Shown here piece after piece: positions 1 to 46,895 of a stretch of DNA of 46,895 nt. The translations under genes were made by a program, and so were the position numbers. This DNA comes from Clostridia bacterium (lineage in GTDB: Bacteria > Bacillota > Clostridia > Oscillospirales > Acutalibacteraceae), in the NCBI GenBank assembly GCA_017403185.1, contig JAFQON010000030.1:1-46895 (forward strand), written 5' to 3'. Under the pieces are notes generated by a model, which ran no database searches, was not told where the DNA came from, and worked only from the letters and a program-made list of their open reading frames with translations. Position 1 is the stretch's first letter. Each line of letters begins with the position of its first letter.

Positions 1-58
1 TACCTGAGATCCTTCACTGCGTTCAGGATGACAAATTTTAATAATCACGGTCACAATT

Positions 59-124
59 CGTAGGGGAGGCGTTTCGCCTCCCGCCAAATATATTCTTTTC
101 GGGAGGGGCGACCCCTCCCCTACG
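59..124. repeat. Imperfect inverted repeat, MITE-like intergenic element
   Basis: The left arm begins CGTAGGGGAGGCG and the right arm ends CCCCTCCCCTACG, with G-rich/C-rich inner arms (GCGTTTCGCCTCCCG against CGGGAGGGGCGACCC) around an AT-rich loop. The arms pair over about 24 bases with a few mismatches. GTAGGGGAGG hairpins of this kind are common dispersed intergenic elements in Oscillospiraceae-like genomes (from memory). No second copy is in this window, so mobility cannot be judged. Confidence 0.6.
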
Positions 125-227
125 GTGATGCCGAAACAAACTTACATAATCGGTCATAGGCGGAGCCTATCCGAAATTTTTCACTGTTCATTTTGTTAAT
201 CAAAGTATAACATAGTAATTTTTAAAA

Positions 228-290
228 GTCCTATGCAGGCTGCATAGGACAAAAAGACCGCTGACGGTGTAGAATACTGTCAACGGTCTT
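228..290 (-). terminator. Tandem hairpins ending the XRE gene
   Basis: Two adjacent stems lie just downstream of the XRE gene on the minus strand. The first reached (254-290) pairs AAGACCG.TGAC.GT with AC.GTCA.CGGTCTT and is followed on the minus strand by TTTTTG. The second (228-250) is a perfect GTCCTATGCA/TGCATAGGAC stem with a 3-base loop, followed on the minus strand by TTTTAAAAATT. Both have the form of intrinsic terminators. Confidence 0.75.
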
Positions 291-299
291 ACTTTTTAT

Positions 300-635
300 T
301 CAGATTTCGTCAATTTTATCTGCCATTGCATTAACCATAGCAACAAAACGGCGCACCTTTTCGGGGTCTTTGTTTCTTAATGAGGCTGACAGGTGCATAA
401 GCATATCCTCACCCTCAAAACTATCAAGCAACAAGCTGTCCGTGCTCACATCAAGAGCCTTTGCAACAGCACACAGAGCATCAATTGACGGTGTTCTTGT
501 TCCTCTCTCGATATGTCCGATATGTGCAGTTGACAGAGAACACATTTCGCCGAGCTCTTCCTGTGTTAAATGCTTTTTCTCACGGGCAGAACGAATACGC
601 ATACCCAAAGCATAATAATCAACTTCAAAGCTCAT
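300..635 (-). CDS. XRE-family helix-turn-helix regulator
   Basis: A 111-residue protein of the Cro/C1 (XRE) type. Residues about 11-66 form the helix-turn-helix: 'LGMRIRSAREKKHLTQEELG' is the usual helix 1-2, then 'STAHIGHIERGTRTPS' is the recognition helix and turn, and 'LCAVAKALDVSTDSLL' closes the domain. The remaining 45 residues are helical and charged and may mediate dimer formation. The start is the ATG preceded by AAGGCGGTG. It is divergent from the zinc-ribbon gene pair and only about 80 bases from that pair's promoter, so it may regulate both; this is inferred from position. The ligand, if any, is unknown. Confidence 0.9.
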   Translation of the reverse strand: MSFEVDYYALGMRIRSAREKKHLTQEELGEMCSLSTAHIGHIERGTRTPSIDALCAVAKALDVSTDSLLLDSFEGEDMLMHLSASLRNKDPEKVRRFVAMVNAMADKIDEI

Positions 636-715
636 TTCAACACCGCCTTACAATTATAATATATAATTATACAATAATTTCAGTATATCCATAAATAAAC
701 TATAAGCATTAAATA

Positions 716-744
716 TTGACTAATAGAATTGTCAGTGCTATAAT
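716..744 (+). promoter_or_regulatory. Sigma-A promoter for the zinc-ribbon gene
   Basis: TTGACT at 716-721, a 17-base spacer and TATAAT at 739-744. This is a near-consensus vegetative promoter, 50 bases upstream of the ATG at 795. The region to its left (640-690) is very AT-rich with near-palindromic ATTATA runs that could hold the XRE regulator's operator. Confidence 0.8.
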
Positions 745-794
745 CAATGTGCAAAATTTAATTTGTATAAATGAAAAAGAGAGGAAGATTTTTA

Positions 795-1625
795 ATGAAA
801 TGCAAAAATTGCGGCAAAGAAATTGACAATGATTCAAAATTCTGTGACGGTTGCGGAGCAGAAAACACTGTGAGCGAAGCTCCTTCTGCCACCGCAGGCA
901 ATAACGAGGCATCGCCGCCCCCTGTCGTGCAGAGTGTAACGGAAACCAAGAAGCAAAAGCTTAAATTCAAAGACCTGCCGCCCAAAGAAAAGAAAAAGCG
1001 AGCAATCATCGGCGGAATATGCCTTTTACTTGCTCTGATTTTGATTTTCGGTGATGTTTTCGGCGGCTCGAGCGGTAAAGTCAAAAGCAGCAATAACGAT
1101 ACAGGTGCGGTGTTTGACATGACATTTGACGAATTCAGTGAAAAAATCAACGAAGCCAACGCTGATTATGAAAAGCTTATGGGTGCCGACAAAAGCGGTT
1201 TTGATATAAGTGAATATTGGAGCAACATGGTAGAGCCACAGGTGGGCTATGAAGAAACATCCGGCACGGAATTTGTGATGTATACCGCTTTTCTGAGCAA
1301 CTGTGTGCTTTCGGCAAATGTGCAGGATGATGATGTTTCATCAGTTTCCGTTTCATATGAATATGACGACCCCGCTTACGGTGATATGGTAACGGAAATC
1401 GCCATAAGTGCCTGCCTTGATGTTGATAATGATGAGGCTGTTTCAATCGTTGATGCAATTTGCGAAGGTGAAGCGCAAGGCATACAGACTGTTGTTTATG
1501 CAGACGGCGTTATGATTTCGCTCATAGGCGGAAGCAGTTCAAAAATAACATTCAAAATTGCCGCTGTATCCGATGATTTCACAGAGCTTCTCGAAAACGG
1601 TGGCTGCCGCATTATTGAATGGTAA
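795..1625 (+). CDS. Zinc-ribbon, single-pass membrane protein, unknown function
   Basis: A 276-residue protein. The ATG at 795 is chosen over the one at 771 because GAGAGGAAG lies 8-10 bases before it and the protein then starts directly with the zinc ribbon. Residues 1-24 hold CxxC...CxxC (CKNCGKE, FCDGCGAE), a short zinc ribbon. A Pro/Ala-rich and Lys-rich stretch follows, then a membrane segment at about 82-102 (IIGGICLLLALILIFG), with the Lys-rich flank predicting N-in/C-out. The C-terminal 170 residues are acidic and presumably outside. Such zinc-ribbon plus membrane plus outer-domain proteins are widespread in Clostridia and mostly uncharacterised. The next gene has the same N-terminal layout. 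Confidence 0.85.
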   Translation: MKCKNCGKEIDNDSKFCDGCGAENTVSEAPSATAGNNEASPPPVVQSVTETKKQKLKFKDLPPKEKKKRAIIGGICLLLALILIFGDVFGGSSGKVKSSNNDTGAVFDMTFDEFSEKINEANADYEKLMGADKSGFDISEYWSNMVEPQVGYEETSGTEFVMYTAFLSNCVLSANVQDDDVSSVSVSYEYDDPAYGDMVTEIAISACLDVDNDEAVSIVDAICEGEAQGIQTVVYADGVMISLIGGSSSKITFKIAAVSDDFTELLENGGCRIIEW

Positions 1626-1630
1626 AAATA

Positions 1631-1659
1631 TTGCAATTAACAACAATAAAAGATATAAT
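1631..1659 (+). promoter_or_regulatory. Sigma-A promoter for the second zinc-ribbon gene
   Basis: TTGCAA at 1631-1636, a 17-base spacer and TATAAT at 1654-1659, located in the short gap between the two zinc-ribbon genes. It would give the second gene its own transcript in addition to read-through. Confidence 0.7.
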
Positions 1660-1681
1660 GTCATTGTAAGGAGTGAGTTTT

Positions 1682-3229
1682 ATGTTTTGTAAAAACTGCG
1701 GCAAGGACTTACCGGATGAAAGCCAGTTTTGTCCTTATTGTATGACAAAATTCAACACCGAAACAAAGATTGAACCTCAATCGCCCGAAAAAGTAAAAAA
1801 GAACGGCAAAAAGCTCCCTGTAATCATTACCGCTGCCGTGTTATGTGTTGCGCTTATCGTTTCGGCAATAATTGTTGTACCAAAGCTTGTCAAAAAGAAA
1901 GAAGATAAAGGAGGCAGCCCTTTGGCGGGTGAAACTCTTGATGCAGAAAACGCAATTGCTCAGGATTCACAAACAACAGCTCCCGCAGAAGTTAAGATAA
2001 TGCCCGAAAACGATAATGCTCTTGGTCTTATGAATGTCAAACTGCGTAACGAAGGCGTTGAGCTCTCTGACATCGAAAAGCTCATTGTTCAGTATTTTGA
2101 CACCGACTATTTCCGTGCACCCTACAGCTCATTGCAGCGCTATCCTCAGGTTTATAAGGATGCTCAGATTAATTTTCTCTGTCACATAACCAAAATCATT
2201 GAGAGCAACGCCGAGGAATACACCGCTCTTGTTGAATACGAAGCATACAAAAACTCCGAAGGCTTCTATTGGGAAACGGGAGATTATGCCGTTATCAAGG
2301 GCACACAAAGCGAAACGAGAATAATGGAGGGTGACACTCTCTATCTTTACGGAAAGTATGTTGATGTGAACACCTACACCGTTGACGGCAAGAGCTATAC
2401 CGTTCCCACCGTTCTCGTTAACCGCTACTCATATTTCTCCGAGTATGACAGAGTCAGACCGATGTATTCAATGGAAGAAATCCGCTCAATGGCAAAATAC
2501 ATTTTCGGCGATGACATTAAACTCAGATATACAAAATACGGTGATGTAGCCGGCAGCGATTACGACTATGATTTATATGAGGGCTTATATTACACCGCAG
2601 AGCTTGATAATCAGAGCAATGCCAATTTCACAAAATATCTTTTCTTTGCAGGTTACGGCGGATATATCATCGACTGCAAATCAGAATATCCTGTTGAAAG
2701 AAATCTGACCTTCTCTGCAGACTTTGAGCATTTCTATCTTGAAGTATTCGATAAATCGTTGAAAGTATATACTCTTGAATGCTATGACAGAGATTTGAAA
2801 AAAATCTGGAGCCGCGAGTTTGACCAGACAACAAGCTCAGTTATCGACTACACTAAAGACCACATTTATCTTGTCGCAAACGGCAGTATGTATATAATTG
2901 ATGCGAAAACGGGTGAAAATGCAGTCGACCCTAAATATGTAGGTGCAAAATCCGAAGTCCGAAAGCTTGAAGACGGAATTCTTCTTGTTTCTCATAAAAG
3001 CGCCGATGCAGTTATGAAAACCGATCTTTCAGGCAATGTTCTTTGGACTGCAAATCTTTCAAAAGATATGACCGAACCGAGCGCACCCGAAGATATCCCC
3101 GTTGTTCAGCTTATCGGCGGCAACTATGTTATTCAATACAACGCAGTTACCAACGGATATCCCGACGGAACATACACCGCAGTCATCACCCCCGACGGCA
3201 CCGTTGATTTTGACGGTGAGGCATTTTAA
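1682..3229 (+). CDS. Zinc-ribbon membrane protein with propeller-like C-terminus
   Basis: A 515-residue protein. The start is the ATG at 1682, 8 bases after AAGGAG; a GTG at 1673 overlaps that ribosome binding site and is unlikely. Residues 1-24 form a zinc ribbon (CKNCGKD..FCPYC). Lys-rich residues precede a membrane segment at about 42-64 (VIITAAVLCVALIVSAIIVV), predicting an outer C-terminus. Residues about 120-270 are an unrecognised globular domain. The last 170 residues contain repeated strand patterns such as 'HIYLVANGSMYIIDAKTGE' and 'LLVSHKSADAV', like a partial PQQ/WD-type beta-propeller. Likely a surface-exposed sensor or envelope protein; no specific function is claimed. It shares layout but not obvious outer-domain similarity with its upstream neighbour. 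Confidence 0.85.
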   Translation: MFCKNCGKDLPDESQFCPYCMTKFNTETKIEPQSPEKVKKNGKKLPVIITAAVLCVALIVSAIIVVPKLVKKKEDKGGSPLAGETLDAENAIAQDSQTTAPAEVKIMPENDNALGLMNVKLRNEGVELSDIEKLIVQYFDTDYFRAPYSSLQRYPQVYKDAQINFLCHITKIIESNAEEYTALVEYEAYKNSEGFYWETGDYAVIKGTQSETRIMEGDTLYLYGKYVDVNTYTVDGKSYTVPTVLVNRYSYFSEYDRVRPMYSMEEIRSMAKYIFGDDIKLRYTKYGDVAGSDYDYDLYEGLYYTAELDNQSNANFTKYLFFAGYGGYIIDCKSEYPVERNLTFSADFEHFYLEVFDKSLKVYTLECYDRDLKKIWSREFDQTTSSVIDYTKDHIYLVANGSMYIIDAKTGENAVDPKYVGAKSEVRKLEDGILLVSHKSADAVMKTDLSGNVLWTANLSKDMTEPSAPEDIPVVQLIGGNYVIQYNAVTNGYPDGTYTAVITPDGTVDFDGEAF

Positions 3230-3240
3230 TATGTTATCAA

Positions 3241-3271
3241 AACTCCGCTGTGCGCATTGCACGGCGGAGTT
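3241..3271. terminator. Bidirectional intrinsic terminator
   Basis: AACTCCGC ... GCGGAGTT stem with GTGC/GCAC inner pairing, followed by TTTTTTG on the plus strand and preceded by ATCAAAA, which gives a T-run on the minus strand. It sits between the convergent zinc-ribbon gene and the LRR surface-protein gene and can serve both. Confidence 0.85.
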
Positions 3272-3277
3272 TTTTGA

Positions 3278-6200
3278 TTAATAATCTTCTCTTTTCTCGG
3301 GCATAAACAAAGCCTGCAAATCCGAAAACTGAAAGCTGAATTTATAAAAGCGGACCGTAACGCTGTCTGACGCAATAACATTGCCCGCTCTGTCCGTAAC
3401 GGTGAGGGTTATTGTTGCTCTCCTTGCAAAGAAGAAGCCTTTGTTTGTAACCTTTCCGTTTTTGTCAACAAGCACCTTTGAATTATCGGAGCTCCATTTT
3501 ATGCTGTAATTTTCGGAATCGGTCAAACTGCATTCAAGCTGAAGCGATTCGCTTGAATAGCCCTTGTACCACTTCACTTTTTTGTTATATTCATTTATGC
3601 TTTCGCCGTTCAGCGTGATTTCAGCATCAAGCTTATCCGCAGAAACGGTTATTTCAAACGATGCACTCTTTGTTATCTCGTTCAGCGTGTAATAAACCGT
3701 AACGGTTTTTGTGCCGACTGATGTTGTATCAACCGACGAAACATCATAATCCGTGATAACCTCGGCAGTGCCGTTACTCATAAGTCGTGTTATCTCCATA
3801 CCCGAAAGGTCAAGCCTTTCACCGAGAGAATACGCAAGCTTATCAGGCATTCGGGTAACGGAAATACCGCTGAGAACATTTTCAACCTCAATAACGGCAA
3901 ACTCGCTGAAATGATCGGTTTCAAATACAATGTAGTTACCGTCAAGCGTGCTCGTAAATCTCACAAGCGGGTCAACAGGGTCATCCGTAACATGATAAAC
4001 CCTGCATTTTTCGGGCTTTACGCCGTCGGGAATTCTGATTTTAACCGATACAGTGCCGTCAGGCTGCACCTTTGCACCGTCACGGATAAGGTTGATATCA
4101 TAATACTGAACGCTCTTTATGTAGCCGCCCACGGCGAAATTGGCGGTTTCAAAATTTGACGGATCAAGCATATCAACGGTGAGCGCTGTTGTGGGATAAA
4201 TCACCTTTGCCGTTGCGCTGACCACAACGCCGTTGGGCTCGTTTCGGAGAATAACTTCGGCATATGCAAGAGCAGAAATTGCAGAATATATTCTGTCGGC
4301 AAAGCTGTCAACAATAGCCTGTTGAGTGATATTGAGAGTGTAATCAACCGCAGCAATGCTCTGGTCAAGGATTTCAAGCGTTGCCTGAGAGTAGAGAAGC
4401 CTGTCAAGCTTTTCGCTTTCAGCTATAGCTTGGTTAACTCTTGTGTAATCCGCAGGAAGATATTCAAGCTTGTCAATCGCTTCGTTAATAGCTTTGGCGT
4501 ATTCGGTAACCTTATCCTGATTTGTAATATCGAGTTCTCTGTCTACCGCTGCAATCGCATCATCAAGCTTTGCAAGGCTCTCGGCAGTGTAAAGCGAACG
4601 GTCAAGAGCTTCTGCCCGCTTGCGTGCCGATTCAACTGCATAATAATCTGCAGGCTTATATTTCAGATTTTCAACAGCAGCAATTATTGCATCTGCATAT
4701 TTCTGCACGGCAGACTGATTTGTAATATCAAGCTCTTTATCTACCGCTGCAACCGCATCATCAAGCTTTGCAAGAGAATCATCGGTATAAAGCTTTCTGT
4801 CAATAAAATTTACTTTTTCAACTGCAGCATCAACAGCCGCATAATCCGCAGGCTTATATTTCAGCAAGTCAATCGCATTGTTTATTGCATCTTTCCACGC
4901 ATCAACCTGAGCCTGAGTAACCCCGGGCATATCAATATCCGCCTCGGATACCGCCTTATCAAGATCTGCAAGCGACTCTTCGGTATACAGACTGCGGTCT
5001 ATGCTCCCGGCTTTTTCAAGCACTTCGGTTATGCCGCCGAATACAACCTCATCAAGAAGCACATAATCAATTCCGTATTCAACAGCAGTGTTGTGTGCTG
5101 CAGAATTTTCATAGCAGTAAATCGTCAGGGTCGGCGAGGATGAATTTGCTTTTTTAAACGGATTGCCGACAATATTAACGGTTTCCTTCGGTATTACAAT
5201 TTTTTGAAGCTGAGACCACTGACACGCATTACCTTCGATTGTGGTTACGGATGAAGGCAATACAAGCTCTTTTATATGATTGGAAGCAAAAACAAATTCT
5301 CTAAGAACGGTTACTCCGTAAGGAATATTAATTTCTTTTATTACACTGTCTTTAAAAGTGTTTTCGCCCAAATCCTTTATTCCTTCGGGCAAAGTGATTT
5401 TATATACAGAAGCTCTATTGAATGCGTATGAGCATATTTCCTCAACCGTGTCGGGTAAAATGATTTCTTTTATTTCAAATGTAACGGGAGCAGCAATGAG
5501 AACGGTTTTATCCTTGTTATAAAGAATATTATATTCGTCATCGCTGTAATATTTATTTTCTTTTGCAACATCATAGGCAGCTACCGCGCCTCCCGTAAAA
5601 GCATTCTGACCGAAATACCCCAGGCCTGCAGGGATATTTATTATTTCCTTGAGGCGATAAGATACTCTGAAAGCACTATCACCGACATACTGAATGCTTT
5701 CTGGAAAGAATGTGTCGATTCCCTCAATATTAAAGCTTTGGAACTGCTGACTGTAGCCGAAAGCTTCTTTTCCGATAAATTCGAGCTTACAGCCTTCACC
5801 GAAATTAACCGTTTCAAAAGCTCCCATCATATAGAAAGCCTGCTCTCCAATGGATTTAATGCTTGAAGGGAGATATACATTGGTTATGTAGGACTTATAT
5901 TTAAATGCTTTTGGTGCAATTGAAACTGTTCCGTCCTTAACGGTAATATTTTTATCCGCAATAAGAGGTTCGCCTCTGAATTCATAAAAAATCTTTCCCG
6001 CATAAACAGCTCCGTCGGGCTGTGATGTATACCAACCCGTGTTTTTGAGCGCATCAGAACCCATATGTATAACACTGTCGGGTATAACTATATCGGTAAG
6101 GTTTGTTTGGTCTTTAAAAGCTTCTTCGTTGATTGAAAAAGTGCCTTCTTCAACCTCAAGACAGTAGTTTTCAGGCATTTTACCTTTGTAGCCGCAAAGA

Positions 6201-6688
6201 AGATTACCGAAATATACAGGCCCGTCAGGCAGATTTCGGTACCATGTTGTTTTTGTAAGTGAGCTGCCCGAAAAATCCGCTATTTCTCTGAGCTTTATTT
6301 TATCGGAAATATCAAAAACCCCGATATTTCCGCCGTATCCTAAGGCTGAATGGCCGATTGATTCGACAGTTGAAGGTATGGTCATTTTATCAACAGAAAT
6401 TCCGTAAAAAGAATATTCGCCGATATGCGTTATGCCTTCAGAAATCACAACATAATCGATAAAATAAGAAAGCTCTTCCCAAGGCGGGTTAAGTGAAGGA
6501 TAATCAGATATTGCTCCGAAACCTTCTATGGTCAGAGTTCGGGTTTCAGTATCAAGAGTCCATGTTGCATTATCGCCGCAGACTCCTCCTGTTGTCTCCG
6601 CTGATGCTTTTGGAATGGCAGAGGTAACAAAGCCTATTTGTGCCGCAACAACGGCAATAACAAGTATAAAAGACAAAATCTTCTTCAT
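3278..6688 (-). CDS. Large secreted LRR / helical-repeat / Ig-like surface protein
   Basis: About 1136 residues from the ATG at 6688, chosen because GAGGTG lies 5-6 bases upstream and the protein then begins with a normal signal peptide (MKKILSFILVIAVVAAQ). An ATG at 6700 overlaps the upstream stop as ATGA and is the alternative. After the signal peptide come BspA-type LRR units (LRR_5 family) over about 50-540. Four helical repeats of about 65 residues follow (about 550-810), each with '(L)DRxLYTxESLAxLDxAxxxVD' and 'YxPADY', similar to FIVAR-type repeats. A beta-rich domain (815-940), a Big_3-like Ig domain (940-1020, 'SLGERLDLSGMEITRLMSNG') and a Big_2-like domain complete it. No LPXTG signal is seen. 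BspA-type proteins commonly act in adhesion; that role is inferred. Confidence 0.9.
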   Translation of the reverse strand: MKKILSFILVIAVVAAQIGFVTSAIPKASAETTGGVCGDNATWTLDTETRTLTIEGFGAISDYPSLNPPWEELSYFIDYVVISEGITHIGEYSFYGISVDKMTIPSTVESIGHSALGYGGNIGVFDISDKIKLREIADFSGSSLTKTTWYRNLPDGPVYFGNLLCGYKGKMPENYCLEVEEGTFSINEEAFKDQTNLTDIVIPDSVIHMGSDALKNTGWYTSQPDGAVYAGKIFYEFRGEPLIADKNITVKDGTVSIAPKAFKYKSYITNVYLPSSIKSIGEQAFYMMGAFETVNFGEGCKLEFIGKEAFGYSQQFQSFNIEGIDTFFPESIQYVGDSAFRVSYRLKEIINIPAGLGYFGQNAFTGGAVAAYDVAKENKYYSDDEYNILYNKDKTVLIAAPVTFEIKEIILPDTVEEICSYAFNRASVYKITLPEGIKDLGENTFKDSVIKEINIPYGVTVLREFVFASNHIKELVLPSSVTTIEGNACQWSQLQKIVIPKETVNIVGNPFKKANSSSPTLTIYCYENSAAHNTAVEYGIDYVLLDEVVFGGITEVLEKAGSIDRSLYTEESLADLDKAVSEADIDMPGVTQAQVDAWKDAINNAIDLLKYKPADYAAVDAAVEKVNFIDRKLYTDDSLAKLDDAVAAVDKELDITNQSAVQKYADAIIAAVENLKYKPADYYAVESARKRAEALDRSLYTAESLAKLDDAIAAVDRELDITNQDKVTEYAKAINEAIDKLEYLPADYTRVNQAIAESEKLDRLLYSQATLEILDQSIAAVDYTLNITQQAIVDSFADRIYSAISALAYAEVILRNEPNGVVVSATAKVIYPTTALTVDMLDPSNFETANFAVGGYIKSVQYYDINLIRDGAKVQPDGTVSVKIRIPDGVKPEKCRVYHVTDDPVDPLVRFTSTLDGNYIVFETDHFSEFAVIEVENVLSGISVTRMPDKLAYSLGERLDLSGMEITRLMSNGTAEVITDYDVSSVDTTSVGTKTVTVYYTLNEITKSASFEITVSADKLDAEITLNGESINEYNKKVKWYKGYSSESLQLECSLTDSENYSIKWSSDNSKVLVDKNGKVTNKGFFFARRATITLTVTDRAGNVIASDSVTVRFYKFSFQFSDLQALFMPEKREDY
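4262..5038 (-). repeat. Four tandem FIVAR-like coding repeats
   Basis: Inside the large surface-protein gene, four units of about 65 codons repeat with shared key residues: DR.LYT at the start, LD.A...VD in the middle, a DITNQ loop and a YKPADY-type end. The second and third units are most alike, including at DNA level (GCATCATCAAGCTTTGCAAG occurs in both). Such helical repeats usually act as spacers or ligand-binding rods in surface proteins. Confidence 0.8.
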
Positions 6689-6696
6689 AACACACC

Positions 6697-8451
6697 TCAT
6701 ATCAATTCATAATCGATTGAATTCTCAACGGCGTAGCTGTGCGCCGCCGAGCCTTCGGAGCATTTTATCGTAAGATTATCGCAGCCGCCGAATGCGTTAT
6801 CGCCTATTGAGGTTACGCTTGACGGAATTGTTATGCTTGTAAGCCGAGAGCAATCGGCAAAGGCATCGTCACCTATCATTTCGGTGCCTGACGGAATGCT
6901 GATATTCCTGAGGCTTGTGCAATTGCAGAATGCGCCTATTCCGATGCTTTCGAGAGATGACGGCAGCGAAACATAAGAGAGATATCCGCAATCCTCAAAT
7001 GCGCTCTGTCCGATTCGGTTTACCGTTGACGGGATATTAACGGACTCAATGCTGCTGTTGCCCGCAAAGGCTCCCGTGCCGATTGCGGTAATCTGCTCAC
7101 CGCCGACGATTGACGGCACATCAACGCTGCTGTCACTGCCTGTATACTCCCCTATTATGCCGTTTGATGCGCTGAAAACATCAGCCGCATTTGTTGTTAA
7201 AACAGCCGTAGTTGTTGTTTTGACAGCGGTAGTCTGTGTTATATGGGCACGGGTTGTTGTCGGCTTGGTTGTGGCGGTTGTTGTGTGTTTTGTCGCCGCA
7301 ACCGTTGTGGTTTGCCGTGCCGTTGTGCGCTTTTCTGTGTGTGCAGATGTCGAGCCTTTTGGTTTTGTAACGCCCGGCTCCGTCTGCCGGGAAAGGCTTT
7401 CGGTCAAAAGCTCCGAAGCTGCAGCTGTTTCGCTTTGCGGAAATGCTGTTTCACTGTTAATCACGGCAACAGTTGCATATTCCTCGGTCAGCGCCGCTGT
7501 CGATGTGCTCGTGGGTTCAACATTCTTCTTTTCGTTAACATAGTTCACCGTTGCAACTCCGCCGCCCGTTGTTACCGCAGCGGCAACAGCCACCGCAACC
7601 ACCTTTGCCGCAATTGTTGTGCCAAGAGTTTCTGAAACCACTGCTCCCGTTGCAACGGCACCTGCCGTTGTCGCCCCAACCGAAGCGGTGCCGGCGGATG
7701 CACCGCCCGCAACCATTCCCGCAGAGGTAGCCGTTGCAGTTGCAGCGGCAGCCGACGCAGCCTGTGTTGCTGCCAAAGCCGTTCCCTCTGCAAGAGCGGC
7801 AGGCACAACGGCATTTTTGAACTGCGAAGCAAAGAATGCCGTAACAAGCGGTATAACAGAAATACCAAGCAGCCTTTCATCCTTCTTGCGGTGCTTGCCG
7901 AATTCTTTTTCAAGCAGCTTTCTCGCTTTGTAAAGTCTGCTTTTTACCGTACCCTCGGGAATTCCGAGGATCTCCGCAATCTCAGGCAATGTGTTCCTCT
8001 CAAAATAATAAAGAACTATGCACGCCCGTTTATCTTCGGGCATCTTGTCAACTATTTCCTTAACTATCTGATTAATTTCCCTTTGTTCAATAAGGTCAAG
8101 CGGTATTTCTTCATCCTCGACAAGGTCAAAATTCTTTGAATTCAGAACTGCGGAAAAAATCTCTATCTTTTTATGATTCTGAGATATATATTTTTGACAC
8201 TCATGCTTGACAATAACCTTGAGCCAATTTGTGAAACTTTCGGGATTTCTCAAATCCTTAAGATATTTTGACACATACATATAGCTGTTCTGAAGGACAT
8301 CTTCAATGTCCTCTTTGTTTGTCAGCAGCAGGGATGCCGTGCCGTAAGAAAACTTTATCGTTTCTTTATAAAGCTTTTCAAAAGCACCCGCATCGCCGTT
8401 CTGTGCGTCAATAACCAGTTGTGTTAAATTGTCGTTTTCGATTTTATTCAT
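6697..8451 (-). CDS. ECF sigma factor fused to a transmembrane segment and LRR domain
   Basis: A 584-residue uninterrupted fusion. Residues about 8-80 match sigma region 2 ('GDAGAFEKLYKE', 'NKEDIEDVLQNSYMYV', 'ESFTNWLKVIVKHE'), and about 125-185 match sigma region 4 ('MPEDKRACIVLYYFE', 'TLPEIAEILGIPEGTVKSRL'). Residues 195-275 are hydrophobic and Ala-rich, and 278-302 can span the membrane (AAKVVAVAVAAAVTTGGGVA). A Thr/Ser-rich stalk of about 110 residues follows, with many TTT runs. Residues about 430-570 hold BspA-type LRR_5 units ('AFEDCGYLSYVSLPSSLESIGIGAF'). Topology would place the sigma part inside and the LRR outside. An ECF is normally about 160-200 residues; here the extension exceeds 380. 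Inference: a one-component membrane sensor/sigma factor that needs release or clustering to act. It has its own promoter and is followed within a few bases by the secreted LRR protein gene. Confidence 0.9.
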   Translation of the reverse strand: MNKIENDNLTQLVIDAQNGDAGAFEKLYKETIKFSYGTASLLLTNKEDIEDVLQNSYMYVSKYLKDLRNPESFTNWLKVIVKHECQKYISQNHKKIEIFSAVLNSKNFDLVEDEEIPLDLIEQREINQIVKEIVDKMPEDKRACIVLYYFERNTLPEIAEILGIPEGTVKSRLYKARKLLEKEFGKHRKKDERLLGISVIPLVTAFFASQFKNAVVPAALAEGTALAATQAASAAAATATATSAGMVAGGASAGTASVGATTAGAVATGAVVSETLGTTIAAKVVAVAVAAAVTTGGGVATVNYVNEKKNVEPTSTSTAALTEEYATVAVINSETAFPQSETAAASELLTESLSRQTEPGVTKPKGSTSAHTEKRTTARQTTTVAATKHTTTATTKPTTTRAHITQTTAVKTTTTAVLTTNAADVFSASNGIIGEYTGSDSSVDVPSIVGGEQITAIGTGAFAGNSSIESVNIPSTVNRIGQSAFEDCGYLSYVSLPSSLESIGIGAFCNCTSLRNISIPSGTEMIGDDAFADCSRLTSITIPSSVTSIGDNAFGGCDNLTIKCSEGSAAHSYAVENSIDYELI

Positions 8452-8483
8452 AAAAAATCCTCAAAATTCAACTTAATATTGTT

Positions 8484-8513
8484 ATTTTAACATATTTTAA
8501 TATATTGCATCAA
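8484..8513 (-). promoter_or_regulatory. Promoter of the sigma-LRR gene
   Basis: Read on the minus strand: TTGATG (8508-8513), an 18-base spacer and TAAAAT (8484-8489), in a very AT-rich stretch; TTAAAA one base earlier gives a 17-base spacer. GAGGA precedes the ATG at 8451. No ECF-like motif as clear as those at 15429 and 31476 was seen here. Confidence 0.5.
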
Positions 8514-8598
8514 TGCTTTTGAAATAAATAAATTTTTGATTTTTCCAAAAAAGTGTGAACCATTTCTTCACTTTGAGTATCTATATAAAGAAAAAAGA

Positions 8599-8622
8599 TG
8601 CAGCCGCCCGAAAGCAGCTGCA
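8599..8622 (-). terminator. Terminator of the ATP synthase operon
   Basis: On the minus strand TGCAGCTGC-TTTCGG-GCGGCTGCA forms a 9-bp stem, followed by TCTTTTTTCTTT. It lies 20 bases after the epsilon-subunit stop codon. Confidence 0.85.
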
Positions 8623-8642
8623 CAAATCTGTATTCATATGAC

Positions 8643-8909
8643 TTATTCTTCGTCAAATTTAAATGAGCCTGACAGAAGCGTAACGGAATCCGCTCCGACA
8701 GTAAGAAGACCTCCGTCTGTTGTGGCGGTCATTTTTTTATCATCCTCAAGCCACAGCGTACACGGACACTTGACTACAGATGTTACAAAAGGAATGTGAC
8801 CTGCCATAACTGCAAGCTCACCCTCGGTGCCTCTGACATCAAGCTTTATGATATCTCCGCAAAACTTATTCCCGTCAGGCGATGCAACGGTAAGTTTAAA
8901 AGTATTCAT
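8643..8909 (-). CDS. atpC: F-type ATP synthase epsilon subunit, short form
   Basis: An 88-residue epsilon subunit of the F1 central stalk, last gene of the operon. It matches the N-terminal beta-sandwich domain ('FKLTVASPDGNKFCGDI', 'GTEGELAVMAGHIPFVTSV', 'DGGLLTVGADSVTLLSG'). Usual length is about 130-140 residues; the C-terminal two-helix domain that inhibits ATP hydrolysis in many bacteria is missing. The frame ends with a clean stop followed by the operon terminator, with no sign of a continuing frame, so this looks like a true short form and not a frameshift. Ribosome binding site AAGG precedes the ATG. Confidence 0.88.
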   Translation of the reverse strand: MNTFKLTVASPDGNKFCGDIIKLDVRGTEGELAVMAGHIPFVTSVVKCPCTLWLEDDKKMTATTDGGLLTVGADSVTLLSGSFKFDEE

Positions 8910-8911
8910 AA

Positions 8912-11120
<2,209 letters not shown>

Positions 11121-11126
11121 AAAATT

Positions 11127-12617
11127 TTACACCTGCATTTCTGCAAGAATTGATTTAAGCTCGTTTTCGTCTGATTCATCGAAGCTGCCTGCCTCAACTC
11201 TTTCAAGCCACTTGCCGTATTCATTTTCAAGCTTTGCAAAAAGGTTCTTTTCGTATTCATGAACCTTTGAAACGGCCGTTTCATTAAGATATCCCTTAGT
11301 TACGGCATAAACAATCGCAACCTGACAGCCTACACGCACGGGAGCATTTCTGCCCTGCTTGAGCACCTCAACAATTCTTTCGCCGAGTGCAAGACGGGCT
11401 TTGGTATCTGCATCAAGGTCACTGCCGAACTGTGCAAATGACTGCAGCTCTCTGTACTGAGAATAGAGAAGCTTCAGCTCACCCGAAACCTTCTTCATGC
11501 CCTTAAGCTGAGCCGAACCGCCGACACGGCTGACAGAAATACCGGGGTTTATGGCAGGCATTATTCCCGAATGGAAAAGCTCCGTTTCAAGGAATATCTG
11601 ACCGTCAGTAATTGAAATAACATTTGTTGGGATGTAGGCAGAAACATCGCCCGCCTGAGTTTCGATAATGGGCAGTGCGGTTATAGAACCGCCGCCGTAT
11701 TCCTTGGCGACACAGGCTGCTCTTTCAAGAAGCCTTGAATGCAGATAGAATACATCGCCGGGATATGCTTCTCGTCCGGGCGGACGGCGTATAAGCAGCG
11801 ACAGTGCTCTGTATGCGACAGCGTGCTTGCTGAGGTCATCATAAATAATGAGAACATCCTTGCCCTGCTCACGGAAGTATTCCGCCATGGCGCAGCCGCT
11901 GTATGGTGCAATATACTGCAACGGTGCGCTTTCCGAAGCACTTGCGGAAACAATGATGGTGTATTCCATAGCGCCGTTTCTCACAAGCTCACCCGCAAGC
12001 TGAGCTACGGATGTGCTCTTCTGACCGATTGCAACATAAATGCAGATAACTCCCGTATTCTTTTGATTGATAATAGTATCAATCGCAATCTCGGTTTTAC
12101 CCGTCTGTCTGTCGCCTATTATAAGCTCACGCTGACCCCTGCCTATGGGAATCATGCTGTCAATAGCCTTGATACCTGTCTGAAGAGGCACGCTTACGCT
12201 CTCTCTTTCAATAATACCGGGGGCCTCTGATTCAATGGGGCGGATGCCGCTGTATTCAACGGGGCCTTTGCCGTCAATCGGCTCACCGAGCGCATTGACA
12301 ACTCTGCCCAAAAGCTTTTCGCCCACGGGAACAGACAAAACCTTGCCCGTTCTGTGAACCGATGAGCCCTCACGGATATCGTCCTTGTCAGAAAGCACCG
12401 CAACGGATACGGTTTCTTCCTCAAGATTCTGTGCAACACCGAAGCTGCCGTCCTCAAATTCAAGCAGCTCGTTTGCCATGCAGTTGCGCAGGCCGTAAAC
12501 CCTCGCAATACCGTCACCTACAAGGATAACCTTGCCCGTTTCGGTCATCTCGATTTTCGATTTATAATTTTTGATTTGATTTTTGATTATATTGCTGATT
12601 TCTTCAGGTCTGTTCAT
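11127..12617 (-). CDS. atpA: F-type ATP synthase alpha subunit
   Basis: Non-catalytic nucleotide-binding subunit of F1, 496 residues. Walker A is [18 protein letters not shown]; '[22 protein letters not shown]' and '[16 protein letters not shown]' are alpha-subunit signatures. The ATG overlaps the delta-subunit stop (ATGA), indicating translational coupling. Nothing unusual is seen. Confidence 0.97.
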
Positions 12618-13144
12618 GAGTTCATCACATCCTTAATTTCGCCAAGGCGACGCCTGATGCTGCCGTCAAAGGTTTTGCCGTCAACTTCAATTTTCAGACC
12701 GCCTATCAGTGATTCATCAATAATATACACGGGATCAACGGATTTTTGCGTAAGCCTTTCAAGTCTCGCACAAACGCTCTTCTTCTGCTCCTCACTCAAA
12801 GGCACGGCCGAATAAATCTGCGCAGCCGCACGGTTTGAGAATGCCATTGCAAGCTTTGAAAATTCATCAACACAGTCAAAAAGAGTGCGTATTCTTCCGT
12901 TTTCGCAAAGAATCTTGAGAAACGAAACGGTATATTCGGGCATTCTGCCGCCGAAAGCCTCTTCAACAGCCCCCGTGCGCTCACTGAGAGCAATTGCGGG
13001 AGAAGCCAGAAACTCAATGTAATCAGGATTATCCTGCACAAGCTGCTTTACACATTCAAGTGCCTGCAGATATTCGTTCACTGCGTTTTCTTCCAGCGCA
13101 ACCGCAAACAATGCTTCGGCATATTCTCGCTCAGTTTGTACCAT
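12614..13144 (-). CDS. atpH: F-type ATP synthase delta subunit
   Basis: Peripheral-stalk subunit joining F1 alpha to the b subunits, 176 residues from the ATG at 13144. That start has AGGTG 6 bases upstream; a GTG at 13153 and an ATG at 13150 are alternatives that overlap the Shine-Dalgarno sequence. '[16 protein letters not shown]' is the usual N-terminal helix, and the C-terminus has '[27 protein letters not shown]', a strong delta signature. It overlaps the b-subunit gene by 14 bases. Confidence 0.93.
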
Positions 13145-13643
13145 CTTCATCACCTATGCTTTCGATAAAAGAGTCGATGAAATGCTGATGGTCGGCTGCA
13201 GTAACCTCTCTTTCAAGCACCTTCTCGGTAAGAAGAGAGGAAACCTCAACAATTTCCTTTTTAACTGCATCCTCTGCTTTTTTGCGTTCAAGAGCCGCTT
13301 CGTTCTCGGCCTGACGAACTATGCCGTCTGCCTTTGTTTTGGCCTGAGCGATGATTTCTTTTTCTCGCTCACCCGCAGTGCTCACAGCCGCCTTGATAAC
13401 CTTGTCGGCTTCATCCTTTGCTGCCTGCAGCTTCTCTTCATATTTCTTTTTGTCGCACAAAGCCTGCTCTTTTGCCTCCTGAGCCTCATCATATTGGCTG
13501 TCAATTGCACTGCGACGGGCATCAAGCATCTTTTTTACAGGCTTGTATAAAAACTTTTTTACCATCAAAAATATCAGAACCAGATTCGCAAGCGAAACAA
13601 GCATCTGCCATATATTGACGGATATAACATCCAAACTTTGCAT
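13131..13643 (-). CDS. atpF: F-type ATP synthase b subunit
   Basis: Membrane-anchored peripheral stalk, 170 residues. One N-terminal membrane helix (about 9-28, IWQMLVSLANLVLIFLMVKKF) is followed by a long charged coiled coil ('RRSAIDSQYDEAQEAKEQAL', Ala/Lys/Glu-rich to the end). The family's 'LYKPVKKMLDAR' motif follows the membrane helix. Ribosome binding site GGAG lies before the ATG. Confidence 0.94.
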   Translation of the reverse strand: MQSLDVISVNIWQMLVSLANLVLIFLMVKKFLYKPVKKMLDARRSAIDSQYDEAQEAKEQALCDKKKYEEKLQAAKDEADKVIKAAVSTAGEREKEIIAQAKTKADGIVRQAENEAALERKKAEDAVKKEIVEVSSLLTEKVLEREVTAADHQHFIDSFIESIGDEDGTN

Positions 13644-13679
13644 TCAATTCACTCCGATTTTTCGATTTAACGAAAAATA

Positions 13680-13985
<306 letters not shown>

Positions 13986-14879
13986 TTAAATTTTATTTTT
14001 TGCACTTTTGCGTGCTTTTTTGCTTTTATAAGTTTCAAAATCAAATGCGCCTGCAACATACATCATTGTCAGCATTGCAAAAATGAAAGCCTGCAGGCAG
14101 CCGCTGAACAAATCAAAGTAAAGCGACATAACGGCGGGAATACCTATCTGAAACAGCGGTATGTCTGCCAAAAATCCTGGCAGCTTGCCCAGAATCATCG
14201 ATGAAAGCCCCGCAAGTGCCGAACCGAGAAGCACGGATATAACAGTGCCCGAGAGCACATTGCCGTAGTGACGGAATGCCATTGAAACGGGCGTTGCCAC
14301 CTCGCTGATAAGGTTAATCGGCGTCAGCAGAGCAACAGGCTGAGTGAAGCTTTTAAGATAGTTTATCGGACCGCACTTCATTTTGTAATATGTTATAAGC
14401 ACAAACACAAGCACAGCCCAGCCGCCTACGATATTGATATCGGATGTCGGCGGGAACAAACCGAAAAGTGTTATCAGGCTTGAAAATGCCGACAGAGCAA
14501 GAATTGCAATTATAAAAGGGACAAAGCCCATGAAATACTCGCCCATGTTCTCTTCAACAAGGTCAGTCACCTTTTCAACAGCCATTTCTGCAAAATGCTG
14601 CCTTTTCAGCTCGGCCTTTTCTGATAATCCATGAGTCATGAAACGGCAGAAGAAGAAAAGAACAACAAGAACAATAACGGAATTCACCTGAGACTCCGTA
14701 ACGGGAAAATCCTGAAGCGGCATGGGAACGGTGAAATAAATCCTTGCACCCGTTATGGAGATTCCCTCGGATGCAGGCTTTGTGAGCACCTGCAAAACTA
14801 TGCCGCATACGATGGGCAATATCATCATCACGATATAGAAGATATCCGTTATTTTAAATCTGAGGCTTGTTTTTTTCAA
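13986..14879 (-). CDS. atpB: F-type ATP synthase a subunit
   Basis: Stator membrane subunit that holds the ion half-channels, 297 residues with multiple membrane helices. The essential stator arginine is Arg203 in 'MAFRHYGNVLSG', the usual FRxxGNxxSG motif. 'ISEVATPVSMAFR' and 'AFIFAMLTMMYV' are also typical. The start codon is TTG, with GAGGGGTGA 6-7 bases upstream; no in-frame ATG gives a better start. The N-terminus before the first helix is short and there is no signal peptide. Confidence 0.95.
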   Translation of the reverse strand: MKKTSLRFKITDIFYIVMMILPIVCGIVLQVLTKPASEGISITGARIYFTVPMPLQDFPVTESQVNSVIVLVVLFFFCRFMTHGLSEKAELKRQHFAEMAVEKVTDLVEENMGEYFMGFVPFIIAILALSAFSSLITLFGLFPPTSDINIVGGWAVLVFVLITYYKMKCGPINYLKSFTQPVALLTPINLISEVATPVSMAFRHYGNVLSGTVISVLLGSALAGLSSMILGKLPGFLADIPLFQIGIPAVMSLYFDLFSGCLQAFIFAMLTMMYVAGAFDFETYKSKKARKSAKNKI

Positions 14880-14897
14880 AGTGTATCACCCCTCAAA

Positions 14898-15281
14898 TCA
14901 CTGTTTTTTGATTAACAAAGCCCGAAGTGTTACCGCTATTCTCGGAAAAACGAAGGGAATGACAACGGCAACAAGGCTGAAAAACGGCACAAAGTGCCCG
15001 ATAAGCGCAACGGCAAAAAGCATGAGCATTCTGAGCATCTGCGAAAGCTTCATCATATTTTTTGCATCATCCGCATCTTTACCCAAAGCATTCTGAACGG
15101 TTATGCCCATAATCAGAAAATTCGCCGTTGCGGCAAACACACCGAGAAGATTGCCGAGCAAAACGGTGTAATTCCACCTGCCCAGAACAAGAAAAACCGA
15201 TTGCATGAGAACGCTGAGAATAATCGTAAAAAGAAAAATATATAATGTTTCTTTTTTAACGGTCGAATCAATTTTTTTCAT
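14898..15281 (-). CDS. atpI: ATP synthase-associated protein I-like membrane protein
   Basis: 127 residues from the ATG at 15281; an ATG at 15290 directly abuts the AAGG and is less likely. Four hydrophobic segments are visible: LYIFLFTIILSVLMQSVFLVLG, YTVLLGNLLGVFAATANFLIMG, MLRMLMLFAVALIGHFVP and FSLVAVVIPFVFPRIAVTL. Small four-helix proteins of this kind at the head of atp operons are AtpI-like and help c-ring assembly or Mg2+ uptake in some bacteria. Sequence conservation in AtpI is low, so the name rests on position, size and topology. Confidence 0.75.
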   Translation of the reverse strand: MKKIDSTVKKETLYIFLFTIILSVLMQSVFLVLGRWNYTVLLGNLLGVFAATANFLIMGITVQNALGKDADDAKNMMKLSQMLRMLMLFAVALIGHFVPFFSLVAVVIPFVFPRIAVTLRALLIKKQ

Positions 15282-15315
15282 AAAGCACATACCTTAGTTT
15301 AAAAAATTAACTATT

Positions 15316-15343
15316 ATTATAGCACAATTTATTAAATAATCAA
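15316..15343 (-). promoter_or_regulatory. Sigma-A promoter of the ATP synthase operon
   Basis: On the minus strand TTGATT (15338-15343), a 16-base spacer and TATAAT (15316-15321), with TG two bases before the -10. This is 35 bases upstream of the atpI start and is a strong vegetative promoter. Confidence 0.8.
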
Positions 15344-15381
15344 TATTTTTTTGTGACGAAAAAATTAACAGAACTTTATCA

Positions 15382-15410
15382 TTGCCATAATGTTTTATGC
15401 AGTTTATAAT
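15382..15410 (+). promoter_or_regulatory. Sigma-A promoter of the ECF sigma/surface-protein operon
   Basis: TTGCCA (15382-15387), a 17-base spacer and TATAAT (15405-15410), 78 bases before the sigma-factor ATG. It would supply basal expression upstream of the ECF-type element at 15429. Confidence 0.65.
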
Positions 15411-15428
15411 AAAATCGAAAAAAATTTG

Positions 15429-15455
15429 TGTTACATTCGGGTTTTTTGTTGACTA
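15429..15455 (+). promoter_or_regulatory. Candidate ECF-type autoregulatory promoter
   Basis: TGTTAC (15429-15434), then ATTCGGGTTTTTTG and GACTA at 15451-15455 with a 16-base spacer. The arrangement (TGTWAC, TTCGG, a T-run, then a CTA-type -10) is shared with the element at 31476-31503 upstream of another ECF operon, and fits the general ECF pattern of TGwAAC -35 and CGTCTA-like -10 boxes. Confidence 0.55.
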
Positions 15456-15488
15456 CTTATTGAAGGACCGTGAAAGGAGAGTGAAAAA

Positions 15489-16031
15489 ATGAGTGAAAAG
15501 AAGCGTGCAAACGCATTGCTGCAGGAATGCTATAACGAATATCGCACAAAGCTTTTCAATTATTGTATTTCACGCCTTGACGGTGCACGGGAGGCTGCAG
15601 ACGACTGTGTTCAGGAAACCTTCATTGTCTTTTATCAAAAACTCCTTGACGGCGAGCACTTTGAAAATCCAAGGGCGTTCCTCTATCGCACAGCCGACAA
15701 CTTCGTCAAGCGGCAAAAGCAGAAGGCCGCTTCGGAGTTGCGGCGGGAGGTACCCCTTGAAAGCGCAGCGGATATAGGCGTGAGTGATGAAGAATACGCT
15801 GCACGGCTTGATTTAATTGACTATGAGGAATGTGCAAAAATCCTTATAAATCTTCTCGGTGACGATGAAAAACGGATGTATGATTTGCGTTACATTCAGA
15901 AAATCGGAGTTGAAGAGATAGCGGAAAGGCTCGCAATATCAAGGCCTGCCGCATCAATGCGGTTAATGCGGCTCAGAAACAAAATTAAAGATATGGTTTA
16001 TTCTTTTGATATCGAAAAGAAAGGAGGCTGA
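15489..16031 (+). CDS. ECF-type RNA polymerase sigma factor
   Basis: A 180-residue sigma factor. Region 2 spans about 10-75 ('CYNEYRTKLFNYCISRLDG', 'EAADDCVQETFIVFYQK', 'NPRAFLYRTADNFVKRQKQK'). Region 4 spans about 115-170 ('LLGDDEKRMYDLRYIQKIGVEEIAERLAIS', then 'SMRLMRLRNKIKDMV'). Ribosome binding site GAAAGGAG is near ideal. It heads an apparent operon that continues with a membrane anti-sigma-like protein four bases later and two very large LRR surface proteins. The ECF-like motif upstream suggests it reads its own promoter. The exact ECF subgroup cannot be assigned by eye. Confidence 0.92.
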   Translation: MSEKKRANALLQECYNEYRTKLFNYCISRLDGAREAADDCVQETFIVFYQKLLDGEHFENPRAFLYRTADNFVKRQKQKAASELRREVPLESAADIGVSDEEYAARLDLIDYEECAKILINLLGDDEKRMYDLRYIQKIGVEEIAERLAISRPAASMRLMRLRNKIKDMVYSFDIEKKGG

Positions 16032-16035
16032 CGGA

Positions 16036-16977
16036 ATGATGACGGTAAGCAGAGATATACTCATGCACCCCGATTTTATCGAAAACATGGCGGATGAGCT
16101 TTACGAAATGCTTGAAGCGCTTATTGATGCGGAATTCGATAAGGGTGATGACACGGATTTTGATTTTATTGACGAATGTGCAGATGCGATTAATGCAATC
16201 CGTTCGGGTGACACGGCACAGATTCTGCCCGTTATCTCACGCAGAGATTTCATCAACAAGGTCAGCGGCTCTTCACACAAAACACTCAGGGCTGCACTTG
16301 CGGTTTGCGCGGCAATTGCAGTGGTTATAGGTGCAAACACACTTTTAAAAGAAACACGGAACATTGATGTTTTTGAAGAGGTTGCAGGCTTCTTCAACGA
16401 GCTTTTCGGCGAAAAGCCCGTGACGATTGAAACAACTGCCCCCTCAATGGCTCCGGTTCAGACAGCTGCTCCCGCAGTAACCGGCATCGGAGTAGAATTA
16501 AGCGACAGCTTCAAATCCGAATATTATGTGGGCGAGGAATTCTCAGCAGACGGCATAAGCGTTTTTGCCGAGTACGACAACGGCGAAAGAAAGCTGCTTG
16601 AGAAAAACGGATTTGCCGTTATTGTAAGCCCGAATTTCGGCGAAAGCGCAAAATATGAAACGGTAACAATTCAGATGGGAAGCTTCAGAGAATACCTTGA
16701 AGTGAGAGTTATCGACAGCATATCTACCAAAAAGCTGAGTTCAATTTATGCAATATTCCCCGATGATTTTGACTTCACCACAGATGATTTGGATGATATC
16801 GGTCTTGACGAAATGCAGGTTTATGCCGTTTACAGCAACGGCGAAGAAGCAGAGCTCTCTGCGGGCGACTATGAGGTCAGCATTGAAAAAGAAAAACGGC
16901 TGTTTGAAGAATACGCAACCGTAACCGTTGAACACAATGGCTGTTCATGCTCGTTCATGGTATTTAAGGCTGATTAG
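16036..16977 (+). CDS. Putative transmembrane anti-sigma factor with Ig-like ectodomain
   Basis: 313 residues from the ATG at 16036, which follows AGGAGG. Residues 1-80 are acidic and probably cytoplasmic; there is no HxxxCxxC zinc finger, so the name rests on position and topology. One membrane segment lies at about 84-104 (LRAALAVCAAIAVVIGANTLL). A Pro/Thr-rich stretch (128-147) leads to two Ig-like units of about 80 residues. The first is clearly Big_3-like ('YYVGEEFSADGISVFAEYDNGE'); the second is weaker ('QVYAVYSNGEEAELSAGDYEV'). These bacterial Ig units also occur in the LRR surface protein at 3278-6688. Inference: it holds the upstream sigma at the membrane and senses something outside, like RsgI proteins of SigI systems. 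Confidence 0.75.
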   Translation: MMTVSRDILMHPDFIENMADELYEMLEALIDAEFDKGDDTDFDFIDECADAINAIRSGDTAQILPVISRRDFINKVSGSSHKTLRAALAVCAAIAVVIGANTLLKETRNIDVFEEVAGFFNELFGEKPVTIETTAPSMAPVQTAAPAVTGIGVELSDSFKSEYYVGEEFSADGISVFAEYDNGERKLLEKNGFAVIVSPNFGESAKYETVTIQMGSFREYLEVRVIDSISTKKLSSIYAIFPDDFDFTTDDLDDIGLDEMQVYAVYSNGEEAELSAGDYEVSIEKEKRLFEEYATVTVEHNGCSCSFMVFKAD

Positions 16978-16990
16978 GAGGTATACAATA

Positions 16991-19900
16991 ATGAAAAGAA
17001 AAATTTTATCTTTTTTGCTCATATTCACGCTGATTATTGCATCGGCTCCCCTTGCAGGCATTGACCTTGGAGATATATTTGCACTCCGTGCCGAGGCGTA
17101 TGTTCAGAAAGATCCTTCACACAAGGTGTGGGGCGACTATATTTATAAGTTCGATGATTACTACGGCGGTGAAAACGAAGAACTTATACTTGTGAAATAC
17201 ACGGGCAGCGAAAAGAATATTGTCGTTCCCTCCGAAATTGACGGGCACCCCGTTGATATTATCGGCAAGGAATGCTTCAGCTACAACGGCATAACCACAA
17301 TCGAGCCTCCTGTGGGCGAAAGCATCATCCCCGCAAACCCCGCTCTTAAAGAGATTGAAAGCGTTGTTCTGCCCGACACAATCATAGGCATTCAGAATGA
17401 TGCCTTTGCAAACTGCACAAAGCTCACTTCGGTAAACTTCCCTGAAAGCCTTGAATTTATTGAGTATCAGGCTTTTGACGGCTGTGACAGCCTTAAGGAA
17501 ATCACCCTGCCCGGCAAGGATATAAGCTACGGTGACTACTGCTTTCGTGCAGATATAGAGAAAATTACGCTTAACGAAGGTATGACAATAATCCCCGCAG
17601 CGATGTTTGAAGGAACAAAGGCGGAAAGCTTAACAATTCCGTCAACCGTGAAAAGGATTGACATTCAGGCGTTTTATCGCAGCCGCATAAAAACGGTTAC
17701 GGTTGAAGGATACCTTACACCTTCATTTCTGACCACTCCCGAGCTTAATTTTATGGCTTCCGAATCCCACAAGCTTGACAAGGTTATGTTCAGATATATG
17801 CCGTGCAGTATGTCATATTATGATATATACGATGTAACCTACAATGAGGAGAGCGGATACTGGGAATGCGTGCGCATTGCCGAGAGCGGCACTCCCAATG
17901 TTTATAACGATCAGTCATTTGACTATATTCTCAAAGACGGCGAGGCAACCCTCATAAAATACACGGGCACAAATCCTTATGTTGTAATGCCAAAAACAGT
18001 CGGCTTCCCCGGCATAAATCTTGGCACGGTAACGGAAATCGGCAGCAATGTTTTTAAGGGCACAGAGGTAACTAAGGTTATTATATCCGACACAATAAAA
18101 CGTATAGGCACCTCGGCTTTTGCAAACTGCTCTTCGCTCACTGAGGTTGTTATCCCCGAATCGGTTGAAAAAATCGGCAATGCCGCATTTTTTGCCTGCA
18201 CGGGGCTTGAAACGGTAACTCTGCCCGAATCCGTGAAGGATATCGGCACCAAGGCTTTTCAGTCTTGCTCAAATCTTAAGACGGTAAGCTGGCCGTCATC
18301 GCTTATATATGTACCCTCTGACGCATTCCGCAACTGCAGAAATCTCACCGATTTCAGCGTTTTCATGAATGTTGAAATCATTGCAGGCGGCGCATTCAAC
18401 GGCTGCGAATCGCTTGTTATTGATGACTTCGGCGATAAAATCAGAGAAATCGGTGATTATGCTTTCGTCCCATCAACGAGCGGCAATGCCGGAATTCCCG
18501 GTGCGGTTATCAACACAACCGAATTGCCCGAGAGCCTTGAATACCTCGGCTACCGTGCATTTGCTTATAACAGTTCTTTGAAGGAAATTGTAATCCCCGA
18601 AAAAGTGAGCCGCATTGAGGGCTGCACCTTTGAAGAATCTGCGCTCGAAAAAGTAACGATTCTTGCACCGCTCAAGGAAATCGGGGCGGGTATGTTCAGC
18701 CATACTGCGATAAAATCAATTGATCTGCCCGAAGGGCTTGAAAGAATAGGCGCCAAAGCATTCGACCACTCGGAGATTGAAGAAATCAACTTCCCCGACA
18801 CGGTGAATTACATAGGCGAAAAAGCTTTCTGGGGCTGCAGAAACATCAGCAGCATTGAAATCCCTCCCCTTGTCACAAAGATAAACGAACGAACCTTTTG
18901 CGACATTTCAATCGAGAGCATTGTTATTCCGTCAACCGTTAAATCCATAGGTAATTACAGCTTCAGCGCTTGCAAAAACCTTAAGGATATAACCATTGAA
19001 AACGGTGTTGAAAAAATCTGTTCTTTCGCATTTGCAAAGTGTGCCGCAAAGGAAATAACAATCCCCGAGAGCATAAACTACCTCGGCTTCGATATAATTG
19101 AAGATTCTCAGGTTGAAACCGTATACTACAATGTTGCAGGCTGCCCCGAAACTCTGCCGAGCATATCCTCGGATGATTACCCTGTTGTCGGCGGTCTCAT
19201 GCTCAAAAAGGTTGTTTTCGGCGATAAGGTCAAAAAGGTACCCATGTATTTTGCGTATAAGAGCAGCACACTTGAAGAGGTTGTTTTCTCAGACAGCATT
19301 GAAGAAATTGCAGGCTACGCCTTCTATCAATGCAATGCTTTGAAAAAGATGACCTTGCCTGAAAACCTCAAAAGAATCGGCACCTGCGCCTTTAAGGAAT
19401 GCAAATTGCTCTCGGAAATCAATCTGCCTGACAGCCTTGAAGAAATAGCGTCTCAGGCTTTCACAAACTGCACGGCACTTACGGAAATCACTCTGCCCGA
19501 AGGGCTCAGAAGCCTTCACAACAGCGCCTTCTCGGGCTGCAACAGCATCAAAACCATAAATTTCAACGCCGTAAGCTGCGAATTTTTAAGCCTCAGGCAA
19601 TCAAACATTGAAGGCATTTATTATTCGCCCTTCAACTTGCTGAAATCTCTTGAAACGATAAATCTCGGCTCAAAAATCAAGGAGCTGCCGGCTTACCTTT
19701 TCTGCGGAATTGATAACATAAGCAGCATTGTTCTGCCCTCAACGGTTACGGATGTGGGGGTTGGCGCATTCGCCTTCAGCGGCATAACAAGCTTCAAAGG
19801 CTCCGAAAACCTTGAAAGCATTGAGGAATACGCCTTCTACGGCTGTGATAAGCTCACCGCTGCAAACCTTTGCTGCAACATTATGCTCATCGGAGCATAT

Positions 19901-21016
19901 TCCTTCAGCGGCTGCGGCGCACTGACCGAAATTTATATTCCCGACAGCGTAACAATAATCGAAATGGAAGCTTTCAAAGACTGCCCCGCCCTTCACACGG
20001 TAAGAATGTCCGCCAATGTTGACTACATACCCCGTGAAGCGTTCTATGACTGCAAGGAGCTTTCAACCTTCACATGGGAGGCGGAAAGCAAGCTTGTCGG
20101 CAGGCTCGCCTTCGGCAATTGCGTAAAGCTCGGCGATTTTGATTTTGTGAATGTTGAAAAGCTCTATATCAACAGCTTCCTCGGCAGCGGCGTTACGGTT
20201 GTTCAGCTTGGCGAAAGCATAAACGAAGAAAGCCGCACTCCGCTCAAAACCGTTGAAGTGCAGAGCTTCAAGGACTGCACAAGCCTTGAAACCCTCGGCA
20301 TCGGCGGCAGCGTTTCAACCGTTAAATCGCAGGCATTTGCAGACTGCACAAACCTTGAAACTGCAGTTATTGCAGACAGCGTTACACAGATTGCTCCCGA
20401 TGCCTTTGACGGCTGCGACAATCTGACAATCTATTGCAGCGAAAATTCATACGCATATTCATATGCTCAGACACAAGGCATCAAGGTGAGCACCTTTGTG
20501 ATTGCGCCTATCCCCAATCAGACCTATACGGGCTCTGAGATAAAGCCCGAGGTTTCGGTTTCAATTTCGGGCGATACTCTGAGCAAAAATGTTGACTTCG
20601 GCGTAACATATGCAAACAACATCAATGTGGGTAAAGCCGATGTTGATGTTAAAGGCAAAGGCGATTTCAGAATGTATGCAAGCAGGGCGAATTTCACAAT
20701 CGTGACAAAGAGCATTTCAAATGCGGTTATCGCCGATATCCCCGCTCAGAATTACACGGGCGATGCCGTTACTCCTTCGCTCACCGTTACAGACGGAGCA
20801 AATATATTGCGTGAAGGCGTTGACTACACCGTAACCTATAAAAATAACACTAAGGAAGGCACCGCAACGGCTGAGATAAAGGGCATCGGCAACTATTCGG
20901 GCTCGGCAAAGGCAAGCTTTGAAATTGAGCGTCAGAGCGTCATTCAGCGCATCATCAGTGCTCTTGCATCGTTTTTCAACACTTTCCTTGCAGTGATAAA
21001 ATCAGTTTTCTCTTAA
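16991..21016 (+). CDS. Giant secreted BspA-type LRR surface protein
   Basis: 1341 residues from the ATG at 16991, 7 bases after GGAGG; an upstream in-frame ATG at 16928 lies inside the previous gene. Signal peptide at 1-36 (KRKILSFLLIFTLIIASAPL...AEA). From about 60 to 1165 it is almost entirely LRR_5 units of 22-24 residues with 'AFxxCxxLxxIxLPxSVxxIGxxAF' pattern. Residues 1169-1241 and 1242-1315 are two beta-domains with 'Y(T)G..I.P..(S/T)V..G..L..(N/G)VD(F/Y).VTY.NN...G.A...(I/V)KG.G.(F/Y)'. The last 25 residues are hydrophobic and amphipathic (QRIISALASFFNTFLAVIKS). No LPXTG is seen. The likely role is adhesion or polymer binding at the cell surface, inferred from the BspA family. The C-terminal third is nearly duplicated in the next gene. 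Confidence 0.92.
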   Translation: MKRKILSFLLIFTLIIASAPLAGIDLGDIFALRAEAYVQKDPSHKVWGDYIYKFDDYYGGENEELILVKYTGSEKNIVVPSEIDGHPVDIIGKECFSYNGITTIEPPVGESIIPANPALKEIESVVLPDTIIGIQNDAFANCTKLTSVNFPESLEFIEYQAFDGCDSLKEITLPGKDISYGDYCFRADIEKITLNEGMTIIPAAMFEGTKAESLTIPSTVKRIDIQAFYRSRIKTVTVEGYLTPSFLTTPELNFMASESHKLDKVMFRYMPCSMSYYDIYDVTYNEESGYWECVRIAESGTPNVYNDQSFDYILKDGEATLIKYTGTNPYVVMPKTVGFPGINLGTVTEIGSNVFKGTEVTKVIISDTIKRIGTSAFANCSSLTEVVIPESVEKIGNAAFFACTGLETVTLPESVKDIGTKAFQSCSNLKTVSWPSSLIYVPSDAFRNCRNLTDFSVFMNVEIIAGGAFNGCESLVIDDFGDKIREIGDYAFVPSTSGNAGIPGAVINTTELPESLEYLGYRAFAYNSSLKEIVIPEKVSRIEGCTFEESALEKVTILAPLKEIGAGMFSHTAIKSIDLPEGLERIGAKAFDHSEIEEINFPDTVNYIGEKAFWGCRNISSIEIPPLVTKINERTFCDISIESIVIPSTVKSIGNYSFSACKNLKDITIENGVEKICSFAFAKCAAKEITIPESINYLGFDIIEDSQVETVYYNVAGCPETLPSISSDDYPVVGGLMLKKVVFGDKVKKVPMYFAYKSSTLEEVVFSDSIEEIAGYAFYQCNALKKMTLPENLKRIGTCAFKECKLLSEINLPDSLEEIASQAFTNCTALTEITLPEGLRSLHNSAFSGCNSIKTINFNAVSCEFLSLRQSNIEGIYYSPFNLLKSLETINLGSKIKELPAYLFCGIDNISSIVLPSTVTDVGVGAFAFSGITSFKGSENLESIEEYAFYGCDKLTAANLCCNIMLIGAYSFSGCGALTEIYIPDSVTIIEMEAFKDCPALHTVRMSANVDYIPREAFYDCKELSTFTWEAESKLVGRLAFGNCVKLGDFDFVNVEKLYINSFLGSGVTVVQLGESINEESRTPLKTVEVQSFKDCTSLETLGIGGSVSTVKSQAFADCTNLETAVIADSVTQIAPDAFDGCDNLTIYCSENSYAYSYAQTQGIKVSTFVIAPIPNQTYTGSEIKPEVSVSISGDTLSKNVDFGVTYANNINVGKADVDVKGKGDFRMYASRANFTIVTKSISNAVIADIPAQNYTGDAVTPSLTVTDGANILREGVDYTVTYKNNTKEGTATAEIKGIGNYSGSAKASFEIERQSVIQRIISALASFFNTFLAVIKSVFS
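20440..21010 (+). repeat. Direct repeat, copy 1, of the surface-protein 3' end
   Basis: The region encoding the two beta-domains and tail is closely matched by 23397-23966 in the next gene. The stretch 20603-20694 is identical over 92 bases to 23559-23650. Identity also at silent positions points to recent duplication or gene conversion. Confidence 0.85.
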
Positions 21017-21032
21017 TAAGGAGGCTTGAACA

Positions 21033-23972
21033 ATGAAAAAAATCCTCAAAAAGCTTCTGTGCTGCGTTATGATATTTGCCGTAGCTGCCGCATCCGCTCC
21101 GCTTTTAGGTATTGATACGGTTATCCCCGCCGCCGCAGAATCTGAAACAGGCAAATCAACCGAAGGGCTGAAAGGCCGCCAATACACCGACAACTATATC
21201 TATCGCAGATACAGCGAATACGGAATCGCCATAGTAAAATATACGGGCGAGATGGGCGAATATTTTGAAATTCCGTCTGAAATTGAAGGGTACAGGGTCG
21301 AGAGACTTGACCAAAGCTCGTTTTCACCGTACGGAATCAACTATGTTGACAGCGATGACAATGATGTGCCCAACAACCCGAGTATGAACAACCTCAAAGA
21401 AATAAGCATACCGCCAACCGTAAGGGTAATCAGCAGCGGTGCCTTTGAAAAATGCGAAAACCTTGAAAAGGTCAATTTTTCAGAGGGACTTGAAACTATA
21501 TGGTGGAGAGCTTTCAAAGACTGCAAAAAGCTGACCTCCTTTGATTTCCCGAGCACGCTTGTCGATATTTATTCGCACAATTTCGACGGCACGGCGGTAA
21601 CCGAGGTGCTTTTCAAGAAAAACACCTATTATGACTGGTTTGCCGTGAACAGCGATCTCTTTTCATGCTCTCAGGTCATAAAGTGCACCGTGCAGGGCGA
21701 CGGCGTGAGGGTTGACAAAGACGCATTCTGCAACTCAGTGCTCAGAGAAATCATTTTTGAGGGCACCGTTGTTCTGTTTGAAAACGGGGCGTTTGATAAG
21801 GATGACAACACCGTTGAAAAGCTTGTTTTCAAATCGGGAATGCCTGACGGCACTTATGAGATGCTTATTAACGATTACGGCTACCATGCACACATTGACC
21901 CCGTTGACAACTCGGTTTATTTTGACAGGAATGCAGAAAACACTGATTATATCAGCGGTGACTTTGCTTATGCACTGAATGATGCTTTGCAGGCAACAAT
22001 CACCAGATATACGGGCTCAAAAACTGCCGTTACCGTGCCCGAAAAGATAGACGGCTACACCGTTACAGAAATAGGCGGCTTTGCATTCCGTGAGGATGAT
22101 GAAAGCGCAGGCGTTGTTTCGGTCAGCCTGCCCGACACGGTAAAAAGCATCGGCGCATACGCCTTCTACGGCTGCGAAGCCCTTGAAGAAATAAACACCC
22201 CCGCCACTCTTGAAACTATCAACAGCTATGCCTTCTGCGGCTGCACAAACCTCAAGGCGTTTGATGTGCCCGAAGCTCTGACTTTTCTGGGCGATTACGC
22301 CTTCAGCCGATGCGAGAGCCTGAAAAGAATTGACCTGCCCGACAGCATAGAAAAAATCTGCAACGGCGTTTTCATGGGCTGCACGGCAATTGAAAAAATA
22401 AGAATGCCGCAACACATAAAAACAATAGGCATAAGCAGCTTTGAGGGCACAAAAGCCCTTGAGGAAATTGATTTGCCCGAAACACTCACAATCATTGACG
22501 ACAGAGCTTTTCACGGCAGCGGAATAAAAAGCGTTATCCTGCCCAAAAGCCTTGAGTATCTGCTTGAAGGCGTGTTTGACGAATCTGGCGTTGTGACTGC
22601 CGTTATCGACGGTAAAGACCTTTTGCTCAGCTGGGCATTCCGTGACTGCCCTTACCTTGAAACGGTTGAAATCAGAAACGGTGTTTCGGAAATATGGGGT
22701 GCCGCATTCGCTGACTGCCCCTCCCTTAAAACCGTAACACTCCCTGAAAATCTTAAGGAAATTGAGCCCAAGGCTTTCTCAAATTGCGTTAATCTTGAAA
22801 CGGTTTATTATAATGCGATAAACTGCGAGGTGCACACAAGTTCCATAAACCCGAAGAACCCCGTTTTCTTTAACTGCAACCCCGAAAACATTTACATAGG
22901 CGACAAGGTTGAATATCTTGGTGCGGCATTGTTCATGGACTGTGAAACTCTTGTGAGCGTCACCCTGCCCGACAGCGTAACAACCGTTGACCGTAACGCA
23001 TTCTACAGCTGTGCAGAGCTTACAAGCGTTGAATGGAACGCCGTAAGCAAGCACATAGGCCAAAGAGCTTTTGCGGACTGCCCGAAGCTCACGGGCTTTG
23101 ATTTCAGCAACATCGAAAAATCATATTCAAACAGCTTCAAGGGCAGCGGCATAGTCAAAGCTCAGCTCGGTGAAACAAAAGACGAAACACCCTCAAACCT
23201 TCAGGTTATTGAAACTCAGGCATTTATGGAATGCGAAAATCTTGAAACAGTCGGCATAGGCGGCAATGTTTCAACCGTTGAAGCTCAGGCATTTGCCGCT
23301 TGCACCAACCTTGAAACGGCAGTTATTTCAGACAGCGTGACGGATATTGCAAACGATGCCTTTGAGGGCTGCGACAAGCTCACCATTTATTGCGCTGAGA
23401 ATTCCTATGCACACTCCTACGCACAGACCCAGGGCATTAAAGTAACCACCTTTGTGATTGCACCCATCCCCAATCAACCCTATACAGGCTCTGAGATAAA
23501 GCCCGAGGTTTCAGTTTCGCTTTCAGGCGATACTCTGAGCAAGAATGTTGACTTCGGAGTAACATATGCAAACAACATCAATGTGGGTAAAGCCGATGTT
23601 GATGTTAAAGGCAAAGGCGATTTCAGAATGTATGCAAGCAGGGCGAATTTTACAATCGTGACCAATAAAATTTCAAATGCGGTTATCGCCGAAATCCCTG
23701 CTCAGAATTACACGGGTGAAGCAGTCACTCCTTCACTGACCGTCACTTACGGCTCAAGCATCCTTCGTGAAGGCGTTGATTACACCGTAACATATAAAAA
23801 CAACACCAAGGAAGGCACCGCAACGGCTGAGATAAAGGGCATCGGCAACTACTCAGGCTCGGCAAAGGCAACATTTGAAATTGAGCGGCAGAGCGTTATT
23901 CAGCAGCTTATCAGCGCAGTCTCAACATTTATCAATTCGATTTTTGCAATTATAAAATCAGTTTTTGCCTGA
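21033..23972 (+). CDS. Secreted BspA-type LRR surface protein, paralogue
   Basis: 979 residues, start after AAGGAGG and 16 bases from the previous stop. The N-terminus is a signal peptide (KKILKKLLCCVMIFAVAAASAPLLG). LRR_5 units run from about 60 to 800, interrupted at about 180-320 by less regular segments. Residues from 807 onward duplicate the two 'YTG' beta-domains of the upstream protein, and the end has the same hydrophobic tail ('FINSIFAIIKSVFA'). LRR surfaces differ much more than the C-terminal part, suggesting different ligands presented on a common base; that is inference. No LPXTG or lipobox is seen. Confidence 0.92.
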   Translation: MKKILKKLLCCVMIFAVAAASAPLLGIDTVIPAAAESETGKSTEGLKGRQYTDNYIYRRYSEYGIAIVKYTGEMGEYFEIPSEIEGYRVERLDQSSFSPYGINYVDSDDNDVPNNPSMNNLKEISIPPTVRVISSGAFEKCENLEKVNFSEGLETIWWRAFKDCKKLTSFDFPSTLVDIYSHNFDGTAVTEVLFKKNTYYDWFAVNSDLFSCSQVIKCTVQGDGVRVDKDAFCNSVLREIIFEGTVVLFENGAFDKDDNTVEKLVFKSGMPDGTYEMLINDYGYHAHIDPVDNSVYFDRNAENTDYISGDFAYALNDALQATITRYTGSKTAVTVPEKIDGYTVTEIGGFAFREDDESAGVVSVSLPDTVKSIGAYAFYGCEALEEINTPATLETINSYAFCGCTNLKAFDVPEALTFLGDYAFSRCESLKRIDLPDSIEKICNGVFMGCTAIEKIRMPQHIKTIGISSFEGTKALEEIDLPETLTIIDDRAFHGSGIKSVILPKSLEYLLEGVFDESGVVTAVIDGKDLLLSWAFRDCPYLETVEIRNGVSEIWGAAFADCPSLKTVTLPENLKEIEPKAFSNCVNLETVYYNAINCEVHTSSINPKNPVFFNCNPENIYIGDKVEYLGAALFMDCETLVSVTLPDSVTTVDRNAFYSCAELTSVEWNAVSKHIGQRAFADCPKLTGFDFSNIEKSYSNSFKGSGIVKAQLGETKDETPSNLQVIETQAFMECENLETVGIGGNVSTVEAQAFAACTNLETAVISDSVTDIANDAFEGCDKLTIYCAENSYAHSYAQTQGIKVTTFVIAPIPNQPYTGSEIKPEVSVSLSGDTLSKNVDFGVTYANNINVGKADVDVKGKGDFRMYASRANFTIVTNKISNAVIAEIPAQNYTGEAVTPSLTVTYGSSILREGVDYTVTYKNNTKEGTATAEIKGIGNYSGSAKATFEIERQSVIQQLISAVSTFINSIFAIIKSVFA
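23397..23966 (+). repeat. Direct repeat, copy 2, of the surface-protein 3' end
   Basis: Partner of 20440-21010, offset by about 2956 bases. Identical over 92 bases at 23559-23650. Recombination between the copies would delete or fuse the two surface-protein genes in frame. Confidence 0.85.
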
Positions 23973-23985
23973 GGTATTGTAATTT

Positions 23986-24726
23986 ATGAAAAAGCATAAA
24001 ACAAAAATAATCGCAGCGGCAGTCATAATCTTTTTGATTGCCGTTGCGGCAAACATAACAATCTGCTTTTTCGGCAATCCGGCAGACCGAATCAAGGTCA
24101 GGGATGCTGCTGAGGAATATATTGCTCTCAATTACGGCGAATACAGCCCGAAAATAGTTGATATTGATTATGATTTCAAGTATATCGGCTATTGGGTTGA
24201 AATTTTCCTTGAGGAAAATGGGAAAACATTCAGCCTGCAATATTATGAATCGGGCGAGCTTGAATGGGATACATACGATTTTTCAATATATGAGGAAAAA
24301 TACGGTGAAGCATACTATGAAGAAGGAATTTACGCCATAAGGGATATAATCGGCACCCCGCAAAACGAAAAACAGAAAGCAGTGCTTGCGGTTATAAACT
24401 TTGATTTTGAAATTCAGAACGGCGGTCTGTGCCAGTATCTTGTTAACGAAGATGATGAAAACATTGTGAAAATCACGGATTATCTGCGCATGGTCGGTGC
24501 GGAAAATCAGGCAAATCTGCTTGAAGAATTCGCAGTTAAAAACGGCCTTGAGCTTAAATCGGTTGAAATCAAAAACAACGATGAATACATTGAGTTTGAA
24601 AAAAGCAAGCCGTTTGATGAATTCGACAATGCCTATATTGATTTGGAAAATGCCGATTGGGACGAAGCAACCGTTTTAACAAATGAAGTTATCTCCTATA
24701 TTCAGGATAACATTGAGGATTTTTAA
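23986..24726 (+). CDS. Membrane-anchored protein with YfjL-like and DMP19-like regions
   Basis: 246 residues, GAGG before the ATG and 13 bases after the previous stop. An N-terminal membrane helix (about 7-28, KIIAAAVIIFLIAVAANITICFF) is followed at 35-100 by a region like YfjL/DUF3139-type small proteins ('AAEEYIALNYGEYSPKIVDIDY', 'FSLQYYESGELEWDTYDF'). Residues 120-245 resemble the DMP19/DUF4375 domain ('VLAVINFDFEIQNGGLCQYLVN', 'LRMVGAENQANLLEEF'). DMP19-type domains mimic nucleic acid in some proteins, but function here is unknown. The assignments are by eye. It is probably the penultimate gene of the sigma/surface-protein operon. Confidence 0.7.
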   Translation: MKKHKTKIIAAAVIIFLIAVAANITICFFGNPADRIKVRDAAEEYIALNYGEYSPKIVDIDYDFKYIGYWVEIFLEENGKTFSLQYYESGELEWDTYDFSIYEEKYGEAYYEEGIYAIRDIIGTPQNEKQKAVLAVINFDFEIQNGGLCQYLVNEDDENIVKITDYLRMVGAENQANLLEEFAVKNGLELKSVEIKNNDEYIEFEKSKPFDEFDNAYIDLENADWDEATVLTNEVISYIQDNIEDF

Positions 24727-24727
24727 A

Positions 24728-25276
24728 ATGAAAAGGATTAAATATTTTTTCGCAGTCACCGTTTTTTTGCTCATACCTCTGATTTTCTCATCCTGTTCAT
24801 CGTGGACTGTTATCCGTTACATTTATGAAAGCGACCGTGTTAAATACAAGGCGGAGGATTTTTTACCCACAGGCTTTGCAAGCTATGACAAAGTAAGCTA
24901 TGACCACAACAAAAGAATACTTCTATGGTTTGTGACGGACACAATGACAGTCAAGGTAAAATACGATGATTTTTACATTGCCAAAAAGCATGAAATCGAG
25001 GAAATATATGACTATCTCACCGAGCCTGTTGAATCGGATATGCTCAAAGGGCACTACACCGTGCCCGTAACGGAGTTTGAATATAAGGGCTTTCATTTCA
25101 GAGTGGCAGACGGCGGCGATTACCCCAAAGAGTTCGGCATGGTGGGGTATAACGATGAAACAAAAGAGATTGCGTATCTCTGGTTTCATGACCCCGATCA
25201 GGATATCATCGCTGAACCCGATGATGATAAAGAAACGGCAATGATTGAATTTGTTGAGCAAAACTTTGATTTGTAA
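24728..25276 (+). CDS. Small lipoprotein of unknown function
   Basis: 182 residues from the ATG at 24728, one base after the previous stop, with GAGGAT as ribosome binding site. Residues 1-22 are a lipoprotein signal (KYFFAVTVFLLIPLIFSSC) with the likely lipidated Cys in 'IFSSC'. The mature part is rich in Tyr, Asp and Lys and has no domain I recognise. It ends the operon ahead of the terminator at 25282. Confidence 0.75.
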   Translation: MKRIKYFFAVTVFLLIPLIFSSCSSWTVIRYIYESDRVKYKAEDFLPTGFASYDKVSYDHNKRILLWFVTDTMTVKVKYDDFYIAKKHEIEEIYDYLTEPVESDMLKGHYTVPVTEFEYKGFHFRVADGGDYPKEFGMVGYNDETKEIAYLWFHDPDQDIIAEPDDDKETAMIEFVEQNFDL

Positions 25277-25281
25277 ATACC

Positions 25282-25320
25282 AAAACGGCTTGCAATGGGT
25301 AACCCCACGCAAACCGTTTT
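25282..25320. terminator. Bidirectional intrinsic terminator
   Basis: AAAACGG.TTGC pairs with GCAA.CCGTTTT around a GTGGGGTTACCC-type loop; T-runs follow on both strands (TTTTCTTTATTT on plus, TTTTGGTATTT on minus). It separates the convergent lipoprotein and APH-like genes. Confidence 0.8.
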
Positions 25321-25334
25321 CTTTATTTCTGTAT

Positions 25335-26402
25335 TCAAGGCAGCCTTATGTCATCACGGGTCATCTGATGCTCAAGCCAGTCAAGTATTTTTAAAACCCG
25401 CCTGCTGCCAAATTTTATTCGCTTGATTTCATTAATGTGATACCACCAATATGAATTCATATAACGGAAAAGAACAGGAAAAACCTCTCTTTCAAATTCG
25501 CTGAATTCATAAAATTCCTGAATGTTTTTTACATTATCAAGAAAGCATTCTATTCTCAGCTCATCAAGCTTTTTGCTGTATAAAAACCGTCTTCTGCCCT
25601 TTCTGCCGTAAAGCTTGTTGTTTTCAGTATTCCACATTGCTTCACGGATTGTGTAATTGAGCACAGGCTCTCGCCCGCAAAGGTTAAAATCAATCAGCCC
25701 GACGAACCTGTTGTTTTCATCGAGCAAAACATTTCCGTCATGAGCATCGGCTTGAAAGCAGGAGGTCGGCAATTCGTAATAAACCTTTTTGAGCTCCGCT
25801 TGATTTCTGTAGAATAATTCAAGCAGTTTTTCTGCTCTTTCGGAATACTTCGGGAACTTTTCTTTTACAAGGTCAGTAAACTTTATTGCACACTCCGTGC
25901 TCTCATCCGTAGTGTCTGCTGCCGAGTGAGGCTCGAGCATACAGTATGCAGACGGCCAGTCAACATCATCAAGCCTTGCGGTTGCAACCTTGCCCATAGC
26001 ACGAAACAAATCGGGAAGATATGTTGATTTTCCGCTTTTGTCCTTCAGTTTTTTTCTGCCGATTTTCTCGGCAGTGGGGTAAGCTGCAAATTCCTCCGCA
26101 AAAACATAATAATCGCGTTCATTTTCGCAATAATGATAAATCTTTTCTCCGTTAAGATTGTCCACAACCATGGGGCAGTAAATTCCGAGAGCATTATATG
26201 ACCTCATAACCCTTATCCATCCGTTTATTCTGTTTTCATCGGTAAATAAATTCGAACTGTGCTTGATAACTATTTTACGCTTACCGTCGTCAACAATATA
26301 AACCTTTCTGAAATCATCGGCACCCCTGCACAAGTCAATAGTTTCGATTTTCACGGGAGTATTCTTAAAATACAGATTAACGGGAAAAGAATTTTCACTC
26401 AT
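25335..26402 (-). CDS. APH/choline-kinase-like phosphotransferase
   Basis: 355 residues from the ATG at 26402, which has AGGTGG 6 bases upstream; a GTG at 26411 is the alternative. The kinase-like fold is suggested by 'RKVYIVDDGKRKIVIKHSS' (ATP-binding lobe Lys) and by the catalytic loop 'CFQADAHDGNVLLD', equivalent to HGDLHPGN of the APH family with Asp, His and Asn kept but the first His replaced by Gln. 'VGLIDFNLCGREP' is the metal-binding segment. Substrate unknown: such proteins act on aminoglycosides, choline, sugars or amino acids. It stands alone between two convergent/divergent transcription units, with no resistance context. Confidence 0.8.
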   Translation of the reverse strand: MSENSFPVNLYFKNTPVKIETIDLCRGADDFRKVYIVDDGKRKIVIKHSSNLFTDENRINGWIRVMRSYNALGIYCPMVVDNLNGEKIYHYCENERDYYVFAEEFAAYPTAEKIGRKKLKDKSGKSTYLPDLFRAMGKVATARLDDVDWPSAYCMLEPHSAADTTDESTECAIKFTDLVKEKFPKYSERAEKLLELFYRNQAELKKVYYELPTSCFQADAHDGNVLLDENNRFVGLIDFNLCGREPVLNYTIREAMWNTENNKLYGRKGRRRFLYSKKLDELRIECFLDNVKNIQEFYEFSEFEREVFPVLFRYMNSYWWYHINEIKRIKFGSRRVLKILDWLEHQMTRDDIRLP

Positions 26403-26476
26403 ATATGCCACCTGCTTTACATCTTTTTTCTTATTTTACATTTGTTCCATGTTGAAGTCAATAAAATAAAAGTTTA

Positions 26477-26505
26477 TTGCAAGTTAAGCCCGTTTGATGT
26501 ATAAT
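26477..26505 (+). promoter_or_regulatory. Sigma-A promoter of the GDPD operon
   Basis: TTGCAA (26477-26482), a 17-base spacer and TATAAT (26500-26505), 30 bases upstream of the ATG at 26536. Confidence 0.8.
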
Positions 26506-26535
26506 GAAATATAATACTTATTGAAGGAGAAAATT

Positions 26536-27552
26536 ATGGCATCATTATTTCTTGCAATAAAAAATGTGTTTCACGGCATCGTTGCGGCCTTCATGCTTAT
26601 CCCCATTCTGCTCACAATGGGCGATGCAGGCAACCCGGATACTCCCGTTATAAACTATCCCGACTCCGACAATCCGTATATCACCGAATACCTTGCCCCT
26701 GATATCGCTGCTCACCGCTCGGGTGCGGGTATTGCGCCGCAGAATACTCTGATGGCATTTGAGAACATCGTTGAGCAGGGCGACTCTCTCGGCGTTGACA
26801 CGCTTGAATTCGATGTCCAGATTACTGCAGACGGCGAGCTTGTGCTTCAGCACGACCTCACATATGATGCAACATCAAATGCCGCTGAGCTTTTCGGTAA
26901 AAAGAATATACCGGTTTCTTCTTTGACTCTCGAAGAAGCCAAGGCACTCAACATGGGCGAGAATTTCAAGGTTGACGGCGAATACCCCTACAGAGGACTC
27001 AGGGGCGACAATATCCCCTATAATCTCAGAGTTGTCACCTGTGACGAGGTTATTGACTATGTTGAAGCAACCGGCAGCAAAGAATACAACTATGTTATCG
27101 AAATAAAGAGCATCGGTTCAAACGGCAGAAAAGCCGCCGATAAGCTCCATTCGATTATCAACGAACGCAATTTGCAGGGCAGAGTTGTATGGTCAACCTT
27201 TGCCCCCTTCACATCAATGTATATGAAATCAAATTATCCTGAAATAGCACGCACCGCAGACGCAATTGAAGCGGTTCAGTTTTATTTCTATTTCCGAATG
27301 GGTTGGGACCTTCAGGATGTAAGCCCCTCTTATGCCGCGCTGCAAATCCCCTACGGTTCAAGCGCATTCGATAATATCATCAACCTCGGCACAAGAGAAT
27401 TGCTCAACTATGCCCATTCAAACAACATCGCCGTTCAGTATTGGACAATCAACAGCGAGGAAGAGGTCAGAACCCTCACCCTCAACGGTGCAGACTGCAT
27501 TATGACCGATTACCCTCAGATGGCTTATGACACGGTGAAATCATGCAAATAA
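26536..27552 (+). CDS. Glycerophosphodiester phosphodiesterase, membrane-anchored
   Basis: 338 residues from the ATG at 26536 (AAGGAG upstream; a TTG at 26521 is unlikely). A hydrophobic N-terminal segment (about 4-27, LFLAIKNVFHGIVAAFMLIPIL) is an anchor or uncleaved signal. The GDPD active site is visible: His60 and Arg61 in 'AAHRSGAGIAPQNT', Glu91 and Asp93 in 'LEFDVQITADG', His106 in 'LQHD'. 'QYWTINSEEEVRTLTLNGADCIMTDYP' is the usual C-terminal strand region. The family hydrolyses glycerophosphodiesters to glycerol-3-phosphate and an alcohol. The operon with a pentose epimerase and a ribokinase is unusual. Confidence 0.92.
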   Translation: MASLFLAIKNVFHGIVAAFMLIPILLTMGDAGNPDTPVINYPDSDNPYITEYLAPDIAAHRSGAGIAPQNTLMAFENIVEQGDSLGVDTLEFDVQITADGELVLQHDLTYDATSNAAELFGKKNIPVSSLTLEEAKALNMGENFKVDGEYPYRGLRGDNIPYNLRVVTCDEVIDYVEATGSKEYNYVIEIKSIGSNGRKAADKLHSIINERNLQGRVVWSTFAPFTSMYMKSNYPEIARTADAIEAVQFYFYFRMGWDLQDVSPSYAALQIPYGSSAFDNIINLGTRELLNYAHSNNIAVQYWTINSEEEVRTLTLNGADCIMTDYPQMAYDTVKSCK

Positions 27553-27564
27553 GGAGCAAAAAAA

Positions 27565-28227
27565 ATGGATAAGCTTTTATCGGCATCGCTTATGTGTGCT
27601 AATTTAACGGAGCTGAAAAAATCCGTTGAAGAATTAAAAAATGCAGGCATTGATTACCTGCACCTTGATATTATGGACGGCAGCTTTGTGCCGAATATCA
27701 CTCTCGGCTTTGATTTGGTAAATGCAATAAAAGAAATCACGGACATTCCGCTTGATGTGCATATGATGGTCAACGACCCTTCACGATTTATTGACAGAAT
27801 GAAGCTTGACAAAAGCGATATTCTCTGCGTTCACTATGAGGCTGATATCCATGCTCAGAGAACGCTTGCACAGATAAAAGAAAGGGGCATAAAAGCGGGC
27901 ATCGCAATCAACCCGCAGACCCCGCCCGAGTGCATACGGTATCTCACCGATTATATTGATATGGCTCTTGTAATGACTGTAAGCCCGGGCTTTGCAGGGC
28001 AAAAGCTTTTTGCGGGAGCAGAAACAAAAACCTGCCGCACAAGAGAGCTTCTCAACGAATGGGGCTGTGAAAAAATTCCCATTGAGGTTGACGGAAACAT
28101 CAGCCCCGAAAACGGCAAAAAGCTCAGTAAAAGCGGAGCGGATATATTCGTGCTCGGCACAAGCAGCCTGTTCATAAAAGGCAAGGATATGAAGCAGGCG
28201 GCAGATGAATTCCGTGCCGTGCTGTAA
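27565..28227 (+). CDS. rpe: Ribulose-phosphate 3-epimerase family enzyme
   Basis: 220 residues, TIM barrel. Metal and catalytic residues are present: 'HLDIMDGSFVPN' (His, Asp), 'PLDVHMMV' (His), 'VSPGFAGQ' and 'PIEVDGNIS' (Asp). The family interconverts ribulose-5-P and xylulose-5-P. 'VSPGFAGQ' instead of 'VNPGFGGQ' is also seen in D-allulose-6-phosphate epimerases, so a C6 ketose-phosphate substrate is possible. It starts 12 bases after the GDPD gene and is followed at 9 bases by a ribokinase, so a pentose (or ketose) catabolic role is likely. Confidence 0.88.
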   Translation: MDKLLSASLMCANLTELKKSVEELKNAGIDYLHLDIMDGSFVPNITLGFDLVNAIKEITDIPLDVHMMVNDPSRFIDRMKLDKSDILCVHYEADIHAQRTLAQIKERGIKAGIAINPQTPPECIRYLTDYIDMALVMTVSPGFAGQKLFAGAETKTCRTRELLNEWGCEKIPIEVDGNISPENGKKLSKSGADIFVLGTSSLFIKGKDMKQAADEFRAVL

Positions 28228-28236
28228 GGAGATTCT

Positions 28237-29145
28237 ATGTATAAAAAAATCAACGCTGCCGTTATGGGCAGCATCAACATGGATTTGATTCTTAACATGA
28301 AAGCTGTGCCCGATGTGGGAGAAAATGTGCTCGGCACTTCCTATGGCTACGCAAACGGCGGCAAGGGCGCAAATCAGGCGGTCGGGCTTGCAAGGCTTGG
28401 CGCTCAGGTTAAAATAATCGGCAAGGTTGCGGATGATTCAAACGGACACAAGCTGATTGAAAATCTGCAAAAAAACAATGTTGATGTTTCGGATGTTTCG
28501 CTCTCAGGCACACAAACGGGGCTTGCGGCGATAATTATTGACGGCGAGGGCAGAAACCGCATTGTTGTTTATGAAGGGGCAAATGCGGAAATGAATGCCG
28601 CTGAAGCTGCAGGCTGCATAAAAGAAGGTCTTGACCTTCTGCTCGTTCAGTTTGAAACAAATGAGGATGCCGTTATAAGCTGCGTAAACCGAGCCGTTGA
28701 AAAGAAAATTGCAACTGTCATTGACTGCGGACCTGCCAAAAACTTTGCTCTTGAAAAAATGCAGGGTGCAACAATCATTACTCCCAACGAGAGTGAAACC
28801 AAGGCATTGACGGGGATTTTGCCTGCAGATGAAAGCAGCATCCTTGCGGCTTCAAAAATTCTTGAAGAAAGAAGCAAAGCAGAATTCGTTGTGCTGAAGC
28901 TCGGAGACAGAGGCTGCTCGGTATGGAACGGAAAAGAGCTCCGCATGATGCCTGCATACCCTTGCAAGGTTGTTGACACCACAGCCGCAGGCGACTGCTT
29001 CACGGCGGCTATGGCATTGGAATATATACGCACGGGCAATATTTATGCCGCCTGCGATATGGGCAACAAGGCAGGCAGCATCGCAGTAAGCAGAATGGGC
29101 GCAGACGCATCAATGCCCGCAGCAGATGAGCTTTTGAATTTCTGA
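28237..29145 (+). CDS. rbsK: Ribokinase-like PfkB-family sugar kinase
   Basis: 302 residues. 'VMGSINMDLIL' at the N-terminus, 'NGGKGANQAVGLARLGAQV' (substrate-binding GG motif) and 'DTTAAGDCFTAAMA' (anion hole and catalytic Asp) are diagnostic of ribokinases. The enzyme would phosphorylate ribose or a related sugar with ATP. It is last in the GDPD-epimerase-kinase operon; no ribose transporter or ribose-phosphate isomerase is near. Substrate specificity within PfkB cannot be fixed by eye, but the overall match is closest to RbsK. Confidence 0.88.
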   Translation: MYKKINAAVMGSINMDLILNMKAVPDVGENVLGTSYGYANGGKGANQAVGLARLGAQVKIIGKVADDSNGHKLIENLQKNNVDVSDVSLSGTQTGLAAIIIDGEGRNRIVVYEGANAEMNAAEAAGCIKEGLDLLLVQFETNEDAVISCVNRAVEKKIATVIDCGPAKNFALEKMQGATIITPNESETKALTGILPADESSILAASKILEERSKAEFVVLKLGDRGCSVWNGKELRMMPAYPCKVVDTTAAGDCFTAAMALEYIRTGNIYAACDMGNKAGSIAVSRMGADASMPAADELLNF

Positions 29146-29152
29146 ACAAAAT

Positions 29153-29187
29153 AATCCGCAGAAGATACCCGGTATCAACTGCGGATT
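29153..29187. terminator. Intrinsic terminator after the ribokinase gene
   Basis: AATCCGCAG pairs with CTGCGGATT, with an inner GATACC/GGTATC stem, followed by TATTGTTTTAT on the plus strand. The minus-strand side (TATTTTGTTC) could also serve the convergent gene. Confidence 0.75.
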
Positions 29188-29197
29188 TATTGTTTTA

Positions 29198-31372
29198 TCA
29201 ATCGCCGAGAAGGCCGTGATATCTGCCCATCCAATAGGGAAGAAGGAAGATATAAGGCATCTGAGCCCTCATGCCGTTTGCATTTGTGCTTGGAAGAGTC
29301 AAAGTGCAGTTAACATCTTTGGTGTTGATATCAACAAACTCTTCCGCACCCGAATCACACACAAACTGGTTGCCGTCATAATGAACAAGCACTCTTGCGG
29401 AATATTCAACGGGATATTTGAGCTGAGCGGGTATTCCCCTCTCCTCCTGCTCGGTATCCCACACAAGATCCTTTCTGTGACTGTTGTAAACAGGCCATCT
29501 TACAAGGTCAAGGTTCATCTCTGCAAGTGATTTTGCGGCGTTTTCAATATCACAGCTGTTGCTTGTGAGTGCACCGTAAACAATATTAAAGAAGGGTGAA
29601 CGCTCTGTTCTTTCATATCCCCAATGGTGTGTGAGACCCATTTTGAAAATTTCCTTTTGGGCAGCATCGTCTGTATACATGATAAGAGGATAAATATTGA
29701 TAAAATCAAGCTGATCATCAATGTGAGCAACATGACCGTCCTCATACTTATACTGCATACAGTTCATTGCATAGTGGTGCTTTTTGATGAGCATTTCATA
29801 AACTTCGTTGTACTTCTCCTCGCCTGTTACATGGTATGTGGTTTTCAGGAAAGAGAGGATTTCAAGCGAGTTTGTGCCTCTTTCATAGAACCATCTGTCA
29901 TCATTGTTGAGAAGCTCTGGCTCCCAATTTGCCCATGTGGTGGGCACACCGTCAACATCGCAAAGATGAAAATTATTTTCAAGAATATGGTCTGTGATGG
30001 TCTTGACAACCTTTGCGATTTTTTCTTTCTCTTTTTTATCGGCTACAAGGTCGTAATAAATTCCGTAAGCAAAGTAGTGACCCGTCATTTCGTCGCTCGA
30101 GGTTTCACCAAGCCATTCGCAATCGGGGTTATCCTCGCAGATATGCCACTCTTCTCTGTTGCCCGTGCCGAATTCTTCTTCATAGGAATATCTTGTTGCT
30201 CTTGCCGTGAAGCCGGGCTTACCCGTGATCTCGGTAAGCTTAATCATTGCCTCAACAGCTTTTTTAGCATTCTCTTTCGCTTTTTTGTCGCCCGTCACCT
30301 TGTAGCGGAAGCACTGGCTTGCACAGTAAACGCCCGTGAAAAGTCCGTCATTATCGGAGTTGGGAAGCCAACCCGAGTCCATATCGCCGTATTTGCGCAG
30401 TGCTCTCGTAACCTGATATCCCTCGTTGCGGGTAAAATACTTAACGGCAAGCTCGTCAAAATGAGCAGCCTTTTCTTCAAGGGTCATATCCTTTGATGTA
30501 ATAAGGCTGATGCCGCGCGGAGTAACCGCAGCGATTGTGCCCTTATCCGAAACGGTGATTTTGGTAACCTTGGGGTGCATAAGCCATACACCGTAGGAAT
30601 AGTATGAAATCTTGCCTTCAACAAGGGTGATTATGCCCGTGTTTGTTGCAAAATACTTTTTGCCGTCTGCAGCAAAAAACATATCGTTGAATGAGCCGTC
30701 GGGCACGGAATAGAAATCATTGCCGTTGAACCAATAATTTTTACCGTCATATATATTCAGTCCTTCGTCCGAACCGACCCAGAGATGGCCCACGCCGTCA
30801 AGAGCAATGCAGTTTATTTTTTTGCTCAGTGCACCCGTGGTGTCGGGGAGAAGCTCTGCCCAATGGCGGCGCTTGCCCTTCATTGACATAAGACCTTCAA
30901 CGGCCGAGCCGATATATACAGTTTCGCCGTATTTTGATTTGTTATCAAGAGCTGCAAGGCACACCGTAGCCTCGGGAAGGTCAACCGTTTTAACGAATTC
31001 ATCATTCTGCAAAAGATAAAGGTCAGTTTCGGTGATAAGCCAGAATGAATTATCAAGTGCAACGGAAATATCAATGACAGGTGCATCAAATTCTGCAATT
31101 TTCTTCAGTTTTCCCTTCTTGATTTCAGCAAGCGAGTTACCGATTGCAGCATAAAGAGCTCCGTTTTTTGAAAAGAGCTTTGATACCCTTGCGTTAATCT
31201 TTTTAATCTTGCCGTTATTGTATTCGATGAGGGCATCGGGCTGAGCGATATAGAGTATCTCGCCGTCAAACGCAACCGAAGTGATATTTTCAACATCTAT
31301 TCCGTTTTCTGCGGTGATAAACACTTTATCAAACTGCCTGAATTCGCCGAAGTTGAGTGTAGGTTTTTTCAT
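29198..31372 (-). CDS. Beta-propeller plus alpha-toroid protein, unknown function
   Basis: 724 residues, good ribosome binding site (AAAGGAAGAGG), no signal peptide or membrane segment, so probably cytoplasmic. Residues about 25-310 are a beta-propeller with Reg_prop-like blades ('HLWVGSDEGLNIYDGKNYW', 'KKYFATNTGIITLVEGKIS'). Residues about 320-720 are mainly helical with Trp/Tyr-rich pairs ('GWLPNSDNDGLFTGVYCASQ', 'NNDDRWFYERGTNSLEILSFL'), resembling an (alpha/alpha)6 toroid as in several sugar-active enzymes. A glycan-related enzyme is plausible given the GH cluster nearby. I do not recognise a characterised family, and no catalytic residue is claimed. Confidence 0.75.
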   Translation of the reverse strand: MKKPTLNFGEFRQFDKVFITAENGIDVENITSVAFDGEILYIAQPDALIEYNNGKIKKINARVSKLFSKNGALYAAIGNSLAEIKKGKLKKIAEFDAPVIDISVALDNSFWLITETDLYLLQNDEFVKTVDLPEATVCLAALDNKSKYGETVYIGSAVEGLMSMKGKRRHWAELLPDTTGALSKKINCIALDGVGHLWVGSDEGLNIYDGKNYWFNGNDFYSVPDGSFNDMFFAADGKKYFATNTGIITLVEGKISYYSYGVWLMHPKVTKITVSDKGTIAAVTPRGISLITSKDMTLEEKAAHFDELAVKYFTRNEGYQVTRALRKYGDMDSGWLPNSDNDGLFTGVYCASQCFRYKVTGDKKAKENAKKAVEAMIKLTEITGKPGFTARATRYSYEEEFGTGNREEWHICEDNPDCEWLGETSSDEMTGHYFAYGIYYDLVADKKEKEKIAKVVKTITDHILENNFHLCDVDGVPTTWANWEPELLNNDDRWFYERGTNSLEILSFLKTTYHVTGEEKYNEVYEMLIKKHHYAMNCMQYKYEDGHVAHIDDQLDFINIYPLIMYTDDAAQKEIFKMGLTHHWGYERTERSPFFNIVYGALTSNSCDIENAAKSLAEMNLDLVRWPVYNSHRKDLVWDTEQEERGIPAQLKYPVEYSARVLVHYDGNQFVCDSGAEEFVDINTKDVNCTLTLPSTNANGMRAQMPYIFLLPYWMGRYHGLLGD

Positions 31373-31407
31373 AGGTTTTTCCTCTTCCTTTAAAATTTAA
31401 CAGTAAC

Positions 31408-31436
31408 AGTCTATCATATATTTCAGCGTTTGTCGA
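31408..31436 (-). promoter_or_regulatory. Possible promoter of the propeller-toroid gene
   Basis: On the minus strand TCGACA (31431-31436), a 17-base spacer and TAGACT (31408-31413). Both boxes are imperfect. The -35 overlaps the palindrome TGTCGACA. Confidence 0.4.
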
Positions 31437-31444
31437 CAGTTCAC

Positions 31445-31472
31445 TTGAAATAAGCTAAAAAAACATTATAAT
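31445..31472 (+). promoter_or_regulatory. Sigma-A promoter of the third ECF operon
   Basis: TTGAAA (31445-31450), a 16-base spacer and TATAAT (31467-31472), immediately upstream of the ECF-like element. Confidence 0.6.
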
Positions 31473-31475
31473 TTT

Positions 31476-31503
31476 TGTAACGATTTCGGTTTTTTTCAAT
31501 CTA
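31476..31503 (+). promoter_or_regulatory. Candidate ECF-type autoregulatory promoter
   Basis: TGTAAC (31476-31481), GATTTCGGTTTTTTT and then ATCTA at 31499-31503 with a 17-base spacer. It resembles the element at 15429-15455 in all its parts, which suggests the two ECF factors have similar promoter recognition. Confidence 0.6.
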
Positions 31504-31525
31504 ACAGATGAAAGGCGGTGAAAAT

Positions 31526-32017
31526 GTGGCGGATTTTGAAAAAATCTTCAAAGAAAATCAGGGCTTTATCTATAAATATCTGCTGAAGCTGTGCGGTAAT
31601 CCTTCTCTTGCGGAAGAGCTCACGCAGGAGACTTTCTTCAGAGCATACATGAACATATCGGGTCTGAGAAATGAAAGCAAAGTTTCCGTATGGTTGTGTC
31701 AGATTGCAAAAAACACCTATTACGCATGGTATAACGAGAACAAAAAGCTGAATCCCATAGACGATGCAAAAGAGGTTACGGACAGCTTTGATGCTGAAGA
31801 TTTTTTTATTCAGCGTGAGCTTACGGAAAAGGCTCTGAGCTGCCTTCATAAGCTTGAAGAGCCTTACAAAGAGGTTTTTATGCTCTCGGTATTCGGCCAG
31901 GTATCGCTGAAGGATATCAGCAGGATTTTCGGCAAAAGCGAAAGCTGGGCAAGGGTCACATTTTACCGTGCAAAACAAAAACTATCGGAAGGAATGAAAG
32001 AACACAATGAAATGTAA
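31526..32017 (+). CDS. ECF-type RNA polymerase sigma factor
   Basis: 163 residues from a GTG at 31526, preferred to the ATG at 31508 because AGGCGGTG lies 5-6 bases upstream and the protein then starts 'ADFEKIFKENQGFIYKYL' as in related ECFs. Region 2: 'LAEELTQETFFRAYMNI', 'SKVSVWLCQIAKNTYYAW'. Region 4: 'LEEPYKEVFMLSVFGQVSLKDISRIFGKSESWARVTFYRAKQ' (seen as two halves around the helix-turn-helix). It overlaps by 11 bases a gene for a zinc-finger anti-sigma factor. Such sigma/zinc-finger/membrane-protein trios usually respond to envelope stress. Confidence 0.93.
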   Translation: MADFEKIFKENQGFIYKYLLKLCGNPSLAEELTQETFFRAYMNISGLRNESKVSVWLCQIAKNTYYAWYNENKKLNPIDDAKEVTDSFDAEDFFIQRELTEKALSCLHKLEEPYKEVFMLSVFGQVSLKDISRIFGKSESWARVTFYRAKQKLSEGMKEHNEM

Positions 32018-32645
32018 CATAATTCAGGATTTGATTCCGCTTTATATTGACAAATGCTGCTGTGAGGACAGCAAAAAAGAGGTTGAAGCCCACCTTAACG
32101 AGTGCAGCGAATGCAAGGCTGTATTTGACGGCATGACTGCCGACATTGACAGCAAAGATACAAGCTGCACTACGCCAAAAACAAGCAAAATCAATGATTG
32201 GAAGGCATCAATCCTGCAATCGGCGCTGCTTTTTGCATCGTTTCTGATTATAACAATCGGCGTTGCAATTGAGGCATCAATTCCCCACGGCTTTGATAAC
32301 GGATTTGCGGCTTTTAACATTGTTATACCCGCAACGGGCTTTATGCTTTCGCTTGCAAACTGGTATTTCATAAAGTTTTATAAAAGCAAAAAAGCTTTCA
32401 GCAATTTTTCTTGCCTGATAACATTTCTGCTTATCGTCTGTGCAGGGTTATGGTGCGGCTTCCACTATGAATTTTCAATATTCGATTTCATTAACGCTTA
32501 TTGGGGTTCAAGCTTTGTTGACTTCTTTGAAGGAGTACCATTGCATTTAATGCTTTATGGCAGCGGAATTCTGTTCACGGCAGCACTCTGCCTTATATCA
32601 AAGTTCTCTTCAAATGCCTACGCAAAAATGCTGGGCAAGGAGTAA
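32007..32645 (+). CDS. Zinc-finger anti-sigma factor, four membrane helices
   Basis: 212 residues. The N-terminal 40 residues are an anti-sigma zinc finger: 'LIPLYIDKCCCEDSK' then His29, Cys33, Cys36 in 'HLNECSEC' (HxxxCxxC). Four hydrophobic segments follow: LLFASFLIITIGVAIE, IVIPATGFMLSLANWYFI, CLITFLLIVCAGLWCGF and YGSGILFTAALCLIS. It would keep the overlapping sigma factor bound at the membrane until a signal arrives. There is no large outer domain, unlike the anti-sigma-like protein at 16036. Confidence 0.9.
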   Translation: MKCNIIQDLIPLYIDKCCCEDSKKEVEAHLNECSECKAVFDGMTADIDSKDTSCTTPKTSKINDWKASILQSALLFASFLIITIGVAIEASIPHGFDNGFAAFNIVIPATGFMLSLANWYFIKFYKSKKAFSNFSCLITFLLIVCAGLWCGFHYEFSIFDFINAYWGSSFVDFFEGVPLHLMLYGSGILFTAALCLISKFSSNAYAKMLGKE

Positions 32646-32648
32646 GGA

Positions 32649-33350
32649 ATGAAGATTTCTTTATCATCTGTTGTTCGCACACTTGCGGCATTAAATCTTT
32701 TTCTGCCCGTTTGCACGGCAGTTTGCTTCATTTTCGGCTACAGATTTTCACTTTTCAACTATACGGTTTGTTCAATAATCCTTGGCGTAATTTCTGTTGC
32801 GGGTGTTGTTTTTTCTTTCATAACCAAAGAAAAAAACAGCAAAAAATCAGATACGGCAATGCTTGCGCTTTTACCGTTGCTTTCGGTAATCAATTGGACA
32901 GTATACCTTTTCAAAAGCCCTGATAAAACCGTTGTTACGGTTTGCCTGCCGATTTGCTTTGTTTGCGCAATAATAATTTCAATAAAATATATCAAACCAA
33001 CAATTTTAAAAATTGCATCTGTCGTTACTCCTTCGCTCGCATTATTTCCGATAACTTTTATTTCTTTTCTGTTGCTTTTACCTGTTGCAAAAAATACGGT
33101 TGTAAAAACAGTCCCTTCTCCCAACGGAACATACTGTGCTGAGGTAACAGACAGTGATCAGGGCGCACTCGGCGGAGATACTCTTGTTCATATTCACGAA
33201 ACGAAAAAGCTTGATTTTCTCATCTTCAACATAGCCAAAGCTCCCAATCGGATTTATACGGGAGATTGGAAAGAACACGAAACAATGCGTATTTATTGGA
33301 AGAATGAACACAGCCTTATGATCAATGAAAATGAATACACCATAGAATAA
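32649..33350 (+). CDS. Polytopic membrane protein with DUF5412-like end
   Basis: 233 residues, 3 bases after the anti-sigma stop, so co-transcribed. Five membrane segments lie in the first 150 residues. The C-terminal 80 residues ('TVPSPNGTYCAEVTDSDQGALGGDTLVHI', 'IYTGDWKEHETMRIYWKNEH') resemble DUF5412-type domains found in small Firmicutes membrane proteins; this is recognised by eye. Function is unknown; the operon suggests an accessory or target of the sigma/anti-sigma pair. Confidence 0.75.
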   Translation: MKISLSSVVRTLAALNLFLPVCTAVCFIFGYRFSLFNYTVCSIILGVISVAGVVFSFITKEKNSKKSDTAMLALLPLLSVINWTVYLFKSPDKTVVTVCLPICFVCAIIISIKYIKPTILKIASVVTPSLALFPITFISFLLLLPVAKNTVVKTVPSPNGTYCAEVTDSDQGALGGDTLVHIHETKKLDFLIFNIAKAPNRIYTGDWKEHETMRIYWKNEHSLMINENEYTIE

Positions 33351-33353
33351 ACA

Positions 33354-33384
33354 ACACCCGATGCCTGCAATGAGCATCGGGTGT
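33354..33384. terminator. Bidirectional intrinsic terminator
   Basis: ACACCCGATGC-CTGCAATGA-GCATCGGGTGT, an 11-bp perfect stem, followed by GTGTTTTATT on plus and TTGTTTATT on minus. It separates two convergent genes. Confidence 0.85.
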
Positions 33385-33389
33385 GTGTT

Positions 33390-35342
33390 TTATTCAACGG
33401 TTATTCTGACCTCACCGTTTGATATAACGGTCAGGGTCAAGGTTTTTGTTTCGGCATTCCATTCGGCTCTGCCCTTTGCGCCGTTTGAGCCTGTTGCGTT
33501 AACAGAGGGCGGAGTGTCGAATCCCGAAAGCTTGATAACGGATGTTCTGAAATCATTGGGATTATTCATTTTGCCGCCTGCTGCATAGGCTCTCATAAAC
33601 TGATCTTCGCTTTCAAGCCCGTTGCAAACAGCATCGGTATCGAGGCGCAGATTGCACAAATCAATTTCAATTTTATCTTCATTTTCATTGATTACCGCAT
33701 ATGTATGAGCAACAAAAGTTGCATCAATCCCTTTTTTGCTCTTCGGCAAGGTGTAGCTGACACTCTGCTCGCTGTCTATTGTTTTATTTTCGTTGCTGTT
33801 GAAGATATAGATATAATCGTTTATATCAAACAGCACGCCGTCGCCCTCATAGGTTTCTTCATATCGTTTGTTGAAGAAACGCTCTTTTATGGGGTTGATA
33901 AAAAGAAGATTCATGAAATACTTGAAGTCATTGAGAATATAACTGTCAGGCAAAACCTCTTCGGGGTCTGAATAAATCGGCAGAACAGGCATCAGATAAT
34001 ATCTTCCCGTTGAGGGCACCCAATCCTTTGTGCAGTCAAAATATGGAGTAATATCTATTTTCTCCTGAATAAAACTGAAAGTATCGCAATAGAGCCCCTG
34101 CAGAATATGCGCATCATTGCCGCTGAGTGCATAGGATGTTGGCGATGTCATCTTATAGGCAACCTTGATTTTTTCTTTTACCTGCTCCTTGCTCGGAACG
34201 GAGCCGTTCAGAGCCATCTGATAAAACGGATAAAGCACATCATAGAAGGTGGGGGTCAGAATCACCTCACCGTCAACAAAGTGATAAAGCCCGCCTCTGC
34301 TGAAGGTGCCCTCAATCGCATAAACCGTTGCGCCGCCAACCATATCGGCTATCATATCTATGCCGAAAAGTGCGGGAGGATACTTTGCGGTTGTTATAGG
34401 ATCGGGTTCGTTGGGGGCAACGCCCACATTATCATATTCAATAAAACCTTCTTCATACCAAAGGAAGTTTTCAAGATTCACGCCCCAGTTACCGCAAACA
34501 TCATCAAGCCAACAACCGAGAATATTTGCCTGAGATGCAAAATGCCTGCCGTGACCGTTATGCTTATCCATGATTATAATGTTTTCGGTGTTGCTCTTGA
34601 GAAGGTCGTAAAGCTCTCTGTCCTTGAGAATATGATTGACATAATTAAGCTTTTTGCGATAGATATACTCCATATCCTGCCAGATGAAAAGACCGCCGTT
34701 TTCGGCACAAGCCTTGATACAGGATTTCAACCTTGCAAGTATATTTTTATTTACACCGTTATCTTCGGTCACCTCGTCATAGGCGAGCTTTTCGTTTGTA
34801 ACTCCGTTTGTTGAAAGCTCAACCTGAACAAAGCCGATGAGCGATTTATGCTCTTTGAACACGGCAGAAAGCTCCTCCTGCGTGAACGGGTCACGGGTTT
34901 TGTTGGTGCAGAAGCATTCGGACTGGCAGACAATGGGAACATTCGCCGAATCGGTAACCGTTAAAAGCTCATCCCAGAATTCAAGCTGACGGGCAGGAGT
35001 CATATCCGTTGTGCCCTCATCAATATAAATAACGGCAAAATTTCTGACATCCTCAGGCAAAGCATAATATGTTTTGATTGCATAGCTTGCGAAAGCTTCA
35101 CCCGTCTGCGGACCGCCCCATATCGGGCAGTTTCTTATCATAAAAAGAGGGTTTTCTTCGTCAACATACATTCTCAATCCGTCAACCTGCTTACGGGTAC
35201 GGATTTCTCCGGGGGCATTTGATTTTTGAGGAAGATCGACGATTCCCGTATCATAAGAGGAATCCGCCGTCTGTGCGGAAACCTCAAGCGGGATTGAAAA
35301 AAGCATGGCAAACGCCATAAGCATACATATTATTCTTTTCAT
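33390..35342 (-). CDS. Secreted glycoside hydrolase, GH98-like
   Basis: 650 residues from the ATG at 35342 (AAGGGG upstream). Signal peptide at 1-23 (RIICMLMAFAMLFSIPLEVSA). The body reads like GH98: 'EENPLFMIRNCPIWGG', 'ALPEDVRNFAVIYIDEG' (match to the 'IPddikPy..' strand), 'IVCQSE', 'GFVQVEL', 'IIIMDKHNGHGRHFASQ', 'NILGCWLDDVCGNWGV' and 'NFLWYEEG'. The C-terminal 120 residues are beta-rich, as in the GH98 C-terminal domain. GH98 enzymes are endo-beta-galactosidases cutting blood-group or xylan-type glycans. The family call is from memory of its motifs and needs a profile search. It lies 14 bases after the GH92 gene in the same operon. Confidence 0.55.
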   Translation of the reverse strand: MKRIICMLMAFAMLFSIPLEVSAQTADSSYDTGIVDLPQKSNAPGEIRTRKQVDGLRMYVDEENPLFMIRNCPIWGGPQTGEAFASYAIKTYYALPEDVRNFAVIYIDEGTTDMTPARQLEFWDELLTVTDSANVPIVCQSECFCTNKTRDPFTQEELSAVFKEHKSLIGFVQVELSTNGVTNEKLAYDEVTEDNGVNKNILARLKSCIKACAENGGLFIWQDMEYIYRKKLNYVNHILKDRELYDLLKSNTENIIIMDKHNGHGRHFASQANILGCWLDDVCGNWGVNLENFLWYEEGFIEYDNVGVAPNEPDPITTAKYPPALFGIDMIADMVGGATVYAIEGTFSRGGLYHFVDGEVILTPTFYDVLYPFYQMALNGSVPSKEQVKEKIKVAYKMTSPTSYALSGNDAHILQGLYCDTFSFIQEKIDITPYFDCTKDWVPSTGRYYLMPVLPIYSDPEEVLPDSYILNDFKYFMNLLFINPIKERFFNKRYEETYEGDGVLFDINDYIYIFNSNENKTIDSEQSVSYTLPKSKKGIDATFVAHTYAVINENEDKIEIDLCNLRLDTDAVCNGLESEDQFMRAYAAGGKMNNPNDFRTSVIKLSGFDTPPSVNATGSNGAKGRAEWNAETKTLTLTVISNGEVRITVE

Positions 35343-35356
35343 TGTTATCCCCTTAA

Positions 35357-37606
35357 TCAAAAGAAGTTTTCAGGCACATTTTTGCCAAATTCCTCACAAG
35401 GTTCTTTTGACAGCTCAAATTTCAGTGTGCCGCCTGAAGTTATTTCACCGTATGTCAAATAAGGTCTGTCAAGCTTTTTACCGTTCAAAGAAATCGAACG
35501 GATATAAGGAAAATCGAGCGGGTCGCCGTCACATTCGATTGAAAATGTATCCGCAACTGCACAGGAATGATATTTTTTATCGAGCCTTATTTTTGCTTTT
35601 TCAAACAACGGCGTATTAACAAAATATGCGTCATATGCGGGGCAGAGCTGAGCAAAGCCGAGTGCCGAAAGCACATACCACGCCGAAAGCTGACCCACAT
35701 CCTCATTACCGCAAAAACCGAAAGCACCTGTGCGGTATGCTTCTTTTTGAACACGCCTTGTCCAGTACTGTGTTCTGTGAGCGAGACCGAGCATTGAAAA
35801 ATAGTGGGTTATATTATGGCAAGGCTCGTTGGAGTGGTTATAATCCTCATTCCAGAGCTTTGAAAGCTTTGCCTTTTTGAAGAACTTTTCAAGAAGCTTA
35901 ACTGTGCGCTTTTCGCCGAAAAGCCTGCTCAGGCCCTTCACATCGTAAGGCACAAACCACGACTGCTGAAGAATGTTGCTCTCAACGCAGCCCTCGTCAT
36001 CATAGCCGTTCCACTCAAACATAAATCTGCCCGATTTTTTTCTCGGAGCCATAAAGCGGAGAAGCTTATTGTAGTTTTCGCCGTAGCGCTTGGCACGGCT
36101 CATAAAATATTCTGCATCTTCATTTTTACCCATTGCCTGAGCAAACTTTGCCATTGTATAATCCGCAAGCAGATATTCAAGCGTGTCACTGAGCTTGTCG
36201 GGCACATAGGCATCCTCTTTATATTGCCTGCAATCGGGTCTTATTGTGTGAAACTCCTTGCCGAAAAGCTCTTTTGAGCAAAGGCTTGATGCTTTGGAGA
36301 TTTCATAAAGAACTTCCGCATCATAATTTCTGATCCCCTTGATATAAGCATCGGCTGCAACAATCAGACCGGGGTCACCGACCATACAGCCCGCATCAAT
36401 ACACATAAGCTCCCATCGGGGCAAGGATGAATTATTCTGCTTTGCGATTTCAAGCAGTGAATTCACATCGTCATTGACCGTTTCCGGAGCAATCACGGTA
36501 AGCAGAGGGAATTCGCTCCTGTAAACATCCCAACCGCTGAACACTGTTCTGTGAGTATAATCCGTTCTTCTGCTTATTACACCGTTAAGATTGAATCTGC
36601 CGTCTGCATCGGCAATACGGCGGGGGTCAAGCAGCACATGATAAAGGCAAGTATAGAATACGGTTAAATCGGTTTCATCACTACCCGTAACATCAACTCC
36701 GTCAAACGCTGTTTCCCATTCCTCAAAAGCAGCCTGCGCCTTTTTATCAAAATCAAAATCCGCACACTCGGTTGCAAGGTTGTTTCGTGCACCGTCAAGG
36801 TCAACATAAGAAATACCGCATTTTATGAGCAAAGGCTCATTGAGCCCTGCACCGAAATATGCAACAAGACCGGCATCCTCGTTTTCAAATCTGTCAAGAC
36901 CGTCGGCTGCAAATTCTTCGTTTGAGAAAAACCTCATTTTTTCTGCAGGCACGGATAATTCCAGTGCAAAATAGAGGTCATACGAGATGTTTCCGTCTCC
37001 CCTGCCGAAGCCGCCGCCCGCAGGAGTGCAATGAATTGAGCCTTCAATGCGGCTGTTGTTTATGATTTCAATTTTCTCAAAGTCAGCGTATCCGCCGATT
37101 CTGCGTGAGAAATTGAAGATTACCCTTGCATCATCGGTTTCGGGGTATGTAAACCTGAGCATTCCCGTGTGCTGAGTAACCGTTGCCTCTGCAAATATGC
37201 CGTAGCGTTCAAGCAAAACAGAGTAAAAGCCTGCTTTTGCTTTTTCGTTTTCGTGTGAAAACTTCGATTTCCAGCCCGTTTTGCCTTTTTTGAATGGCAC
37301 CTCTTCATTGCTGCCGCTGCGAAGATCGGTTTCTCCCGTAACGGGCATAATCTGAAGATTACCCAAATCGCCGTACCAGCCGATACCGCTCATGTGGTTG
37401 AAACTGAAGCCCTCAATTGTATCGTGACAATAGTTGTAACCCGTTCCGTTGTCGCCGCCCGTTACCGTATCGGGTGAAAGCTGCACGGTTCCGCCGGGCA
37501 CGCATGCACCGGGATGAGTTTTTCCGCCGCCGTGACGGCTTTCTGCCTGTCCGTCGCCGACAGTGCCTGTCATAGGTTCAATGTATTCTGCTTTTTTTGT
37601 GTTCAT
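35357..37606 (-). CDS. GH92-family alpha-mannosidase-type enzyme, no signal peptide
   Basis: 749 residues from the ATG at 37606 (GGCGGTG upstream). The start of the protein shows 'GGGKTHPGACVPGGTVQLSPDT' and 'IEGFSFNHMSGIGWYGDLGN', and the helical domain shows 'FSGWDVYRSEFPLLTVIAPE', 'LPRWELMC' and 'EPCHNITHYF'. The C-terminal signature is 'GNEDVGQLSAWYVLSALGF', against GNDDxGQMSAWY in most relatives; the second acidic residue is kept and the first is Glu. GH92 enzymes are Ca2+-dependent exo-alpha-mannosidases and are usually exported; here no signal peptide is visible, so it probably acts on imported oligosaccharides. Divergent from the GH42 gene, with its own promoter. Confidence 0.9.
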   Translation of the reverse strand: MNTKKAEYIEPMTGTVGDGQAESRHGGGKTHPGACVPGGTVQLSPDTVTGGDNGTGYNYCHDTIEGFSFNHMSGIGWYGDLGNLQIMPVTGETDLRSGSNEEVPFKKGKTGWKSKFSHENEKAKAGFYSVLLERYGIFAEATVTQHTGMLRFTYPETDDARVIFNFSRRIGGYADFEKIEIINNSRIEGSIHCTPAGGGFGRGDGNISYDLYFALELSVPAEKMRFFSNEEFAADGLDRFENEDAGLVAYFGAGLNEPLLIKCGISYVDLDGARNNLATECADFDFDKKAQAAFEEWETAFDGVDVTGSDETDLTVFYTCLYHVLLDPRRIADADGRFNLNGVISRRTDYTHRTVFSGWDVYRSEFPLLTVIAPETVNDDVNSLLEIAKQNNSSLPRWELMCIDAGCMVGDPGLIVAADAYIKGIRNYDAEVLYEISKASSLCSKELFGKEFHTIRPDCRQYKEDAYVPDKLSDTLEYLLADYTMAKFAQAMGKNEDAEYFMSRAKRYGENYNKLLRFMAPRKKSGRFMFEWNGYDDEGCVESNILQQSWFVPYDVKGLSRLFGEKRTVKLLEKFFKKAKLSKLWNEDYNHSNEPCHNITHYFSMLGLAHRTQYWTRRVQKEAYRTGAFGFCGNEDVGQLSAWYVLSALGFAQLCPAYDAYFVNTPLFEKAKIRLDKKYHSCAVADTFSIECDGDPLDFPYIRSISLNGKKLDRPYLTYGEITSGGTLKFELSKEPCEEFGKNVPENFF

Positions 37607-37635
37607 AGCATCACCGCCCGAATTAATCTTATTGA

Positions 37636-37664
37636 AGTATACAACAACTGCAGACAAAATGCAA
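37636..37664 (-). promoter_or_regulatory. Promoter of the GH92/GH98-like operon
   Basis: On the minus strand TTGCAT (37659-37664), a 17-base spacer and TATACT (37636-37641), 30 bases before the GH92 ATG. Confidence 0.7.
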
Positions 37665-37676
37665 TAATATCTGTTA

Positions 37677-37705
37677 TTGTTATTTTTAAAATGCTATGAT
37701 ATAAT
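37677..37705 (+). promoter_or_regulatory. Promoter of the GH42 gene
   Basis: TTGTTA (37677-37682), a 17-base spacer and TATAAT (37700-37705), with TG just before the -10 (TGATATAAT, extended -10). It is back-to-back with the GH92 promoter, only 12 bases apart, so one regulator could control both. Confidence 0.7.
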
Positions 37706-37733
37706 TTTAAAAAACAGTTCAGGATGTGACAAA

Positions 37734-39737
37734 ATGGAAAAGAAATTTTTTAATCACATAATCCATGGCGGCGACTATAATCCCGACCAATGGATAAAAA
37801 CCCCTGAAATATGGGATGAAGATATGCGTCTTATGAAGCTTGCACATATAAACAGCGCAACAATCAGCATCTTTTCATGGTCACTCATCGAGCCTGAAGA
37901 GGGCGTGTATAACTTTGAATGGCTTGACACGATTATGGATAAGCTTCATGAAAACGGAATTTCTGCCATCCTTGCAACTCCGTCGGGTGCAAGACCTGCT
38001 TGGCTTGCCCAGAAATATCCCGAGGTGCTGCGTGTTAATGAAAACGGAATCCGCAACGAATTCGGTGTGCGTCACAACCACTGCCTCACCTCGCCCGTTT
38101 ACCGTGAAAAGGTGCGTAATATCAACCGAATTCTTGCTGAAAGATACAAAAATCATCCTGCTCTTAAAATGTGGCATATCTCCAACGAATACGCAGGAGA
38201 ATGCCACTGTGAGCTTTGCCAGCAAGCTTTCAGAAATTGGCTGAAAGAATACTATCACAACGATATTGAAGAGCTTAACGATAAATGGTGGAACGGCTTC
38301 TGGAGCCACAGACTCAATGATTGGAGCCAGATAAACTCACCTAAATCAAGGGGTGAAAATCACATTTCCGCAATGTATTTGTGTTGGAACAGATTTGTTT
38401 CCGACAGTCACATTTCTTTTTATGAAAACGAAATTGCTCCGCTGCGTGAACTCACCCCCGATATTCCGATAACAACCAATTTAATGAGAATGCACACCGG
38501 AATTGATTATCAGAAATTCGCAAAGCACCTTGACCTGATTTCATGGGATAATTACCCCGGCTGGGAAGAGCGCAGCAACATTGAGCTGGCAGTTGAAACC
38601 GCATTTATCCACGATGTGTTCCGTTCAATGAAAGACGGTCAGCCCTTTTTTATGATGGAAAGCACTCCCTCGCTGGTTAACTGGCACGATGTCAACAAGC
38701 TCCCGAGAGCGGGTATGCAGGAGCTCGCATCAATTCAGGCGATTGCTCACGGTGCAGACAGCGTTCAGTATTTTCAGTGGAGAAAAAGCAGAGGCGGTCA
38801 CGAAAAATTTCACGGTGCGGTGGTTGACCACTGCGGCCATGAAAACACAAGGGTTTTCAGGGATGTTGCCCGTCTTGGCGGTGTGCTTGAAAAGCTTGAT
38901 AATGTTGTGGGTAAATACAGCAATGCCAAGGTTGCGGTTATCTGTGACTGGGAAAACATATGGGCAACAAAGCATTTCTGCGGCTTCAACAACATTAACA
39001 GAAACTATATCGGCGAATGTATCAAATGGTATAAACCGTTTTATGACAAAGGCATTACCGTTGATGTTATTTCAATGGAGCAGGATTTTTCAAAATATGA
39101 TCTGGTCATAGCTCCGTTTTTGTATATGCTCAAAAACGGCACTGCCGAAAAAATTGAAGAATATGTGGCAAACGGCGGCAACTTCGCCGCAACATATCTC
39201 ACGGGTCTTGTTGATGAAAACGATCTGTGCTTCCTCGGCGGCTTCCCCGCAGGCAGGCTTAAAGAAGTTTTCGGCATATGGAATGAAGAAACAGACTCAC
39301 TGCCCGAAGGAATGAAAAACAGTGTATCATACCGTGAAAAGCAATATGATGTTGTTCATGTGTGCGATATTATCCACTCAACAGGCGCAAAAATCCTTGG
39401 CGAATATCAGAGCGATTTTTATGCCGGTATGCCTGCAATAACAGAAAACACCTTCGGTAAAGGCAAGGCATATTATATTGCATTCAGAAACGACGATGAA
39501 TTTGCAGCCGATTTCTGCAGTAAGCTTATAAATGATGCGGCAATCGCTCCCGACTGCGGCATTAAAACCGACGGTGAAATATTCATAAGAAAAAGAGGAA
39601 GCAATATTTTCGTTATGAATTTCTCCGAAGCCGAAGCGGCTGTTTATCTTGACAAAGAATACACAAACACCGTGAGCGGTGAAAAACTCAGCGGCGGAAT
39701 TTCTCTGCCCGCTTGCGGATATCTTATTCTTGAATAA
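37734..39737 (+). CDS. GH42-family beta-galactosidase
   Basis: 667 residues from the ATG at 37734 (weak AGGATG upstream); an ATG at 37677 lies in the promoter. 'GGDYNPDQW' near the N-terminus is the GH42 hallmark. Acid/base is Glu152 in 'MWHISNEY' and nucleophile is Glu309 in 'FFMMESTPS'. The Zn-binding Cys cluster is Cys117, Cys157, Cys159 and Cys162 ('ECHCELCQQAFRNWL'). The trimerisation and C-terminal beta domains follow ('ICDWENIWATKH', then 'NIFVMNFSEAEAAVYLD'). No signal peptide, so cytoplasmic, cleaving terminal beta-galactose from imported sugars. It is followed by a terminator. Confidence 0.95.
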   Translation: MEKKFFNHIIHGGDYNPDQWIKTPEIWDEDMRLMKLAHINSATISIFSWSLIEPEEGVYNFEWLDTIMDKLHENGISAILATPSGARPAWLAQKYPEVLRVNENGIRNEFGVRHNHCLTSPVYREKVRNINRILAERYKNHPALKMWHISNEYAGECHCELCQQAFRNWLKEYYHNDIEELNDKWWNGFWSHRLNDWSQINSPKSRGENHISAMYLCWNRFVSDSHISFYENEIAPLRELTPDIPITTNLMRMHTGIDYQKFAKHLDLISWDNYPGWEERSNIELAVETAFIHDVFRSMKDGQPFFMMESTPSLVNWHDVNKLPRAGMQELASIQAIAHGADSVQYFQWRKSRGGHEKFHGAVVDHCGHENTRVFRDVARLGGVLEKLDNVVGKYSNAKVAVICDWENIWATKHFCGFNNINRNYIGECIKWYKPFYDKGITVDVISMEQDFSKYDLVIAPFLYMLKNGTAEKIEEYVANGGNFAATYLTGLVDENDLCFLGGFPAGRLKEVFGIWNEETDSLPEGMKNSVSYREKQYDVVHVCDIIHSTGAKILGEYQSDFYAGMPAITENTFGKGKAYYIAFRNDDEFAADFCSKLINDAAIAPDCGIKTDGEIFIRKRGSNIFVMNFSEAEAAVYLDKEYTNTVSGEKLSGGISLPACGYLILE

Positions 39738-39744
39738 AGCAAAG

Positions 39745-39772
39745 GGCTTGTATGGAATTACCCATACAAGCC
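39745..39772. terminator. Bidirectional intrinsic terminator
   Basis: GGCTTGTATGG-AATTAC-CCATACAAGCC with flanking AG/CT pairs, followed by TCTTTTTTAT on plus and CTTTGCTTTATT on minus. It separates the convergent GH42 and AraC genes. Confidence 0.88.
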
Positions 39773-39778
39773 TCTTTT

Positions 39779-40993
39779 TTATATGCCGTTTCTGTATTCC
39801 TTGGGCGTTTTGCCCGTAACTTTTTTGAACATCTTAGCAAAATAGTTCACATCATATATTCCGCAATTCTGTGCAACCGTCTGCACTTGAAGCTTTGTTG
39901 TTCTGAGCAGATAAGCCGCCCTTTCAATTCTCTTTTGCGCCACATATTCGGTAAGCGTTTTACCCGTTTCCTTTTTAAAAAGAACCGAAAGATAGCTCGA
40001 ATTCACATTAAGATTACGGGCAAAACTGCTCAGGCTGAGGTCCGCTGTAAGGTCGGAATCAATTATGGTTATTATCTTCTGCACAAAAGGCGAATAATTT
40101 TTCATCGAATGCGTTTTGACAAGTCCGCAATATTTCTTCACCATTGCCTGCATCAGCTCACCCGCATCTGCAACAGACTTTATCTGCTCTATTTTCTTCG
40201 CAAAGCCTGCCGATACCCCGTCAATATAAAAAGGATGAACAGACCCCTGCTCAACAGCCTTGCGCATCAGCGTGTTGCCTATTATCAGGTAATTTTTCAT
40301 ATTGCGTACCGGGTCTTTTGCCCGCTGCTCAAACACAAGGCTTGACACGCTGCCGAAAAGCTGCTCAACAGCGTGCACATTACCCTGAGAAACAGCCTGC
40401 ATCATCCGATTTTCGGCAGCGTAACGCTCCTCAAGAGCCCTGACGGAGAGCATGGCTTCATCCGCTTTTGACTCAAACAAATCGGCATTATCAATGCTTA
40501 TAACAGTTTCATTGCAGTCAAGAGTTCTTTCAACGGTAAAATTCGCCTGCCCCTTCCACATCGTTTCTGCCAGAGTGTTGCAGACCGTCATAATATATCT
40601 GTCATCGGAAACAACCGTAAGATTTCCGAAATATTTGACAAGCTGATCGAACATAAAGGAGGGAAGGGAGCGTTTCTCCGCCTCCTGAGCTAGTCTTTCA
40701 TAGGTTATCTCCGAATTCAGATAAGGGCCTGCAGCAAGCACACTCCGTTCTTCGGTTTCCGGCAGAACCATAAAAATATAGCTGCAACCGAAAGAATCTC
40801 TTACACAGTAAACGGTATTTTCACTGAAGCTGCCGCAAAGCTGTGCCGTGAAGCTGCTGCCGTAACCGAGGAATTTGCGCAAACCAAAATCAATTTCATT
40901 CTCAGGCAGCTCACTTTCGGCAACAACCTCCGAGTTGATATTCAGACTTTTCAATATCCGCCTGAAGAATTCAAGCTCTGCAGAGTAAAACAA
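39779..40993 (-). CDS. AraC-family transcriptional regulator
   Basis: 404 residues. The C-terminal 100 residues form the double helix-turn-helix: 'LSLSSFARNLNVNSSYLSVLFKKETGKTLTEYVAQKR' (in two helices) and 'VQTVAQNCGIYDVNYFAKMFKKVTGKTPKEYR'. The N-terminal 290 residues are a less conserved sensor part with no clear family; there is no membrane segment. The only in-frame start is TTG at 40993, with AAAGGTG 5 bases upstream; an out-of-frame ATG lies between them. Its place between the GH42 and symporter genes suggests it activates the glycan cluster, as these regulators often do; no sigma-A -35 box is evident upstream of the symporter gene, which fits activator dependence. Confidence 0.9.
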   Translation of the reverse strand: MFYSAELEFFRRILKSLNINSEVVAESELPENEIDFGLRKFLGYGSSFTAQLCGSFSENTVYCVRDSFGCSYIFMVLPETEERSVLAAGPYLNSEITYERLAQEAEKRSLPSFMFDQLVKYFGNLTVVSDDRYIMTVCNTLAETMWKGQANFTVERTLDCNETVISIDNADLFESKADEAMLSVRALEERYAAENRMMQAVSQGNVHAVEQLFGSVSSLVFEQRAKDPVRNMKNYLIIGNTLMRKAVEQGSVHPFYIDGVSAGFAKKIEQIKSVADAGELMQAMVKKYCGLVKTHSMKNYSPFVQKIITIIDSDLTADLSLSSFARNLNVNSSYLSVLFKKETGKTLTEYVAQKRIERAAYLLRTTKLQVQTVAQNCGIYDVNYFAKMFKKVTGKTPKEYRNGI

Positions 40994-41208
40994 AACATCA
41001 CCTTTTTCCGTATAAAAATATTATCCGAAACTATTATTGTATAATTTTTGGAAAAAATCAACACACAAACAAAATTTATACTAAAAAAAGCAAAAAAAAT
41101 TATAACAATATGCTTAAATATCATTTAAAATATAGTTGGATATATTGGTCAATCTAAACAAAGAATGTCCACTCAAAAAATATTTTTTATGAAAGATGAG
41201 GTATGACC
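40994..41208. other. AT-rich regulatory gap between AraC and symporter genes
   Basis: 215 bases with no gene. It holds the divergent control regions of the AraC gene and the symporter. TATAAC, TATAGT and TATATT boxes occur but none has a matching -35 at 16-18 bases. TTGGATATATTGGTC at about 41143 contains a short direct TTGG repeat that could be part of an operator; this is a weak observation. Confidence 0.4.
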
Positions 41209-42765
41209 ATGAAAAAACAGGCTACACTCAATCAATCGGGTCACCGCAAATTCGGTATGCTTGATAAAATAGCATACGCCGCAGGTGATTTCGGCTGCAA
41301 CATGAGCTTTGCTCTCAAGGGCACTGTTCAGACCTTCTGGCTGGTCTATATGATGATGGAGACCGGTCTTTTATCCGCTTTGTTGCTTGTGGTGCAGATA
41401 TGGGATGCAGTCAACGACCCCCTCATAGGCAGCATGATTGATAATGACAAAAGAAAATACAAAATGGGCAAATTCAAAACATATATTTTGATTGGTGCCT
41501 GCGGACTTCTTGTTGCGGGAGCCGCTGTATTCCTCCCCTTCCCCAATGCGAAGGTATGGGTTAAAGCCGTTCTTTTTGTGCTTGGATATATTGTGTGGGA
41601 TGCCTGCTACACCGTTGCAAATGTTCCCTACGGCTCAATGCTTTCACTTATCACCGAAGACAGCGGCGAGAGAGCACAGCTTTCAACCTGGCGCAGCATC
41701 GGCTCAATGTTCGGCAATATAATCCCCATGATTATTCTGCCCATGCTCATCTGGGAAAAAGTGACATACAATGCAAACGATTTTGCTTCAAATATGTATC
41801 ATAAAAATCCTTTGACGGGTGAAGCATACAAACACGGCGAAGCAATCCTTGACCCCCTTACGGGCGAACCGCTCGAAACCCTGCTCGGCGAACGGGTATT
41901 CTGGGCTGCTCTTATTATGGGCGTTCTCGGCTTTATCGCATTTATGTTTATGATAAAAACAATCACAATCCGTGTTGATGAAAATTCCGTTAAAACAAAC
42001 GAAGGCGGCGGAAAATTCAATATTATAAACGCATTCGGCAACTTTATGAAAAACCGACCCGCCGTTGGTGCAACAATTGCGGCTATGGGTATGTTTCTCG
42101 GAATGCAGTCGGCAACAACGGCAAACACCATTATGTTTGCAACCTATTTCAACAAAGCTTCAATGTCAGGCGTTGTTCAGCTGATAGGCTTTGCTCCCAT
42201 GATTCTCTTCCTCCCCTTCATCAAAAAGCTTGTCAATAAATTCGGCAAAAAAGAGGCATCTGTTGCAGGCACACTTTTATCGGTTGTCGGCGGCGTAATA
42301 ATGATGATATTCCCCACAGTTGAAAACAGAGATACCGCACTCATTGTTTATCTTGCAGGTCTTGTTGCCTTCGGTATCGGCATGGGCGTTTACACCTGCG
42401 TATCATGGGCAATGATGGCAGACGCCATTGACTATAACGAATGGAAATTCGGCACAAGAGAAGAAGGCACGGTTTATTCTCTTCACTCCTTCTTCCGCAA
42501 GCTTGCACAGGGCATAGGCCCCTCAATTGTTCTTTGGATAATGGGCATTCTCGGCTACAATTCAGAGCTTGGCACAATAGGTCAGAGCGTTGAAACATCG
42601 CACAATATGTGCTGGCTTGTTGCCGGACTTTATCTCTTCAGTGCGGTTGTTCAGTTTGTAGGCATTGCATTTGTTTATAATCTTGACAAAAAGACACTCA
42701 GCAAAATGAACATGGAGCTTGAAGCTAAGCACGCAATGAATGCACAGTCGGTATCAGCCGAATAA
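41209..42765 (+). CDS. GPH-family sugar:cation symporter
   Basis: 518 residues from the ATG at 41209 (GATGAGG 7 bases upstream; ATG at 41203 is possible but too close). Melibiose-carrier (GPH, MelB-like) features: 'KIAYAAGDFGCNM' in helix 1, 'WDAVNDPLIGSMID' with the cation-site Asp residues, and 'YTVANVPYGSMLSLI'. About 12 membrane segments. Between helices 6 and 7 the loop is longer than usual. The family imports galactosides, xylosides or related sugars with Na+ or H+; the adjacent beta-galactosidases suggest a galactoside. It is followed within 25 bases by the GH2 gene. Confidence 0.92.
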   Translation: MKKQATLNQSGHRKFGMLDKIAYAAGDFGCNMSFALKGTVQTFWLVYMMMETGLLSALLLVVQIWDAVNDPLIGSMIDNDKRKYKMGKFKTYILIGACGLLVAGAAVFLPFPNAKVWVKAVLFVLGYIVWDACYTVANVPYGSMLSLITEDSGERAQLSTWRSIGSMFGNIIPMIILPMLIWEKVTYNANDFASNMYHKNPLTGEAYKHGEAILDPLTGEPLETLLGERVFWAALIMGVLGFIAFMFMIKTITIRVDENSVKTNEGGGKFNIINAFGNFMKNRPAVGATIAAMGMFLGMQSATTANTIMFATYFNKASMSGVVQLIGFAPMILFLPFIKKLVNKFGKKEASVAGTLLSVVGGVIMMIFPTVENRDTALIVYLAGLVAFGIGMGVYTCVSWAMMADAIDYNEWKFGTREEGTVYSLHSFFRKLAQGIGPSIVLWIMGILGYNSELGTIGQSVETSHNMCWLVAGLYLFSAVVQFVGIAFVYNLDKKTLSKMNMELEAKHAMNAQSVSAE

Positions 42766-42790
42766 ACAAAAAATCAAAAGGAGAAAACCG

Positions 42791-45028
42791 ATGCGTAAAA
42801 TTATAAATATCAACAGAAAATGGGCTTTTGCCAAAGAGTCCGAGGTTCCCGCTTCAATCCCCGAAAAGTGGAACTTTGTAAATCTTCCGCACACATGGAA
42901 CGCCATTGACGGTCAGGACGGCGGCAACGATTACTACAGAGGAACCTGCTGCTACATCAAGGAGCTTGACAAAGAAGATCTCCCCGAAGCAGACAGATAT
43001 TATCTTGAACTCAAAGGAGCAAACTCCTCGGCAGATGTTTATGTGAACGGTAAAAAGCTCGCACATCATGACGGCGGATATTCAACATGGAGAGTTGATA
43101 TCACAGAAGAAATCGGTATCAAAACGCTGATTGCCGTTACCGTTGACAACAGCCCCAACGAAACCGTTTATCCCCAGATGGCGGACTTCACCTTCTACGG
43201 CGGTCTTTACAGAGATGTTAATATTATTGCCGTGAGCAATTCGCACTTTGACCTTGATTATTACGGCGGCCCCGGCATCAGGGTTACCCCCGCAATAAAC
43301 GGAGCGGATGCGGATATTGAGGTTGAGGTTTACCTCACAAACCCGATGGAAGCGCAGAGCCTTGTCTATAAAATCAAGGATAAGGAAGGCAATGTTGTTG
43401 CAGAAGCTTCAAAGGATGTTTCCGTAACAAAAGCCAACCTTGAAATCAAAAATGTTCACCTCTGGCACGGCAGAAAAGACCCTTATCTTTACACCGCAGA
43501 GGTTGAGCTTACCGCAGGCGGCGATGTGCTTGACAATGTAAGCGCAAAATTCGGCTGCCGCACCTTTGAAATCGACCCCGAAAAGGGCTTCATTCTCAAC
43601 GGCGAATCCTATCCCCTCAGAGGTGTTTCACGCCATCAGGACAGATGGGGAATCGGCAATGCTCTTCTCCCCGAGCACCATGAAGAGGATATTGAGCTTA
43701 TCTGCGAGGTAGGTGCAACAACAATAAGGCTTGCACACTATCAGCATGACCAGTATTTCTATGACCTCTGTGATGAAAAAGGTCTTGTTATCTGGGCAGA
43801 AATCCCCTATATTTCAAAGCATATGCCCACAGGCAGAGAAAACACAATTTCACAGATGAAAGAGCTCATTACACAGAATTATAACCACGCATCAATCGTT
43901 GTGTGGGGTCTTTCAAACGAAATTTCAATGGCAGGCTCCGATGATGACCTTCTTGATAACCACAGAGTTCTCAACGACCTCTGCCACGAAATGGACAAAA
44001 CAAGGCTCACAACAATTGCGGTTGTTTCAATGTGCAGCACCGATGATCCTTATATTCAGATTCCCGATGTTGTGTCGCACAACCACTATTTCGGCTGGTA
44101 CGGCGGCGACACCTCAATGAACGGCCCGTGGTTTGATAACTTCCACGCAAAGTTCCCCAACATCCCCGTAGGCATGAGCGAATATGGCTGTGAAGCACTC
44201 AACTGGCACACCTCCAAGCCCACTCAGGGTGACTACACCGAGGAATATCAGGCATATTATCATGAAGAGCTTATAAAGCAGCTCTTTACCCGCCCCTATA
44301 TCTGGGCAACTCATGTGTGGAATATGTTTGACTTCGGCGCAGACGCAAGAAGCGAGGGCGGCGAAAACGGACAGAACCACAAGGGTCTTGTTACCTTTGA
44401 CAGAAAATATAAAAAAGACTCCTTCTACGCATATAAAGCATGGCTTTCGGATGACCCGTTCGTTCATATATGCGGCAAGAGATATGTTGACCGTGTTGAA
44501 GATGTGACGAAGGTTACCGTTTACTCAAATCAGCCCGAGGTTGAGCTTTTTGTTAACGGCGAAAGCATCGGCAAAAAGGCAAGCACAGAGCACTTCTTCT
44601 ATTTTGATGTGCCCGTAAGTGCCGAAACAAAGCTTGTTGCGGTTGCAGGTGATTGCAAAGACGAAAGCCTTATCCGCAAGGTTGACACCTTCAACGAGGC
44701 TTACAGGCTTAAAGAAAAGGGCGCCGTTCTCAATTGGTTTGACATTACCGAGCGTGAAGGATACTTCTCACTCAACGACAAGATGGGAGATGTTATGAAA
44801 TCCCCCGAAGGAATGCAGCTTTTCGGCAGCATAATGAAGCAGCTTATGACCGTAGGCAACGGTGCAGGCATGGCTGCGGGCTTTGAATTGAACGAAGGCA
44901 TGATGCAGATGATGAACGGCTTCACCGTTATCAGACTTACCACCCTTCTCGCAACTGCAGGCATCGAATTCACCAAGGAACAGCTTCTCGGAATCAACGC
45001 TCAGCTCAACCGGATAAAGAAACCTTAA
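42791..45028 (+). CDS. GH2-family beta-galactosidase with extra C-terminal region
   Basis: 745 residues from the ATG at 42791, after AAAAGGAG; an in-frame start at 42740 lies inside the previous gene. N-terminal jelly-roll ('NLPHTWNAIDGQDGGNDYYRG'), Ig-like domain, then TIM barrel with acid/base Glu377 in 'VVWGLSNEIS' and nucleophile Glu464 in 'VGMSEYGCEALNWHTS'. 'RGVSRHQDRWGIGNA' is the substrate-side signature. Residues about 640-745 are a Met-rich helical tail ('LNDKMGDVMKSPEGMQLFGS', 'NEGMMQMMNGFTVIR') that is not part of the standard GH2 fold. No signal peptide. Operon with the symporter points to cytoplasmic hydrolysis of an imported beta-galactoside. Confidence 0.93.
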   Translation: MRKIININRKWAFAKESEVPASIPEKWNFVNLPHTWNAIDGQDGGNDYYRGTCCYIKELDKEDLPEADRYYLELKGANSSADVYVNGKKLAHHDGGYSTWRVDITEEIGIKTLIAVTVDNSPNETVYPQMADFTFYGGLYRDVNIIAVSNSHFDLDYYGGPGIRVTPAINGADADIEVEVYLTNPMEAQSLVYKIKDKEGNVVAEASKDVSVTKANLEIKNVHLWHGRKDPYLYTAEVELTAGGDVLDNVSAKFGCRTFEIDPEKGFILNGESYPLRGVSRHQDRWGIGNALLPEHHEEDIELICEVGATTIRLAHYQHDQYFYDLCDEKGLVIWAEIPYISKHMPTGRENTISQMKELITQNYNHASIVVWGLSNEISMAGSDDDLLDNHRVLNDLCHEMDKTRLTTIAVVSMCSTDDPYIQIPDVVSHNHYFGWYGGDTSMNGPWFDNFHAKFPNIPVGMSEYGCEALNWHTSKPTQGDYTEEYQAYYHEELIKQLFTRPYIWATHVWNMFDFGADARSEGGENGQNHKGLVTFDRKYKKDSFYAYKAWLSDDPFVHICGKRYVDRVEDVTKVTVYSNQPEVELFVNGESIGKKASTEHFFYFDVPVSAETKLVAVAGDCKDESLIRKVDTFNEAYRLKEKGAVLNWFDITEREGYFSLNDKMGDVMKSPEGMQLFGSIMKQLMTVGNGAGMAAGFELNEGMMQMMNGFTVIRLTTLLATAGIEFTKEQLLGINAQLNRIKKP

Positions 45029-45031
45029 TAA

Positions 45032-45071
45032 ATATACCCCCAAGTTTTCAAACAAAAACTTGGGGGTATAT
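45032..45071. terminator. Bidirectional intrinsic terminator
   Basis: ATATACCCCCAAGTTTT-CAAAC-AAAAACTTGGGGGTATAT, a long near-perfect stem followed by ATTTTTTC on plus and TTATTAAGG on minus. It separates convergent genes. Confidence 0.88.
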
Positions 45072-45077
45072 ATTTTT

Positions 45078-46172
45078 TCAGAACTGTGGAATTTCCATGG
45101 GCACGCCGCCCTGCACTGCAGATTCATGGGCAAGAATTCCGGGAAGTGACATGTTGATTGCGAAATCAACATCAAGTATGGGCTTTTTGCCCTCAACAAG
45201 GCAATTAATGAAATCCTTCACCATTTTTGCATCCGCACCGCCGTGACCGCTTGAGTCCTCGCCCTCATAGCAGGTGGTTACGGGGATATCAATTTTTGAG
45301 TTTGCATTGAAGGTGCCGGGGATGCTGTGAAGGCTCGCAAGTGAGTGAGCGTTGTCAACAACCTTGGTGCGATCCGTTTCAATCGTTCCCCTTGTGCCGC
45401 AGATGCGGTAATTATGGTCATAGCTTGTGTATGCACCGAAGCTTACAAGAAGTCTGATAACAGCACCTTTTTTTGTTTTAAAAAGAGCAACACCCGTTTC
45501 TTTTCTCTCTGGAGTGTTGGGGTCATAGTTAATATCCGCCTCCATGCAGGTAACGCTCACGCAGCGGTCATCCATTACATAAAGCAAGGGACCCAACTCA
45601 TGAGTGAGATATCTGATAGCGGGCTGATAGGTTCTCCAATGACCCTCAGGGTAATAGGTAGGTGAGAATTCATCGGGATTGAGTGCGTGAAGATACTCCG
45701 CCTCAGCATAAGCGATTTCGCCGAAAAGCCCGTCCTCTCGCATCTTTCTCCATGTTTCGATAAACGCCCAGTAACAGCAGTTTTCTGCTGCCATATATGT
45801 AAGCTCAGGGTGTGCCGCAACAGCCTCCTTGAGCTCTTTTGCTTCTTCAACGGAATTTACGGAAGGGATTTCACAAAGCACATGCTTGCCTGCTTCAAAC
45901 GCCTTGATAACGATGGGCACATGGTAAACCGCCTCGGTTGCAACAATAACGGCATCAATATCCGATTTAAGGAACTCATCGTAATCACTGAACTGAATGA
46001 GGTTGGGGTCGTCAAGCACCTCTGCAAGCTCCTCATAGCCTGATTTGAGAATTGCGGGATTATGGTCACAAACCGAAACAAGCTTTGCGTTTTTGAGACC
46101 TTTAAGGCATCTTGCAACGGCAGTTCCTCTGCCGAGACCTACAACGCCGCATTTAATTATTTTTTCGCTCAT
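45078..46172 (-). CDS. Gfo/Idh/MocA-family NAD(P)-dependent oxidoreductase
   Basis: 364 residues, AAAGGAG before the ATG. N-terminal Rossmann fold: 'KCGVVGLGRGTAVARCLKG' (dinucleotide-binding), 'LVSVCDHN' and 'IDAVIVATEAVYH'. The usual EKP motif, whose Lys is catalytic in many members, reads 'CEIPSVNSVEEAKEL', with Ile in place of Lys. 'YLTHELGPLLYVMDDR' gives a His in the C-terminal domain at the place used by several sugar oxidoreductases and by GH109 enzymes. The substrate is probably a sugar or sugar derivative; a GH109-like hydrolase role is conceivable but not supported. It belongs to the glycan cluster by location. Confidence 0.85.
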   Translation of the reverse strand: MSEKIIKCGVVGLGRGTAVARCLKGLKNAKLVSVCDHNPAILKSGYEELAEVLDDPNLIQFSDYDEFLKSDIDAVIVATEAVYHVPIVIKAFEAGKHVLCEIPSVNSVEEAKELKEAVAAHPELTYMAAENCCYWAFIETWRKMREDGLFGEIAYAEAEYLHALNPDEFSPTYYPEGHWRTYQPAIRYLTHELGPLLYVMDDRCVSVTCMEADINYDPNTPERKETGVALFKTKKGAVIRLLVSFGAYTSYDHNYRICGTRGTIETDRTKVVDNAHSLASLHSIPGTFNANSKIDIPVTTCYEGEDSSGHGGADAKMVKDFINCLVEGKKPILDVDFAINMSLPGILAHESAVQGGVPMEIPQF

Positions 46173-46201
46173 GGTATCTCTCCTTTTGTGGAATTCGATT
46201 C

Positions 46202-46230
46202 ATTATACAACATAAAACCTGATTTGTCAT
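46202..46230 (-). promoter_or_regulatory. Promoter of the Gfo/Idh/MocA gene
   Basis: On the minus strand ATGACA (46225-46230), a 17-base spacer and TATAAT (46202-46207), 30 bases before the ATG. Confidence 0.7.
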
Positions 46231-46284
46231 TATATTTACAAAAAAATCATATCGGATTCATGCAATTATTCCGCAATCGAACAA

Positions 46285-46312
46285 TACACAAATCAGTTTA
46301 TTATGATATAAT
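46285..46312 (+). promoter_or_regulatory. Promoter of the ABC transporter gene
   Basis: TACACA (46285-46290), a 16-base spacer and TATAAT (46307-46312) preceded by TGA (extended -10). The -35 is weak; the extended -10 supports it. Confidence 0.55.
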
Positions 46313-46376
46313 CATTATAGACCAAACCGCATTTTAATTCGTCTTATAGGTGAAAGGGTAAAAGGAGAGTGATTTT

Positions 46377-46895
46377 ATGAAGAAGAAAGTCAAAGAAGTA
46401 ACGCCGATTGAAACTGACGAAATTGTCAGAATCGAGAAGGTGACGAAACAATACGGTGCAGGCACGATGAACTGCTTCACTGCGGTCAACAAGGTTTCTC
46501 TCACCGTCAAAAAAGGTGAATTTGTCGCAATAATCGGCACAAGCGGTTCGGGCAAATCCACGCTCATGCACATGATTGGCGGAGTTGAAAAGCCTACAAG
46601 CGGAAAGGTTTACATCTGCGGCCGTGATATTTATGAAATGGATGATGAAACGCTTTCATACTTCAGATGCAAGCAAATCGGCATGGTCTATCAGTTTTTC
46701 AATCTTATACCCGTGCTGAATGTTGAGGAAAACATAGCATTCCCGATTATTGCGGCAAGAGAAGAGCCCGATTTCAAAAAAATAAATTTAATTCTTAAAA
46801 AGCTCGGTCTTGCCGACAAAGGCACCTCTCTGCCGAGCCAGCTTTCGGGCGGTCAACAGCAAAGGGTTGCCATAGGCAGGTCAATAATCGCTTCA
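46377..46895 (+). CDS. ABC transporter ATP-binding protein (3' end beyond window)
   Basis: Partial: 173 codons are present and the frame is open at the window end. The ATG at 46377 follows AAAGGAG. Walker A is 'GTSGSGKST' (about residues 56-64), the Q-loop is 'GMVYQFFNLIPVL', and the signature is 'LSGGQQQR', the pattern of LolD/MacB/SalX-type ATPases that work with FtsX-like permeases. Walker B lies beyond the edge. The N-terminal 15 residues are a Lys/Glu-rich extension. The partner permease is expected downstream; export of peptides, lipids or antimicrobials is typical for this group. Confidence 0.9.
   Translation, partial: MKKKVKEVTPIETDEIVRIEKVTKQYGAGTMNCFTAVNKVSLTVKKGEFVAIIGTSGSGKSTLMHMIGGVEKPTSGKVYICGRDIYEMDDETLSYFRCKQIGMVYQFFNLIPVLNVEENIAFPIIAAREEPDFKKINLILKKLGLADKGTSLPSQLSGGQQQRVAIGRSIIAS

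Follow-up and report, generated by a model that had tools for sequence, protein, structure and literature searches.

Does a single clostridial gene join an ECF sigma factor to an outer LRR domain through the membrane, and is such a fusion one odd gene or a member of a family? The question arose from a preliminary description of the stretch of DNA analysed here (46,895 nt, contig JAFQON010000030.1 of a gut-type Clostridia bacterium; hereafter the window), which read one uninterrupted frame at 6697..8451 as a membrane-tethered sigma factor with its own LRR domain and no separate anti-sigma factor. We found that the frame is indeed open over 584 codons, with the correction that its coding strand is the minus strand.

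Domain layout and comparison with known systems

The gene (6697..8451, minus strand, as are all its parts below) starts with ATG and encodes a 584-aa protein (P0001) that runs from an ECF sigma part through a linker, a membrane helix and a stalk to an LRR domain. Sigma70 region 2 occupies residues 27–92 (8176..8373) and region 4 residues 129–180 (7912..8067), followed by a hydrophobic patch at residues 194–211 (7819..7872, placed by alignment, with a Kyte-Doolittle (KD) mean of 1.53), an Ala/Gly/Thr-rich linker at residues 213–282 (7606..7815, 27 Ala in 70 residues), a membrane-spanning helix at residues 284–302 (7546..7602, KD mean 1.94, preceded by Lys283), a Thr-rich stalk at residues 309–425 (7177..7527, 35 Thr in 117 residues, mostly with pLDDT below 50) and a BspA-type LRR outer domain at residues 426–584 (6700..7176). 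In Pfam, Sigma70_r4_2 (residues 129–180, 54 bits against a cut-off of 25.7) and LRR_5 (residues 444–561, 116 bits against 27.7) scored above threshold, while Sigma70_r2 was marginal and fell just under it (residues 27–92, 22.7 bits against 24; 24 bits when the N-terminal part was scanned alone). The NCBIfam sigma70-ECF model TIGR02937 matched at 86.4 bits (cut-off 42.9), and regions 2 and 4, the former marginal, were the sole sigma regions found by Pfam, as in ECF factors. The parts listed in the preliminary description are therefore all present in one protein by Pfam and NCBIfam scans, hydrophobicity and composition, with region 2 the one of its three expected Pfam families that is not clear-cut.

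An AlphaFold2 model of the window protein (36-row alignment, mean pLDDT 71.5) was confident for sigma regions 2 (helices) and 4 and for residues 422–583, while most of residues 252–419, including the membrane helix, fell below 50 pLDDT. By Foldseek and sequence, the sigma part resembled SigmaE/SigW-type ECFs and the LRR part resembled TpLRR (6mlx) and a Faecalibacterium surface protein (4gt6), so that LRR_5 repeats and the TpLRR fold are common to the window protein and the BspA-type LRR surface proteins. The latter begin with a signal peptide, as the product of the downstream gene (P0002) also seems to do. In the window protein this N-terminal signal is absent, the N-terminus being sigma region 2, and the export signal is instead the internal membrane helix behind the sigma part.

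No anti-sigma domain was recognised by Pfam in the linker of the window protein or of the scanned members of its family, which we refer to as chassis proteins after their shared sigma-linker-TM build. The zinc-finger domain zf-HC2 was absent from the window protein at E-values up to 1, and from the matches listed (25 of 45 families) for 21 chassis members. Outside the membrane, the window protein matched LRR families only in Pfam, and the FecR-type anti-sigma domain that forms the periplasmic part of IutY (ECF243) was not among them. A domain scan of the two genes adjoining the sigma-LRR gene revealed neither an anti-sigma factor, in line with the preliminary description, nor a receptor gene.

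Tethered one-piece ECF sigma factors as a general kind are already in print: going by excerpts of the papers, they comprise a few cases, with IutY dissected (PMC5411451), SCO4117 of group ECF52 characterised (PMC5826349) and other groups predicted (PMC8999054, PMC10766802). IutY of Pseudomonas putida likewise has an N-terminal ECF sigma part, a single membrane helix and an exported C-terminal part, and is activated by proteolysis (PMC5411451). In its Gram-negative host, however, an outer-membrane receptor drives the outer part, which is a periplasmic anti-sigma domain, where the window protein has LRR and other chassis proteins have further kinds of outer part. ECF52 (SCO4117, Streptomyces coelicolor), ECF48 and ECF53 also place a membrane helix, a low-complexity stalk and an outer domain behind the sigma part; in the excerpt, ECF52 has a carbohydrate-binding outer domain, a Pro-rich stalk and a zinc-finger domain between sigma part and helix, and is described as confined to Actinobacteria (PMC5826349). 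The window protein has the helix, the low-complexity stalk and an outer domain, in its case LRR, and lacks the zinc finger. ECF262 (Ruminococcus albus SFB89493.1), a group from a clostridial genus of the gut, is entered in Table 2 of PMC8999054 as carrying a regulatory extension, its mechanism given as “others”, and, judged by that table description only, the chassis family may be the same group. Searches of the open-licence literature listed no study of an LRR-bearing or a clostridial tethered ECF, and neither swappable outer domains on such a factor nor a tie to exported neighbours.

Within the clostridia, the SigI/RsgI system similarly combines a sigma factor with a membrane sensor; those are two proteins, whereas the window system is one. 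In Clostridium thermocellum, the membrane sensor of this system detects substrate and is cut by RseP within its helix, according to an excerpt of PMC12203970.

The chassis family and its outer parts

The preliminary description regarded the layout as one without a recognised precedent. In the open-licence literature covered here, we likewise met none for the LRR outer part on its stalk. The protein is not alone, though: the search among relatives that the description proposed recovered at least 95 distinct proteins in which the chassis is kept, seven of them from the same genome. The fusion is thus neither chance nor unique. Of the 95, 55 belong to the same taxonomic family as the window, a share that partly reflects sampling, since this family received the deepest search. 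Homologues with sigma and LRR parts split into separate genes at a conserved break had been named as evidence against a true fusion; no such break showed up among the 95. The set was derived from 99 long proteins by dropping L097, L128, L165 and L068; L097 is a chassis gene broken by an in-frame TGA. Among the 90 proteins in which region 4 and the helix are fewer than 160 residues apart, the spacing had a median of 94 residues (quartiles 86 and 101); the other five were set aside, and one more was dropped for the 89-row tree used below.

When 150 genomes of this family were searched with the window protein, the matches listed included more frames built in this way, several of them in the window's own genome. 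With the sigma-to-TM parts of 21 proteins aligned as a search model (A1), we obtained matches in 35 of 300 genomes of the family at an E-value of 1e-48 or better, in 10 of 291 genomes of the class at 1e-52 and in 8 of 299 genomes of the phylum at 1e-48, the window's own genome being included each time. It gave six A1 matches and thus holds at least six chassis genes. Among the seven other genomes of the phylum search, the match extended as far as the model's TM end in one, already known from the class search, and was confined to the sigma part in the remaining six. The best of the matches listed in a scan of named genomes came mostly from uncultured clostridia (two labelled sheep rectum and goat colon), with some Erysipelotrichales. 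Separately, ECF sigma parts were seen in frames of about 860–1150 aa (G298:C3:35733 and others) where the match ends at the sigma part, perhaps another type with a long extension.

The outer parts of the 95 proteins varied widely. Pfam assigned LRR_5 to 25 and LRR_8 to 14 of them, numbers in which LRR members are possibly over-represented because the A1 rows were drawn from matches to the whole of P0001, LRR included. WG repeats (3) and Big_2 (2) followed, and CAP, lipase_3, lipocalin, SH3_3, copper amine oxidase N1 and others occurred in single cases, with some outer parts matching nothing. All-against-all clustering yielded 39 clusters, 26 of them singletons. Two genes of G015 share 81% of their sigma part, although their outer parts are LRR and CAP, respectively, and the tandem neighbours L260:3009 and L260:5725 of G398 share 85% and are adjacent on the tree, with LRR in only one. 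On the evidence of these sequences, the kept inner chassis carries many exchangeable outer parts, LRR among them. The L260 locus (739-8115, minus strand) carries three chassis genes in tandem, and their outer parts differ.

Swapping is only part of this history. On the 89-row sigma tree, the LRR label required a minimum of 10 changes, of which well supported branches impose 7, against a mean of 19.8 when shuffled, suggesting that LRR outer parts are also partly inherited. The window protein itself formed a clade with L276, L264 and L265 (98% SH-aLRT in a quick sigma tree), all of which have LRR outer parts and intact frames and come from three other genomes. A Thr-rich stalk, in contrast, was not adopted as a family trait, since the T/S/P fraction was only mildly higher in the stalks than further out (0.28 vs. 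0.23).

Between L264 and L265, dN/dS was 0.125 in the sigma part, 0.36 in linker plus TM, 0.30 in the stalk and 0.16 in the LRR part, and this purifying selection on both sigma and LRR parts indicates that the fused gene is kept whole in these relatives. The draft state of the window's genome (50 contigs, 80.3% complete) leaves room in principle for a fusion made by assembly or sequencing error; with both halves under selection in two orthologues and the same layout in other genomes, across the 95 chassis proteins, such an artefact is exceedingly improbable. For L042 and L202, the values were 0.08 in linker plus TM and 0.064 in the sigma part, almost equal constraint on the two, and over five pairs, the window protein being in none of them, sigma-part dN/dS lay between 0.06 and 0.17. 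These values also speak against a sigma part that no longer works as a sigma factor and instead anchors a surface adhesin, or serves its docking, on the cytoplasmic side. The region 2 score just under the Pfam cut-off and the divergence of the clade would fit that reading; together with the enrichment of ECF-like promoters in the family (below), the constraint makes it improbable.

Membrane topology and adjoining genes

The placement of sigma inside and LRR outside, as first described, is favoured by the residues around the helix. We took the helix to be the strongest hydrophobicity peak 45–400 residues behind region 4, and in the 90 chassis proteins it reached a KD of at least 1.6 in 86 and had Lys at its start in 74. 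The 15 residues on its N-side contained on average 2.02 K/R and 0.13 D/E, and the 15 on its C-side 1.49 K/R and 2.02 D/E, a bias expected of a single N-in/C-out helix. A natural duplication points the same way: in G100 (L295 4506-8845), two lipoprotein-like LRR genes lie directly behind a fused sigma-LRR gene and open with a copy of its TM segment (41 residues aligned at 66% identity); across the full alignment they share 52% identity with the fused protein. The Cys behind the copy looks lipobox-like in our reading. Reuse of the TM segment at the start of these genes implies that the sigma's TM doubles as an export signal, and charge bias and duplication together support a sigma part inside and an LRR part outside, joined by one helix. 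XAA degradation motifs, as in RsgI, occurred in the helices of 74 of 90 proteins versus 61.3 in shuffled helices, a difference too weak to use.

The weak point of this topology is the patch after region 4, which, if it were a second helix, would put the LRR part inside. The patch is conserved in kind, and its KD reached 1.6 in 9 of 90 proteins and 1.5 in 18 of 95, the window protein among the 18; we rejected a second TM as a general trait on these numbers. Positive residues also follow the helix, and ECFs with internal protein-interaction extensions exist, presumably including TPR in ECF42 and WD40 in ECF57 (PMC8999054, in excerpt), so that one could envisage a wholly cytoplasmic protein, or one whose C-terminal part loops back, with LRR as an internal interaction domain. 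Given the hydrophobicity and N-in charge bias of the helix, its reuse for export in G100 and the CAP, Big_2 and SH3_3 outer domains of sister proteins, we consider this very improbable.

Upstream of the sigma-LRR gene lie ATP synthase genes (epsilon, beta) and a terminator-like hairpin. Downstream lies the gene for P0002 (3278..6700, minus strand), a secreted-looking LRR/Big_3 protein of 1140 aa by Pfam and its signal-like N-terminus, the start of which overlaps the sigma-LRR stop by 4 bases (or is the next ATG, 12 bases later). The LRR parts of P0001 and P0002 are 29% identical in their best-scoring stretch. The same gene pair is present in L276, another genome of the genus, with 38% identity of the downstream orthologue over nearly its full length, while no LRR gene follows the clade orthologues L264 and L265.

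Neighbour sets covered 92 of the 95 chassis genes, and 57 of the 92 had a downstream neighbour, defined as a same-strand gene of at least 150 aa no more than 400 bases away. By a hydrophobicity rule, 41 of these 57 were exported-like (42 in the first version of the rule), compared with 18 of 67 other adjacent genes (p = 7.5e-7). LRR genes made up 18 of the 57, compared with 4 of 66 upstream and 0 of 17 opposite-strand downstream genes, controls that, unlike the 57, had no gap limit. Chassis genes themselves account for 4 of the 57 and 2 of the 18. Behind plain ECF genes in the window's genome and related ones, exported-like genes numbered 2 of 25 and LRR genes 0 of 25; in a second set taken from genome contigs, the counts were 3 and 0 of 40. 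Of eight scanned proteins downstream of plain ECFs, six carried zf-HC2, all from related genomes; the two from the own genome were a beta-propeller protein and one with no Pfam match, and two further own-genome ECFs adjoin a zf-HC2 gene. The idea that an LRR sensor is mirrored by an LRR gene downstream was dropped (6/15 LRR-bearing vs. 12/42 other chassis genes, Fisher p = 0.52).

An exception to this contrast between fused and plain genes lies in the window itself. At 15489-23972 (plus strand), a plain ECF gene (15489-16031) precedes genes for a Big_3 membrane protein (16006-16977) and two large LRR proteins, by its sequence a split version of the sigma/LRR theme. With an ordinary ECF and zf-HC2 anti-sigma pair at 31508-32645 (plus strand), the 47-kb window holds three sigma architectures: fused, split and paired. 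A 724-aa frame at 29198-31372 (minus strand) had no Pfam match at E 0.001.

The pattern AAC-N15-18-CGTC is the form of many ECF promoters. Of 89 chassis genes, 9 have it in their upstream regions, and the pattern also fits upstream of L116:2240, L200 and L218. The reverse strand gave 3, and first-order Markov-resampled upstream regions a mean of 1.7, none of 300 resamplings reaching 9. Upstream of the window's sigma-LRR gene, no ECF promoter was recognisable and matches were weak and sigma-A-like, so that self-regulation is supported for some chassis members only. An inverted repeat there (GTGAA-N7-TTCAC, 8555-8571) is a possible operator.

Proposed mechanism and meaning for clostridial sensing

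We propose that the window protein is probably a one-component transmembrane ECF sigma factor with an outer LRR sensor, released by proteolysis to activate its own operon. The sigma domain would be held at the cytoplasmic face of the membrane by the Ala-rich linker and the single helix, as the topology supports, with the LRR domain outside on its Thr-rich stalk as the presumptive sensor. A signal at the LRR domain would expose stalk and helix to a site-1 protease and then to an M50 site-2 protease, and cleavage would free the sigma domain for RNA polymerase. The freed sigma domain would then turn on its own operon, which, from the gene arrangement, would include the adjoining secreted LRR gene. 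An M50 protease gene is present in the window's genome, and also in 14 of 14 control genomes, a near-universal presence that is not specific support for proteolysis.

Membrane transcription factors of the ToxR/CadC kind act while tethered, and ligand-driven clustering or a conformational change could likewise free regions 2 and 4 here with no proteolysis. The 70-residue linker, with its 27 Ala, could let a tethered sigma part reach the polymerase. The modelled sigma part lies nearer to SigW in the SigW-RsiW complex (TM-score by target 0.77–0.79) than to the holoenzyme-bound ECFs listed (0.30–0.42), which fits such a switch as well as release. The likeness is uneven, however, the SigmaE-RseA and AlgU-MucA complexes fitting poorly (0.45–0.51), and the compact SigW-like shape of the model may be a habit of the predictor. 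Substrates of intramembrane proteases are often Gly-rich, and the helix has on average 2.8 Gly in 19 residues over the 90 proteins, which argues against action while tethered. So does IutY, the sole experimentally dissected relative in kind, which is released by Prc and RseP according to the excerpt of PMC5411451. From this, we regard tethered action as unlikely, though the most serious of the alternatives, and prefer release by proteolysis.

The gene at 6697..8451 is not one odd gene but a member of a family of what are most likely one-piece sigma receptors, and the preliminary description was right in outline. More tentatively, the family could be a clostridial receptor system in one piece, similar in kind to chemoreceptors or RsgI, in which a kept chassis with shuffled sensors typically stands before the exported protein that it would control, with no anti-sigma factor. 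At the G100 locus, at least, sensor and downstream surface proteins are copies of each other, which may mean that the cell senses its own coat, and the Ala-rich tail on a released sigma part could be a degradation tag that limits the response to a short pulse. The family offers many natural sensor swaps on one chassis, and swapped paralogues within one genome are ready-made chimeras. It makes testable how a tethered ECF sigma factor is kept off without an anti-sigma factor, and what the many BspA-type LRR proteins of clostridia are used to sense.
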